Below are positions 1 through 56,030 of a stretch of 56,030 nucleotides of DNA, one piece after another. The notes under the pieces are model-generated. The model was not told the origin of the DNA, searched no databases, and saw only the letters and a list, made by a program, of their open reading frames with translations. Both the position numbers and the translations under genes were made by a program. The DNA comes from Desulfamplus sp. (lineage in GTDB: Bacteria > Desulfobacterota > Desulfobacteria > Desulfobacterales > Desulfobacteraceae): assembly GCA_015232555.1 (NCBI GenBank), contig JADFZJ010000026.1:1-56030 (forward strand), given 5' to 3'. Each line of letters begins with the position of its first letter. The first letter of the stretch is position 1.

Positions 1-95
1 TACACAGTAATCCATTAAGACGGACAAGGTTGCAATATAAAGACTTCATTTGAGCAAACATGTTAAAAATTGTGATTACTTGCAAAGCAAACTGA

Positions 96-203
96 GGGTT
101 ACAATTAATTTTTAAACAGGCTCTTAGGAAAGCAGGATATTCGAATGATGAGATTGCACAAATGTTAACTATTCCTTTGACAAAAGTTGAGGAGATACTT
201 TGA
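96..203 (+). pseudogene. 3' remnant of a possible Rpn/PD-(D/E)XK transposase-type ORF
   Basis: An open frame of 35 codons starts just after a TGA at 93-95 and ends at a TGA at 201-203. The end of the peptide reads KAGYSNDEIAQMLTIPL then TKVEEIL. This pattern (helix, 'eeIa..l.ip...ve.L') is typical of the C-terminus of Rpn / PD-(D/E)XK nuclease-family transposases. No catalytic core is present in the window, and stop codons lie upstream in the same frame, so it is a remnant or chance similarity. Its stop overlaps the TTG start of the next gene. The family call is an inference from a short tail. Confidence 0.35.
111..127 (-). repeat. 17-bp copy of a repeat found inverted at 34714-34730
   Basis: TTTAAACAGGCTCTTAG is the exact reverse complement of bases 34714-34730, and its core recurs at 34817-34830. 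A 17-bp exact match between two accessory regions 34 kb apart suggests a shared mobile-element end rather than chance, but AT-rich flanks weaken this. Confidence 0.4.
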
Positions 204-1546
204 TAACTTTTTTACGACAGATGTTTGAAAAAAATTCGGATAAAGATGCCTTAGTATGGCAACGTCAGATTTATAAATATGGCAGCCTTCTTGAATCTTT
301 AGAATATTGGTCATCACATTTGACAGATTCTAATATTGCTACGAATCAAATCATAGCTCTTGATGCTGATTTCTCCCCTAATGCGTTGGCATTGATGTTG
401 GCACTGATTGATAGACGGTGCATCATTGTTCCGTTAAGTAACACAGTTGCCTCCAAGAAAGAGGAGTTTTATAGGATTGCTCAGGTTGAACAGATCATTT
501 CTTTTGATGATAAGGATAATGTAAAAATCATATCTATTGTTCAAAATAATCAAAGTTTATCGAATCCTTTAATCCATAAATTAAAAGTTCTCAACGACCC
601 TGGATTGATTCTTTTTTCTTCAGGTTCTACTGGCAAGAGTAAAGCTGCTCTGCACGATTTTGTCCCGCTTTTGGACAAATTTAAAACACCTCGTAAAACT
701 CTAAAAACTCTGACTTTTTTACTATTTGATCATATAGGGGGAATCAACACGATATTTTACACACTTGCCAATGGCGGCTGTGCTGTTACATTAAAAGATC
801 GCTCTCCAGAGGCTGTTTGTACGGCTATTCAAGATTACAAGGTAGAGCTTTTACCCACATCGCCTACATTCATCAATTTGATGCTGTTATCAGAAGCGTG
901 GAAGCGGTTTGATCTCTCATCTCTTAAACTTGTCACCTACGGAACAGAGGTTATGCCGGCAGCCACGTTAGAGAGGTTTCATCGACTATTTCCAAACATA
1001 AAACTTCAGCAGACTTATGGATTATCAGAGATTGGAATTTTAAGTTCTAAATCCCGCAATCCAGACTCTTTATGGCTTAAAATCGGCGGAACTGGTATTG
1101 AATATCGGATTGTAGATAGAATCTTGCAAATAAAAACTCCGTCAGCAATGCTTGGTTATCTTAATGCTCCAAGCCCTTTTACTGATGACGGCTGGTTTGA
1201 TACGGGAGACGAGGTTGAGACAGACGGCGAATATATACGCATTTTAGGCAGAACTTCTGAGATTATAAATGTAGGGGGAGAAAAGGTGTGGCCCGCAGAG
1301 GTTGAAAATGTGCTGCTAACAATGCAGGGAGTTGAAGATGCAGCAGTTACAGGCAGAGCAAATCCTATTACTGGTCAGATGGTTCAGGCAAGGGTAAAAC
1401 TTAACACAAATGAGAGCCTTTCAGATTTTCGTAAAAGAATGCGTCAATTTTGCAAGGATAAGCTGCCTCCTTATAAGATTCCTCAGCAGGTGATATTAGA
1501 AGATGAGGGTTTTCACGGAAATCGTTTTAAAAAAATACGCAGGTAA
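200..1546 (+). CDS. Stand-alone AMP-forming adenylation enzyme (acyl/aminoacyl-AMP ligase)
   Basis: This is a 448-residue ANL-superfamily enzyme, expected to activate a carboxylic acid as the AMP ester and pass it to a carrier-protein or CoA thiol. Visible core motifs are the P-loop LFSSGSTGKSKAA (about residues 139-151), YGLSEIG (about 273), GWFDTGD (about 331) and GRTSEIINVGGEKVWP (about 350). The C-terminal catalytic lysine region is reduced to GNRFKKIRR. It is shorter than typical CoA ligases (500-550 residues) because the N-terminal subdomain is compact. The start is TTG at 200, supported by GAGGAG five bases upstream. It lies 0.7 kb before an NRPS whose first module lacks an A domain, so loading that module in trans is the natural hypothesis. 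The substrate is unknown. A plain acyl-CoA ligase role is the alternative. Confidence 0.8.
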   Translation: MITFLRQMFEKNSDKDALVWQRQIYKYGSLLESLEYWSSHLTDSNIATNQIIALDADFSPNALALMLALIDRRCIIVPLSNTVASKKEEFYRIAQVEQIISFDDKDNVKIISIVQNNQSLSNPLIHKLKVLNDPGLILFSSGSTGKSKAALHDFVPLLDKFKTPRKTLKTLTFLLFDHIGGINTIFYTLANGGCAVTLKDRSPEAVCTAIQDYKVELLPTSPTFINLMLLSEAWKRFDLSSLKLVTYGTEVMPAATLERFHRLFPNIKLQQTYGLSEIGILSSKSRNPDSLWLKIGGTGIEYRIVDRILQIKTPSAMLGYLNAPSPFTDDGWFDTGDEVETDGEYIRILGRTSEIINVGGEKVWPAEVENVLLTMQGVEDAAVTGRANPITGQMVQARVKLNTNESLSDFRKRMRQFCKDKLPPYKIPQQVILEDEGFHGNRFKKIRR

Positions 1547-1561
1547 AAAGGAGATAATTTT

Positions 1562-1792
1562 ATGCGTTTAATAGAGTTTCAAGCAGATATTAAAAATGGA
1601 ATGATCGAAATTCCACAACAATATTTACAACAATTACAAACATCAGTTAAAGTTTTAATTTTACAAGATAAATCAACTATAAAATCGGTTTTAAATAAGA
1701 AAGAAAAGTTTTTATCAAAAGTTGCAAAGCATCGTTTTGATTTACCTTTAAATTATCATTTTAACAGGGAAGAACTTTATGACAGAAGCTAA
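1562..1792 (+). CDS. Antitoxin-like protein of a PIN toxin pair
   Basis: A 76-residue protein begins MRLIEFQADIKNGMIEIP, resembling the short beta-strand N-terminus of AbrB-like or DUF2281-type antitoxins. The C-terminal half is charged and would be the toxin-wrapping tail. AAAGGAGAT lies just upstream of the ATG. Its last 14 bases overlap the start of the PIN-domain gene, the usual layout of antitoxin-toxin operons. It starts 15 bases after the adenylation gene, so it is probably co-transcribed with the NRPS genes. The antitoxin role is inferred mostly from position, because the sequence itself is poorly conserved. Confidence 0.7.
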   Translation: MRLIEFQADIKNGMIEIPQQYLQQLQTSVKVLILQDKSTIKSVLNKKEKFLSKVAKHRFDLPLNYHFNREELYDRS

Positions 1793-2189
1793 GTATCTTT
1801 TTGATACAAATATGTGGGTATATCTTTATAGCTTTGATCCCAAAGGAATTATTGTCCAAAAACTTATTAATACCCATTTTGATAATATTGTTGTCTCAAC
1901 CCAAGTTTTAAACGAGCTTTATAATGTCCTCACTCGTAAAAACTTGAAAACAAAAGAAGATGCTTACGAAATAGTTAATGATCTAATTGAGAATTATAAT
2001 ATTTACTGTATTGATGAGCAATGTATCAAACGAGGAGTAGAAATTAACATCAAATACCATTTTTCATACTGGGACAGCCTGATTATTGCAGCAGCACTTG
2101 AAACAGGCTGTTCTACGCTTTATTCAGAAGATTTACAGCATAAACAGGTAATCGAAGAGACGGTAACCGTTTTAAATCCATTTTCATAG
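1779..2189 (+). CDS. PIN-domain ribonuclease toxin
   Basis: A 136-residue PIN-domain protein, by family a Mg2+-dependent RNase acting on RNA in the cytoplasm (VapC-like). The first acidic motif is FDTNMWVYL (D near residue 9). A conserved glutamate sits in LNELYNVL, and the third acidic cluster is YWDSLIIAAALETGCS followed by LYSEDLQ. The catalytic acidic set looks complete, so the toxin should be active. It overlaps the antitoxin gene by 14 bp and is followed after 61 bp by the large NRPS gene. A toxin-antitoxin unit inside a biosynthetic operon may stabilise the locus or be a passenger. Confidence 0.88.
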   Translation: MTEAKYLFDTNMWVYLYSFDPKGIIVQKLINTHFDNIVVSTQVLNELYNVLTRKNLKTKEDAYEIVNDLIENYNIYCIDEQCIKRGVEINIKYHFSYWDSLIIAAALETGCSTLYSEDLQHKQVIEETVTVLNPFS

Positions 2190-2250
2190 TTTGGAATGAC
2201 TGAGATCAAACTATCTCTGCTATATTTTTAAAAATATTGGAATTTTTTAT

Positions 2251-5200
2251 ATGTTTGATAAACGCAATGTTAAAAATTTGTATGCTCTAACCCCTTTACA
2301 AGAGGGAATTTTATTTCATAGCCTTATGGACGCAAGCGGCTCAACCTATTTTGAACAGGCTTGTTTTAATGTAAATGGTCAAGTAAATGTCTCTTTTTTT
2401 CAAAAGGCTTGGAATGAGCTGATTAGGAGGCACGATGCTTTACGCACTATTTTTGTTATGAAAAACGTGCCGCAGCCCTTGCAAATAGTTCTAAAACAGC
2501 GGGAGCTTACAATTAGAGTTGAAGATATCACGCATCTTACACCTGAAGAGCAAGATGAGCGGATTGAGGCGTTTCGCAAAGAAGATCGCTATACTCCTTT
2601 TGATCTAACTAAAGATTTGCTTATTCGTATTAACCTGTTTAAGCGGAAAGATAATCTTCACACATTGGTCTGGAGTTTCCACCACATAATAATGGACGGC
2701 TGGAGCGTGAGCGTTCTTTATGAAGAGCTTGCTGTAATCTACACCGCTCTGCTTCAAGATAAAAAATATCATCTGCCTGAACCAATACAGTTTAACAGCT
2801 ATATTAAATGGATGAAAGGACACAATAACAAAGAGGCTCAAGAGTTTTGGCAGCATTATCTTGATGGATACAGCAGACGAACTACTCTTCCACGCTTACA
2901 AAAAACGAGTGAATTATATATAGATACAGAAACTGCCTCTCCGACTCTTGAATCTCCACCTGTTGAATCTACTACTACGTTCAGCACTAAACGGCTGCAC
3001 TTTAAAATTAATTCCAACGTATCAGACGGTCTTATAAAACTTGCTCTTAGTTGCCAAGTAACAATAAACACAGTGTTTCAAGCTCTGTGGGGTGTGGTTA
3101 TGGCATCATATAACCAATGCACAGATGCTGTTTTTGGAATAACTGTTTCTGGTCGCCCCACTGAAATTAAAGGTATTGAGCGTATGGTAGGTCTGTTTAT
3201 CAATGCCGTGCCTGTAAGAATAAAATATTCAAAAGAGGAGAGATTCAAAAATCTTTTGGCACGTCTGCAATCTGAATCAACTGCTGCCCGCGATTTCCAC
3301 TACTGCTCACTTGCTGATATTCAGGCTTCTACACCTCTTAGACATAATCTATTTGATCAGTTGTTGGTCTTTGAAAATTATCCTGATCCATCTGATGTGT
3401 TGGGAGAGAGCCAGATGGGACTTTCTTTGACAGGATTTGATCAATTTGAACAGACAAATTACGATTTAACTGTCGAAGTTTTTCCCGGGGAACGTATAGA
3501 GTATGAGATTTTGTTTAATCCTGATGCGTTTTCAGAAGATGTTGTAAAGGCAATACCAATCCATATTGAACGGGCTGCATCTGCTGTGCTGGCAGATGAA
3601 AATATTTTAGTGTCATCTATCCTGATTTTAAATGATCAAGAGAGAGAATTTTACAATAGATATATAATTGATACTACAAAGACGTTAAATATAAATATCG
3701 AAAATAGAGAGCTGAATTCAGATAATCCGTTAAACAGCGATAATCGTAATGGTGCTGATCTTGTAAGAAAGCTCTCTTCTGATAATTCCTTTGAAAATCG
3801 GAGGCTTACCACAAAATATGTTTCTCCTGAAAATGAGATTCAAGAAAAACTTGCTGCTATATGGGAAGAGGTTTTAGAGAGGACGAATATCGGCATTGAC
3901 GATAATTTTTTTGAGATAGGAGGGCACAGCCTTAGAGCTACAAGAATCGTATCACGCATACATAAAGTGTTATCAGCAGAGATAACGCTGCAGGAGTTTT
4001 TTGTAAAACCTGATATACGAACCATAGCAAAACTAATTGAGGTTAAACTAAAACCATCTTTAATCTCTAAAGAAGATGCCCAGACTTTATCCTCCTCTGA
4101 TAGTGCCGATATTTCCAAAACTAAAATTTACCAGAATATTCCGCTCTGTCCGCCTTTTGAGCCTGATTATGAGGTATCTCACGCTCAACGCCGTTTGTGG
4201 ATTCTTGATAAGATGGAAGATAATTTTACGGCTTATAACCAGTCTGCTGGATTTCTATTTAAAGGTGAATTTGATCCAAAGCTCTTTAAAGAGGCAGTTG
4301 AATTTGCAGCCGTTCGCCATGAGTCGTTAAGAACTGTGTTTGTGGAAAAAGAGGGCGTGGAAAAATTGAACGAGCCTCGACAAAAAATCGTTGATAATCA
4401 AAAAATCCTATTTTCAGAGATTGATCTAACCTTAGAAGCAGAGCCAGAAAAGGCTGCAAAAGAGATTGCATCGAAACTGCCTCATCAGATGTTTGATCTT
4501 GCAAACGGACCTTTATGGAGTGCAACCATACTTAAACTTGGTGAGAATAAACACGTAATACTTTTAAATATCCACCATATAATTTGTGACGGCTGGTCTC
4601 TTGTAATTTTAGAAAATGAGGTTTTAACTGCATATCTTACTCTGCTTAAAGGGCAAAAAACAAATATAAAACCTCTGCCTCTGCAATACAAAGATTTTGC
4701 AGCGTGGCAGAACAGGCGGCTTCATTCTTCTGAGATGGATAGACATCGTAACTACTGGCATGAAAAGTTAAAAGGTGAAATTCCAGTTCTAAACCTTCCA
4801 ACAGATTTTGCTCGTCCGTTAGTTAGAACATATTCAGGTGCTGTTGTCAGGACAGAGATTTCAGCCGATCAGATAGAGGAGTTTAACCGCTTTTGCAGCA
4901 AAAATAGAGCCAGCCTTTTTACAGGGCTTGCTGCACTGCTTAAAGTTCTTCTATTTAGATACACGTCTCAAGAGGATATTATTATCGGCTCTCCAGTGGC
5001 TGGTCGTGATCATGCTGATCTTGAGGGGCAGATTGGCTTTTTTGTCAATACATTGGCTCTTAGAGATCAATTAAAGCCTGATATGAGCTTTGAAGCACTT
5101 CTTGAATCTGTTGGAACGACAGTTATTGAAGCGTTTGATCATCAGCTTTATCCATTTGACCGCCTTGTAGAAGAGCTGAATGTCTTAAGAGATATCGGCA

Positions 5201-8200
5201 GAAGCCCGATTTTTGATGTGATGCTTGTGTTGCAAAATAACGTTGGAGTTACTGCATCTATTGAGGGAGTTAGCATATCAGAGTTTGACTTTGAGCTTAA
5301 ACAGAGCCAATTTGATCTTACTTTTATTTTTTCAGAAAGTGATAATGGTTTAACCCTTGATATAAATTATAATACTGATCTCTTTCATAAAGAGACAATT
5401 GAGCGTATGGCAGGTCACTTTACGACACTTCTCACAAATGCTGTCAAAGAGCCTGACGCTCAAATCAGCCGTTTGAACATGCTCACTCCAAACGAGTATC
5501 AAATTTTAACAAGAGGTTTTAACACTAATACTCGTTTGTATCCTGAAGACAAAACACTTGCCTCTCTGTTTGAAGAACTGGTTTTGCGTAATCCAGAGCG
5601 TGATGCTGTAATTTATCAAGATAAAAAATTGACATACAGAGAATTGAACAAATCGGCAGATATTTTAGCTGTCTATCTTGCCCAAACTTGCGGAATCAAG
5701 CCTGATATGCCTGTTGCTGTGCTTTTGAACAGAAGCGAACAGGTACCAGTAGCACTGATTGGCGTATTAAAATCTGGAGGCACATATTTGCCGTTAGACC
5801 CTGAGAGTCCATTTAAGCGTCTTGAGTATATAATTTCTGATAGTGGTGCAAAGGTGCTGATAACTGATTCTTCAAATATGGAAGTTGCTGAAAAGTTAAA
5901 TCCATCTAAAATTATAAATATTCAAACAAGTTTATGGAGTGAGTTATCAGATAGTTTAGGTCAAACTGATATTTTAATTCAAAATGAAAATTTAAGTCAG
6001 ACAGATAATTTCAATAAAATGGAGAGTTTATCTTCAATAAAAAATTTAACTCCATCATCACCAACCGATCTTGCCTATATCATCTACACATCTGGATCAA
6101 CTGGAGAGCCTAAAGGCGTTATGGTGGAGCATCGCAGCTTTATCAACATGATCTTAGCTCAAATAGAGGGTTTTGATATTACGCCTGATGATAGAGTCCT
6201 TCAGTTTGCAACTTTGATGTTTGATGCCTCTATGTCTGAGATTTTCATGGCTCTTCTGTCAGGGGCAGCAGTGGTAATGATCGATCGTGAGCAGATTCAA
6301 GATACAGCTCGATTTATAGATTATATGGAGCAAAAAAAGATTACGGCAATTACGCTTCCGCCTGTTTATCTTAAAATGCTTAACCGCTGCCCATTGCCAA
6401 ATTTAAGAATCTTAATAACAGCGGGCGAGCCTGCAATAAAAGAAGATGCTCTATTTTACAGCAGAACTAAAAGCTATTTTAACGCTTATGGACCTACTGA
6501 AACAGCAGTCTGTACCTCTTTTCAAAAGGTTGAGCCTGATGCTTCTTATGGTGATACAATTCCAATTGGAACGCCAATTGCCAACAATGCAGTTTTTATT
6601 CTTGATAAGCATCTAAATCCCGTTCCGATTGGTGTCGCAGGAGAGCTTTGTTTTGCAGGTGTAGGAGTTGCACGAGGATATCTTAACCGAGCTCATTTAA
6701 CTTCGGAAAAATTTATCCCTTGTCCTTTTAATATTTGCCACCCATTTAATAAAAACGGGCATATATACAGAATTGGTGATCTTGGCCGCTGGCTTAGTAA
6801 CGGCAATATTGAATTTTTAGGAAGAGTTGACGAGCAGGTCAAAATCAGAGGTTTTAGAATTGAACCCGGTGAAATTGCCTCTGCTTTAAAGAGCTTTTCT
6901 GAAATTGATGATGCGTTAGTGGTTGTGTGGCAAGATGAATCTGAACGAAATAACCATTTAGCAGCTTATATCGTAACTAAATCCAAACTATTGCCAACCG
7001 AGCTTAGAAGACATTTATCTGAGCATCTTCCACCCTATATGATACCGAGCGTGTTTATACCGTTGAGTGCTTTTCCTATGACAATCAATGGTAAGATTGA
7101 TAAACGAGCTTTGCCTGATCCTGCTTATGCTATGAAAGATCATATTAAAGAATCTTCAAACAAAGAGGCAGAAGAGCCAGCTACACCTTTGGAAGCGACT
7201 ATTGTTAATGTTTGGCAGACTATCTTTAATCGCACAGATATTGGACGTAATGACGATTTTTTTAACCTTGGCGGAGATTCAATCAAGGCAATCAGAATGA
7301 TCTCGCTGCTTCGCGAAACGTCAGTTGCAGTTAAGGTAAAAGACATCTTTAAATGGACAACCATTTCCGAACTTGCCAAATATGGAGCAAAGGAGATTAT
7401 ACTTACCTATCCAATAGCTCAATTTAGCGGTAAAGTAACGCAGACTCCGATTTACCGCTGGTTTTTTGACCATTTTAAAGAGTATGCCAATCATTTTAAC
7501 CACGCTGATCTATTTTACAGCAAAAAACGTTTAGAGCCTTTATCAATAGAGGCTGGACTTAATGCTGTGATTGCACACCATGATATGCTGCGTTTAACCT
7601 GTAAAAAAAGTTCTGATGGCATTGAATTAATTATTCCTGAACAAAATCATATAAATTCAAAAGATTCTAAAACTTTTGAAGTGGTTGATCTTAAAAATTT
7701 ACCTATTGCAGAGGCTTCAAACATCATTTCACGTATTGCTGGTAAAGCTCAAGAATCTTTTGATCTGTTTGAGCCGCTTAAACCTTTAATCAAGGTTGTT
7801 CTGTTTCAGCTTGCAGACAGCGACAGGCTTTTTATCGTGATTCACCACCTGCTTGGAGATGCAGTATCTTGGCGTATTCTGCTTGAAGATTTGGAATCTG
7901 CATACAATCAGCATGATAAAAGTTTGATACAGCTTCCTCAAAAGACAACTCCTTTTCCAGTATGGGCAGAGGCATTAGAAAAATATTCTCGTAGTGAGGC
8001 TTTGCAAGCTGAAATGGATTACTGGCTTACGATTACTAAGAGAAAAGTTGGTCATTTGCCAGCAGATGGTATTTTAGAAAACAATATAATTCCACAAGAT
8101 ACAACTACAACTCGGGATATATATACAAATCAGGATACAACTGTAAGTCAGGCAAAATCTACGATGGCTGATATGAATATTTTAGAGATAAAATGGGAGT

Positions 8201-8868
8201 CAGCGAACACTCAGAAGATAGTAGCTGCTGCAAGGCGATTAAACACAGGTGTTGATAGAGTTCTGCTTGCTGCACTTGCATGGTGCTGCCACTGCCAGCA
8301 TGGTCATAGTTCAACATTGATCTCTCTTGAAAGCTATGGTCGTCCAGAACTTTTTGATAATATTGATGTATCAAGAACAATCGGCTGGTTTACAGCAACT
8401 TACCCCATGGTTATAAATGCCTCAAAAGATGATTTAAAAAAAGAAAATATTGAACAAGATATAATTGATATTGACAAAGAACTCAAACTGGTTTCAAACA
8501 ATGGAATCGGCTGGGGGCTTCTTAAATATTTGACATCTAAAAATATTGGAGTTGAATCTTTAGAAATTACTGATATTAAACAAGAGTCAAAGTTTAATTC
8601 AAATATGTTTGATCTAAATACAGATATTAATTTTAACTATTTAGGGGAATTTGAAGCATACAGTCGCGATATGTTCAAACCAGCCTCAGAAGATACTGGA
8701 TCTTCAGCAGCAGCCAAAGCACCAGTAATCCACGATTTAGATATAAATGGTGCGATTGCTCAAGGTCAGTTGCAAGTAATATGGAATTATAATAAAAAGA
8801 GATTTGCAAAAGAACGGATAAGCAAAATGGTTCAAGATTTTTCACTGTTGATTGATAAAATCGTGTAG
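2251..8868 (+). CDS. Nonribosomal peptide synthetase, C-PCP-C-A-PCP-E
   Basis: A 2205-residue NRPS. The first condensation domain spans about residues 8-450, with LTPLQEGILFHSL and active site HHIIMDGWS (H144, H145, D149). Its opening motif resembles the class that accepts D-residue or starter donors. A low-complexity Asn/Ser linker (about 470-515) leads to PCP1, with the phosphopantetheine serine at residue 560 (GGHSLRA). A second C domain has HHIICDGWS (H775, H776, D780). The adenylation domain spans about 1105-1625, with YTSGSTGEPKG, NAYGPTE and NGKIDKR. PCP2 serine is residue 1677 (GGDSIKA, the form often seen before E domains). The final domain (about 1740-2200) has HHLLGDAVSW and GWFTATYP, indicating epimerisation. 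There is no A domain in module 1 and no thioesterase. Hand alignment with GrsA gives pocket residues D-A-S-T-I-A-A-V-C-K, suggesting an aromatic residue, which would be epimerised to D. Confidence 0.93.
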   Translation: MFDKRNVKNLYALTPLQEGILFHSLMDASGSTYFEQACFNVNGQVNVSFFQKAWNELIRRHDALRTIFVMKNVPQPLQIVLKQRELTIRVEDITHLTPEEQDERIEAFRKEDRYTPFDLTKDLLIRINLFKRKDNLHTLVWSFHHIIMDGWSVSVLYEELAVIYTALLQDKKYHLPEPIQFNSYIKWMKGHNNKEAQEFWQHYLDGYSRRTTLPRLQKTSELYIDTETASPTLESPPVESTTTFSTKRLHFKINSNVSDGLIKLALSCQVTINTVFQALWGVVMASYNQCTDAVFGITVSGRPTEIKGIERMVGLFINAVPVRIKYSKEERFKNLLARLQSESTAARDFHYCSLADIQASTPLRHNLFDQLLVFENYPDPSDVLGESQMGLSLTGFDQFEQTNYDLTVEVFPGERIEYEILFNPDAFSEDVVKAIPIHIERAASAVLADENILVSSILILNDQEREFYNRYIIDTTKTLNINIENRELNSDNPLNSDNRNGADLVRKLSSDNSFENRRLTTKYVSPENEIQEKLAAIWEEVLERTNIGIDDNFFEIGGHSLRATRIVSRIHKVLSAEITLQEFFVKPDIRTIAKLIEVKLKPSLISKEDAQTLSSSDSADISKTKIYQNIPLCPPFEPDYEVSHAQRRLWILDKMEDNFTAYNQSAGFLFKGEFDPKLFKEAVEFAAVRHESLRTVFVEKEGVEKLNEPRQKIVDNQKILFSEIDLTLEAEPEKAAKEIASKLPHQMFDLANGPLWSATILKLGENKHVILLNIHHIICDGWSLVILENEVLTAYLTLLKGQKTNIKPLPLQYKDFAAWQNRRLHSSEMDRHRNYWHEKLKGEIPVLNLPTDFARPLVRTYSGAVVRTEISADQIEEFNRFCSKNRASLFTGLAALLKVLLFRYTSQEDIIIGSPVAGRDHADLEGQIGFFVNTLALRDQLKPDMSFEALLESVGTTVIEAFDHQLYPFDRLVEELNVLRDIGRSPIFDVMLVLQNNVGVTASIEGVSISEFDFELKQSQFDLTFIFSESDNGLTLDINYNTDLFHKETIERMAGHFTTLLTNAVKEPDAQISRLNMLTPNEYQILTRGFNTNTRLYPEDKTLASLFEELVLRNPERDAVIYQDKKLTYRELNKSADILAVYLAQTCGIKPDMPVAVLLNRSEQVPVALIGVLKSGGTYLPLDPESPFKRLEYIISDSGAKVLITDSSNMEVAEKLNPSKIINIQTSLWSELSDSLGQTDILIQNENLSQTDNFNKMESLSSIKNLTPSSPTDLAYIIYTSGSTGEPKGVMVEHRSFINMILAQIEGFDITPDDRVLQFATLMFDASMSEIFMALLSGAAVVMIDREQIQDTARFIDYMEQKKITAITLPPVYLKMLNRCPLPNLRILITAGEPAIKEDALFYSRTKSYFNAYGPTETAVCTSFQKVEPDASYGDTIPIGTPIANNAVFILDKHLNPVPIGVAGELCFAGVGVARGYLNRAHLTSEKFIPCPFNICHPFNKNGHIYRIGDLGRWLSNGNIEFLGRVDEQVKIRGFRIEPGEIASALKSFSEIDDALVVVWQDESERNNHLAAYIVTKSKLLPTELRRHLSEHLPPYMIPSVFIPLSAFPMTINGKIDKRALPDPAYAMKDHIKESSNKEAEEPATPLEATIVNVWQTIFNRTDIGRNDDFFNLGGDSIKAIRMISLLRETSVAVKVKDIFKWTTISELAKYGAKEIILTYPIAQFSGKVTQTPIYRWFFDHFKEYANHFNHADLFYSKKRLEPLSIEAGLNAVIAHHDMLRLTCKKSSDGIELIIPEQNHINSKDSKTFEVVDLKNLPIAEASNIISRIAGKAQESFDLFEPLKPLIKVVLFQLADSDRLFIVIHHLLGDAVSWRILLEDLESAYNQHDKSLIQLPQKTTPFPVWAEALEKYSRSEALQAEMDYWLTITKRKVGHLPADGILENNIIPQDTTTTRDIYTNQDTTVSQAKSTMADMNILEIKWESANTQKIVAAARRLNTGVDRVLLAALAWCCHCQHGHSSTLISLESYGRPELFDNIDVSRTIGWFTATYPMVINASKDDLKKENIEQDIIDIDKELKLVSNNGIGWGLLKYLTSKNIGVESLEITDIKQESKFNSNMFDLNTDINFNYLGEFEAYSRDMFKPASEDTGSSAAAKAPVIHDLDINGAIAQGQLQVIWNYNKKRFAKERISKMVQDFSLLIDKIV

Positions 8869-8932
8869 CCTTCTAACCATAAAATATTTTAAAAACAGGC
8901 TTTAATTAGGAAAATCATCAGGATAAGCTATT

Positions 8933-10369
8933 ATGAATATTATCATATTAAACGGTACAACTAAAAATATTAAACAGCATAGTATGAATTTGGCAAAAAT
9001 AGAGAAAATTAAACAAGATTTTCCTGAAATAAATTTCATAACATATAGAATTTCCAATGAAATCAAGAAAATTATCGATAATGAGCAATACTTTTTTGAG
9101 ATACTTGAAAATATAAAGAAATCTGATGCTGTTATATGGTCAATGCCGGTTTATATCGGCTTGATACCATCTCAATTTAAAAGGTTTATTGAGTTGGTTT
9201 TTGATAAAGATTGCCATAAATATTTTGCAAATAAACCCACAGTAGTAATAATGTCATCTATTAAGTTATATGACACAGTAGCTCTCGATTATATGCGTGA
9301 AATCTGCGAGGATTTAGACATGAACTATTGCGGGCAGTTTTCTGCTGGAATGCTTGAGCCTATTGATAAAAAGTTTTTTCTCAATTTTTTGTCTGATATC
9401 AAAAATAACTTTAAACATGCTAAACAGACATTGCCGTTAAAACCTTCTCAATATGTTTTTCAAGCTCCTGATTTAAAACAATTATCTGATTCTGATACAA
9501 CACAACTGCCTGCTATAAAAGAAAATTCTAATATAAAATACACACCCTTTAATTCAGCAAAAAAGATCGTTGTTGTAAGCGATAAGCTAAACGGTAAGCC
9601 TCTTGATGGGTACATTGATTTTTTAAAGAGAATCTGCCCTGCAAATACAGAAATTTATGATTTAAATGAGCTTGATATAAAATGCGGCTGTATAAGCTGT
9701 TTTGAATGCGGGCTTGAAAATAGATGCTCTATAAAAGATGGATTTGTACCTTTCTATACGAGCAAAGTAATGACAGCCGATATTCTTATATTTTTAGGCA
9801 GTCAAAAAGATAGGTTTTTATCTTGGAAATGGAAAGAGTTTTTTGACAGACGTTTTTTCTCTAATCACATTCCAACTTTAACTGACAAACAGATATTATT
9901 AATTGTATCTGGCAGCAGCGTACACTCCAGATCAATTTTTAACTATTTTGAGATGTATTCACAACTTGAGAAGGCAAATGTCTGCGGAATAGTATTTGAT
10001 GATGCCAAAGATGATAAATCTACAGCAGATATGATATACGCAAACTTAAGAAGAGCGTTAGAGCTTGCAGAACTAAAATATAGTAATAATCAGACTTTTT
10101 TTTATGAGGGTGCAAGGGCATATCTTAATGAGAGTTTAGAACACCATATTTTTTCAGGTCTTTATGCAGATTATAATTACTATAAAAAGCATAATTTTAA
10201 GCAGATGAATTTTAAGCAGAAGATTGGCAAGGCTATAATATTGAGTCTGTATGAATTTAAAGCTGTGCGTGAATATGTATTTTACGATAAACCATGTGGC
10301 ACTATTAAGATGAAAGTTATAGATTTAATCTTAGGTATTGCATATAGATTAAGAACGCGTGCATATTAA
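8933..10369 (+). CDS. Two-domain flavodoxin-like NAD(P)H-dependent oxidoreductase with Cys cluster
   Basis: A 478-residue soluble protein built from two flavodoxin-like halves. The first (about 1-160) starts with a beta strand and phosphate loop, IIILNGTTKN, and includes the SMPVYIG loop typical of FMN reductases. The second (about 200-370) has a cysteine cluster, CGCISCFEC then C265 (C251, C253, C256, C259, C265), like iron-sulfur flavoproteins and NADPH-dependent FMN reductases. The cluster may bind Fe-S or only be the family's conserved 'GCxxCxxC' loop. The last 110 residues are basic and unassigned. It follows the NRPS by 64 bp in the same orientation, so it may be a tailoring reductase, but the substrate cannot be read. 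Confidence 0.7.
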   Translation: MNIIILNGTTKNIKQHSMNLAKIEKIKQDFPEINFITYRISNEIKKIIDNEQYFFEILENIKKSDAVIWSMPVYIGLIPSQFKRFIELVFDKDCHKYFANKPTVVIMSSIKLYDTVALDYMREICEDLDMNYCGQFSAGMLEPIDKKFFLNFLSDIKNNFKHAKQTLPLKPSQYVFQAPDLKQLSDSDTTQLPAIKENSNIKYTPFNSAKKIVVVSDKLNGKPLDGYIDFLKRICPANTEIYDLNELDIKCGCISCFECGLENRCSIKDGFVPFYTSKVMTADILIFLGSQKDRFLSWKWKEFFDRRFFSNHIPTLTDKQILLIVSGSSVHSRSIFNYFEMYSQLEKANVCGIVFDDAKDDKSTADMIYANLRRALELAELKYSNNQTFFYEGARAYLNESLEHHIFSGLYADYNYYKKHNFKQMNFKQKIGKAIILSLYEFKAVREYVFYDKPCGTIKMKVIDLILGIAYRLRTRAY

Positions 10370-10472
10370 TCTTAAGATAGAATAAAATATTGTAATGCAA
10401 CATCTTCAGAATATTAAAAAGTTTAACAAACAACGTTTTATTTACAAACAACATTATATCAGGAGGCTGTTT

Positions 10473-12497
10473 ATGGGCAAAAATTATGATAGAAAAAATC
10501 AGGTTAAGGTAATTTTTCGTGCAAAGGGCATTTTGAGTTTTGCTTGCTCTGTTCTACTATTTGTAACTCTTCTTATCTCTATTGGCTGCTCTGATTCAGA
10601 TGATTTTGTCCAAACACATCAGGGGCAGTTTCTTGATGCTCCTGTTAGAGGGCTTGATTATGTATCAGGCGGGGAAATTGGAGTAACAGATGAAAATGGT
10701 ATGTTTATATTTGAACGTACCAGAGATATTACGATTAAATTAGGCAATATTCAGATAGGCGAGACTGTTCCAGTAGTATCTGGGCTTCAGGAAGGTCAGT
10801 TTTTACCTGATGTTTGGGTTTTTACCCCGCGTAAATTAGTTCCTTCAGCAAAAAGCAATCGTGATGGTAAAGTGACAAATATCATAAGATTTCTCCAAAC
10901 TTTAGATAATGACTATGATTTGTATGATGGGATAGATAATGCAGCTAACGGTATCTATATTGATGACAATGTTAGAAAGAATGCAGCCTCTTTAAATGTA
11001 AGCCTTGATTTTAACTTACAAGAGGCAGAATTTGCAAAGCGTGCTGAAGAGGTAATTGCTGCTTTAACAGGTTCAGATAGACCGCTCATTCCAGCTTTGA
11101 GTGCACAGCATCATTTTTTGACTCAATTGATACTGCATGAGGTTGACAATGCAATTAATGAATACAAAACTCCGGGTGTTACAATGTCAATTGAAACTCC
11201 GTGTCCGTGCGATCCAGAAAACGATCTTGAATGTAATCCTCAAGACGGGGTAATTGACGGAATAGTCAGGTATGATTCTGATGCACACGCATATATTTGG
11301 GATTTTGCTGCTGGTTATGCAGACTTGGAAAACAAGAGACCAATGACCATAAATACCCGTTTTCGTATTGGCAGCTTAACCAAATCTTTTGTTGCAATGA
11401 CGATTTTAAAATTAATTGAGGAGGGAGAATTTAATTTACATTATAATCATCTGATTAAAGATGATAATTACCTTCCTGAATCTGTTAGAAGCACTTTTAT
11501 CGACAATTTTGATATTCCTTCACCTAATGGCAAAAATTATGCAGATGCCGTAACTATCGCAAGCGTAATGAACCACTCAGCAGGTATTCGCAATTTTTAT
11601 AAAAGTCCGTCTGATTTTTTTCTTGCCAACCTTTTTGAGCCTGAAAAACAGTGGGATGTTGAGGGGCTTGTAAATGCAGAGTTAGCTAAAGGTCCTCTTT
11701 ACTATCCAGGAGAAGGCATGACCTATTCTAACACAGGTTACTCTATTCTTGGATTGTTGATAGAGAATGTTACTGGAAAACCTTGGGAAGAGGTTATACG
11801 CGAACAGATAATCAGACCATTTGAACTTGATGATATTATAGTGCCTGAAACTGGTGAGGCGTTAATTACAGGACCATACGTAAGCGATCCTAATAATAAT
11901 GCAGAATATGCTTATGGATATATGAGTCTTTACGGTGCTACAGGAGGAATATATCAGTCAGAAAGTGCTATGCAGGTTATTCAGGAGCGTTACGGCATAA
12001 ATATATATCCAAAAGAGGGCGATCCCCTTACAAAACGTGATATACAAGACCCATCATCTACAAATTCTGCTGGAAATATGATTGGAACTGCACCTGCTCT
12101 TCGTTCATGGATTAAGTTGATAGCTAATACTGGTGATGATGAGAATGGACTTTTTGGATCAGATTTTAACTGGCTGAAGCATGATAGTGATATGTATAAG
12201 CAAATTTTCTTCCCTCTTAATGAGAATTTGGCTGTAGGAGCAAATGTATATCACAATCTATATGATCAGAGATATATCATCTCAGGAAATTTAAGCGGTT
12301 ATGATGTTAATGCAACATACGATATCAACAATAAGATTGCAGTAGGAGCATGTGGCAATCGCAGCTATGATGAAACTTCAATGCCTGAACACTCTGGACC
12401 TGATATCTGGAAATTTGATGGAGCCGATTCTTCTCATTCATCTGTTCAGATTAAAGATGTACTTGTGTTCAACACTATAGATATTTTAACTCGTTAA
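10473..12497 (+). CDS. Exported lipoprotein serine hydrolase, class C beta-lactamase/S12 peptidase family
   Basis: A 674-residue protein starting at ATG 10473, preceded by AGGAGG. An earlier in-frame ATG at 10395 lacks a ribosome site. A signal peptide with hydrophobic core ends in lipobox ISIGC (C39), so it should be lipid-anchored outside the cytoplasm. Residues 45-230 form an N-terminal beta domain (LDAPVRGLDYVSGG, TDENGMFIF) common in secreted proteins of sulfate reducers. The hydrolase domain has the catalytic SLTK (S301, K304) and YSN (Y418-N420). The third motif may be HSG near the C-terminus. A Cys-rich insertion (PCPCDPENDLEC) precedes the active site. The family includes D-Ala-D-Ala carboxypeptidases, esterases and NRPS-linked D-specific peptidases (ClbP). 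Its place after an NRPS ending in an epimerase suggests maturation or self-protection. This is inference. Confidence 0.78.
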   Translation: MGKNYDRKNQVKVIFRAKGILSFACSVLLFVTLLISIGCSDSDDFVQTHQGQFLDAPVRGLDYVSGGEIGVTDENGMFIFERTRDITIKLGNIQIGETVPVVSGLQEGQFLPDVWVFTPRKLVPSAKSNRDGKVTNIIRFLQTLDNDYDLYDGIDNAANGIYIDDNVRKNAASLNVSLDFNLQEAEFAKRAEEVIAALTGSDRPLIPALSAQHHFLTQLILHEVDNAINEYKTPGVTMSIETPCPCDPENDLECNPQDGVIDGIVRYDSDAHAYIWDFAAGYADLENKRPMTINTRFRIGSLTKSFVAMTILKLIEEGEFNLHYNHLIKDDNYLPESVRSTFIDNFDIPSPNGKNYADAVTIASVMNHSAGIRNFYKSPSDFFLANLFEPEKQWDVEGLVNAELAKGPLYYPGEGMTYSNTGYSILGLLIENVTGKPWEEVIREQIIRPFELDDIIVPETGEALITGPYVSDPNNNAEYAYGYMSLYGATGGIYQSESAMQVIQERYGINIYPKEGDPLTKRDIQDPSSTNSAGNMIGTAPALRSWIKLIANTGDDENGLFGSDFNWLKHDSDMYKQIFFPLNENLAVGANVYHNLYDQRYIISGNLSGYDVNATYDINNKIAVGACGNRSYDETSMPEHSGPDIWKFDGADSSHSSVQIKDVLVFNTIDILTR

Positions 12498-12563
12498 ATG
12501 AGAGCAGTGTTAAAATACAAGATTGTCCCTAAACATTAGATTGAAATATCTATTTATATCTAA

Positions 12564-12591
12564 GTAGAGACGCACGGCTGTGCGTCTCTAC
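12564..12591. terminator. Perfect 12-bp-arm hairpin between convergent genes; dispersed repeat copy 1
   Basis: GTAGAGACGCAC (12564-12575), loop GGCT, and GTGCGTCTCTAC (12580-12591) form a strong stem. It lies between two converging genes, so it could end transcription from both sides, although no clear T-run follows. A related 24-bp copy (20 of 24 bases) occurs at 26837-26860, so it is also a dispersed palindromic repeat. Confidence 0.6.
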
Positions 12592-12635
12592 AGTTTAGGC
12601 AAAACTCAATTTATGATCTTGAACAGTATAGCTTA

Positions 12636-13205
12636 TTATTTTTTTCTGTATTGATTTATATCTCCCAGCGGCATCAGATATCCATGTTTCAAATAGAGGT
12701 CTCTTATTTTAAGAAGGTCTTCAACTAAATCATCACCGGGCATGATGTGTCCTACCCATTTTGTTCGTCTATTTTTGTTGTCAAGATACCAGCAGAGTAT
12801 AGGAACATTTGCCCCTTTTGCGATATTCCAAAATCCAGTTTTTATTTTTGATGTTTTTTTTCGTGTACCTTCTGGCACAATGGCAATACTAAAATTATTG
12901 CGTTTTTGAAATTCCTTGATTACACTCCCCACAAATCCACTTGCCTTATCTCTTACTACAGGAATACCTCCAAGGGTATTCAGAAGGGAAGACATGGGCC
13001 AGAAAAACCAGTCCGCTTTAATAAGCACTTTAGTATCTACCTTAATTACTTTAATATACGTAAAAGCTCTTATGGTATCCATGTTGGAGGTATGTGGAAA
13101 GCCGATGACTACCTCTTTATCCATCCAGTAGTCAGGAAGTCCCTCATAAGTCCATCCAGTAATTTTGTAGACAAGCTTTCCAAGTCTGCTTAAAAATGAT
13201 TTCAT
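12636..13205 (-). CDS. PlsC-like 1-acyl-glycerophosphate acyltransferase family protein
   Basis: A 189-residue protein of the glycerophosphate acyltransferase superfamily, which moves an acyl group to a lysophospholipid or related acceptor at the inner membrane. The catalytic HxxxxD motif is HTSNMD (about residues 37-42), and the substrate phosphate motif is PEGTRKK (about 113). The stretch GGIPVVRD between them also fits. It is shorter than PlsC (about 240 residues), lacks a clear N-terminal membrane segment, and resembles the short 'acyltransferase' proteins seen singly in many bacteria. It is convergent with the upstream serine hydrolase and has no obvious operon partner. The exact acceptor is unknown. 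Confidence 0.8.
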   Translation of the reverse strand: MKSFLSRLGKLVYKITGWTYEGLPDYWMDKEVVIGFPHTSNMDTIRAFTYIKVIKVDTKVLIKADWFFWPMSSLLNTLGGIPVVRDKASGFVGSVIKEFQKRNNFSIAIVPEGTRKKTSKIKTGFWNIAKGANVPILCWYLDNKNRRTKWVGHIMPGDDLVEDLLKIRDLYLKHGYLMPLGDINQYRKK

Positions 13206-13278
13206 ATACGCTTTACCTTTTTGCTGTAATTAATAATAGTTATTGAAAATATTTTAATATTGATCATAAATATTTTGG

Positions 13279-13308
13279 TTGACACATCAACTGGACGGGA
13301 TTCAATAT
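13279..13308 (+). promoter_or_regulatory. Possible sigma-70 promoter for the radical SAM gene
   Basis: TTGACA at 13279-13284 and CAATAT at 13303-13308 are separated by 18 bases, 104 bases before the ATG. A short inverted repeat GTTGA/TCAAC (13278-13291) overlaps the -35 box. The match is reasonable but only by eye. Confidence 0.35.
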
Positions 13309-13411
13309 CATTTTTTATTCGATAAAACAAAAATAAAAAAGAAAATTTACTGACAAAATTTAGAACACTTAAAAATTTTGAGAACTATACTCTGGAGAGT
13401 TTTAACAGACC

Positions 13412-15217
13412 ATGACCGATATTTTGCTGATTCAGCCGCCAGTTGAAGATTTTTATTTTACATACAAGAGAAGTATCCCTTATGGATTGGCTTCTATTGC
13501 TGCATCAGTTCAGCAGCATGGTTTTTCTGTTGAAATTATGGATTGTCTTGCTGTTAAAAAATCTAAGGCTATTCAGATGCCGAAGGAGATGGAGTATCTT
13601 CTACCTTATTATCAGGAACATGATATTTCCATATTTTCGCTCTTTAATAAATTTAGACATTATGGTTACAGTTATGAATATGTAGGCAAAATAGTAAAAG
13701 AGAAAAAGCCATTTATTGTTGGTATTTCATCTCTTTTTACCCCTTACTCCAATGTTGCTGAAACAACTGCCGAGGTTGTTAAAAACTTTCTGCCAGATTG
13801 CAAGATTGTAATGGGAGGACACCATCCTACAGTGTTGCCATACGATGTTATGCGGTGTTCTGCTGTTGATTTTATCCTTCGTGGTGAAGGTGAAATATCT
13901 ATGCCCTTGTTAGCACACGCAATAAAAAACGGTAGAAGTATAGAAGGTATTCCAGGTATTGTTTTTAGAAAAGAACATAAGCTGCTTCCCTTCAATTATT
14001 GTCGGATTGAAATTCCTGAGCAGCAACAAGATATTTTTCCCATACGACAAGATGAAGCAGAGCTTTTGCATATCTCAGAACCAGCATGGATTAAAGACTT
14101 TTCTATCCTTCCGCCACCTGCAATGGAGCTTGTGAACCACAATTTTTACAGCCGAAGTAAAGAGTTTGACCCAACTCAAAATACAAAGTTTGGAAGCACA
14201 GTAGTTGTTGCTGGCAGAGGCTGCCCTATGCCTTGCACATACTGTTCAGTTGGAGCATCTTCATCTCATGGACGTTTCAGGCAGAGAGATGTTAAAGATG
14301 TTATCCATGAATTGTCACTTCAGATTGAAAAATATAATATCGGATTTATTGATTTTGAGGATGAGAACCTCACTTTGAATCGAAAATGGTTTCTTGAGTT
14401 AATGGAAGGCGTTACAGCTCTTTTTAAGAAAAATAATATGTACGATGAGAATGATGAAAATTTTTATAAAGATAATGAATGTTATAGTAAATCCTGCCTA
14501 AAAACAGTTGAACTGAGAGCCATGAACGGACTCTATCCGCCATCACTTGATGAGGAGATGATTCTTGCCATGAAGGCTGCTGGATTTAAAACTCTCAATC
14601 TATCATTAGGTTCAACATCATTAGAACAGCTAAGGCGGTTTAAACGACCAGATGTTAGACAATCTTTTGAACAGGTATTGTCAATTGCAGAGCGTCATGG
14701 GCTTGAGACAGTATCCTATCTGATTGCTGGGGCACCAGATCAGAGTGCAGAAGACTCTTTAAATGATCTTATTTTCTTAGCACAAAAAAAAACACTTATC
14801 GGGCTTTCAATATTTTATCCTGCTCCTGGAAGCGTAGATTATGAGAAATGTCGGAAAAATGGTCTGCTTCCTGACAAATTTTCTCTGATGCGTTCTTCTG
14901 CACTGCCTATCACCCACACTACAACTCGACATCAATCGTTGACGCTCCTTCGTCTTGCCAGAGTTCTAAATTTTATGAAATCTCTTTTGCTTGAGCGTCA
15001 AGCCATTCCTGAGCCTGAGCCATATAAAAAGAGTAATAATATTGCAAAAATTTCAGATGATGATAGACGAACAACGGGTGTCTCTCTTCTTAAATGGTTT
15101 CTGCACGATGGAATATTAAGAGGAATCCGTGAAGATGGAACTGTTTTTAAGCATAATATTGATGAAAAACTCTGCATAAGATTTGTAAAAAATATGAGGG
15201 AAATTTCAATTCGTTAA
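13412..15217 (+). CDS. B12-binding domain radical SAM protein
   Basis: A 601-residue protein. The N-terminal 1-200 is a cobalamin-binding-type Rossmann domain (DILLIQPPVEDFYF, VMGGHHPTVLP, RGEGE). It is followed by a radical SAM barrel whose [4Fe-4S] motif is CPMPCTYC (C271, C275, C278). Later elements include FEDENLTLN and the C-terminal SIFYPAPGSVDY typical of this B12/rSAM class. These enzymes do radical chemistry such as methylation on unactivated carbons. The substrate cannot be inferred. It stands alone: the gene before is convergent on the other strand, and a 188-bp gap separates it from the DUF58 gene. A second Cys pair or SPASM domain is not seen. Confidence 0.88.
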   Translation: MTDILLIQPPVEDFYFTYKRSIPYGLASIAASVQQHGFSVEIMDCLAVKKSKAIQMPKEMEYLLPYYQEHDISIFSLFNKFRHYGYSYEYVGKIVKEKKPFIVGISSLFTPYSNVAETTAEVVKNFLPDCKIVMGGHHPTVLPYDVMRCSAVDFILRGEGEISMPLLAHAIKNGRSIEGIPGIVFRKEHKLLPFNYCRIEIPEQQQDIFPIRQDEAELLHISEPAWIKDFSILPPPAMELVNHNFYSRSKEFDPTQNTKFGSTVVVAGRGCPMPCTYCSVGASSSHGRFRQRDVKDVIHELSLQIEKYNIGFIDFEDENLTLNRKWFLELMEGVTALFKKNNMYDENDENFYKDNECYSKSCLKTVELRAMNGLYPPSLDEEMILAMKAAGFKTLNLSLGSTSLEQLRRFKRPDVRQSFEQVLSIAERHGLETVSYLIAGAPDQSAEDSLNDLIFLAQKKTLIGLSIFYPAPGSVDYEKCRKNGLLPDKFSLMRSSALPITHTTTRHQSLTLLRLARVLNFMKSLLLERQAIPEPEPYKKSNNIAKISDDDRRTTGVSLLKWFLHDGILRGIREDGTVFKHNIDEKLCIRFVKNMREISIR

Positions 15218-15405
15218 TTGATTTTATCTCTATTCACGTCTATCTTATTTTTACTTGATATACTAATTGATTTGATATAATTGTTTCCATTTTTTTAATA
15301 TGATTTTAAAAAGTGTGTCTATATAAAAACATAAGTAGCTTCACTGTAATTATTGTTGAATTGAAATTCCTAAATAAAAATATATAAATTTTAAAGATAA
15401 ATGAT

Positions 15406-16290
15406 ATGATTCCAGCAGATATTATAAAAAAAATTAGACGCATACATATAAAGGGAAGCCGCACCGTAAATACCATGATGGCGGGTCAATACAAGTCTGT
15501 TTTCAGAGGCTCGGGCATTGAGTTTGAGGAGGTGCGGGAATACTCCCCAGGTGATGATATCAAATCCATTGACTGGAAGGTGTCAGCCCGACTTGGACGC
15601 CCATTTATAAAGCTCTACAGGGAAGAGCGGGAAAGTATTGTGATGCTTCTCATTGATATGAGTTCATCCCTTAAATTCGGAACCTTTTCAGGTATGAAAC
15701 TTGAGAAGGCGGCAGAGGTTGCCTCAGTGCTTGCATTCAGTGCCATCAAAAACAATGACAAGGTTGGGGCAATATTTTTTACAGACAGAGTGGAGAAATA
15801 TATTCCGCCTAAAAAGGGTTCAGGTCATATCTGGCGGCTAATTACCGAAATATTCACATTTATCCCTGAAGGAAGTAAGACTAACATCACGGCAGCACTC
15901 GATTTTTTATCTTCTGTCTCCAGAAAAAAGACCCTCTCTTTTGTGATTTCCGATTTTATCTGCAATGACTACACAAAAGCATTGAGAACAGCACGTCAGA
16001 GGCATGAACTTATCGGGGTTATAATCTCTGACAAGGGAGAATTTGAGCTTCCGTCTGCTGGTATTGTATCCATGACCTGTTTTGAAACTGGGCAAAATAT
16101 TTTGATAGATGCAGGAAATAAAATTGTAAGAGAGCTTTATTTAAAACAGCGTCAATCATATCACAGCCAGATAATAGATAGGCTCAAATCTGCACGAGTT
16201 GATTCGGTTGAGGTTAGCACAGAACACTCTGTCGCGGATACGCTGATTCAGTATTTCAGATACAGAGAAAAACGAATGAGGTTGATGTAA
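15406..16290 (+). CDS. DUF58 domain protein (MoxR-associated)
   Basis: A 294-residue protein with the DUF58 signature: FRGSGIEFEEVREYSPGDD (about 35-53), then DIKSIDWKVSARLGRPFIK. A von Willebrand A-like fold follows, with LLIDMSSSL (about 82) as a MIDAS-type metal site. Such proteins work with MoxR ATPases and Bat proteins in envelope or metalloprotein maturation and stress tolerance. It is the first gene of a tight run: the next gene starts 3 bp after its stop. The preceding gap holds a weak TTGATA/TATAAT pair (15255-15281, 15-bp spacing). MoxR, which usually comes directly before DUF58, is absent. Confidence 0.9.
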   Translation: MIPADIIKKIRRIHIKGSRTVNTMMAGQYKSVFRGSGIEFEEVREYSPGDDIKSIDWKVSARLGRPFIKLYREERESIVMLLIDMSSSLKFGTFSGMKLEKAAEVASVLAFSAIKNNDKVGAIFFTDRVEKYIPPKKGSGHIWRLITEIFTFIPEGSKTNITAALDFLSSVSRKKTLSFVISDFICNDYTKALRTARQRHELIGVIISDKGEFELPSAGIVSMTCFETGQNILIDAGNKIVRELYLKQRQSYHSQIIDRLKSARVDSVEVSTEHSVADTLIQYFRYREKRMRLM

Positions 16291-16292
16291 CA

Positions 16293-16946
16293 ATGCAGGA
16301 TATTCACGATATAAAACCACCTGTTGAAGTGGGTATTGACCCTGCTGTCGTTAAGTTTATTATTGCTGTTGTTGCAGTTTTATTGTGCTTGATAGCAGGA
16401 TATTTTCTGTTTGGCTATATCAAAAAGAGACTTAGCAAAAAGAGAAACAATAATATTATGTTGCTGCCTCCTCCCCCTCCTGCTGATGAGGCAGCTTTAA
16501 AAGAACTTGCAAACATTGCAGATTTGATGATGACAGAACCAAGACTATACTATTTCAGGCTCACAGCACTTGTGAAAACCTTTATCGGCAAGATGTTTGA
16601 TATCAATGCCCCTGAAATGACAACTCAGGAAATAATTACAGCAATTAACACACTTACAATTGACCGCACTACTGCAAAAGAACGAACGACCAAAGAGAGC
16701 AATATTGCAATTCCCCTTGCAAAATGTGGTATTGAAAGATGTATGATAGCACCAATAAGAGAGTTTTTTCTGTCATCTTCAATGGTTAAATATGCAGCGA
16801 TGATACCTCAAATTGAACAGATGAAATCTGATGAGCAATTTATAAAGCAGTTTATTAATTCTGTAGCAAACAGCAGCCCCATGAGTAAAGAGAGTCCTGA
16901 AAATATCAATTTAACAGAGAATTTTTCAACTGGAGGGCAGAAATAA
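16293..16946 (+). CDS. DUF4381-like single-pass membrane protein of the Bat cluster
   Basis: A 217-residue protein with one membrane segment (about residues 22-46, KFIIAVVAVLLCLIAGYFLF) and a mainly cytoplasmic helical C-terminal part. A short proline run (LLPPPPPADE) follows the membrane helix. Position and layout match the DUF4381 proteins found between DUF58 and BatA genes. Their role is thought to be structural within the MoxR/Bat system. It starts 2 bases after the DUF58 stop and ends 3 bases before the BatA start, so the three are certainly co-transcribed. The family call rests on context plus the single-helix design. Confidence 0.72.
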   Translation: MQDIHDIKPPVEVGIDPAVVKFIIAVVAVLLCLIAGYFLFGYIKKRLSKKRNNNIMLLPPPPPADEAALKELANIADLMMTEPRLYYFRLTALVKTFIGKMFDINAPEMTTQEIITAINTLTIDRTTAKERTTKESNIAIPLAKCGIERCMIAPIREFFLSSSMVKYAAMIPQIEQMKSDEQFIKQFINSVANSSPMSKESPENINLTENFSTGGQK

Positions 16947-16949
16947 AAA

Positions 16950-18035
16950 ATGTTTCGTTTTGCATCTCCTCTATTTCTGATTCTGCTTGGAGTCATTCCC
17001 ATTATTTTCTATATCAACTGGAATAAAAGAGGCAGTTTGACAGGAAATTCATCTTATCAATACTCTTCTATCAATATCTCCTCTATTTTTTTTAGGGATA
17101 TAAACAGCTCTAAAATTTTAAGTTCTGATGTCTCATTAATACACAGTTATAAAGTTTTAAGCTCTCATGTCTCATTTATGATTACTCTTTTCCAACTTAT
17201 TCCTATTTTAAAATATGCAGCTCTTGCATTGATGATTGTTGCCCTTGCCCGTCCACAGTGGGGAACAAAACAAGTTGATGTAACTACCGAAGGAATCAAC
17301 ATAATCCTTGCCCTTGATCTCTCTGAATCAATGGCAGCCCTTGATTTCTCAAGCAAGGGAAAGATTATTAATCGCCTTGATGCTGTAAAAAGCGTGGTGA
17401 ATGATTTTATAATGAAACGAGATGGTGACAGAATTGGCATGGTGGTCTTTGGCTCTCAGGCTTTTACTCAGCTTCCTCTGACCCGTGATTACAATACTAT
17501 CTCATTTGTTTTAGAGAGGCTAAAAATTGGAGCTGCCGGACCAAGCACAGCAATTGGCGATGCAATAGGGATATCTCTTAAACGTCTTCAAGATATCAAG
17601 AGTAAATCAAATATCATTATTCTTCTTACTGATGGCAGCAGCAACAGTGGAGAGCTTGACCCTGAAACAGCCGCATCAATTGCAGCAGAACAGGGTGTTA
17701 AAATTTACACCATTGGAGTTGGCAAAGAGGGAAAAGCTCCATTTTTGGTGAATGACCCTGTTTTTGGTCAAAGATATGTCTATCAGAGGGTTGATATTGA
17801 CCATGAGACACTCAAGAGAATAGCTGAAATGACCAAAGGAACTTTATTTACAGCCGAGGATGTGGCAACTCTTGAGAAGATATATAAGATGATTGACAAC
17901 CTTGAGAAGACAAAGGTTGATGTCAAATCATGGGCAGAATACAATGAACTCTATTTATGGTTTTTAACTCCAGCACTTATACTGCTTGTTATTTATATGC
18001 TTCTCTCAAATACAAGATTTATCAGGGTACCTTAA
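16950..18035 (+). CDS. batA: BatA-like VWA-domain membrane protein
   Basis: A 361-residue aerotolerance-type Bat protein: an N-terminal membrane helix (about 5-24), a second one (about 85-100), a VWA domain (about 110-310) and a C-terminal helix (about 333-353). The metal-ion-dependent adhesion site is complete: LDLSESM (DxSxS), the threonine in LPLTRDY, and LLTDGSSNSG. The domain should sit in the periplasm. An odd feature is a Ser-rich stretch of about 50 residues between the first two helices (SSYQYSSINISS, then two copies of a 'KxLSSxVSxxxSYKVLSS'-like phrase), which is longer than in usual BatA. Translation is coupled to the previous gene. Confidence 0.85.
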   Translation: MFRFASPLFLILLGVIPIIFYINWNKRGSLTGNSSYQYSSINISSIFFRDINSSKILSSDVSLIHSYKVLSSHVSFMITLFQLIPILKYAALALMIVALARPQWGTKQVDVTTEGINIILALDLSESMAALDFSSKGKIINRLDAVKSVVNDFIMKRDGDRIGMVVFGSQAFTQLPLTRDYNTISFVLERLKIGAAGPSTAIGDAIGISLKRLQDIKSKSNIIILLTDGSSNSGELDPETAASIAAEQGVKIYTIGVGKEGKAPFLVNDPVFGQRYVYQRVDIDHETLKRIAEMTKGTLFTAEDVATLEKIYKMIDNLEKTKVDVKSWAEYNELYLWFLTPALILLVIYMLLSNTRFIRVP

Positions 18036-18099
18036 AAAAAATCTTTTAAAGTTCAATCTCAATTCAATAATTTCTATTGATTAAGGATATTCGTAATCT

Positions 18100-19095
18100 A
18101 TGAAATTTTCCAATCCAAACATGTTTTATCTGATATGGTTTGTGGTGATGTTATTGGGTTTTTTAGTTTATGGTATACGCAAGCGGGCAAGGGTTGTGCG
18201 GCGGTTTATTGCCTCTCCTCTCATTAATACCATGATTCCGGGTTACAGCAAAGGGAGGCAGTGGCTTAAAGGTGGATTGCTTGTTTTATCAATTTTGTTA
18301 CTTGTAATCTCAATGACAGGACCGCTTGCAGGATTTAGGTGGGAAGAGGTCAAAGAGAGAGGTGTGGATATTATGATTGTGCTGGACTGCTCTAAAAGTA
18401 TGCTTGCAACAGACATAAAACCTACCAGATTGGAACAGGCAAAGCGTGAGATCATTGATCTTTTAAACATGATGCACTCAGACAGGGCAGGTCTTGTAGC
18501 TTTTGCAGGCACATCTATTCTTCAATGCCCTTTGACTCTTGATTATTCAGGGTTTTCAATTTTTTTGAATGCCCTTAATCCTGATTATCTGCCAATGGGT
18601 GGAACTGACATAAACGGAGCTATTCAAACGGCAATAAATGGTTTTGAGTCTGGTTCAGATACTCAAAAGGCGATAATTATAATCACAGACGGAGAGAACA
18701 CTTACGGCGATCCAGTTGCAGTTGCCGCTGAAGCTGCAAAAAATGGAATCAAAATTTTCTGTATTGGTGTTGGTCAGGCAGATGGAGCACCAATACCTGA
18801 CGCAAACGGCGGTTTTAAGAAAGATGATCAGGGCAAAATTATCATGTCAAAGGTTGATGATGAGGGTTTACGTAAAATCGCTGCTGTGGGAAACGGGATG
18901 TATGTAAGATCAGTTGCGGGAGATATGGATTTAGACCAAATATACACCAACGAGATTCAGAAAAATATGGAAAAGAAGACTCTTGAAAGCGGTAAGAAAA
19001 AGGTGTGGGAGAATAGATTTCAGTGGATTCTTTTTCCTGCCGTTATGCTCTTGATTGCACAGATGGTAGTTTCTGAGAGCAGGAAGATAAATTAG
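18100..19095 (+). CDS. batB: BatB-like VWA-domain membrane protein
   Basis: A 331-residue partner of the preceding BatA, with the same plan: two N-terminal membrane segments (about 6-24 and 55-78), a VWA domain with LDCSKSM (DxSxS), LQCPLTLDY and IITDGENTYGD, and a C-terminal helix (about 308-325). The metal site is complete. It may form a heteromeric complex with BatA in the inner membrane, with the domains facing outward. It lies 64 bp after BatA and 44 bp before the RSH gene. TPR-type BatC and BatE partners are not seen. Confidence 0.87.
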   Translation: MKFSNPNMFYLIWFVVMLLGFLVYGIRKRARVVRRFIASPLINTMIPGYSKGRQWLKGGLLVLSILLLVISMTGPLAGFRWEEVKERGVDIMIVLDCSKSMLATDIKPTRLEQAKREIIDLLNMMHSDRAGLVAFAGTSILQCPLTLDYSGFSIFLNALNPDYLPMGGTDINGAIQTAINGFESGSDTQKAIIIITDGENTYGDPVAVAAEAAKNGIKIFCIGVGQADGAPIPDANGGFKKDDQGKIIMSKVDDEGLRKIAAVGNGMYVRSVAGDMDLDQIYTNEIQKNMEKKTLESGKKKVWENRFQWILFPAVMLLIAQMVVSESRKIN

Positions 19096-19139
19096 CCAAA
19101 TAAGTTGTATACTCAAATCAAAATTTAAAGGAGGTGGTT

Positions 19140-21353
19140 GTGAAAAAGATAAGCAAATTTATTGATGAGATTGGACAAGTTGTTCCATTAGAAAAATATA
19201 GACATGTCATAGACCTCTGCTGCCAGCCTCCTAATGATGGCGGTCACAATTTGGTTTTTGATGCACTTGAGTTTGCATTTAAGCACCATGCAGGTCAAGT
19301 AAGAAAATCTGGAGAGCCATATATCAACCACCCAATTGCAGTTGCAGAGATAATTACTGGTACTCTTGAACTTAAAGACCCTGAACTGATTGCTGCCACA
19401 ATTTTGCATGATATTGTGGAAGATGTAAGTTTTTTGACAACAGTAAATATCGAAAAAAAGTTTGGGAAAAACGTAGCAGCTTTTGTTGATGGCTGTACAA
19501 AACTAAAGATGATGAGCCTTGATCAGAGCATCAATAAGGATATGACCTACCAGAAGCTGGTTTTAATGGCAAGTCACCACCCTGAGATTCTACTTATAAA
19601 ATTTGCTGACAGGATTCATAATCTCCAGACTATAGGTTCACTTAAAGAGCATAAACGGCAGCGTATTGCTCAGGAGACAATAGAGGTATATGGTCCTCTT
19701 GCCGAGAAATTAGGGCTTTTTTCTGTGAAGAGGCTTCTATTTGACCTTGCAATACGTCAGCGTTTTCCAAGTAAAAGTAAAAAGCTGTTATCTATTTTAA
19801 GAAGTGAAGAGACATCGACAAAGATCAATGAGGTGAAATTTATGCTTGAGAGTGTGCTAAACCCCGCCTCTGATGATGGCTCAACCCCATTTTGTTCTGA
19901 TAGTAAATCAAGACCATTTCCTTTTAATATTACAGTTACGTCACGATTAAAAAATCTTTATGCGTTCTATTCTTGTGAAAAGGGGACTCTTGATATTGAT
20001 AATGCTGAAAACTTGGTTGATTTTACAATTATTATGGATACAGAAGATGTCTTGTACTGCTATACAGCTATGGGCATGATAAACTGTGTCTGCTCTCTTG
20101 TCCCTAAAACTATCCGCGATTACATTGCCAACCCCAAAGCCAGCGGTTACAGGAGTCTTCACTTAAGGATCGCCCATAAAAATAAAAGATATCTGATAAA
20201 AATAAGAACAGCAGAGATGGAGCGTGTTGCCCGTAAGGGTCTGCTTCTCCACTGGGATGAACCAGAAAACACGGCAGAATACAGAAAAGGTATAACAGAT
20301 ATATTAAAAAATATAGGAGAGTATCAAGGGTCTCCTGTAAACAGAAAAAATATGATCCGCCAGTTGACTGAGGATGATAAGATATTTGTCTATACACCAC
20401 AAGGAGATATTCAATATCTGCCTTCTGGAAGCATTGTTCTTGATTTTGCCTATAAGGTTCACAGCAATCTTGGTGACAGATGTGAGTATGCAAGAGTTAA
20501 TAATCGCATTGTCAGCAGAGCATATATACTTAAAGACAATGATGTTGTAGAGATTATAACTTCAAGTGAACCAGTTGAAATTAGTGCAGATATGGAGGGC
20601 AGATGCAAAACTCCGCGAGCAAGAGGTGCAGTAAACAGGCAGCTTCAGAAAAAACGGGACCTGTTTGCAAAGGATATTGGACGAAGTATCATGGCACAGG
20701 CAATAGCACCAGACGATCTGGTTAAAGACCTTGTAAACAGCAGTGCAATGCCCCACTTTCTGACATACAAGGGATATGAAAATATTGATCAGCTTTTTAC
20801 TAATGTAGGGCAGTCCATAGAGATGCCAAGAGAGATACTCTGGGAGATTAAGGGTAAAAAAGATGACCATAAAAGATTTGTATTGACCATATCAGAGATT
20901 GAACGTGATATACATAAATTTTCTCAGTGCTGTAACCCGCTGCCCGGATTAGAACCGTGTCTTGCACTATTAAACAAGGATGGCGTCTCATTTCATAGAG
21001 ATTATTGTGAAAAATACAAGAAAGACAGGGAATATATTCTCAATAAAATGCAGATTTTAGATGTTTTATGGGATATGAACTCTGTCTGGAAAAAGCCATT
21101 GACCTTTCGTTTAAAAATCATAACATCAGCAGTAAAAATTATTGATATTATTCAGATTGTTACATCTATCCCGTTTCCTGTTGATATTCATCTTATAGAA
21201 AAATCTGAGTCTGTAAACGGCATATACCTTTCAGTAAGTTTACAAGGCTTTAATCAAGCAAGAGCATTTTTTTCATGTTTTGAGAAGAGGAATTATCAGG
21301 TAGAAATTCAAGATTATGGCAGACATGAATTTATGATGAGCGGAGACTTTTAA
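19140..21353 (+). CDS. Long RelA/SpoT homologue with intact hydrolase and degenerate synthetase
   Basis: A 737-residue RSH protein; the start is GTG at 19140, set by AAAGGAGG five bases upstream. The N-terminal HD hydrolase is complete: RKSGEPYINHP, LHDIVED (H90, D91, E94, D95) and FADRIHN (D157, N161), so (p)ppGpp breakdown should work. The synthetase region (about 255-375) keeps DYIANPKASGYRSLH but has lost key residues. The EIQIRT motif reads LIKIRT (the catalytic Glu is Leu352), and the D..A.R strand reads NLVDFTIIMD. TGS (FVYTPQGDIQYLPSGS, about 418), a CC/zinc-finger-like region (CCNPLPG, then FHRDYC) and an ACT-like tail follow. It looks like a hydrolase-biased SpoT; a second Rel for synthesis would be needed elsewhere. 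Confidence 0.85.
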   Translation: MKKISKFIDEIGQVVPLEKYRHVIDLCCQPPNDGGHNLVFDALEFAFKHHAGQVRKSGEPYINHPIAVAEIITGTLELKDPELIAATILHDIVEDVSFLTTVNIEKKFGKNVAAFVDGCTKLKMMSLDQSINKDMTYQKLVLMASHHPEILLIKFADRIHNLQTIGSLKEHKRQRIAQETIEVYGPLAEKLGLFSVKRLLFDLAIRQRFPSKSKKLLSILRSEETSTKINEVKFMLESVLNPASDDGSTPFCSDSKSRPFPFNITVTSRLKNLYAFYSCEKGTLDIDNAENLVDFTIIMDTEDVLYCYTAMGMINCVCSLVPKTIRDYIANPKASGYRSLHLRIAHKNKRYLIKIRTAEMERVARKGLLLHWDEPENTAEYRKGITDILKNIGEYQGSPVNRKNMIRQLTEDDKIFVYTPQGDIQYLPSGSIVLDFAYKVHSNLGDRCEYARVNNRIVSRAYILKDNDVVEIITSSEPVEISADMEGRCKTPRARGAVNRQLQKKRDLFAKDIGRSIMAQAIAPDDLVKDLVNSSAMPHFLTYKGYENIDQLFTNVGQSIEMPREILWEIKGKKDDHKRFVLTISEIERDIHKFSQCCNPLPGLEPCLALLNKDGVSFHRDYCEKYKKDREYILNKMQILDVLWDMNSVWKKPLTFRLKIITSAVKIIDIIQIVTSIPFPVDIHLIEKSESVNGIYLSVSLQGFNQARAFFSCFEKRNYQVEIQDYGRHEFMMSGDF

Positions 21354-21355
21354 AA

Positions 21356-24058
21356 ATGGTTTCAGAGCCTAAGCAACATAAAAAACAGAAGGCGAAATCC
21401 GCACAGTCTCTATATAATTATAATAGACGCAAATTAAAGATTGCCTTAGAAAGACAATGTATCTCAAAAGAAGATTACAATCAGATTAAAAATGTATTAG
21501 ACGAAGAGATCGCCAAAGGACTCCAGCCACCTATTGAAGAGTTGTTAAGCTCTTTTTTACCATCATCAGTAGGCGAAATTCAGACTGTTATAAATAAAGA
21601 TATTTTTAAATACCATCAGATTATCATCAAATTAGCCCAGCAGTTTGCCAAAAATACTACAAATCAGCAGTTTAAACTACAAAACAGTGATCCAGTCTCT
21701 CTTGAGCAGGCGAACAAAAAATTACAGGATGTATTTTCAAAAATATTAAAGGATATCACCAATGGCTATTTAACATCTAATCAGAGAAATATTGATGACA
21801 TTCTTTTAGAATCTGGTTTTATACAAGAATCTCAGTTAGAGTTTCTCCACAGCAGTGCAGAGCATCTTGAGATCAAAGCTCAGGATCGTAAATTTGGAGA
21901 GATAGCTGTCACAAATGAATTTACAACTCAGGAGATTGTAAACAAAGCCCTTGATGAACAGACAGAAAGATACAAAAAAACCAGCAAAAACCATATTATC
22001 GGGGATATCCTTGTTGAACAGCAGCATATAACTCCTGAAACACGCAATGAAATCCTAATTATTCAAAACAGAGTACTGGAAGAGGACTGGGAAGAGACAC
22101 TTAAAGAGGTTGGGCAGTCTTCTATAGAGGAGAGAGAAAAAAGTGCCATGTTTGGGGCACTGATTTTGAAAGAGCGGCTGCTTGATGAAAAGAAAATTGT
22201 TGATGCACTTAAAATTCAGGCTAAAGAGTTTGAAGCATATCGTCAACAGGCAGAGTCTGAAAAAAACCTGAATGATAATGGAAGGGCAGGGCAGGTAAAA
22301 GAAAATGAAGGAGCTGCCAAAAGCATAAAACCCCGCTGGATTGGGGATATCTTAGTTCAAGATTTTGGTCTTTCTGAGCGTGATCGAAAACGGATCGTTA
22401 AAAAGCAGATGGATTACAAGATTGAAAGGATCAATCTCAAATTTGGTTTAAATCTTAGCAACTCCCACATTGAGCTTTTTAATGAGATGGAGCAATATTT
22501 TGAAATCTCCTATTCAAATGATAAAGTTGAGGCTTACATAAAAGTGTTAAAACCTGTTCCAAAGACAATGACAAAAGATAATATTGTGATTTGGCTCTAC
22601 AATAAAAAGATAAGCTATGGACGTATCGCAACCGCAATTGAGAGCCTTATTGCCAATAAGGTTAAACCTGGAAAAACAGTTCTTCTTGCCAAGGGAGATG
22701 AGCCAATTGCAGCTCAGATGCGGTATAAATTCCACTTTGATATTAAAAGTATGGCAAACTATCCCCACACCAACGCTCATCATTTAGTATCTGAGTCCAG
22801 TGATGCCAGAAAAAATATTGATCCTGAAAAAATTTTATCATCTATTGTTTTAAAGGGAACCAAGCTGATTACGCTTGAAAAAGTTAAAGGAAAATCAGGT
22901 TTAAATGTTAATCACTGTTTTGTTGCACCGTCCATGGTAACTCCGCTTAATGTTATAAAAGGCGAGAACATTACCCGTAATGATAACAGTTTTATCGCTT
23001 CGTGTGATGGACTTCCCCATTTTTCTGACAACAGAGTTCTTTCACTCTCTCCTTTGATTCATATCAACAGCGATATAACTTCGGAAAATATACCCAAAAA
23101 TTTGCCAGCTCAGTTAGATTGCGATTTTAATATTCGGGGTAAAATTCAGAGTGGTGTTGTTTTAGGATGCCGACAGCTAAAGGCATTATATCTCAATGGT
23201 AAGGTAACAGCGTCAGATGATGTGACAATTCTTAGCGATACCGTAAATGGTGAAATTATCTCAAAGGGTAATGTTAATCTTCAATCTGTGGAAAACAGTT
23301 TGATTACCAGCGAAAAGAGCATTGCCATTCAACTGCACAGCGATGACAGCAACACATCGTTTAATAAGATATATAACTCTGTTATTACAAGTAATGATAT
23401 ATCAAGGATAAGCGATGCAAAAATAGTCTCTTCCGTTATCCGTGCTAAAAACAAGGTGATATTAAAAAAGGTGACGGTTGGGGAAAGGTGCAAATTTATT
23501 GTGGGAGACAACATTGAAACAATATCATATAAAAAGAGTATCGAAGAGCTGAATAATGATATTGAGACGTTGGAACTTAAAATAAAAACTATTCAGGAAC
23601 AATCTCGTGAGCTTTTTGATAAGATTGAAAAAAAAGATATTGCTGAAATTGATAAAGAGATTAAAGACCTCTCCAAGAACCAGCGAACCAAAGAAGACCT
23701 TGACAGAATCTCTGAACTTAGGGTTATGAAACGGCAGAAAGAGAAGGAATATGAGGCAAGCGTTGATAAATATGGCTCTCTTTTTATGCAGAACTCGCAG
23801 CAGAGCAAACAGTATCAAGAACATAAGAACAATTTGGAAAAAAAGAGAAAAGAGTTGAGCAATCATATAATGGATATTTACAAAAAAGAGCAGGAAATCC
23901 CTGAAATAGATATAAGGCATACAATGCTTCCAGCAGGTACTCTAATTCAGTTTAGATATAACAAGCAGGTGCTTAAGAGCGATTGCGAGGGGTTTGTATT
24001 TAGAGAAGAGTTCCACCGCGAGAGCAATAGGTATGAACTTAAACAGCATCGGTGGTGA
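21356..24058 (+). CDS. FapA/DUF342 protein with N-terminal MshEN-like repeats
   Basis: A 900-residue cytoplasmic protein starting 2 bases after the RSH stop. The C-terminal half (about 440-780) is a FapA-type DUF342 beta-helix (LNVIKGENITRND, LNGKVTASDDVTILSDTV, ISKGNVNLQS). A coiled coil follows (about 730-850, SIEELNNDIETLELKIKTIQ). The N-terminal half holds five similar helical units at about residues 145, 178, 215, 265 and 329, of the form 'iGdiLveq.xitpe....l..Q' (for example IGDILVEQQHITPETRNEIL). These resemble the MshEN c-di-GMP-binding motif, although the leading Arg is not kept. FapA-type proteins affect flagellar or polar organisation, and the exact role is unknown. Its end overlaps recN on the other strand by 20 bp. 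Confidence 0.78.
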   Translation: MVSEPKQHKKQKAKSAQSLYNYNRRKLKIALERQCISKEDYNQIKNVLDEEIAKGLQPPIEELLSSFLPSSVGEIQTVINKDIFKYHQIIIKLAQQFAKNTTNQQFKLQNSDPVSLEQANKKLQDVFSKILKDITNGYLTSNQRNIDDILLESGFIQESQLEFLHSSAEHLEIKAQDRKFGEIAVTNEFTTQEIVNKALDEQTERYKKTSKNHIIGDILVEQQHITPETRNEILIIQNRVLEEDWEETLKEVGQSSIEEREKSAMFGALILKERLLDEKKIVDALKIQAKEFEAYRQQAESEKNLNDNGRAGQVKENEGAAKSIKPRWIGDILVQDFGLSERDRKRIVKKQMDYKIERINLKFGLNLSNSHIELFNEMEQYFEISYSNDKVEAYIKVLKPVPKTMTKDNIVIWLYNKKISYGRIATAIESLIANKVKPGKTVLLAKGDEPIAAQMRYKFHFDIKSMANYPHTNAHHLVSESSDARKNIDPEKILSSIVLKGTKLITLEKVKGKSGLNVNHCFVAPSMVTPLNVIKGENITRNDNSFIASCDGLPHFSDNRVLSLSPLIHINSDITSENIPKNLPAQLDCDFNIRGKIQSGVVLGCRQLKALYLNGKVTASDDVTILSDTVNGEIISKGNVNLQSVENSLITSEKSIAIQLHSDDSNTSFNKIYNSVITSNDISRISDAKIVSSVIRAKNKVILKKVTVGERCKFIVGDNIETISYKKSIEELNNDIETLELKIKTIQEQSRELFDKIEKKDIAEIDKEIKDLSKNQRTKEDLDRISELRVMKRQKEKEYEASVDKYGSLFMQNSQQSKQYQEHKNNLEKKRKELSNHIMDIYKKEQEIPEIDIRHTMLPAGTLIQFRYNKQVLKSDCEGFVFREEFHRESNRYELKQHRW

Positions 24059-25802
24059 TTTTTAACATTTCAGTTGCATGATCAATGGTTGCCTGAGAGA
24101 TATTTGTCCCTCCCATCATCCTTGCAAGTTCATTTATTCTATCTTCATCTTTAATAAGAGGGGTTATAACTGTAGAAGTTCTGTTTTTTATGACTTGTTT
24201 TTCAATTTTGTAATGGGCATTGCCATATTTTGCAATCTGGGCAAGATGTGTAATACAGATTATCTGATATTTTGCAGAGAGCAGTTCAAGTTTAATTCCC
24301 ATTTTATCAGAAGTTCTTCCTCCTATTCCTGAATCAACCTCATCAAATACCAATGTGCCTTGTGGTTCATTTTCAGAAAGAACAGCTTTTAATGCAAGAA
24401 CAACTCTTGAAAGCTCCCCACCTGACGCAATGCGGTTGAGAGGTTTAGGAGGCTCACCCTGGTTTGGTGCCATGAGAAATGATACACGGTCAACTCCAGT
24501 TGCGTATATTTTCACTCCATTTACAGTCAAAAGATGGGACATGGTTTCATCTGGAAAAAGCTCAATCTGCGGATCGCTGCTTTTTTCAATTGCTTTTGTC
24601 TGGGTAACGATAACTTTAAATTTGGTGTTTTCCATCTCAAGAGCCTTTAACTCATTTTCAGCAAGAAAGGCAAGCCTGTTAGCAGCTTCATCTCTTTTGT
24701 AAGAGAGCTTAATAGATATTTCTCCAATCTTATCTGAAAGTATAGATGCACGTTTCTGCATCTTTTCAATCCGCTCCTCAATGTTATCTGTATCTGATAT
24801 TTTTTCTTTTAATGTATGATATCGCCTAAATAGATCATCAAGAGTGCCGCCTGCCCCGCTGTATTTTCTCTTTAGTTTCTGTATTAGATCAAGGCGTTTT
24901 TGAGTTGTTTCTAATATATCAGGATCAAGATCAATATTATTAGATATCCTTCTTAACTCCTCTGTTAAATCTTCAAGTTCAAGTGTAATTCTGGATAGAG
25001 CCTCGCCCCCTTTGGCAAGAGATTTATCTATCCGTCCATATTTTTCAAAATCTGACCCGATTAAACCGAGCTTCTCTAAAATAGAACCATCTTTGGAATA
25101 TATCTCATTTATACCAGATTGAATTACCTCATAAATTTGAGTGCCGTTTTTTAGCCGATTTTTTTCAATCTCAAGGTTCTCATCTTCTTTAGGTTTTATA
25201 TCAGCCATCTCAATTTCATCTATCTGGAATCTTAGAAATTCATTATCTTCCCTTATCTTCTCAATATTTGTTTTTAGTTTTGTAAGCTCTTTTATCAATG
25301 GAACAAGTTCATTATAAATGCTTTGAACTTCTCTCCGTTCTGTCCATGTACCTGCAAAAGAGTCAAGAATATCAAGGTGATTCTCCTCATTGAGCAATCC
25401 TTGATGTGCGTGCTGGCTTGAGATAGATGCAAGATTTTCAGTTACAAGTTTAAGTATTTGTATGGTTGATTGACGGGAATTTATAAATATTTTATGTCGC
25501 CCGTTAATGGCAATAATGCGGCGGATTTTAAGACCTTCTGATGGATCAAAATCATTCTCTCTCATTATGCGTGCGGGTTTGGATTCTGGTTCTATAAGAA
25601 AAGAGGCTTCAAGTTCAGCATGTTTTTCTCCTGTCCGCACAAGTTCAGCAGAAGCACGTCCACCAAGCAGCAGATTAACAGCCTCAATGATAATCGACTT
25701 ACCCGCACCAGTTTCACCAGTTAATATACAAAGTCCTTCTGCAAAGGATATTTTTATATCATCAATGATTGCAAAGTTTTTTATGGCAAGTTCTTTGAGC
25801 AT
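24039..25802 (-). CDS. recN: DNA repair ATPase RecN
   Basis: A 587-residue SMC-like protein of double-strand-break repair. The start is the ATG giving MLKELAIKNFAIIDD, the classic RecN N-terminus; an upstream in-frame ATG adds 11 unlikely residues. Walker A is LTGETGAGKSIIIEAVNLLLGGR (about 27-49, core GETGAGKS). A long coiled-coil middle (about 150-350) follows, then the ABC signature ASGGELSRVVLALK and Walker B VFDEVDSGIGGRT, ending with ITHLAQIA. Full length for the family. The 3' end overlaps the convergent FapA gene by 20 bp, and the 5' end overlaps the preceding membrane protein gene by 41 bp. Confidence 0.95.
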   Translation of the reverse strand: MLKELAIKNFAIIDDIKISFAEGLCILTGETGAGKSIIIEAVNLLLGGRASAELVRTGEKHAELEASFLIEPESKPARIMRENDFDPSEGLKIRRIIAINGRHKIFINSRQSTIQILKLVTENLASISSQHAHQGLLNEENHLDILDSFAGTWTERREVQSIYNELVPLIKELTKLKTNIEKIREDNEFLRFQIDEIEMADIKPKEDENLEIEKNRLKNGTQIYEVIQSGINEIYSKDGSILEKLGLIGSDFEKYGRIDKSLAKGGEALSRITLELEDLTEELRRISNNIDLDPDILETTQKRLDLIQKLKRKYSGAGGTLDDLFRRYHTLKEKISDTDNIEERIEKMQKRASILSDKIGEISIKLSYKRDEAANRLAFLAENELKALEMENTKFKVIVTQTKAIEKSSDPQIELFPDETMSHLLTVNGVKIYATGVDRVSFLMAPNQGEPPKPLNRIASGGELSRVVLALKAVLSENEPQGTLVFDEVDSGIGGRTSDKMGIKLELLSAKYQIICITHLAQIAKYGNAHYKIEKQVIKNRTSTVITPLIKDEDRINELARMMGGTNISQATIDHATEMLKITTDAV

Positions 25803-26760
25803 GAAATTTCCTGACAAGATTGATAAGATGGACAAGATAAATAGTAAGAATTGCAGCTACAAGGCGTGGAATCCATAACCAAAAAGGTAGTATACCAAGC
25901 GGCAGAAATAGAGCAGGGTCTTCAATTATGGCGTGATTTATACCAATAGAAAGGTGAAGGCGTGTCAATTCGTCTTTTGAAAATGTGTTGTTACGAGTCT
26001 CCTCAACAATTACAGCCGCACCATAGGCAAGACCAAAACAGGCAGCAGTAAGCCAAAGCACCCCAGTAGCACGGCTAAGTCCCATAATTGAAAGAACTGG
26101 AGAGATAGTTTTTACAATATGGCGTATAAGATCAAATGATTTCATCAGTTCCATTACAACCATAAGCGGCATGATTATTGTGAAAATTCTTAATGCAAGT
26201 AATCCAAAATCTATAGCCCAATCGTGTAGCATTGAGAGGAAAGTGGCTGTTTTATGTAAAGTATTTATAGACGAGACAAAAGCAGCATAACTACCATTCG
26301 CAGCAACAGAAGGAGTAGCCAGAGAATTTTCAGGTTCAATGATAAAAGCCACAACTGCTGTAACAATAAATGAGACAATTAGGCGAAAGGCGGCAGCAAC
26401 AAATGGATTTAATCCCGACTGCCCCTGAACAATACTCTCCTGAATCAGATTGTGAGATATGAGTAGAAATATAGCAATGAGTGTCATCTGATCAACCGTC
26501 AGTGGAAGAGATGCCATAGCTCCAATAGCTCCATAAATCCCTGTGAACATTCCAATGATAAGGGGTATAGCAGCAGATGCTGGAAGGGATAATATACCCA
26601 TTACAGGCTGTATCAAAAAATCAATCTTATAAAGCCACCCTGAATAGACGAGAAGTGCGGTTCCAAATGATATTGGTATAAGGATTTTCAAAAGCCACAG
26701 ATAGCCTGATAATCCCCGTTTTAATCCTGATTTTATTCCAGTTGTAAATCTAATATCCAT
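25762..26760 (-). CDS. Gate-domain (nucleoside-recognition) membrane protein
   Basis: About 332 residues with eight or so membrane segments, in two Gate-like halves: ILIPISFGTALLVYSG and IGMFTGIYGAIGAMASLPL in the first, then RIFTIIMPLMVVMELMKSF and WLTAACFGLAYGAAVIVEE in the second. This duplicated pattern matches 'nucleoside recognition' (SpmA/SpmB/FeoB Gate) proteins, usually of unknown transport role. The start is uncertain: TTG at 26775 would add five residues, while ATG at 26760 is preferred. No strong ribosome site is seen. It overlaps recN by 41 bp, so the two are translationally linked. Confidence 0.8.
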   Translation of the reverse strand: MDIRFTTGIKSGLKRGLSGYLWLLKILIPISFGTALLVYSGWLYKIDFLIQPVMGILSLPASAAIPLIIGMFTGIYGAIGAMASLPLTVDQMTLIAIFLLISHNLIQESIVQGQSGLNPFVAAAFRLIVSFIVTAVVAFIIEPENSLATPSVAANGSYAAFVSSINTLHKTATFLSMLHDWAIDFGLLALRIFTIIMPLMVVMELMKSFDLIRHIVKTISPVLSIMGLSRATGVLWLTAACFGLAYGAAVIVEETRNNTFSKDELTRLHLSIGINHAIIEDPALFLPLGILPFWLWIPRLVAAILTIYLVHLINLVRKFHAQRTCHKKLCNH

Positions 26761-26836
26761 ACATCTACAATCCAATGTTAAATTTTATATTATACTCTGA
26801 AAGGTTATAAATTGAGGTTTACTAATAATAAACATT

Positions 26837-26860
26837 AGAGGCACACGGACGTGCGTCTCT
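26837..26860. repeat. Dispersed palindromic repeat, copy 2
   Basis: AGAGGCACACGGACGTGCGTCTCT matches 20 of 24 bases of the hairpin at 12566-12589, although its own left arm has decayed so the stem is imperfect. It lies between the end of the methyltransferase gene and the start of the Gate-domain gene, and could act as a weak terminator for the former. Confidence 0.55.
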
Positions 26861-26877
26861 TTGCACATACAGTATAG

Positions 26878-27810
26878 TTAATAATTAGTAATAACTAACT
26901 CCTTAATCAGTCCCCGTTTTTTAGCATTACAGTTTATCATTCTATTAGCATAAACATAGTTTAAATTATAACCATCATAAATCTTTTCAAAAAAAGAGTC
27001 ATCTGGATTTTCGTTTTTAGGGTCAGAATTGCTTAACATTAATTTTGATCTCTTCTCAATATCCACCTTTTTGAAAAAAGAGGCTAACTTAATCTGTTCT
27101 ATGTCTGTAAATTGAAACCCTGCATAGTTGGTAAAATTTGCCGTTTTGCTGATAGGTTTATAAGGTGGATCAAAATAGATAAATGTCTTTTTATCTGCAA
27201 TATCAAAACAGTAGTCATAATCAGATAGCATAATTTCAGTTCTCTGTAATATCTTGGATACAGATAGTATATTTTCGCTGTCCAATATATTTGGTTTTTT
27301 ATATTTTCCAAAAGGGACATTAAATCTGCCTTTTGAGTTTAAACGAAACAGCCCGTTAAAACACGTTTTATTCAAAAAAATAAGTTGTGCTGCTGCATCT
27401 ATAGAACTATCTGATAATTTTTTATAACCAATATTGATTAAATGATGATTAATTTGAGGCTGATTGGAGTTAAAAAGTTCTCTTGTTGATAAAAAAATAA
27501 TTTTGCGTTTCTCTTCATCAGAGCCGTCATACTCTCTTTGATATCTCTCTAAACGCTCTAATAAAATATCAGGTCGCTGCTGAATGACCCTGTATGTTAA
27601 AATCAGATTTGGATTTACATCAGAAATGTAAGAGGATAGGATATCATATTTTTGTATAACATCAAAAAATACAGCACCGCCCCCAATAAAAGGCTCTATA
27701 TATTTTTTAATATTACCCGTGCGTAATTCATCTGGATAGTAATTTTCAAACTGTTTGAGTAGTTGATTTTTTCCTCCAGCCCATTTCAGAAAAGGCTTTG
27801 CCTTGCTCAT
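26878..27810 (-). CDS. D12-class DNA adenine N6-methyltransferase (Dam/DpnM-like)
   Basis: A 310-residue enzyme that transfers a methyl group from SAM to adenine in DNA. The SAM-binding motif I is FLKWAGGKNQLL (about 7-18) with YIEPFIGGGAVFF (about 38), and the catalytic motif IV is FDPPYKP (about 198-204). The order (SAM motif first) and length fit the alpha class, including Dam and DpnIIA, which usually modify GATC. The target is inferred from family only. A 166-residue unknown gene lies directly upstream, 57 bp away, on the same strand. No recognisable endonuclease flanks it. The pair is probably a reduced or atypical restriction-modification unit, or an orphan methylase. Confidence 0.9.
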   Translation of the reverse strand: MSKAKPFLKWAGGKNQLLKQFENYYPDELRTGNIKKYIEPFIGGGAVFFDVIQKYDILSSYISDVNPNLILTYRVIQQRPDILLERLERYQREYDGSDEEKRKIIFLSTRELFNSNQPQINHHLINIGYKKLSDSSIDAAAQLIFLNKTCFNGLFRLNSKGRFNVPFGKYKKPNILDSENILSVSKILQRTEIMLSDYDYCFDIADKKTFIYFDPPYKPISKTANFTNYAGFQFTDIEQIKLASFFKKVDIEKRSKLMLSNSDPKNENPDDSFFEKIYDGYNLNYVYANRMINCNAKKRGLIKELVITNY

Positions 27811-27867
27811 TTAATATTAACCACTCTTTTTATTGACACTCTAATTGCGATTGCGTTACATCGCATA

Positions 27868-28368
27868 TTAAAATCCTTTTTCTCTACAAATTCTGTCAAG
27901 CTCTCTCCACTTTTTGCCGCGGCTGAAATTGGCAGCATAAATCGGTTCTAATCCATCTATAAGAACCTGATGCAAACCTAACCGTTTTATCCTTTTTTTC
28001 AAAACTGCATTCTGCTTATTCTCTTCTGCTACCATACCTGCATAGATAACAACTAACCATCTACAAATCTCATTTTTGCGGCTATTATCTTGGTTGCGGG
28101 AGTAGTTTGATGAAATCTCAATTATAGTTTTTATAACATTGCTGTCAATTTGCGAGGTGGTAATGTTGTATATTTTTACAAAATCATCATATATCTGCTG
28201 GTTTCCATAAATTGAGCCTAACTGTTTAAGAATAGTAAAGTATTGGGTATCCTTTGGGGCATATCGAGAGAGTTCGGGCTGTTTTAGATAGACACACCAA
28301 TCATCAAAAGAGCCGTTGTCAAACTCGACAATAGAGTTGTCTGGTAAGGCTGCTACTAATCTGGACAT
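27868..28368 (-). CDS. Unknown protein paired with the adenine methyltransferase
   Basis: A 166-residue soluble protein that I do not recognise. It opens with VAALPDNSIVEFDNGSFDDWCVYL, continues with a tract of short helices, and ends with a basic segment (KKRIKRLGLHQVL, NFSRGKKWRELDRICREKGF). No nuclease motif such as PD-(D/E)XK or HNH is visible. It is the first gene of a two-gene unit with the D12 methyltransferase (57-bp gap). The basic tail and the partner suggest a DNA- or methylase-related accessory role. That is inference from context. Confidence 0.6.
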   Translation of the reverse strand: MSRLVAALPDNSIVEFDNGSFDDWCVYLKQPELSRYAPKDTQYFTILKQLGSIYGNQQIYDDFVKIYNITTSQIDSNVIKTIIEISSNYSRNQDNSRKNEICRWLVVIYAGMVAEENKQNAVLKKRIKRLGLHQVLIDGLEPIYAANFSRGKKWRELDRICREKGF

Positions 28369-28439
28369 GCTGTTTTTTACCGTAAAAATGCAGTTTTACT
28401 AAATCAGAAGTGAATATAGTTCAAATAAAGAGTCTATTT

Positions 28440-29150
28440 TTATATCCCTAAATATGCCTTTTGCACATTCTCATTCGCAAGAAGGTTTTTGCCTGTATCT
28501 GTCATAGTTATTACGCCGTTCTCCATAACATAGCCACGATCTGCAACATTAAGGGCAAGGTTGGCATTCTGTTCAACAAGAAATATAGTAGTTTTATTTT
28601 CTTTATTTACTTTTTTGATAATATCAAATATCTGTCGGGTGACAATAGGTGCAAGTCCAAGAGATGGTTCATCTAAAAGCAGAAGCCTTGGACGAGTCAT
28701 TATTGCCCTTGATATAGCAAGCATCTGCTGCTCACCGCCGCTTAGTGTGCCGCCTGCCTGATTTCTCCTCTCTGCAAGTCTTGGAAACAGAGTAAAAACA
28801 TAATTCAAATCTTGTTTAATTCCATCTTTATCATTTCTTAAGAATGTTCCCATATCAAGATTTTCCATAACAGTCAGATATGGAAATATGTGTCTGCCTT
28901 CAGGAACCTGACTTATTCCGAGAGCCACGATTTTATTTGGGGGCATCTTGTTGATAGTTTGTCCTTCAAAAATAATTTCGCCTGATCTTACAGGCACTAT
29001 GCCGCAGATTGTCATCAAAGTTGTTGATTTGCCGGCACCATTAGCACCAATCAGGGTAATAATTTCTCCCTCTTTGATATCCATGCTTATATCTTTAAGA
29101 GCCTGAATATTACCATAAAATGCCTGAACATTTTTTAGTTTAAGCATCAC
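28440..29150 (-). CDS. livF: Branched-chain amino acid-type ABC transporter ATPase LivF
   Basis: A 236-residue ATPase of the LivF class, powering import with LivG, LivM and LivH. Walker A is GANGAGKSTT (about 37-46), with the family phrase PEGRHIFPYLTVMENLDMG. The signature is LSGGEQQMLAISRA, Walker B is LLLLDEPSLGLAP, and the H-loop region is IFLVEQN. Full length. Its start overlaps the livG end by 11 bp, so it is translationally coupled and last in the liv operon. A second ATG one codon later is equally possible. Confidence 0.95.
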   Translation of the reverse strand: MMLKLKNVQAFYGNIQALKDISMDIKEGEIITLIGANGAGKSTTLMTICGIVPVRSGEIIFEGQTINKMPPNKIVALGISQVPEGRHIFPYLTVMENLDMGTFLRNDKDGIKQDLNYVFTLFPRLAERRNQAGGTLSGGEQQMLAISRAIMTRPRLLLLDEPSLGLAPIVTRQIFDIIKKVNKENKTTIFLVEQNANLALNVADRGYVMENGVITMTDTGKNLLANENVQKAYLGI

Positions 29151-29946
29151 ATTCCTCCCCGATTTCTTCGCCTAAATAGGCTTTGATAACTACAGAATTG
29201 TGCCGTATCTCTTCTGGTGTACCTTCTGCTATTTTTCTTCCATAATCTACAACATAAATTTTTTCTGATAGGCTCATAACAAGTTTCATATCGTGCTCAA
29301 TAAGTAGGATAGAAATTCCTTCTGTATTACGTATTCTAAGAATCAGCTCATCAAGCTCCATTGTCTCTTGAGGATTCATGCCTGCTGCTGGTTCATCAAG
29401 GAGCAGAAGAAAGGGGTTAGTAGCAAGTGCCCGAGCAATTTCAAGCCTTCTTTGAGCACCATAAGGCAGATTTACCGCAAGCTCATCTACATATTTTGCA
29501 AGCCCAATCTTCTCTAAGATTGAATAGCTCTTTTCAACAATAAATCGTTCTTCAGTCTTTGTTTTTATTCCCCTGAATATAGCACCCATAATACCAACTT
29601 TTGTAACTGCATGGCAGCCAATCATAACATTTTCAAGTACTGTCATCGATGTGAATAGTCGTATATTTTGAAATGTTCTGGCAAGCCCTTTTCGTGTTAC
29701 AATATTAGGTTTTAAGCCATTGATACGCTCTTGTTTATCGGATTCGCCATTTGGAGAGATATAGATATCACCTGATGTGGGGGTATATATTCCTGTGATG
29801 CAGTTAAAAAATGTAGTTTTGCCAGCTCCATTAGGTCCAATTAGAGCTACAATTTGCCCTTTTTCTATGGATAGATCAACGCTGTCAATTGCACGCAGTC
29901 CTCCAAAATCCATTGTCATATTTTTTACTTCAAGAATTGGTTTCAT
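29140..29946 (-). CDS. livG: Branched-chain amino acid-type ABC transporter ATPase LivG
   Basis: A 268-residue LivG-class ATPase. The start is set at the ATG giving MKPILEVKNMTMDFGGL, 4 bases after the livM stop. Upstream in-frame ATGs fall inside livM and would add an unlikely leader. Walker A is GPNGAGKTTFF (about 38), followed by TGIYTPTSGDIYI and the family phrase GLARTFQNIRLF. The signature is LPYGAQRRLEIARAL, Walker B is LLLLDEPAAGMNP, and the switch is LLIEHDM. It forms the nucleotide-binding pair with LivF. Full length and intact. Confidence 0.95.
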   Translation of the reverse strand: MKPILEVKNMTMDFGGLRAIDSVDLSIEKGQIVALIGPNGAGKTTFFNCITGIYTPTSGDIYISPNGESDKQERINGLKPNIVTRKGLARTFQNIRLFTSMTVLENVMIGCHAVTKVGIMGAIFRGIKTKTEERFIVEKSYSILEKIGLAKYVDELAVNLPYGAQRRLEIARALATNPFLLLLDEPAAGMNPQETMELDELILRIRNTEGISILLIEHDMKLVMSLSEKIYVVDYGRKIAEGTPEEIRHNSVVIKAYLGEEIGEECDA

Positions 29947-29950
29947 ATTA

Positions 29951-31144
29951 TCACTTCTCAAACTTATATGTCTTACGGACATCTTCAATCATTCCACCTG
30001 GTCTGAAGATCATCATTAGTATCAGCACCGCACCAAAGGTTATCATTCTGAACTCACCAAAATCTCTCATATATTCAGGCAGAAGAATCAGAAGAAGAGC
30101 ACCAGCAATTACACCAGCAATAGAACCCATACCTCCAAGAACAACTGTACAGAGAATAATGACCGATTCCCAGAGAGTAAAACTTGCGGGGTTGATAAAT
30201 GTTGTTTTTGCCGCAAACACAACGCCAGCCATTCCAGCCCATGTAGAACCAAGGGCAAATGCACGAAGTTTGGTTTTTGCCTTGTCAATACCCATTGCCT
30301 GAGATGCAATCTCATCATCTTTAAGTGCTGTCCATGCCCTTCCAATTCTTGAGTTTTTGAGTCTGTTGATTACAAAAATTGTAAAGACAACCAACAGAAC
30401 CACTATGTAAAAAATATAGATAGTAGTTGCTTGCATTGAGAGTTCAATACCAAAAAATCCAGGTTTTGGAATATTCTTTATGCCGCTTGGACCAAAAGAG
30501 AATTCGTTCCAGTTTTCAAGAACAAGGCGGATAATTTCACCAAAACCAAGTGTTACAATAGCAAGGTAATCGCCTCTGAGTCTGAGCACGGGATAACCCA
30601 GAAGAATGCCAAAAAGAGCAGCAAGAATACCGCCAATTGGCAGAGCAATCCAGAATCCTACTCCATAGTGAAGATTTAAAAGAGCATATGCGTAAGCTCC
30701 AACTGCAAAAAATGCTGCATATCCAAGAACAAGCAGTCCTGCAAGACCGATTACAATATTAAGCCCAAGTCCTAACATTACAAAAATAAGGGCAGATATC
30801 ATAATATTAGTTTGGTACATCGAAAATATGTGAGGAAAGATAATAGTTATCACTGCTATTATAACCATGCCTGGAAGAGCAAACTGCTTTTCCTGCAAAA
30901 GCCTTTGAATAAGAGAGAGACCAGCCTTTTTTTCTTTCTTTCCCCCCTCTTCTTTTTTTTTCAGAAGATAACGCCACAACATGGAGAGAAAAAATATACC
31001 TATTCCGACAAGAGCCATGTTATACCATCGCCACTCAATAGTATTGGTAACGGTATTTACTTTAATAACCATAATGGGAAATGTAAGAAACATAAACCAT
31101 ATTGAGGCTATAATTGACTTCCTAATTTCATGTTTTGCTGTCAT
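29951..31144 (-). CDS. livM: Branched-chain amino acid-type ABC transporter permease LivM
   Basis: A 397-residue inner-membrane permease. The family core covers about residues 95-385: GLAGLLVLGYAAFFAVGAY, LRLRGDYLAIVTLGFGEIIR and the ATPase-contact loop around MGIDKAKTKLRAFALGS. GSIAGVIAGALLLILLPE follows near the end. An N-terminal extension of about 90 residues has two more membrane helices and a basic loop (LLKKKEEGGKKEKKAGLS). It starts 2 bp after the livH stop region and is coupled to livG. The transported solute may be a branched-chain amino acid, an aromatic acid or a short acid. Confidence 0.94.
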   Translation of the reverse strand: MTAKHEIRKSIIASIWFMFLTFPIMVIKVNTVTNTIEWRWYNMALVGIGIFFLSMLWRYLLKKKEEGGKKEKKAGLSLIQRLLQEKQFALPGMVIIAVITIIFPHIFSMYQTNIMISALIFVMLGLGLNIVIGLAGLLVLGYAAFFAVGAYAYALLNLHYGVGFWIALPIGGILAALFGILLGYPVLRLRGDYLAIVTLGFGEIIRLVLENWNEFSFGPSGIKNIPKPGFFGIELSMQATTIYIFYIVVLLVVFTIFVINRLKNSRIGRAWTALKDDEIASQAMGIDKAKTKLRAFALGSTWAGMAGVVFAAKTTFINPASFTLWESVIILCTVVLGGMGSIAGVIAGALLLILLPEYMRDFGEFRMITFGAVLILMMIFRPGGMIEDVRKTYKFEK

Positions 31145-31146
31145 GG

Positions 31147-32055
31147 TTACACCTTTTGAGTCTGGGATCTTCCAAGGATTCCTGATGGTCTGAAGATGAG
31201 AATAACTACGAGAAATATAAAGGCAAAAACATCTTCATAATCGCTTGAGATGTAGCCTGTGAAAAAACTTTCTGTCCATCCTAATACAAATGAACCTAAA
31301 ACAGCACCAGGAATACTGCCAATACCGCCAAGCACTGCTGCAACAAATGCCTTAATACCAGCGATAAATCCCATGTAGAAGTTGATCTGTCCAATGTGAG
31401 ATGCAATCAATATGCCTCCAATAGCAGCGGTGGCTGACCCAACTACAAAGGTTGCGGAGATAACTTGATCTACGTTGATACCAAGCAAAGATGCCATTAT
31501 TTTATCTTGAGATGTTGCCCTCATTGCTTTGCCGATTTTTGTGAATTTTATAAGAAAAGTCAATAAAATCATTACAAATACAGTTGTAGATAAAATCATA
31601 AGCTCTGGTGTGGTTAAAATGTGTGAGTATGGCTCCCAAAATTTAAACTCAGGAACAAGGCTTGGAAAAGGGAGAAAATCAGATGTCTGAGCAAGAAGAA
31701 CGTAATTCTGGAGAAACAGTGACATTCCTATTGCACTTATAAGAGCAGATAGCCTTGGGGCATTTCTTAAAGGTTTGTAGGCGATTTTTTCCATAGTATA
31801 GCCATAGGCACACGAATAGATAATCGCTGCCATTCCCGCTAAAATTATTACTGCAAGTGTAGGCATCCCCATCATCGTGAGAACACTTGATATTATAAGA
31901 CCTGTAAAAGCACCAATCATATAAATTTCACCGTGGGCAAAATTTATAAGCTCTATGATGCCGTAAACCATAGTATATCCTAAGGCAATAAGGGCATAAA
32001 TGCTGCCTCTGGTCAATCCACCAAAAAAAAGTTGTGTGAAATATTCAAAATCCAT
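31147..32055 (-). CDS. livH: Branched-chain amino acid-type ABC transporter permease LivH
   Basis: A 302-residue permease with about eight membrane helices. It carries the LivH signature GGLTRGSIYALIALGYTMVYG (about 13-33), NFAHGEIYMIGAF, the coupling loop KAMRATSQDKIMASLLGIN, and the late GGIGSIPGAVLGSFVLG. The ribosome site is CAGGAAAC before the ATG. It follows the binding-protein gene by 113 bp, and that gap holds a long hairpin (32091-32147) that likely separates expression levels. Confidence 0.95.
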   Translation of the reverse strand: MDFEYFTQLFFGGLTRGSIYALIALGYTMVYGIIELINFAHGEIYMIGAFTGLIISSVLTMMGMPTLAVIILAGMAAIIYSCAYGYTMEKIAYKPLRNAPRLSALISAIGMSLFLQNYVLLAQTSDFLPFPSLVPEFKFWEPYSHILTTPELMILSTTVFVMILLTFLIKFTKIGKAMRATSQDKIMASLLGINVDQVISATFVVGSATAAIGGILIASHIGQINFYMGFIAGIKAFVAAVLGGIGSIPGAVLGSFVLGWTESFFTGYISSDYEDVFAFIFLVVILIFRPSGILGRSQTQKV

Positions 32056-32090
32056 AAAGTTTCCTGCTTTTTTTAAAGGAGGCGGGTATT

Positions 32091-32147
32091 TTACCCTCTC
32101 CTTCCTGTGAAGTTATTTAAAAATACTCACAATTTGGAGAGGGGTAA
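32091..32147 (-). promoter_or_regulatory. Hairpin between binding-protein gene and livH
   Basis: TTACCCTCTCC (32091-32101) pairs with GGAGAGGGGTAA (32136-32147), with one bulged base and a 34-base loop. There is no run of T on the minus strand, so it is more likely an mRNA-stabilising or partial-attenuation stem that keeps binding-protein mRNA above permease mRNA, as is common in such operons. Confidence 0.5.
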
Positions 32148-32168
32148 GGGTGAAATTAAGAAAAGAGA

Positions 32169-33290
32169 CTATTTTTGTTCAGCAAAGGCACCTTTTTCAA
32201 TCTTATAGACCGAAAAACCAATACCTGTAGCATCACCCTTTGCATCAAATTTTATCTTCCCAAGGGGGGTTTCAACGTCTTCTGTTTGAAGAGCTTTTAC
32301 AACAGCAGCATAATCTGTTGAGCCAGCTTTTTGAATGGCATTAAGAATAGCAAGGGTTGCAGAATAGGCATTGTCGTAAAATGCACCAGGGTCTGAACCA
32401 TAAGCGTCCTGATGCTCTTTTTTTGCCTGAATTGCAAGTGGATTCTGTGAGATATCTCTCGGTCCTGTAGCATATACACCTTCTGCAAACTCTCCGGCTA
32501 CTTTGATAAAAGTATCATCTTTGATGCCGTCACCGCCCATGAATATGGTATTCATTTTCTTCTTTCTCATCAAGGTAACAATCTTGGATGCCTCTGGATG
32601 GTATCCACCCCAAATTATAAGTTCTGGCTTTTTGCTTTTTACTTTAGTAACTATTGCAGAGTAGTCAACCGCACCAGGTGTTACACCCTCAAACAACACA
32701 ACTTTTACTCCAGCTTCTGTAAAATATTTCTGAGCAAGCTCTGCTTGTCCTTTACCATAGTCCCCCTTGTCATGAAGAATTGCAACTGTTTTGATTTTAA
32801 GGGTTTCAACAGCATATTTTGCCTGAACTTGAGCTTGAACCGCGTCATGTGCAATTGTTCTGAAGAAGTTAGGATATTCACCGCTTAAAGTTAAATCAGG
32901 GCTGGTTGCAGATGGAGAAATAGTGATAATATTGGCATTTTTATAGATACCAAGAGCAGATTTTGTTGCACCACTGCATATATGACCAATAACAACAATA
33001 GCACCATCAGAAACTAATTTTGTAGCTGTGTTGCCAGCAACTTCTGGTTTGCATACATCATCTTCTGTCAGGAGTTCAACCTGTTTGCCAAGAACACCTC
33101 CACTTGCATTGATTTTTTTCACAACCAATTTAGCTGCATTAACTGTTGGCAGACCATAGGAAGCCAAGTCTCCACTGTGAGCACCAGCCACACCCACTTT
33201 GATTGTGTCTGCTGCCATTGCACTGCTAACAGCAGTTAAGGTAAAAAGTGATACTGTGATAAGAGCTAACCATTTGCCTACTTTTTTCAT
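32169..33290 (-). CDS. livK: ABC transporter periplasmic branched-chain amino acid-type binding protein
   Basis: A 373-residue type I periplasmic binding protein. The signal peptide is residues 1-26 (KWLALITVSLFTLTAVSSAMA), cleaved after AMA. The mature protein starts DTIKVGVAGAHSGDLASYGLP, the normal ligand-cleft strand, and continues with VIGHICSGATKSALGIYKN, ITISPSATSPDL and FFRTIAHDAVQ. Two alpha/beta lobes are complete. AAAGGAGATTATT before the ATG is a strong ribosome site. It is the first and probably best-expressed gene of the liv operon. The ligand could be Leu/Ile/Val or an organic acid. Confidence 0.94.
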   Translation of the reverse strand: MKKVGKWLALITVSLFTLTAVSSAMAADTIKVGVAGAHSGDLASYGLPTVNAAKLVVKKINASGGVLGKQVELLTEDDVCKPEVAGNTATKLVSDGAIVVIGHICSGATKSALGIYKNANIITISPSATSPDLTLSGEYPNFFRTIAHDAVQAQVQAKYAVETLKIKTVAILHDKGDYGKGQAELAQKYFTEAGVKVVLFEGVTPGAVDYSAIVTKVKSKKPELIIWGGYHPEASKIVTLMRKKKMNTIFMGGDGIKDDTFIKVAGEFAEGVYATGPRDISQNPLAIQAKKEHQDAYGSDPGAFYDNAYSATLAILNAIQKAGSTDYAAVVKALQTEDVETPLGKIKFDAKGDATGIGFSVYKIEKGAFAEQK

Positions 33291-33322
33291 AATAATCTCC
33301 TTTAAAATTATGGATTAATAAA

Positions 33323-33388
33323 AACAACTCGTTGTTCTTAAATGACTCAATGAGTTTTGTTTATATACTTTTACAGGTTCATTGAGTC
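33323..33388 (-). promoter_or_regulatory. Cluster of inverted repeats upstream of the liv operon
   Basis: AACAACTCGTTGTT (33323-33336) is a palindrome. GACTCAATGA (33344-33353) and TCATTGAGTC (33379-33388) form a 10-bp inverted pair with a 25-bp spacer, and ACTCAATGAGT inside the first arm is itself nearly palindromic. The group lies 33-98 bp before the binding-protein ATG and looks like one or two operator sites for a dimeric repressor, perhaps TetR-like. No regulator gene is adjacent. Confidence 0.5.
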
Positions 33389-33571
33389 AAGGAAAAACAA
33401 AGCAATGTCTTTAATGGTTTTATTAGCATTCAAAGTTGCGAAAAATTGACCATAATGTTAATATTAAATATTAGTCATCTTGCCCCAATTCTTGAATAAG
33501 AACATTAAGATGCTTTTGCTGCAATCACTGTTTGATTGAAATTTTTGAATAAAATTGAGATAAGATACTAC

Positions 33572-34570
33572 ATGATACTTGCAATAGAAAACCTTATAGT
33601 CTCGTTTCACACCGAAAATGGGAGAATCAAAGCGGTTGATGGTGCATCATTCAAACTGAAACAGGGTACGTCCCTCGGTATTGTTGGAGAATCAGGATGC
33701 GGAAAGAGCGTAACCGCACTTGCAGTCATGGGACTTTTGCCAAAACCCTCTGGCAAGATCGAGTCTGGAACTATTGAGTTTAAGGGAAAAGATATTGTCC
33801 CTCTGATGGGAAAATTTGACTCTAAAGGGGGTGAAATGTATAAAATCAGAGGCAGACAGATATCTATGATATTTCAGGAGCCTATGACAGCTTTAAACCC
33901 TGTGCATAAAATAGGGGCACAAATGAATGAGGTATATCAGCTCCATTTCCCTCAGATGAAGAGGCAAGATATGGAGAGTGCCTCAATCGAGATGCTAAAT
34001 CAGGTGGGGATTGCAACTCCTGAAAAGGTGATTCATCAATATCCTCACGAACTTTCAGGCGGAATGCGTCAGCGTGTGATGATTGCAATGGCTCTCTCTT
34101 CAAAACCTGATATTCTGATTGCTGATGAACCAACTACCGCCCTTGATGTTACTGTTCAGGCTCAAATTCTTGATATGATTAAAGAGCTTAAGCAGAAAAT
34201 GGGCATGTCTGTTATTCTGATAACCCATGATCTTGGTGTTATTGCAGAAAATTGTGATGATGCTGTGGTGATGTATGGAGGCAAGGTGGCTGAAAGGGCA
34301 GGGGTGGTAGAGCTTTTTAAAAATCCACTTCATCCATATACTCAGGGGCTTCTAAAATCCATTCCTGGTCTTGCTCAAACTCCAAAAAGCATTCTGCCAA
34401 CCATAAAAGGCAGAGTCCCTTCATTAGAGGAGATGCCGTCAGGCTGTCGCTTCAGTAATCGGTGTGAGTATGCAATGGAGATATGCCGATCCGTTGCACC
34501 TCATGAGGTTGAGATGGCAAAAGGTCATTTTGTGGCATGTTATTATTGCAATGGTTCATTGATTGTGTAA
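33572..34570 (+). CDS. Oligopeptide/dipeptide-type ABC transporter ATPase (OppD/DppD-like), orphan
   Basis: A 332-residue ATPase starting at the ATG giving MILAIENLIVSFHTENG, preceded by GAGATAAG. An upstream TTG frame adds 12 residues and is less likely. Walker A is GESGCGKSVTA (about 40), the Q-loop is SMIFQEPMTALNP, the signature is LSGGMRQRVMIA, and Walker B is LIADEPTTALDVT. The C-terminal OppD extension with Cys residues is present (PSGCRFSNRCEYAMEIC). Unusually, no permease (OppB, OppC), OppF or binding protein is nearby. The next 540 bp contain mobile-element scars, so the rest of the operon may have been lost or lie elsewhere. Divergent from liv. Confidence 0.92.
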   Translation: MILAIENLIVSFHTENGRIKAVDGASFKLKQGTSLGIVGESGCGKSVTALAVMGLLPKPSGKIESGTIEFKGKDIVPLMGKFDSKGGEMYKIRGRQISMIFQEPMTALNPVHKIGAQMNEVYQLHFPQMKRQDMESASIEMLNQVGIATPEKVIHQYPHELSGGMRQRVMIAMALSSKPDILIADEPTTALDVTVQAQILDMIKELKQKMGMSVILITHDLGVIAENCDDAVVMYGGKVAERAGVVELFKNPLHPYTQGLLKSIPGLAQTPKSILPTIKGRVPSLEEMPSGCRFSNRCEYAMEICRSVAPHEVEMAKGHFVACYYCNGSLIV

Positions 34571-34716
34571 AATTTGATTTAATAACCTCAAATATATTAA
34601 TGGTTCGGTAAACTATAACTACTTTCATAGAAAAACTATAAAGCTACCTAATCTCCTATCCTAAAATTATTTATTAGAAATTTAAAACCACGTCCTGTGG
34701 GCGTGGTCATCGTCTA

Positions 34717-34734
34717 AGAGCCTGTTTAAATATT
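34717..34734 (+). repeat. 18-bp direct repeat, copy 1
   Basis: AGAGCCTGTTTAAATATT; identical copy at 34817-34834. Extended by CTA on the left, its first 17 bases (34714-34730) match, inverted, bases 111-127. Confidence 0.75.
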
Positions 34735-34816
34735 ATTTCTGACAGACCTTTCCTCTGGGGTTTTCAGAAAAAAAACATTTTTAAAATTGACTATAATTTA
34801 AAATAGTTGCATTTTC

Positions 34817-34842
34817 AGAGCCTGTTTAAATATTCAGGCTCT
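34817..34842 (+). repeat. 18-bp direct repeat, copy 2, within an 8-bp-stem hairpin
   Basis: AGAGCCTG (34817-34824) pairs perfectly with CAGGCTCT (34835-34842) around a 10-base loop that is the rest of the repeat. Recognisable recombinase sequence begins immediately after the stem, so the stem marks the break point of the truncated gene. Confidence 0.75.
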
Positions 34843-34986
34843 AAAGCAGGCGTCAGTCAGACTGTGATTATGAAACTGACCGGACATAAAACCAATGAAA
34901 TGTTTCTCAGGTATAGCCACATAGACAAGGAACAGGGAGAGTCAGCAATGAAAAAGCTTGATAAGTTTCTTGCTGAAGTGGATTGA
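34843..34986 (+). pseudogene. 3' fragment of a tyrosine recombinase/phage-type integrase
   Basis: The frame ending at TGA 34984-34986 reads KAGVSQTVIMKLTGHKT then NEMFLRYSHIDKEQGESAMK. This is the conserved C-terminal box of tyrosine recombinases: the HxxR-side LTGHKT and the catalytic tyrosine in RYSHID. About 47 residues remain out of a usual 300-400, and everything upstream is replaced by the repeat hairpin. It is certainly non-functional. It lies 130 bp from a tRNA-Glu gene, a common integration site, so an integrated element has probably decayed here. Confidence 0.85.
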
Positions 34987-35114
34987 TTCTTGATGCAGTA
35001 GAAAAATGCTCGGGGGAAGTAACTACTTCTTATATACTTCCTGGGAGATTTTGAGGAAAATAAAAAAGGCTTACATTTGACTGTAAACCCCTCTATATTA
35101 TTTATTGAATTTAT

Positions 35115-35192
35115 TGGCGTCCCCAAGGGGATTCGAACCCCTGTCGCCGGCGTGAAAGGCCGGTGTCCTGGACCGGGCTAGACGATGGGGAC
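35115..35192 (-). tRNA. tRNA-Glu (UUC)
   Basis: Reverse-strand cloverleaf starting GTCCCCATCG and ending GGGGAC-G-CCA, with CCA encoded (35115-35117). The anticodon loop contains CTTTCAC, anticodon TTC. The T arm is GTTCGAATC and the acceptor stem pairs GTCCCC/GGGGAC. About 13 bp separate it from tRNA-Lys, so both come from one transcript. Confidence 0.95.
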
Positions 35193-35205
35193 ACATATAA
35201 ATTTT

Positions 35206-35281
35206 TGGTGGGTCGTACTGGACTCGAACCAGTGACTCTCTACTTAAAAGGCAGATACTCTACCGACTGAGTTAACGACCC
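35206..35281 (-). tRNA. tRNA-Lys (UUU)
   Basis: Reverse-strand cloverleaf starting GGGTCGTTAACTCAG and ending CGACCC-A-CCA, with CCA encoded (35206-35208). The anticodon loop is CTTTTAA, anticodon TTT. T arm is GTTCGAGTC. It is first in a Lys-Glu tRNA pair. Confidence 0.95.
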
Positions 35282-35439
35282 TCAAAAATACAAAGCGTAT
35301 TTACACAATTACCTTGTAGGTGTCAACTCTTTTTTTTCACAGACTCTAATTCATCATTCAGGAGTTTTAATTCAATAATAATTGTAGCAAAGTTGTTCAT
35401 GTTTTTATGATTACGTATAGTCTTAAAGTGGGCGGGCTA

Positions 35440-36291
35440 TTAAGAGTAATCATAAACCCCTTTGCCCGTCTTTCTCCCAAATTTTCCAGCTCTAACCAAT
35501 TTTTTCAAATATGGAGCAGGCATATACTTATCGCCCATCTCTTTGTGCATCCCTTCCATAACACGGAGCATAGTGTCAAGACCAACAAGATCAGCCAGTG
35601 CAAGAGGACCAATTGGGTGGTTGCAGCCAAGAACCATTCCTTTGTCAATATCCTCAGCAGAGGCAACGCCTTCTCCTAAAACATAGAACGCCTCGTTTAT
35701 CATTGGACATAAAATTCTGTTGACGGCAAATGCAGGTGCTTCATCAACAATAATAACTTCTTTGCCAAGATTTTTACCCCACTGTTTTGCAATCTCAAGA
35801 GTTTGGTCAGATGTCTGTTGTCCTTTAATTATCTCAAGAAGTTTCATCACTGGAACTGGATTGAAAAAGTGAGTGCCAATAAATTTTTCAGGGCGATCAG
35901 TTACAGCAGCAAGCTCAGTGATGCTTAATCCTGATGTGTTTGTAAAAAATAGGCAGTGAGCAGGCACAATTTTAGCAAGATCAGTATATACCTTCTTTTT
36001 AACTTCCATAACCTCAATTATAACTTCAACAACAGCATCAGCACCAGTAGCAGCCTCTTCTAAAGAGATTGTAGGCTTAATTCTTGATAAAATTGCGTCC
36101 ATTTCATCTTGAGCCATCTTCCCTTTTTTAACGCCTTTCTCAAGATTCTTTTTTATTGTTGACATTCCTCCATCAACAAAACGCTGTTCTATATCTCTTA
36201 AAGAGACTTCATATCCTGCCTGTGCACAGATTTGAGCAATACCATTGCCCATAAGTCCAGCACCCAATACACATACTTTTTTAATTTCCAT
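35440..36291 (-). CDS. 3-hydroxybutyryl-CoA dehydrogenase
   Basis: A 283-residue NAD-dependent 3-hydroxyacyl-CoA dehydrogenase, oxidising 3-hydroxyacyl-CoA to 3-ketoacyl-CoA (or the reverse) in the cytoplasm. The Rossmann dinucleotide motif is [20 protein letters not shown] (about 8-27). Catalytic region: [14 protein letters not shown], then [17 protein letters not shown] with the active His. The C-terminal domain has [31 protein letters not shown] and the final [12 protein letters not shown]. Length is exactly that of Hbd/PaaH. It is the last gene of the beta-oxidation run. Its final codons form one arm of a 10-bp inverted repeat (35405-35455). Confidence 0.95.
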
Positions 36292-36370
36292 TAATTCTTT
36301 CCTTATCTTAATTATTTATATTCTTTTTACCGTTTGGATGGTTTGTTAATTCCTAATTGGACCTCTATTT

Positions 36371-38023
36371 TTAAAAAATATCTTTATAACTCTCTCTCAT
36401 ATTTCTTTTCAATATTTTCCCTGTAGGGGTTTTGGGAAGTTCATCAACAAATATGATCTTTTTGGGTATCTTGAACGAAGAGAGTTTTGCCTTGCAGTGG
36501 GTCATCATCTCCTCTTCAGTAACTGTTTTCCCTGCTTTAAGTTTTATAACTGCAGCCACCGCTTCTATCCATTTGGGATGGCTGATTCCTACAACTGCAA
36601 CCTCCTCAACATCAGGATGGAGATATACTGCCTCTTCCACTTCTCTTGAAGCAACATTTTCTCCACCAGTTTTAATCATATCTTTTTTGCGATCCACAAC
36701 AGTTATATAACGATCTTTATCAAGAACACCCAAATCACCTGAGTGAAACCAGCCGCCTTTCATGGCATTTTCGGTCTTATCAGGCTCTTTGAAATACATG
36801 GTCATAACGTGAGCACCTCTACCACATATCTCTCCTGGTATATCAACCTCTGTTACGGAGTTTCCATCATTATCCTCAATTCTTGACTCCATGTGCAGTC
36901 CAGCCATACCAGCAGCACCTATTTTGGACATTGCATCTTCTGCCTTCAATATGGTGTGATATGGAGCAAGCTCTGTCTGTCCATAGTAGTTATAGACTCC
37001 TGCTTTGGGGAATTTCTCAAGCAGCTCTCTTAAAATCTCACGAGGCATAATAGATGCACCATAGTAACATTTGCGAAGAGTTGAGAGATCGTATTTAGAA
37101 AAATCAGGATGTCGCAGCATTCCAATCCAGACAGTAGGAGGAGCAAAGAACATGGTTGCTTTGTATTTCTCGATATTTTGAAGAATAAGAGCTATGTTTG
37201 GTCCCATAAAAATGTTAGTGCCGCCCAACCAAAAGATAGGATTCATAAACACATCACGCTGGGCACAATGGTAAATTGGAAGTGCATTGATATTAACATC
37301 GCTGCTCTCATATTTTCCGTCAATAATGCAGCCCATATATTCAGCAATAAGAGATTGGTTGCTTATTATAACGCCTTTAGGAAGAGATTCTGTTCCGCTT
37401 GTGTAGGTCATCTGAACAGGGTCTTCAATTCTCAATACAATATCGGGTGCAGTTTTAGGATATTTTTTATACCAATTATCAAAATCAATAAATTTATCTT
37501 TATCTGGAGACGGCTTGTTTTCGCCCTGATTTGACCAAATAACAGTTTTGACAGATGGCATCTTCTCAAGAACACTTGCAACCTGTGGATAAAGAGAGTC
37601 TTCAATAATAAAGACTTTGCTTTCAGAGTGGTTGATGCAGTAGGCTATATCATCACCGCCGAGCAGATAATTGACTGCAAGATAGATTGCACCAGCTTTT
37701 GCACAGCCCATCCATGTGAGAACATGATGATGTGTGTTGTGTGCAAGAATGGCTACTCTGTCATATTTTTTAATTCCTAAATCAACAAGGGCATTTGCTA
37801 CTTGATTGCACTCATCTTCAAGTTCAGAATAGGTACGGACAATATCATTAAAGATAAGACCATTTTTATCTGGAAAGTGGTAAGCAGTTCTTCGGAGCAT
37901 ATCTGCGATAACCCATCGATTAATGGCATTATTTCGCTCCATTATAAAATCAATGTTCTCCTTGTTGATAACGCTGTATCTCTCTTTGTCCTGCTTAGAA
38001 AGCGGTAATGCTGAACTTGACAT
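36371..38023 (-). CDS. Acyl-CoA ligase (AMP-forming)
   Basis: A 550-residue ANL enzyme that would convert a free acid to acyl-CoA with ATP. Motifs: MTYTSGTESLPKGVIISN (P-loop; the usual TTG is TES, a mild oddity), YYGQTELAPYH, GWFHSGDLG, DRKKDMIKTGGENVASREVE and the catalytic C-terminal KTPTGKILKRNMRE. Closest in style to crotonobetaine/long-chain/benzoate-type CoA ligases; the substrate is not readable. A strong terminator-like hairpin lies just upstream (38076-38122), so it may depend on read-through from the thiolase or on its own promoter. Confidence 0.9.
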   Translation of the reverse strand: MSSSALPLSKQDKERYSVINKENIDFIMERNNAINRWVIADMLRRTAYHFPDKNGLIFNDIVRTYSELEDECNQVANALVDLGIKKYDRVAILAHNTHHHVLTWMGCAKAGAIYLAVNYLLGGDDIAYCINHSESKVFIIEDSLYPQVASVLEKMPSVKTVIWSNQGENKPSPDKDKFIDFDNWYKKYPKTAPDIVLRIEDPVQMTYTSGTESLPKGVIISNQSLIAEYMGCIIDGKYESSDVNINALPIYHCAQRDVFMNPIFWLGGTNIFMGPNIALILQNIEKYKATMFFAPPTVWIGMLRHPDFSKYDLSTLRKCYYGASIMPREILRELLEKFPKAGVYNYYGQTELAPYHTILKAEDAMSKIGAAGMAGLHMESRIEDNDGNSVTEVDIPGEICGRGAHVMTMYFKEPDKTENAMKGGWFHSGDLGVLDKDRYITVVDRKKDMIKTGGENVASREVEEAVYLHPDVEEVAVVGISHPKWIEAVAAVIKLKAGKTVTEEEMMTHCKAKLSSFKIPKKIIFVDELPKTPTGKILKRNMRESYKDIF

Positions 38024-38075
38024 GCCTTGTCTCCTTATTTGATATTATTTGTTAGTTTGAAAAAAATTAATTCCA

Positions 38076-38122
38076 ACAAAAAAAATAAAAAGCAGGGAAA
38101 TCATGTTATGTCCCCTGCTTTT
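38076..38122 (-). terminator. Rho-independent terminator after the thiolase gene
   Basis: Read on the minus strand, AAAAGCAGGG (38122-38113) pairs with CCCTGCTTTT (38097-38088) and is followed by TATTTTTTTTG. Stem, loop and T-run are all present, so it should end or sharply reduce transcription between the thiolase and ligase genes. Confidence 0.8.
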
Positions 38123-38129
38123 GTAAAAA

Positions 38130-39380
38130 CTACATCATCTCTATTGCACAAGCCATTGAAACTCCGCCACCGCCGCAGAGGGTTGCCATTCCTAAACTCT
38201 TTTTTCTCTGCTTCATGGCATGGATAAGTGTTACCATGACCCTGCAACCGGTTGAACCTACAGGGTGACCAAGACCGATACCTGAGCCATTGACGTTTGT
38301 AATCTCTCTGTTAAGTCCAAGCTCTCTTTCACAGCCGATATACTGTGCAGCAAACGCCTCATTCACCTCAATTAGTTCAAAATCGTTCAATGCGAGTGAG
38401 TTTCTCTCTAAAAGATTTTTAACAGCAGGCACAGGAGAGAGTCCCATGATGGTTGGATGACATGCACCAATTCCAGTTGCTTTTATTCTTGCAATCGGCT
38501 TGAGTCCAAGCTCTTTTGCCTTTTCTGCTGACATGATTATCATGGCTGAAGAGCCGTCATTGATTCCGCTTGAGTTGCCAGCAGTAACTTTTCCTGTTTT
38601 TGGAATAAAACCAGGTGGAAGTTTTGAAAGCTGCTCCATAGTTATTCCTGGTTTGAAATGTTCGTCTTTATCAAAAATAATAGGAGCTTTTTTCTTTTGT
38701 GGAATCTCAACTGGCACAATCTCCTCTTTAAATGAGCCGTCATTTGTCGCCCGTTCTGCATTGTTATGGCTTCTGAGTGCCACCTCGTCCATCTCTTCTC
38801 TTGATATTTCATGCTTTTGGGCAATAAATTCTGCTGTGTGTCCCATTATGTAAGGTTTACCAATAAAAAGGCTTGCTGGTGCTTCAGATGTATTTAAAGG
38901 TGCATCTTCGCCAAATGGAAGAAGGTGGGAACCACAGTGAAGAGCATGAATCATTGCATCGACAAACTGCTGATCTTGAAGGCGGCACCCCCATCTTGCA
39001 TTGGGTACTGTGTAGGGAACTCCTGACATGTGCTCTACACCACCGGCTAAAATAATATCAGCCATTCCAGCTTGAATCATTGCCATTCCTGAAATAGTAG
39101 CTTCCATACCAGAAATACAGACACGGTTTATAGTAACTGCTGGTACCGTATCTGGTATTCCAGCCATTAAAGCAGCTACTCGTGTAACGTTAAGGGTGTC
39201 ATGATGCTCTAAACAGCAGCCATATCTAACATCATCAATCATTGAAGGGTCAATTCCTGCTCTTTTTATTGCCTCCTTCATGGTTATGCTGGCAAGGTAT
39301 GCACCATTCAAATCTTTAAGAGTTCCACCAAACGAGCCAATAGCAGTTCTACAAGCTGAAACAATAACTACATCTTTCAT
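38130..39380 (-). CDS. Acetyl-CoA C-acyltransferase (thiolase)
   Basis: About 416 residues. The chosen start is the second ATG (MKDVVIVSACRT), placed 8 bases after GAGG; the ATG two codons earlier is only 2 bases from it. The enzyme cleaves 3-ketoacyl-CoA with CoA. The acyl-enzyme cysteine is C88 in NRVCISGMEA. The later motifs are NEAFAAQYIGCER, NGSGIGLGHPVGSTGCR (the His base) and CGGGGVSMACAIE (the second Cys). Full length and intact. It sits between acyl-CoA dehydrogenase and ligase in the same orientation. Confidence 0.94.
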   Translation of the reverse strand: MKDVVIVSACRTAIGSFGGTLKDLNGAYLASITMKEAIKRAGIDPSMIDDVRYGCCLEHHDTLNVTRVAALMAGIPDTVPAVTINRVCISGMEATISGMAMIQAGMADIILAGGVEHMSGVPYTVPNARWGCRLQDQQFVDAMIHALHCGSHLLPFGEDAPLNTSEAPASLFIGKPYIMGHTAEFIAQKHEISREEMDEVALRSHNNAERATNDGSFKEEIVPVEIPQKKKAPIIFDKDEHFKPGITMEQLSKLPPGFIPKTGKVTAGNSSGINDGSSAMIIMSAEKAKELGLKPIARIKATGIGACHPTIMGLSPVPAVKNLLERNSLALNDFELIEVNEAFAAQYIGCERELGLNREITNVNGSGIGLGHPVGSTGCRVMVTLIHAMKQRKKSLGMATLCGGGGVSMACAIEMM

Positions 39381-39470
39381 TATCATATCCTCAAAATTAA
39401 AGTTTTATATTATTTTATTAACTCAACTCTTCCCCTTCATTTTTCAAGGAAAGGGATAAAATAGCTAAAG

Positions 39471-41285
39471 TTATCTCGGACCAAAAGAGTCCTCTTCTAT
39501 ATCAATAACAGCAGTATCACATAACATAATAACATTCATCTTTCCAATAGAAACAGGCAAAACAGAGTTGATGTAAAACTGGGCACTTTTTAGCTGACCC
39601 TCATAGAACGCAGTATCTTTACTCTGTGGTTTGTTTTTAAGCTGTTCTGTTGCAATAACTGCTCTCCACAAGAGCATCCAAGCCATAATAGTGTCGCCTG
39701 TAACATCAAGAAACGGGTGAGCATTTGCAAAAGCCTTCAAAACTTCGCCAGCTCTCATTTTCTCTAATAAACTTTGCCCAACCTCTTTTAATTTGGAAAC
39801 ATTCAGTTCAAGCCTGTCTGCCAAATTTTTAAGAGTAGGCAGCTCTTTTGCACTATCAATTGTCTTTTGTACTTCATCTAATAAATTTGTAAAAGCCTGA
39901 CCCTTGTTAAGACCAAGTTTTCGACCTAAAAGGTCCATAGCCTGAATTCCATTTGTGCCTTCGTATATCTGTGTGATTTTGCAGTCTCTTAAAAGCTGCT
40001 CTTGAGGATACTCTTTTGTAAATCCATATCCGCCAAAAACTTGAACTCCAAGGCTGCACATCTCAAAAGCTCTGTCAGTAACATAACCTTTTGCAACTGG
40101 AATCAAAACATCAATAAGCCCTTGATATCTTGCCTTATCTTCTGGAGTTTTACTCAGCTTTACCATATCTTCCATAAAACCAGTGTAAAAAAGAATACTT
40201 CTCATCGCTTCGGAAGTTGATTTCATTGTGAGCAATATACGTCTGATATCAGGGTGGCGGATAATTGGAACACCTGTGGCATTTTTATCTGTCTCGGTTA
40301 GGCTTCTGCCCTGAACCCTGTCTCTTGCATAATTCAAAGCGTTTAGATATGAAGCAGATGCACATGCAAACCCCTGCATTCCAACATGAAGACGTGCTTC
40401 GTTCATCATTACAAACATGGCACTCATTCCTTTGTTCGCCTGCCCTAAAAGAGTTCCTCTGCACACACCTTTGCTGCCAAGAGCAATTGAACAGGTCGGG
40501 CTGCCGTGAATACCCATCTTCTCTTCAATTCCTGTACAGACAATATCATTGCGTTCCCCTAAAGAGCCATCATCATTTACCCAAATCTTAGGAACAAGAA
40601 ACAGTGATATCCCACCAGTACCAGCAGGAGCACCCTCTATTCTTGCAAGAACAGGATGGATAATGTTAGGCACAAGATCGGTCTCGCCGCTTGAGATAAA
40701 TATTTTGTTACCCGTTATCGAATATGTGCCGTCTCCGTTATCCACAGCTTTTGTGGTCAATGCTCCAACATCAGAACCAGCTTCAGGCTCTGTTAAAAGC
40801 ATTGAGCCTCCCCACTCGCCTGAATACATCTTTTTGAGAAAAAGGTTTTTCTGTTTGTCTGTACCAAATTTTTCAACAAGTTTTCCAGCACCATGAGCCA
40901 AAATGTTGTGGAGCATAAACGGGTAATTAGAGCCGTTAAAGTAGTTGTTTGCAGCCAAAGCCACAGTTGCAGGCATACCCTGTCCTCCCCATTTGGGGTC
41001 ATCACTCATGGCAATCCAGCCGCCCTCTCTAAACAGTTTGTATGCCTTGTGAAATGATTTTGGAACATTCACAACACCATTTTCAAACTTACAACCCTCC
41101 TCATCACCCTCTTTTAAAAGAGGAAAAAGCTCTTTAAGTGCAAGATTTCTTGCCTCAGAGACCACCATATCTATTGTCTTTTTATTAAAATCTGCAAACC
41201 CTTCGTATTTGCTTAAACTCTCAACTTTTAACTGCTCATGTATAACAAAATCCACGTCTCTTCTGTCTGCGACTACTTGTGCCAT
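39471..41285 (-). CDS. Acyl-CoA dehydrogenase, long form
   Basis: A 604-residue FAD enzyme introducing an alpha-beta double bond into acyl-CoA, passing electrons to ETF. It has the long-form layout: an N-terminal extension (about 1-75), a dehydrogenase core with LLTEPEAGSDVGAL (about 167) and NKIFISSGE, and the catalytic glutamate E442 in IYEGTNGIQAMDLLGRKL. The C-terminal extension of about 130 residues matches the 'acyl-CoA dehydrogenase C-terminal' family. It is the first gene of the operon, behind a sigma-54 promoter (41405-41418). ETF genes are not in the window. Confidence 0.94.
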   Translation of the reverse strand: MAQVVADRRDVDFVIHEQLKVESLSKYEGFADFNKKTIDMVVSEARNLALKELFPLLKEGDEEGCKFENGVVNVPKSFHKAYKLFREGGWIAMSDDPKWGGQGMPATVALAANNYFNGSNYPFMLHNILAHGAGKLVEKFGTDKQKNLFLKKMYSGEWGGSMLLTEPEAGSDVGALTTKAVDNGDGTYSITGNKIFISSGETDLVPNIIHPVLARIEGAPAGTGGISLFLVPKIWVNDDGSLGERNDIVCTGIEEKMGIHGSPTCSIALGSKGVCRGTLLGQANKGMSAMFVMMNEARLHVGMQGFACASASYLNALNYARDRVQGRSLTETDKNATGVPIIRHPDIRRILLTMKSTSEAMRSILFYTGFMEDMVKLSKTPEDKARYQGLIDVLIPVAKGYVTDRAFEMCSLGVQVFGGYGFTKEYPQEQLLRDCKITQIYEGTNGIQAMDLLGRKLGLNKGQAFTNLLDEVQKTIDSAKELPTLKNLADRLELNVSKLKEVGQSLLEKMRAGEVLKAFANAHPFLDVTGDTIMAWMLLWRAVIATEQLKNKPQSKDTAFYEGQLKSAQFYINSVLPVSIGKMNVIMLCDTAVIDIEEDSFGPR

Positions 41286-41404
41286 ATTATTATCCCCTTA
41301 CACCTAATTTAGTTTTGATAAAATATCTTGAAAAATTACGAATTATATCTAACCATTTAAAATATTTAAAACTTTAACTAATTTATAAAAACAAAATTAT
41401 AGAA

Positions 41405-41418
41405 GCAAAAAAAATGCC
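41405..41418 (-). promoter_or_regulatory. Sigma-54 (-24/-12) promoter for the acyl-CoA dehydrogenase operon
   Basis: On the minus strand the sequence reads ATGGCATTTTTTTTGCTTCT. GG and GC are separated by exactly 10 bases, and both boxes are close to consensus (TGGCA and TTGC). Expected transcription start is near 41393, about 108 bases before the ATG. An RpoN-dependent activator gene is divergent from it, which strongly supports the call. Confidence 0.82.
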
Positions 41419-41488
41419 ATACTAATAAAGATTATAAAAACAAATAGTTATAAATCTTTCTATATTTTTCTGTGCTATAGTGAAGAAA

Positions 41489-41539
41489 ATACTGTCCTAT
41501 AGTCCGGTTTATGTGTAAAACTGGACTATAGGACAGTAT
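41489..41539. promoter_or_regulatory. Large palindrome, candidate enhancer (UAS) for the divergent sigma-54 activator
   Basis: Left arm 41489-41510 and right arm 41518-41539 are 22 bases each with one mismatch, around the 7-base spacer ATGTGTA. The core is ACTGTCCTATAGTCC. Its centre lies about 120 bp upstream of the inferred start of the dehydrogenase operon and about 145 bp before the activator gene, the usual distance for an enhancer-binding-protein site. Being between divergent genes, it cannot be a simple terminator of either. Confidence 0.7.
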
Positions 41540-41540
41540 C

Positions 41541-41620
41541 AATAAAATAATTAGAATATTAACTTTGTTCATATTCAAAGAATAAAATAATAGAATATTG
41601 ACTTTGATAGTATCCAAATA
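41541..41620. repeat. Two tandem 40-bp repeats in the divergent control region
   Basis: Unit 1 is 41541-41580 and unit 2 is 41581-41620. Both begin AATAAAATAA and share (T)AGAATATT, ACTTTG and a TAT(T/C)CAAA end, with a single-base gap. Forty bases is close to four helical turns, so bound proteins would lie on the same face. The region may hold operator copies or the activator gene's own promoter (TTGACT in unit 2). Confidence 0.7.
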
Positions 41621-41657
41621 AAATAGAGTATCATAAAAAACATAAGGGCTAAAAATC

Positions 41658-43301
41658 ATGCTATTAGATGAAAAAGATTTCTTCAGAGAGGCAACTTTCA
41701 AAATATGCGGAAGCCTTGAGATTGAGAGGGCTTTGCATCAATGTCTTTTGTACATCCGCCAGTTTATCCCAGCAGATCAGATGGGTTTTCATGTATATCA
41801 TCGGGACGCTGGAGTTGTTGAAACTGTTGCGTATGCTACTCCTGAAGCTGGAAAAATCATGTCAGTAAAGATAAAACTGAGTCAACAGGCAATTATGCAG
41901 ATTGAAGCACAGCGTTCTGTCAGGATAAGGCTAATTGATAGGCTTGCAGATGATCCAGTTGCCTCGCCTGTTGCTCAAAGAATGAACGCATTAGAGCTGT
42001 CTGCTGTGGTTCTTGACCTTGTGCTTGATAGAACAATGCTTGGTGTCTTTTCAGTTTTTAATAATGGAAAAGAGAAATTTTCTCAAGAGCATGTCAATCT
42101 TTTAAAACTTCTGAGCAAACCTTGTGCAATTGCATTGACCAACAGCTTAAGGTACAGAGAACTTAAAAACCTTAAAGAGATGCTTGCTGATGACAATCGA
42201 TATCTACAAGAGGAGTTGAACAGAATTTCAGGTGAAAAGGTTATAGGTGCAGAAAATGGGTTAAAAGATGTAATGCGTATGGTTCATCAAGTTGCCCCGC
42301 TTGACAGCCCTGTTCTGCTGCTTGGAGAGACTGGAACAGGAAAAGAGGTCATTGCCAATGCAATTTACCATCTCTCTTTACGTAAAGATCGCCCATTTAT
42401 TAAGGTAAATTGCGGTGCTATTCCAGCCTCACTTATTGACAGCGAGCTTTTCGGATATGAAAAAGGTGCATTTACAGGGGCTGTTAATACAAAAAGAGGA
42501 CGAATTGAGCGTGCTCAAGGCGGAACTCTATTTTTAGATGAGATAGGAGAGCTTTCAAAAGATGCCCAGATTCGCCTTTTGCGTGTCCTTCAAACAAAGG
42601 AGATTGACAGAGTTGGGGGAAGAGAAACCATAAAGATAAATATAAGAGTTATTGCAGCAACTCACAGAAATCTTGAGGAGATGATGCACCAGAAAAAATT
42701 CAGGGCAGATCTCTTTTTCAGGCTCAGAGTCTTTCCAATCACAATTCCTCCATTACGAGAGAGGCAAGAGGATATCCCTGATCTTGTCCACCATTTTATC
42801 TTAAAAAAGTCGGGTGAAATGAAACGTGCTGTAATTCCTAAACCCTCTATTGAAGCAATGGAACGTCTTATGAGTTACCACTGGCCCGGTAATATCAGGG
42901 AGCTTGAAAATTTAGTTGAACGTTCACTTATACTTGAGCAGGGAGAGCATCTTTTTTTCAAGGAAATCGGCGGCGTTGGAGAAAATTTATCTATATTAGA
43001 GAGTCATGATTTTAAAGATAAAGATAATAAGCAACAAGCAAAAAATGATGAACAAGTCAGAAGTGATGAAAAGCAAATCTTTTTGCAATCGGAAAATCAA
43101 ATTGCTTCAGAGAAACAACTCGCTTCGCTTGATCGGGCAGTCTCAGATCATATCAACAAGGCACTTGAAATTTGCAATGGAAGAGTAGAGGGAGAAAAAG
43201 GGGCTGCTAAGTTACTTCATATCAACCCATCTACTTTAAGAAAAAGGATGAAAAAACTTGGAATTACGTCTGGACGAAAAAACAGACCAAAAAACAGTTG
43301 A
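41658..43301 (+). CDS. GAF-domain sigma-54-dependent transcriptional activator
   Basis: A 547-residue enhancer-binding protein. An N-terminal GAF-type sensor spans about 15-170 ([18 protein letters not shown]), followed by a helical linker. The AAA+ domain has Walker [13 protein letters not shown] (G223), the sigma-54 contact loop GAFTGA (270-275), Walker [10 protein letters not shown] and [12 protein letters not shown], with PGNIRELEN near its end. A charged linker (about 450-490) leads to a Fis-type helix-turn-helix, [20 protein letters not shown]. No receiver domain, so it likely senses a small ligand such as an acyl-CoA or acid. Divergent from the beta-oxidation operon and its -24/-12 promoter, which is its obvious target. 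Confidence 0.93.
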
Positions 43302-43451
43302 CTTTCAAGTTGTTTTTTATTGACAAGATTCCAGAACTCTTTTAAAGGTAAATCATACTAATAAGGTATGGATATACTTTATTATGCTCCCTCCTAATAA
43401 TTTAAGGTAGAAAAACCGTCAAATTTCATGATTCAACAAGAGGAAATAACC

Positions 43452-45143
43452 ATGTCTAAAAAAAGTTTATCTCTGAGGTTGATGTGTCTGTGCTGTACAA
43501 CCTTGCTTGTATTGCTGTTTATGGAGCAGACAACCATTTATGGCAGTAACACAGGGGAACTCAAACAAGGGAGGACAGATACTATTTTAATTAACCTCCC
43601 AGCTATTCCTGGTGGAGAGCAGATGCCCGGAGTAGAATTTTCACATGACCTCCACACTGAACAGGTGAAGGAGAACGATTGCAGTGTCTGTCACTTAAAG
43701 GATAATGAGAGATTTGTCTTTAAGTTCAAACGTCTTAAAGATACCACTACACAGACTGATATGGCAATTTACCATGATAACTGTGTTTCATGCCACGATG
43801 ATGCAAAAAAATCGGGGAAAAAAAGTGGTCCGCTAAAAGCTCAGTGCAGGGATTGCCATAGTACTAAGTCTTTTGCTGATTCAACATGGAGTCCAATTGA
43901 TTTTGATAAATCTCTTCACTACCGTCATGAAAAGGCAAAAAATATAGTTGGTATAAAAAAAGTACAAGAGCCAGTAGTTAGCGCAGAAAAAGAGCCAAAT
44001 TGTGGGGCTTGCCATCACAGTTATGACGAAAAAACAGAGAAGATATTTTACGAAAAAGGGAAAGAGGATTCATGTTTTTACTGCCACAAGGATGTTAAAA
44101 TTGGTAAAGCTGACTCCATGCGTAATGTATCTCATGATAGCTGTGTAAATTGCCACCTTGTTGAGATGAAGAACTTTGCAGGTCCAATAAACTGCAAGGG
44201 TTGCCACGATATTGAGCAACAGAAAAAAATTGAGAAACTTCAAGATGTGCCACGCTTGAAAAGAGATCAGCCAGATACAACAATAATGGCAGCTTGGAGT
44301 TTGCCAGTTGTACCACCAGCAGATTCTGCATCTATTTCTAATGGAGATTTTCTAAAGCCTGAAGAACTTATTAAGGTTGTAAAAACTCACATGAAGCCAG
44401 TTGTTTTTAACCATCAGGAACACGAGAAAGTCTCTAAAAACTGTAGAACCTGTCATCACGGGAGCTTGGATAGTTGTAAAAAGTGCCATACGGTAACTGG
44501 TAGTGACAAAGGGGCATTTGTTAAACTTGAGAAGGTAATGCACGATCCTAAAAGCGATAAGAGTTGTATTGGTTGCCATAATAACTATAAAAAACTTTCT
44601 GACTGTGCTGGTTGTCACTCTCAAATGCCAAGTAAATCATTTGCAGATAATGACAAGAACTGCTCTACATGCCATGAAGTTGATGCTGAGGCACTTAATC
44701 TGGTTTCAGCAGATGTAGCTGCTATTTCAAACATTGCAACTAAAATAGTTCAGGAACGCAATAGCGGCTTTAAGAAAGTTGCTGATGAGAAAATTCCTGA
44801 ACGGGTCAATATCGGCTATATTAGCGATAAATATGAGGCTTCAGACTTTCCACATAAAAAAATCATCACTTCAATTAACAAACGAATTGAGAAAAGCGGT
44901 ATGGCACAGGCATTCCATGGTGATGAAACAACTCTTTGCATGGGATGTCACCATAACAGTCCGGCTACCGAAACTCCTCAAAAATGTGGTGCATGTCATG
45001 GTAAAACAGAAGTTGTAAAAGGCGATGGCAGACCCGGACTTAAAGGAGCATATCATGGTCAATGTATTACTTGTCATCAAAATATGAAAATTGAGACAGT
45101 TGCGGCAACTGATTGCAACAAGTGCCATAAAGAAAAGAAATAA
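43452..45143 (+). CDS. hmcA: HmcA, 16-haem high-molecular-weight cytochrome c
   Basis: A 563-residue periplasmic cytochrome. The start is ATG 43452, preceded by GAGG; an upstream ATG at 43428 adds eight residues. Signal peptide about 1-31 (LMCLCCTTLLVLLFMEQ). I count 16 CxxCH motifs, from CSVCH near residue 75 to CNKCH six residues before the end, including the paired CRTCH/CKKCH and CIGCH/CAGCH. The number and length (D. vulgaris HmcA also has 16) identify HmcA. It accepts electrons from periplasmic hydrogenase or cytochrome c3 and hands them to the membrane part of the complex. First gene of hmcABCDEF. Confidence 0.93.
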   Translation: MSKKSLSLRLMCLCCTTLLVLLFMEQTTIYGSNTGELKQGRTDTILINLPAIPGGEQMPGVEFSHDLHTEQVKENDCSVCHLKDNERFVFKFKRLKDTTTQTDMAIYHDNCVSCHDDAKKSGKKSGPLKAQCRDCHSTKSFADSTWSPIDFDKSLHYRHEKAKNIVGIKKVQEPVVSAEKEPNCGACHHSYDEKTEKIFYEKGKEDSCFYCHKDVKIGKADSMRNVSHDSCVNCHLVEMKNFAGPINCKGCHDIEQQKKIEKLQDVPRLKRDQPDTTIMAAWSLPVVPPADSASISNGDFLKPEELIKVVKTHMKPVVFNHQEHEKVSKNCRTCHHGSLDSCKKCHTVTGSDKGAFVKLEKVMHDPKSDKSCIGCHNNYKKLSDCAGCHSQMPSKSFADNDKNCSTCHEVDAEALNLVSADVAAISNIATKIVQERNSGFKKVADEKIPERVNIGYISDKYEASDFPHKKIITSINKRIEKSGMAQAFHGDETTLCMGCHHNSPATETPQKCGACHGKTEVVKGDGRPGLKGAYHGQCITCHQNMKIETVAATDCNKCHKEKK

Positions 45144-45218
45144 AAATTTTATAAAATATACTCTGGCAAAGGTAAAAGGTAGTATAATTTATACTTGAGC
45201 AAAAAATAGAGGATTAAT

Positions 45219-46379
45219 ATGACAATTACCCGAAGGAAATTTTTGGGCTGGATAGGCGGAGCGGCAGCAGGTTCAGCAACTCTTGCCGGAACCGTTGCTC
45301 ATGGTGCCTCCAATAAGGAATTTAAAGGCTATCCCGGCAGTTTTGGTGTTCTGCATGATATAACAAAGTGTATTGGATGTCGCAAATGCGAACAGGCTTG
45401 TAGTGAAGTAAATGCTATGCCTGCTCCTAATAAGCCATTTGACGATTTGAGCGTATTGGAAAAGGAGAGACGGACAACGGTTACTACACATACAGTTGTC
45501 AATAAATTCGATAAAAGAGAGTTTGATAAATCAGCTACTTCTCAATCAGGAAATGCAGAAGATAGCGGTGATAAGTTAGGAGGCGATAAGCAAGTCATAA
45601 ACAGTTCAGGTAGTTTATTTGTAAAGAAACAGTGTAACCACTGCCTTGAACCTGCTTGTGCATCTGCTTGCTTTGTCAATGCCTTTAAAAAAGATAGAAC
45701 TGGTGCAGTAACATATAACGAATCTCTTTGTGTTGGATGTCGTTACTGCATGGTAGCTTGTCCTTTTAACATTCCAACTTATGAATATGATGAACCATTA
45801 ACACCAAGAGTTATGAAATGCACTTTATGTCTTCCACGTATTCAAGAAGGAAAACTTCCGGCGTGTGTAGAGATATGCCCAAAAGAAGCATTGGTCTTTG
45901 GAGAGAGGGAAGAGCTAATAAAACAGGCGAGAATGAGGATCCAAAAATATCCTGACAACTATGTTGATCATATTTATGGTGAACATGAGATGGGAGGAAC
46001 AAGCTGGCTTTATCTCTCTCCGGTCCCGTTCAACGAAGTTGGGATGAGAGAAGATTTAGGTAAGCATTCTGCTCCTGAACTTACTGCTGGAGCACTATCT
46101 GCTGTTCCTATTGTTGTGGGGCTTTGGCCAGTGCTTTTGACAGGTATCTACGCTATTTCAAAAAGAAAGGATAAAATTGCACAAGAGGAGCAAAAAGAGG
46201 CTGTTGCAAAGGTAAAGGAGGATGCTCAAGAGCAGATGGCATTGAAACTTGAGGAACTTAAGAAAAAAATGAACAAAGAGAGAGAGATTGCTATTAAAAC
46301 AGAGGTTAAAAAAGCATTGGATCAGGCTGCTAAGGCATCAGAAGCTAAAGCTACAAAACTATCAGAGGAGGAACAGTAG
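45219..46379 (+). CDS. hmcB: HmcB, periplasmic ferredoxin-like subunit
   Basis: A 386-residue iron-sulfur protein exported by the Tat path ([16 protein letters not shown] at residues 4-19). Four [4Fe-4S] Cys groups are visible: [36 protein letters not shown] and CTLC with CVEICP. A membrane helix follows (about 295-315, [19 protein letters not shown]). The last 60 residues are a charged coiled coil ([18 protein letters not shown]), longer than in standard HmcB. It would pass electrons between HmcA and HmcC. Its stop is directly followed by the hmcC ATG. Confidence 0.92.
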
Positions 46380-47612
46380 ATGACGCTGCAGACTATCTCT
46401 ATAAAAAGCAGATTGATAAATAATCCCCTGATAAAAAAGGTTGAGTGGACACCAGTAAATATTGTTACTGCCATTATACTGGTGATGGGTTTTTTTCTAA
46501 CAATTGCACGCTTTTTTGGTGGACTTGGTACTGTTACAAATCTTGATGACAATAATCCATGGGGAGTCTGGATTGGCTTTGATCTTCTTTGTGGTGTTGC
46601 TCTTGCAGCCGGTGGCTATGTAACCTCATCAGCATGTTATATATTTGGACTTAAACGATTCCACTCTGCCGTTAGACCCGCAATTCTCACAGCTTTTTTG
46701 GGTTACGCATTGGTTGCATTTGCCCTTAACTATGATGTAGGACGACCTTGGCGACTTCCATATCCAGTTTTCTACTCACCAGGAACATCATCTTTGCTAT
46801 TTGAAGTAGGTCTATGCGTTTTTCTCTACCTTAACGTTCTATTTATCGAATTTACACCCGCAGCGTTTGAATGGCTTGGCTTAAAAAAAATCCGCAGTTT
46901 TGTTGTTGGTCTAACAATGATTCTTACCATTTTTGGTGTCGTGTTATCCACACTGCACCAATCTTCACTTGGTGCTCTTTTCCTGATTGCTCCATCTAAA
47001 CTTCATCCCCTTTGGTATTCAGGTTATCTTCCAGTCTATTTTTTCATTTCAAGTATGTTTGCAGGTATGTCAATGGTAATTTTTGAGGGAAGTCTTGCAC
47101 ACAAATATCTTCATCATAAGATGGATGATACCCACTTGAGTGAAAGTGACGGCGTTGTTTTAGGATTTTCCAAAGCTGCCTCATTTGTGATGATGGGATA
47201 TCTTGGTATTAAGCTGATAGGTCTTGCTATTGACAATAATTGGCACCACCTCTTTACAGGGTGGGGATTATGGTTTTTGTTTGAACTTATAGGTTTTGTC
47301 GCTATTCCCGCATTTATGTATGCAGTTGCTGCTCGTGATAAAAATGTAAAATTTGCTCGTATTGCCTCTGTTTTTGCCGTTCTTGGTATTATATTGAACC
47401 GACTAAATATCTCTCTTATAGCTTTTAACTGGCATTTACCTTCATCTCAACGTTATTTTCCAAGCTGGATGGAGATTGCTACTTCAGTGTTTATTGTGAC
47501 TTTGGGTATTGTAGTGTACAGGTTTATTACAGCTTATATGCCAATACTTTACGAACATTCTGACTATAAACATGATAATTCAAATCAAAATGCTAACTCC
47601 CATGACGATTAG
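46380..47612 (+). CDS. hmcC: HmcC, NrfD/PsrC-type membrane subunit
   Basis: A 410-residue integral membrane protein with about ten helices, of the NrfD/PsrC family that binds quinone next to a ferredoxin-type partner. Family phrases: NPWGVWIGFDLLCGVALAAGGYV (about 61-83), NYDVGRPWRLPYPVFYSPGTSSLLFEV, and STLHQSSLGALFLIAPSKLHPLWYS. The arrangement in the operon, directly after the ferredoxin subunit, is that of HmcC. The ATG begins the base after the hmcB stop, with GAGGAA as ribosome site within hmcB. Confidence 0.93.
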   Translation: MTLQTISIKSRLINNPLIKKVEWTPVNIVTAIILVMGFFLTIARFFGGLGTVTNLDDNNPWGVWIGFDLLCGVALAAGGYVTSSACYIFGLKRFHSAVRPAILTAFLGYALVAFALNYDVGRPWRLPYPVFYSPGTSSLLFEVGLCVFLYLNVLFIEFTPAAFEWLGLKKIRSFVVGLTMILTIFGVVLSTLHQSSLGALFLIAPSKLHPLWYSGYLPVYFFISSMFAGMSMVIFEGSLAHKYLHHKMDDTHLSESDGVVLGFSKAASFVMMGYLGIKLIGLAIDNNWHHLFTGWGLWFLFELIGFVAIPAFMYAVAARDKNVKFARIASVFAVLGIILNRLNISLIAFNWHLPSSQRYFPSWMEIATSVFIVTLGIVVYRFITAYMPILYEHSDYKHDNSNQNANSHDD

Positions 47613-47692
47613 CTTGAAAGACACTATTAGGCATTCTGTGTGTGTGTACTTAATTATTAAAATGAAAAAATATATTTAGGAGATAGCTATTC

Positions 47693-47836
47693 ATGGAACA
47701 CATTTTTTATACTCTTCAAGATTTTATGGTACATACCAAAGGTATTACCTATCTGATTATGGGTGGGCTTTTGATAGCTTTGCCTCTTTTCTGGCTTTTT
47801 CTAACCGGAAGGGATGAGAAGAACAAAACATTCTGA
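47693..47836 (+). CDS. hmcD: HmcD, small single-helix membrane subunit
   Basis: A 47-residue peptide (MEHIFYTLQDFMVHTKGI...) with one membrane helix, YLIMGGLLIALPLFWLFLTG (about 20-39), and a charged tail. TTTAGGAGAT precedes the ATG. Its size, single helix and position between hmcC and hmcE match HmcD of Desulfovibrio. It is easily missed by gene finders because of its length. It overlaps the false upstream extension of the next gene. Confidence 0.87.
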   Translation: MEHIFYTLQDFMVHTKGITYLIMGGLLIALPLFWLFLTGRDEKNKTF

Positions 47837-47855
47837 ACAAAAGGAGATATTATTA

Positions 47856-48533
47856 ATGTATGAATTTATAACAGGCTTCATGTTCTGGTTGGCTCTTGGT
47901 GTTTGCCTTACAGGAATGATTGTCCGCACAATTTTGTATTTCAGAGGGCTTCAGTGGAATCTTGATCGTGTGGCTTATAAAGCCTATCCAGTTGAAGGCT
48001 TTAAAGGTGCTATACGCTCAATATACAAATGGATTATGCCTTTTGGAACTCATGGCTGGAGAAAACAGCCATTTATGACCGTTATTTTCTTCTCGTTTCA
48101 TATAGGAGCTGTTTGTGTGCCGCTTTTTCTTCTTGCTCACAATCTTTTTCTTAAAGAGAAATTGGGTTTTAGTTTTGTTTCAATCAATGGTGGTGTAGCT
48201 GATTTTTTAACTTGGCTTGTTGTTATAAGCACTATTTTTATCATATTGAGAAGATTGGCACTTCCTGAGGTAAGAATTCTTACAAATTGGTATGACTATC
48301 TTATAATTTTTATTTCAATAACTCCTTTTATTACAGGGCTTATGGCAAGATATGAGGTTGGAAGCTATTCGTTTTGGCTACTGGCTCATATTATCAGTGG
48401 TGAAATTTTACTTTTCGCCATTCCATTTACAAAGCTATCGCATGTATTTCTCTTTTTCGCCTCTCGTGCCCAATTGGGTATGGATTATGGAATTAAACGT
48501 GGTGGTCTAAAAGGTACGGTGATGGATTGGTAA
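47856..48533 (+). CDS. hmcE: HmcE, b-type cytochrome membrane subunit
   Basis: A 225-residue NarI-like membrane protein with five or six helices. The start is ATG 47856 (MYEFITGFMFWLALG), preceded by AAAGGAGAT. A longer in-frame start at 47814 overlaps hmcD and lacks support. Histidines in FFSFHIGAVCVPLFLLAHN and in WLLAHIISG and KLSHVFLFF are candidate haem b ligands. It would pass electrons with HmcF at the cytoplasmic face. Position and type match HmcE. Confidence 0.88.
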   Translation: MYEFITGFMFWLALGVCLTGMIVRTILYFRGLQWNLDRVAYKAYPVEGFKGAIRSIYKWIMPFGTHGWRKQPFMTVIFFSFHIGAVCVPLFLLAHNLFLKEKLGFSFVSINGGVADFLTWLVVISTIFIILRRLALPEVRILTNWYDYLIIFISITPFITGLMARYEVGSYSFWLLAHIISGEILLFAIPFTKLSHVFLFFASRAQLGMDYGIKRGGLKGTVMDW

Positions 48534-48563
48534 TAAGAGTTGATTAATATCTGTGACTTTTTA

Positions 48564-48590
48564 GGGAAACCCATTGTGGTTGCCCTTTTT
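48564..48590 (+). terminator. Terminator-like hairpin ahead of hmcF (possible attenuator)
   Basis: GGGAAACC (48564-48571) pairs with GGTTGCCC (48578-48585) with one mismatch and a 6-base loop, followed directly by TTTTT and then the AAGGAG ribosome site of hmcF. It is positioned to lower hmcF expression relative to hmcA-E, since hmcF lies in the same orientation 74 bp after hmcE. Confidence 0.5.
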
Positions 48591-48607
48591 AAGGAGAATT
48601 TAAACCC

Positions 48608-49996
48608 ATGCCAGAAGGTATATTTTGCAATAAAAAACCCATTGAAACTCAAGAGGAGTTGACGGCACTTCTTGGAGATACGAGTGGGGCACAGTATTAT
48701 AAAGAGATGAAAGAGCTTGATGTTGATACTAAGCTCTTATGGACAACTATTCAGAATACCTGTAAATCCCGAATCCGGACATGGCTTGAGATATGTGCAC
48801 ATTGTGGCATGTGTGCAGACAGCTGTTTTCTCTATTTAGTAAATGACAGGGACCCTAAACAGGTGCCAGCGTATAAAATTCAGTCAACACTTGGTGAAAT
48901 TGTCAAGAGGAAAGGTAACGTTGATAACCAATTTATGCTTATGGCAATGGAGACAGCATGGGCAAAATGCACCTGCTGCAACAGATGCGGAATGTACTGT
49001 CCACACGGTATAGATATGGGAATTATGTTTGGATATCTCAGAGGACTTCTCTATCAGCAAGGATTTGTACCATGGGAGCTGAAAATCGGTGCTGGTATGC
49101 ACCGGGTCTTTCGTGCTCAGATGGATGTCTCTGAAGAGGAGTTTGTAGAGACTTTCCAGTGGATGGTGGAAGAGAATGAAGATGAGTATCCAGGGCTTAC
49201 AGTGCCAGTTGATGTTGAAAATGCCGACATAATGTACACTGTAAATGCAAGAGAGGTAAAACACTATCCTGAAGATTTGGCAGAAGCTGCTATTTTATTT
49301 CATGCTGCCGGTGAAAATTGGACTATTCCAAGTCAGGGGTGGGAACAGACAAGCCTTGCAATGTTTGCAGGAGATTGGGCAGCCTGTAAAATGCAGGTAG
49401 AAAATGTCTATGCAGCTATGGAGAGACTAAAGCCTAAACGTATGGTTGGAACAGAGTGTGGTCACGCCCATCGTGCAACAGTAGTAGAAGGTCCATACTG
49501 GGCAGGAAGAAAAGATGGAAAACCTCCGGTTGAGTCTATTCACTATATAGAGTGGTTGGCAGAGGCGTTAAGAGAGGGGAAACTTAAAATTGATCCGGAA
49601 AGAAGAATCAAGGTTCCCGTAACTCTTCAAGATTCCTGTAATTATGTTAGAAACCACGGATTGAGAGATGTTGCACGGGAGATTTTGAGCTATATTGTAG
49701 AACCTGGTTATTACCGTGAAATGTCTCCTAATCGAGAGCATAATTTTTGTTGCGGTGGTGGAGGTGGATTTAATGGTATTGGGCTTTTTAGACCACAGAG
49801 AAACAAAGGGCTTATAACCAAACGAGATCAGATACTTGCAACTGGTGCAGAGCTTGTGATTGCCCCATGCCACAATTGCTGGGATGCTATTCGTGATTTA
49901 GAAGAAGAGTTTGAAATCGGCATTAAATGGTCATTCTTAAAGCCACTTGTGGTCAGTATGCTTGAACTACCTGACCACATGAAACCGGAAGAGTAA
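48608..49996 (+). CDS. hmcF: HmcF, HdrD-like cytoplasmic iron-sulfur subunit
   Basis: A 462-residue protein with two ferredoxin-type [4Fe-4S] motifs near the N-terminus, [11 protein letters not shown] (about 64) and [12 protein letters not shown] (about 121). A HdrD-type C-terminal half carries two CCG-like Cys-rich regions (one includes [14 protein letters not shown] and CHNCW; the other EC-GHAHR). These bind a non-cubane [4Fe-4S] cluster for disulfide chemistry in Hdr and DsrK. It should sit on the inner face of the membrane and take electrons from HmcE, linking periplasmic cytochrome c to cytoplasmic reduction. Ribosome site AAGGAG. Followed by the UspA gene. Confidence 0.93.
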
Positions 49997-50098
49997 TATT
50001 TTCGGGTCAGGATTTTAAATTTAATGAAGCCTGAAAAATTATATTCTAAAGTCAGGTTATGATTGTATTTCATAATACCGTCCTGAAGGAGGTTATAA

Positions 50099-50995
50099 AT
50101 GTTTAAAAAAATTCTGTTTGCCACATCAGCAACTGAAGCAAGTGATCATGCTGCACGGGTGGCATTCAACATGGCAGGACCCCTTGGAGCACATCTTGAT
50201 CTCTTCCATGTACTCGGAGTGCCCACCCGAGGATTCAGTCAGGTTGTCCTTGATGTAAAAACTAAAGAAGAGGTTGCTGTTGATGCTGATTACATCTCGT
50301 GGGTGGAAGAAGAGGTGAAAAATTATTATGCAAACCAGTTGGCTACTGGTGTGGATTGCTCAATAAAGGTTGCTGTGGGTGTTCCTCATAGAGAGATACT
50401 TAGACAGGCGAGAGAGATTGAGCCTGATTTAATTATTCTTGGTGGCACTACAGGTGCGGATGAGGACTCTGTCTATAAATCCAGCACAGGCTCAACATTG
50501 CAGCGGGTAGCCAAGGCTTCACCGTGCCCCATACTGGTAGTCAACCGTCCAGCCGCATCTTTCTGGGGTGGTTTATCAAATATTGTCTTTGGAACAGATT
50601 TTTCAAAGGCATCTGATAAGGCATTTGAATTTGCTCTTAACATTGTAACCTCTCTCAATTGTGAACTTCATATATTCCATGCTCTTGATATCAGCTCAAA
50701 AAATATGGGTATGAGTATGCAGCAGGATGAAATTGACCATAAGATTCGTGAGGCATACCGTATGATCCGTTCAAAATATGTCTCTAAAATGAAAGATTAT
50801 AAAAATTACTCAATGAATGTATGGGAGGGTATCCCATATATAGAGATAGTAAAATATACAAGAGAAAAACAGGCTGATTTGATTATCATGGCACATAATT
50901 CAAGAAAATTAGATGCAGATGGGCCCAAGATAGGCAGCAACATGGAACAGGTCATTATGAGAGCAAACTGTCCTGTTATAAGTGTAAACCGCTGA
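50099..50995 (+). CDS. Tandem universal stress protein (two UspA domains)
   Basis: A 298-residue protein with two UspA folds, about 1-150 and 158-298. Domain 1 begins KKILFATSATEASDHAARVA and ends with the nucleotide-binding loop region GSTLQRVAKASPCPILVV. Domain 2 begins NIVFGTDFSKASDKAFEFAL and ends GSNMEQVIMRANCPVISV. The ATP-binding GxxG-9x-G(S/T) loop is recognisable in the first half and partial in the second. AGGAGG is five bases before the ATG. It follows hmcF by 102 bp on the same strand, before a response regulator and a histidine kinase, so it may be part of Hmc regulation. Confidence 0.9.
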   Translation: MFKKILFATSATEASDHAARVAFNMAGPLGAHLDLFHVLGVPTRGFSQVVLDVKTKEEVAVDADYISWVEEEVKNYYANQLATGVDCSIKVAVGVPHREILRQAREIEPDLIILGGTTGADEDSVYKSSTGSTLQRVAKASPCPILVVNRPAASFWGGLSNIVFGTDFSKASDKAFEFALNIVTSLNCELHIFHALDISSKNMGMSMQQDEIDHKIREAYRMIRSKYVSKMKDYKNYSMNVWEGIPYIEIVKYTREKQADLIIMAHNSRKLDADGPKIGSNMEQVIMRANCPVISVNR

Positions 50996-51029
50996 TTTTA
51001 CATAGATATTATATATAAAGAGGCTGAAT

Positions 51030-51380
51030 ATGAAAAAAATACTTATCGTTGATGATGATCCCAATATCCGGGACTATCTTGTTTCACTTCTTGAAGATAA
51101 TGGATATGCAACCTGTACAGCCAATGATGTCCAAGATGGTCTTCGGGCTGCAAAAGAGCATAAACCGGATCTTATCACACTTGATCTTGAAATGCCTGGA
51201 GAGTGGGGTCCCAGGTTTTATAGACAGCTTTCCCAGGATAATGAACTGAAAAATACCCCTGTTATTGTAATCAGTGGACAGTCCGGGAATGATTATGCAA
51301 TCAGCAAGGCTGTGGCGAGCTTAAGTAAGCCCTTTGACAGAGACGAGCTTCTGAGTATTATAAAAGAAAATATAATTTGA
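51030..51380 (+). CDS. Single-domain response regulator
   Basis: A 116-residue CheY-like receiver with no output domain. The acidic pocket is IVDDDPN, the phospho-acceptor Asp lies in LITLDLEMPG, the Ser/Thr is in VVISGQSG, and the Lys in SLSKPFDRDE. All key residues are present. In D. vulgaris hmc is followed by rrf1 (a receiver-type protein) and rrf2, so this gene could be the functional analogue of rrf1. It lies 34 bp after the UspA gene, and a strong terminator follows its stop. Confidence 0.88.
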   Translation: MKKILIVDDDPNIRDYLVSLLEDNGYATCTANDVQDGLRAAKEHKPDLITLDLEMPGEWGPRFYRQLSQDNELKNTPVIVISGQSGNDYAISKAVASLSKPFDRDELLSIIKENII

Positions 51381-51423
51381 ACAAATGCTCATATTCCTAT
51401 ATATTTTCAATTTTACAACCAGT

Positions 51424-51456
51424 CCCCTCTATTATAAGAGGGGATAATTTTTATTA
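51424..51456 (+). terminator. Rho-independent terminator after the response regulator
   Basis: CCCCTCT (51424-51430), loop ATTATA, AGAGGGG (51437-51443), then ATAATTTTTATT. A perfect 7-bp GC-rich stem with a T-rich tail. It ends the hmc-usp-rr transcript and separates the kinase gene downstream. Confidence 0.85.
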
Positions 51457-51496
51457 AAGTAAGGGCTTTTTACCATTTTTATAAACAACATGGTGA

Positions 51497-53011
51497 GTGG
51501 TGAATAAAGTGGCTGAAAATATTTTATTAATAGAAGATAGTGAGAGTCACGCAAGAGCATTACAACTCTATCTTGAACGCAGTGGAGTAACTGTTGTCGT
51601 TGGAAGAACACTCGACGAAATGATGTTCAAAAGGAGAGCAAAAGAATTTGATATTTTGCTGATTAATCCGTTTCTTAACGGTCAAAGCATCTGTTCACAT
51701 ATAAAAGAAGCTAAACAATACAATAAGTTACTTCAAGTAATTGTCTTGTGTTTGAAAAAAAATCTTGATCAGGCAATGGATGAAGTGGGAACACATGCCA
51801 TTAACTTTTTGGAAATTCCTGTGAGCAGTAAAGCATTGAATCTTGCTATAATGCATGCCAGAAAATGTATTTCCAATGAACAACGAATTTCCATATATTC
51901 TGAAAGATTAGCTGATCTGGAGCATGACCGTACACTTTATCACCAGCTTTTTAATCAGGTTCCCTGCTACATCTCAATACAGAACCAGGATTTGAGGCTT
52001 ATCGGCGGTAATAGCCTTTTCCAGAAGGATTTTGGAAATGCAATAGGAGAATATTGCTACGAGATTTATAAACACAGAACGTCTTCATGCCCTACCTGCC
52101 CTGTTATGAAAACCTTTTCTGACGGAAAGTCCCACTCAACTGAAGAGGTAGTTACTGCCCTTTCTGGTCAGCAGTATCATGTACTGACTCAGACTGCACC
52201 TATATTTGATGATAATGGTGAGATAACACAGGTAATGGAGATATCTACTGATATTACCAAGATTCGTCAGCTTCAGGGGCATTTATCATCACTTGGATTA
52301 ATGCTTGGCTCTATGTCCCATGGTGTCAAGGGGATGCTTACTGCTTTGGATGGCGGAATTTATCAGTTGGAGTCAGGGCTTAAGAACAATAATCCTGAGC
52401 GTATTGATAATGCTTTTGAGCTTATTAAGCAGATGGCGGATAGGATCAAAAAAATGGTGCTTGAGATACTATACTATGCCAAGTCGAGAAAGCTTGAGTA
52501 TAAGAGCGTGGATGTAGTAAAGCTTGTGGAAACTGTTATCTCTACAGTAAGTAATCTTGCCAGAAAAAATTGTGTCCAGATTGAAGCCGAAATACCAGAA
52601 TCTCTCGGAGAATTTGATATTGATTCTAATTGGTTACAATCTGCTTTGATAAATCTTGCTGAAAATGCTGTAGAGGCTTGTAAGTATGATACGGTAAGAA
52701 CTAAAAGTCACTTAGTGAAGTTTATATTGTGGGAAGACGAGAAGAAGAGAGTTTGCTTATCTATAAAAGATAATGGCATGGGAATCGCCCAAGAGACTCG
52801 TGAAAAAATGTTTACCCTTTTCTTTACATCTAAAGGTTCTCAAGGAACTGGCTTAGGTCTTTTTATTGCAAATCACGTAGTTCAACAGCATGGTGGAAAT
52901 ATATCTGTAGAATCTACTCTTGGGGAAGGGACAACTTTTAAAGTATGCCTGCCCAGGAAAAAACATGAAGACTCTCTTGCTCCTTTTACGAGAATGATGG
53001 TACAAATTTGA
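51497..53011 (+). CDS. PAS sensor histidine kinase with N-terminal pseudo-receiver
   Basis: A 504-residue soluble kinase. The N-terminal 1-115 is receiver-like (ILLIEDSESHARALQLYL) but the phospho-acceptor Asp is Asn (N57 in LLINPFLNG), so it is a pseudo-receiver. A PAS domain (about 145-255) follows with two Cys pairs (CPTCPV). HisKA has the H-box phrase LGSMSHGVKGMLTALDGG, and the ATPase domain carries NLAENAVEAC (N box), DNGMGIA (G1), and TGLGLFIANHVVQQHGG. No membrane segment or signal peptide, so it senses an internal cue. Start is GTG 51497 with weak support; GTG 51500 is equally possible. The partner could be the upstream response regulator. Confidence 0.85.
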   Translation: MVNKVAENILLIEDSESHARALQLYLERSGVTVVVGRTLDEMMFKRRAKEFDILLINPFLNGQSICSHIKEAKQYNKLLQVIVLCLKKNLDQAMDEVGTHAINFLEIPVSSKALNLAIMHARKCISNEQRISIYSERLADLEHDRTLYHQLFNQVPCYISIQNQDLRLIGGNSLFQKDFGNAIGEYCYEIYKHRTSSCPTCPVMKTFSDGKSHSTEEVVTALSGQQYHVLTQTAPIFDDNGEITQVMEISTDITKIRQLQGHLSSLGLMLGSMSHGVKGMLTALDGGIYQLESGLKNNNPERIDNAFELIKQMADRIKKMVLEILYYAKSRKLEYKSVDVVKLVETVISTVSNLARKNCVQIEAEIPESLGEFDIDSNWLQSALINLAENAVEACKYDTVRTKSHLVKFILWEDEKKRVCLSIKDNGMGIAQETREKMFTLFFTSKGSQGTGLGLFIANHVVQQHGGNISVESTLGEGTTFKVCLPRKKHEDSLAPFTRMMVQI

Positions 53012-53371
53012 TCTATTTATCCTGTCACTCCTGAAGTTTTGCAATAATAACTAAAGCTGGTATGGATGATGAGGCTATCTCCCTTGGCTTCAGGTCTATG
53101 GAACTTCCTCCTGCTTTAAACTATTGGGGAACAAACCTAATAAACAAAAATTAAACAATAATAGACATCTTTCCAAATTAATTTCAATACTGGTGAGCTT
53201 CTGGCTATGTCTAAGATGAGGCATTCTGTTAACTTCAGTCAGACATGATTCAGAAATCAGATTTAATAAACCTCTTTCAGATCAGAAATGTTGCCTGACG
53301 GATAAACTGTAAATCCCCATCTTTCTTAAATTTTAAAACTTTTTAAAAAATAAGAAACAGAATCTAAGTTT
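53012..53371. other. 360-bp gene-free region
   Basis: AT-rich gap between the kinase and the eIF2B-like gene on opposite strands. A 34-codon plus-strand open stretch (about 53051-53154) contains MDDEAISLGFRS and LPPALNYWG, but has no recognisable family or ribosome site. No terminator hairpin with a T-run is seen. Nothing else evident. Confidence 0.4.
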
Positions 53372-54292
53372 TTAACTCTCCTCTTCTTTCTTTACTCTTG
53401 CTTTGAAATCTACAGGACAGTAATCTTTTTTAGTCTCTCCATTCTCTGTTATAATATGATCAATCAAAGACAGATCAATTAGATCATGGGAGTGTTTAGT
53501 AATAGGGAAATAGGTATTTGCAGTATTGGTATTTCGCTCTTCAGAGTAGATATACTGATCCGCTGCTGTAAGGTGGGAGTAATGCAACGTATTTGCAAAA
53601 AGATGAACCTTGATATTGTTTAGATGACACAAACTTACAGTACCAGCTGTTCCAGAAGGTGCTACAATTTTATGATCTGATGTAATAGTCAAAGCACCTA
53701 AAAACATTTTATTTGCCCGATCAATATAGTGGCTGATGTCATGTGCAGGTGTTACATGATAATCAATATCATTTTCGCTTAAAGCACGTATCAATTGACG
53801 AGTTCTCTCTTTGTTCTGCTCAAGAATTATCACTCTGAACATAGGTTTTGTTGTTTTCTTGGCATGTATTAGAATATTTGTAATAACCCAGCTTGCAGAG
53901 TGAACAATAATTACATCACCATTTTTAACATACTGCAGACCATATTGAGTCATTGTTGCTGCTTTGTTCTTGAAGAATTGAATTTGCTCTTTAAGGCTCT
54001 TTTCTGCCTTATCTTTAATCTCTTCAATAGATGGTTCTCCCTTCATCAAATGACACATATCTTTTTCAAAATGCTCAATTAGATGAATCATTGGTATAAT
54101 CTTAGGCTGAGATTTTTTTATTGAATCAGCAAGTTCTTCATATAACTCTGTAACCTCTTCAGGTGAACATTGCAGTTCCCTAATTGATGTAATAAAACTC
54201 TCAAGTGCCAGAATAGTTGTTCTGGCAATGCCCTGTATGTCACCAATATCTCGGAGCAGTTTGTACATAGTATTTCTTATATTTTCTTTCAT
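53372..54292 (-). CDS. Initiation factor eIF-2B alpha/beta/delta-like protein
   Basis: A 306-residue protein of the eIF2B-alpha/R15P isomerase/MtnA family. Seen are GDVIIVHSASWVITNILIHAK (about 125-145), VIILEQNKERTRQLIRAL, then GALTITSDHKIVAPSGTAGT with the family's 'SGTAG' phosphate loop near residue 215. An N-terminal helical part (about 1-110) is typical. The preferred ATG at 54292 overlaps the stop of the transporter by four bases (ATGA); earlier ATGs at 54304 and 54316 are possible. In bacteria such proteins are often ribose-phosphate isomerase-like, and the substrate here is unknown. Co-translated with the ArsB/NhaD-type transporter. Confidence 0.8.
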   Translation of the reverse strand: MKENIRNTMYKLLRDIGDIQGIARTTILALESFITSIRELQCSPEEVTELYEELADSIKKSQPKIIPMIHLIEHFEKDMCHLMKGEPSIEEIKDKAEKSLKEQIQFFKNKAATMTQYGLQYVKNGDVIIVHSASWVITNILIHAKKTTKPMFRVIILEQNKERTRQLIRALSENDIDYHVTPAHDISHYIDRANKMFLGALTITSDHKIVAPSGTAGTVSLCHLNNIKVHLFANTLHYSHLTAADQYIYSEERNTNTANTYFPITKHSHDLIDLSLIDHIITENGETKKDYCPVDFKARVKKEEES

Positions 54293-55593
54293 AGAGATAT
54301 CCATAAATATAGACAAAGGTAGATAGATGATATGACGAGTGTCACAATAGTAATCAGGGCACTTGATTTCATAAATTCAAAAAAGCTGATATGCACACCG
54401 TTCTGTTTGGCAATTCCTACAGATACAATATTAGCTGAAGCACCAATCATTGTAAGATTTCCGCCAAAACATGCACCAAGTGCCAATGCCCACCATAAAA
54501 TATTGTTTGGCACTGGAGATGCTTCTAACATAACTCTAACAATCGGGATCATGGTAATTGTAAACGGAATGTTATCAAGAAATCCTGAAAGAATTCCTGA
54601 AACCCAAAGAACTGTAAGTACCATAACGTATGGATTTCCACCGATTTTAAGGAATACATGGTGTGCAATCCACTCAATAACACCTTTATGCTCAAGCACG
54701 CCAACAAGAATAAAAAGGCCTGCAAAGAAGAGCAGAGTGCTCCATTCAACCTCTTGAAGCATGTGTTCTACATCAACTTTTGCTATGCAAAGCAGAAACA
54801 TTGCCATCATCAGGGCAACAACTCCGGGGGACAGCTTTGTAATAGTCTGGGTTACAAATAGAAGCAGGGCAATGCAGAGGCAGGTAATTGCTTTTATTAA
54901 CAATTTTTTGTCAATAGTGGTATTTAAAAACTCCATTCTAATTTTTTCGAGAAGCAGTTGAACTGTAAAAAGTTTTGCAAGATTTGTATTTATAGGTTTA
55001 AATTTCTCTCTATTAGTTCCCCAAATTATCAGAAGGGTTACAGCCGCAGATATTACTACTGGAATAAAGAGGTTACCTGCAAACTGGTTAAAGGTAAGAG
55101 CAACCTTAGAACCGATAATAATGTTCGGCGGATCTCCAATAAGTGTGGCAGTTCCTCCTACATTGGATATGACCGCCTGAGAGATTACATACAATTTCGC
55201 ATCAAGCCCCATACCGCGGGCAAGCTCAATAATAATGGGGATAATGATAAGTACTGTGGTCACATTGTCGAGAAAGGCAGATACTACAGCCGTGACAACG
55301 GAGAATAGGATTAAAATTTTCAGGGGATTTCCCTTTGTCATCTCTGCAATTTTGACCGAAAGCATGGCAAAAAAGCCAGATTTTCTCAAAACAGCAACAA
55401 TGACCATCATACCAAGAAGAAGCATTATAGTTTCAAAGTCAATCAGCGATGCCGCTGTATGCTCATCAATAACATGAACTATCAAGAGCACCATCACGCC
55501 GAGAAGTGCTGACACCGCTTTGTTGACCAACTCAAAGGTTATGACAGCATAGACAATCAGAAACACGATAATTGGCAGTAATGCACCTTCCAT
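54289..55593 (-). CDS. ArsB/NhaD-family ion transporter
   Basis: A 434-residue membrane protein with about eleven helices and a duplicated ion-transporter fold. Typical phrases: FETIMLLLGMMVIVAVLRKSGFF, FLDNVTTVLIIIPIIIELAR, GGTATLIGDPPNIIIGSKV, FLDNIPFTITMIPIVRVM and GACFGGNLTMIGASANIVSVG. The 'FLDN' and 'GGT.TLIGDPPNI' pair is the hallmark of the family (Na+/H+ antiport, arsenite, citrate or dicarboxylate). The specific ion is unknown. AGAAGGAG precedes the ATG. The transposase stop codon lies 11 bp upstream, so its original promoter has been replaced or lies beyond the element. It overlaps the eIF2B-like gene by 4 bp. Confidence 0.9.
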   Translation of the reverse strand: MEGALLPIIVFLIVYAVITFELVNKAVSALLGVMVLLIVHVIDEHTAASLIDFETIMLLLGMMVIVAVLRKSGFFAMLSVKIAEMTKGNPLKILILFSVVTAVVSAFLDNVTTVLIIIPIIIELARGMGLDAKLYVISQAVISNVGGTATLIGDPPNIIIGSKVALTFNQFAGNLFIPVVISAAVTLLIIWGTNREKFKPINTNLAKLFTVQLLLEKIRMEFLNTTIDKKLLIKAITCLCIALLLFVTQTITKLSPGVVALMMAMFLLCIAKVDVEHMLQEVEWSTLLFFAGLFILVGVLEHKGVIEWIAHHVFLKIGGNPYVMVLTVLWVSGILSGFLDNIPFTITMIPIVRVMLEASPVPNNILWWALALGACFGGNLTMIGASANIVSVGIAKQNGVHISFFEFMKSSALITIVTLVISSIYLCLYLWISL

Positions 55594-55604
55594 AAGTACT
55601 CCTT

Positions 55605-56030
55605 CTAAACTTTCGCAGTTATTAATCTTACCTGATTGAATAAGATATCATCTATTAAATCAAATAGTTGATATAGGATATCAAGTTCAATTTTGTAAGA
55701 AAGTAGTTTAATTGACTTGAATAATTGTTCTTTGACAATATTCCAAATTTTTTCTGAATATAAGAGCATTTGCTGCTCATCAACAACATCTCTAAAAATA
55801 GTTCCTATGGTGTTTGCAACAGTTCTTTTATTCATCAAATATACCAATAACAGATATCGGATCATTACAATGCTGTAACTTGCTATGGCAGCATCAAAAG
55901 TCTTGCTTTGTTCTCTGCCCATGTAGAGCATTTGTTTAGCATCTTTGAAGAAAACCTCAATAGACCAGCGTTTTGCGTAATAAGTCAAGATTTGTGAAGC
56001 ATCTAATTCAAGGTCAGTACTGAGCAGTGC
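55605..56030 (-). CDS. IS4-type transposase, partial (5' end beyond the window)
   Basis: The C-terminal 141 residues of a DDE transposase of the IS4 group, running off the right edge. The last catalytic acid region is YYAKRWSIEVFFKDAKQ, the characteristic Y-x3-RW-x2-E of IS4 enzymes, followed by a helical tail (IASYSIVMIRYLLLVYLM). No stop interrupts the visible part. Its TAG stop abuts the ribosome site of the transporter gene, leaving only 11 bp, with no space for the usual right inverted repeat, so the element's end may be truncated. Confidence 0.85.
   Translation of the reverse strand, partial: ALLSTDLELDASQILTYYAKRWSIEVFFKDAKQMLYMGREQSKTFDAAIASYSIVMIRYLLLVYLMNKRTVANTIGTIFRDVVDEQQMLLYSEKIWNIVKEQLFKSIKLLSYKIELDILYQLFDLIDDILFNQVRLITAKV

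Follow-up and report, generated by a model that had tools for sequence, protein, structure and literature searches.

Bacteria of the host's group are anaerobes known mainly for sulfate reduction. Two described types of sigma-54 activator are relevant to the locus analysed here: NorR, whose GAF domain holds an iron centre that senses nitric oxide, and NifA, whose systems use IHF and upstream sites together with sigma-54 promoters. As summarised in PMC2941729 (citing Tucker et al. 2010), the three enhancer sites of NorR act as a scaffold for a higher-order oligomer, which is most likely hexameric. In the sigma-54 regulome of Desulfovibrio vulgaris, as presented in PMC4641369, activators lie beside their own sigma-54 target, regulons are small and half-sites are of the TGT/ACA type; the terms acyl-CoA, beta-oxidation and fatty acid are absent from the main text of that paper. 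A 2025 survey states that sigma-54 is enriched at lipid-metabolism genes, including those of beta-oxidation, predominantly in Clostridia and Bacilli (PMC12316311). A search of titles and abstract starts in the open-licence literature returned no description of the regulator reported here or of its sites.

We analysed a stretch of 56,030 nucleotides from Desulfamplus sp., hereafter the window. Based on its sequence and on that of related genomes, we propose, with a probability of roughly 0.88, that one intergenic region controls a beta-oxidation operon: a GAF-type activator would bind three sites as three dimers, an IHF/HU-type protein would bend the DNA, and a hexamer would open a sigma-54 promoter in response to a signal.

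The proposed control region and its genes

The region spans 372 bp, is 78% AT, and separates an acyl-CoA dehydrogenase gene on the minus strand from an activator gene on the plus strand (Table 1). The initial annotation had described a GG-N10-GC promoter directed toward the beta-oxidation genes, a GAF-type sigma-54 activator pointing the other way, a palindrome with 22-bp arms and one mismatch, and two 40-bp direct repeats. The promoter was confirmed on the minus strand upstream of the acyl-CoA dehydrogenase gene. It is a good promoter of the -24/-12 type facing the gene start at 41285, from which we would expect transcription to begin at approximately 41394. The activator was likewise as described: beyond the domain matches listed in Table 1, its AAA+ domain matched PF00158 at E 3.7e-69, its translation contains KGAFTGA, and its C-terminal Fis-type HTH matched PF02954 at 22.7 bits (cut-off 22). 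The genome of the window also carries rpoN.

Table 1. Features of the control region and of the flanking genes in the window.
Feature	Position	Strand	Basis or remark
Sigma-54 promoter TGGCATTTTTTTTGCTT	41403-41419	minus	-24 GG 41418-41417, -12 GC 41406-41405
IHF-like element AAACAAATAGTTA	41438-41450	plus	8/9 specified letters of WATCARNNNNTTR
Activator site S1 CTGTGCTATAGTGAAG (predicted)	41470-41485	plus	footprint comparison
Activator site S2 CTGTCCTATAGTCCGG (predicted), left palindrome arm	41492-41507	plus	footprint comparison
Activator site S3 CTGGACTATAGGACAG (predicted), right palindrome arm	41521-41536	plus	footprint comparison
Palindrome	41489-41539		S2 plus S3
Sigma-54 activator, 547 aa: GAF, AAA+ (GAFTGA), Fis-type HTH	41658-43301	plus	GAF_2, Sigma54_activat, HTH_8
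Acyl-CoA dehydrogenase, first gene behind the sigma-54 promoter	39471-41285	minus	domain match
Thiolase (acetyl-CoA C-acyltransferase)	38130-39386	minus	TIGR01930, above cut-off
Fatty acyl-CoA synthetase	36371-38023	minus	NF006182, above cut-off
3-Hydroxyacyl-CoA dehydrogenase type (3HCDH domains)	35440-36291	minus	NF004474, 401.4 bits, just under cut-off 408

Two other gene sets in the window were recorded. Downstream of the activator, at 43428-49996, lie genes of the Hmc sulfate-respiration complex, with HmcA, B, C, E and F above NCBIfam cut-offs. A link between them and the activator was considered and dropped: Hmc genes follow the activator on the same strand in the window genome alone of 52 loci, for which the stretches seen were often about 6 kb and some contigs shorter. 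At 2251-8868, an open reading frame of 2205 aa has a translation that reads like a non-ribosomal peptide synthetase.

The palindrome stood as described. Its arms (41489-41510 and 41518-41539) are 22 nt each, 95% complementary and separated by a 7-nt loop, and its score was reached by none of 200 dinucleotide shuffles of the 372-bp region. A search of the 3.8-Mb assembly with a 15-nt arm core, allowing up to two mismatches, returned both arms and a single place with two mismatches on another contig. Since the core is thus confined to the two arms apart from that one place, the palindrome is not a mobile repeat; the initial annotation had raised a repeat found all over the genome, and the search gave just one palindrome copy. 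Beyond its unusual length, nothing speaks for the palindrome being a repeat that is mobile or due to chance, and the single copy, the shuffles and its conserved position in relatives reduce this reading to a negligible probability.

The direct repeats fared less well. They are present at 41545-41582 and 41584-41621, are 76% identical and have a spacing of 39. Equally strong repeats arose in three of 200 shuffles of the 78% AT region, and in the corresponding stretch the best direct repeat has a score of 12 in one relative (G001) and 7 in another (G008) as against 20 in the window; the shift in G001 is likewise 39 bp, its score being given without a shuffle comparison. The repeats are real but weak, and a role for them as a regulatory part is not supported.

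The sites within the palindrome emerged from comparison with relatives. The activator was searched in 58 related genomes and the upstream regions of its closest relatives were compared. Thirteen of the 15 closest (L004-L018) were aligned; L016 is cut by a contig end and L017 has a run of N just upstream. Three 16-bp imperfect dyads occur in 12 of the 13, the exception being L018, whose activator is the most distant of those aligned (54% identical) and which has no three-site array. In rough consensus, S1 reads CTGTnCYATGGnAAAG, S2 CTGTnCTATTTTCCAG and S3 CTGGnnnATAGnACAG, S3 approximating S2 reversed. S2 and S3 resemble each other, are asymmetric and point in opposite directions, which gives rise to the palindrome; S1 is a third, weaker copy that was overlooked in the earlier reading. 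In a scan with free spacing (18-26 and 25-34 bp allowed), the 12 arrays gave 21-22 and 28-30 bp.

From this layout, we propose the following sequence of events. Three dimers of the divergently encoded enhancer-binding protein would occupy the adjacent 16-bp sites S1, S2 and S3, where they would seed or hold an AAA+ hexamer, as in NorR. An IHF/HU-type protein would bend the 50 bp that separate the promoter from the array, and looping would bring the hexamer to sigma-54 RNA polymerase at the -24/-12 promoter. The promoter would be opened once the GAF domain senses its signal, which is probably acyl-CoA or a fatty acid. The promoter, the sites, their spacing, conservation and linkage, and rpoN can be read from the sequence, whereas we infer the binding of dimers and of IHF, the hexamer, the looping and the activation. 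Pairing within sites amounts to 66.3% of cells overall (S1, 78%; S2, 51%, the least; S3, 70%) versus 84% between S2 and S3. Because the sites are imperfect dyads whose internal pairing is below that of S2 with S3, one dimer per site stays a proposal.

Recurrence and neighbours of the array

A sequence-only model of the array, built from the 12 aligned arrays and with the spacing built in, was run on the 58 genomes. It gave 13 arrays with E no higher than 2.5e-12; no genome had more than one, the window genome included, and every array adjoined an activator. The next-ranked matches were the same palindromes on the opposite strand (from E 6e-8) and weak ones elsewhere (E 0.001-0.05). One weak match, that in G011 (E 0.0065), is full-length; a 45% identical activator follows 96 bp after it. 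In G040, the genome of L017 and thus outside the model, the array scored E 1.7e-16; it is located past the run of N, approximately 500 bp away from the gene. The best activator is at least 60% identical in 14 genomes (L004-L017); the sole one lacking an array is G031, in which a contig end cuts the activator.

Across the order, 52 arrays were found in 50 of 389 genomes at E <= 1e-4, with 12 candidates scored per genome; 12 of these arrays had built the model and 40 had not. A phylum sample of 395 genomes gave three arrays, all within the window's own order. These counts are not independent, because the genomes are related to one another and include near-duplicates (G343/G362, G261/G333). The spacing is narrow: S1 and S2 are 22 bp apart in 47 arrays and 21 bp in five, and S2 and S3 are 28 bp apart in 43, 29 bp in seven, and 27 and 30 bp in one each. 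At 49 of the 52 arrays, the divergent gene is faced by a sigma-54 promoter that matches the consensus in at least eight of 12 letters, and none of that quality was found at the arrays of G088, G158a and G375.

An activator homologue (54-100% identical) starts within 600 bp of 47 of the 52 arrays. Moreover, the search of relatives proposed in the initial annotation located the arrays before beta-oxidation-type genes: such a gene is divergent, within 6 kb and read away from the array in 50 of 52 cases, scored as a tblastn match at E <= 1e-8 to the acyl-CoA dehydrogenase, thiolase, 3-hydroxyacyl-CoA dehydrogenase or acyl-CoA synthetase of the window, without a baseline of random places. Some of these matches are 23-30% identical, which indicates enzyme class rather than orthology. 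No divergent beta-oxidation-type gene was found at the arrays of G029 and G375; the weak G375 array is missing S1, a recognisable promoter and the beta-oxidation neighbour alike. The joint recurrence of sigma-54 promoter, divergent activator and sites strongly supports the enhancer reading first put forward for the palindrome, and the activator very probably turns on genes of fatty-acid breakdown. In seven genomes, the first gene behind the array encodes a protein of approximately 92 aa with a MEWLEIIKVR-like start (G040, L156; G044, L150; G107, L197; G158a, L195; G088, L200; G199a, L193; G214, L198); the G044 copy had no Pfam match.

Five arrays lack an adjacent activator. The G379 array lies at a contig end, and another contig carries an activator. 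In G149 and G109, the activator is elsewhere in the genome (70% and 72% identical), and for G199b it is found at that genome's other array (66%). In G107, whose genome is 81% complete, no activator was found at E <= 1e-100. The first gene behind the array in G149, G109 and G199b is acyl-CoA synthetase-like. Because these arrays stand apart from the activator, they suggest a small regulon that would be controlled in trans. Finally, G158 has two arrays and two activators (64% and 56%). The second pair resembles that of seven genomes (G183, G253, G261, G309, G333, G336 and G352), whose activators are 54-57% identical and which have a different acyl-CoA dehydrogenase (28-30%); the second G158 activator and this group probably represent a sister regulator that uses the same kind of array.

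The initial annotation had attributed the long arms to two dimers or to structured DNA. Several sites are indeed present, but there are three, and structure is disfavoured. In a structural reading, the palindrome would act as a DNA cruciform or as a hairpin in the leader RNA of the activator. The best evidence for such a role is that S2 and S3 mirror each other and covary: their cells pair at 83.9% across 12 sequences, compared to 31-49% when slid. Among 500 shuffles, 14 reached this pairing, one reached the count of pairs in which both sides had changed and six reached the covariation score. S2 is also closer to the reversed S3 of its own genome (11.3/16) than to those of other genomes (10.4), and the S2-S3 palindrome match is 16/16 in three arrays. 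However, sites that all follow a single protein in related genomes would be expected to covary as well, and the near-perfect palindrome is not conserved, with at least 14 of 16 positions matching in just eight of the 52 arrays. S1, which lies outside the hairpin, is kept at a fixed spacing and was altered along with S2 and S3 in G029, and the region contains no terminator-like site. We thus consider a structural role highly improbable and retain sites read by the activator.

Promoter-array geometry and the G029 variant

In 49 regions, the gap from promoter to S1 is 49-52 bp in 31, 60-64 bp in 13, 72 or 74 bp in two, 42 bp in two and 96 bp in one. These few classes bear on the reading in which the sites only autoregulate, by repression, the activator gene and another promoter drives the beta-oxidation operon. 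The array does sit between both genes, and the region holds seven sigma-70-like hexamers versus 3.3 expected (sd 1.5). Nevertheless, the distance that falls into few classes is that to the sigma-54 promoter, whereas S3 lies anywhere between 14 and 435 bp from the estimated start of the activator. Moreover, arrays that are separate from the activator precede acyl-CoA synthetase-like genes. Autoregulation alone is accordingly very unlikely, and autoregulation in addition to control of the operon is quite possible.

The gap in the window contains an IHF-like element, scored against WATCARNNNNTTR, which we take to be the IHF consensus. In 35 of the 49 control regions, the best match in the promoter-array gap is found at a distance of 17-19 bp from the -24 T; in the other 14, no match occurs at that place. 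The mean match is 11.41 of 13 letters, four of which are N, and exceeds all of 300 randomisations (mean 10.62, sd 0.09, largest 10.90); on the opposite strand, the match does not exceed them. The window genome has three himA-type matches, every one under the curated cut-off. Where the gap is at least 60 bp, nine of 16 regions hold the element 18-20 bp from the promoter, which places the added turn between the element and the array. Two other long-gap genomes (G366 and G372) have it 27-28 bp from the promoter, and five (G018, G026, G033, G367 and G381) have no IHF-like match in that place.

When the regions are grouped into 24 genus-level classes, the eight classes with a gap other than about 50 bp fall near whole steps of about 11 bp. 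Against uniform distances, P was 0.001 for a period of 11 or 11.5 bp and 0.02 for 10.5 bp, with periods picked after the data had been seen and a crude null. The 60-64 bp class may be shared by descent among genera of the window's family, so the independent events are few.

G029 differs in the sites themselves. Across S1, S2 and S3, every one of the six outer site letters has gone from C/G to T/A, and the G029 activator (L154) is the sole one among 46 readable recognition helices with Trp at the position of Ser525. The divergent gene in this genome starts like an FMN oxidoreductase. This change is one event and not a statistic; two further genomes of the same genus yielded no array. A second pairing of residue and base, Arg530Lys with G-to-A at site position 3, was discarded, as G040 and G292 carry Lys without the change, as judged by eye.

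Tentatively, and at somewhat less than even odds, these observations can be read together as a rigid nucleoprotein machine that changes its geometry in evolution by full turns of the helix. The promoter, the IHF-like bend and the three sites would keep their helix faces, with insertions and deletions surviving only as steps of approximately 10-12 bp, and G029 would be a natural specificity switch in which Ser525 became Trp, the six outer letters changed and a new target gene was acquired. Given the natural spacing series and the coupled change in G029, both helical phasing and activator specificity can be tested directly on natural variants.

Comparison with described sigma-54 systems

In every feature compared, namely the GAFTGA-bearing AAA+ domain, the Fis-type HTH, the -24/-12 promoter and rpoN, the activator fits the sigma-54 enhancer-binding proteins (bEBPs). 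It scored under the curated cut-offs of NifA, NorR and the others among the 25 models listed of 29, and is therefore not assigned to any of these. The best NCBIfam match among those listed was to NifA (TIGR01817; 373.9 bits, below the cut-off of 528.85); the neighbours scanned here, however, are not nif genes. NorR of Escherichia coli, with its norVW operon, shares the GAF-AAA+-HTH architecture, the divergent target and three enhancer sites, which are present here as a sequence pattern. By contrast, the activator scored 324.8 bits against the NorR model NF003451 (cut-off 476), and the target of NorR is the nitric oxide reductase operon rather than beta-oxidation-type genes. The sequence of the array sites also differs from what we take to be the NorR consensus.

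The locus resembles the D. vulgaris regulome, as presented in PMC4641369, in that the activator adjoins its own sigma-54 target, the regulon would be small and the half-sites are of the TGT/ACA type. It differs in their arrangement: three motif groups with half-sites 9, 11 or 12 bp apart are given for D. vulgaris (PMC4641369), whereas the sites here are at best TGT-N8-ACA.

Twelve distant GAF activators were also compared. Four of these (L020, L021, L023 and L028) have three TG-N10-CA-like dyads at similar spacing with other site sequences, and a fifth (L019) has three dyads of which, by eye, the third is closer, at about 19 bp; several others show no clear triplet. Of the 361 spacings tried on these 12, 23/29 came first, followed by 22/28 and then 23/28. 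The layout may therefore be common in the group, and the upstream regions of the four could form a series for reading the recognition code.

The analysis gives a sigma-54 activator of fatty-acid oxidation a likely binding motif, a set of targets and a full control layout. Among the described systems, the activator would work most like NorR; since the layout of its control region recurs in dozens of related bacteria, we regard this region as a well-supported and well-preserved case of a type of switch already known and not of a new one.
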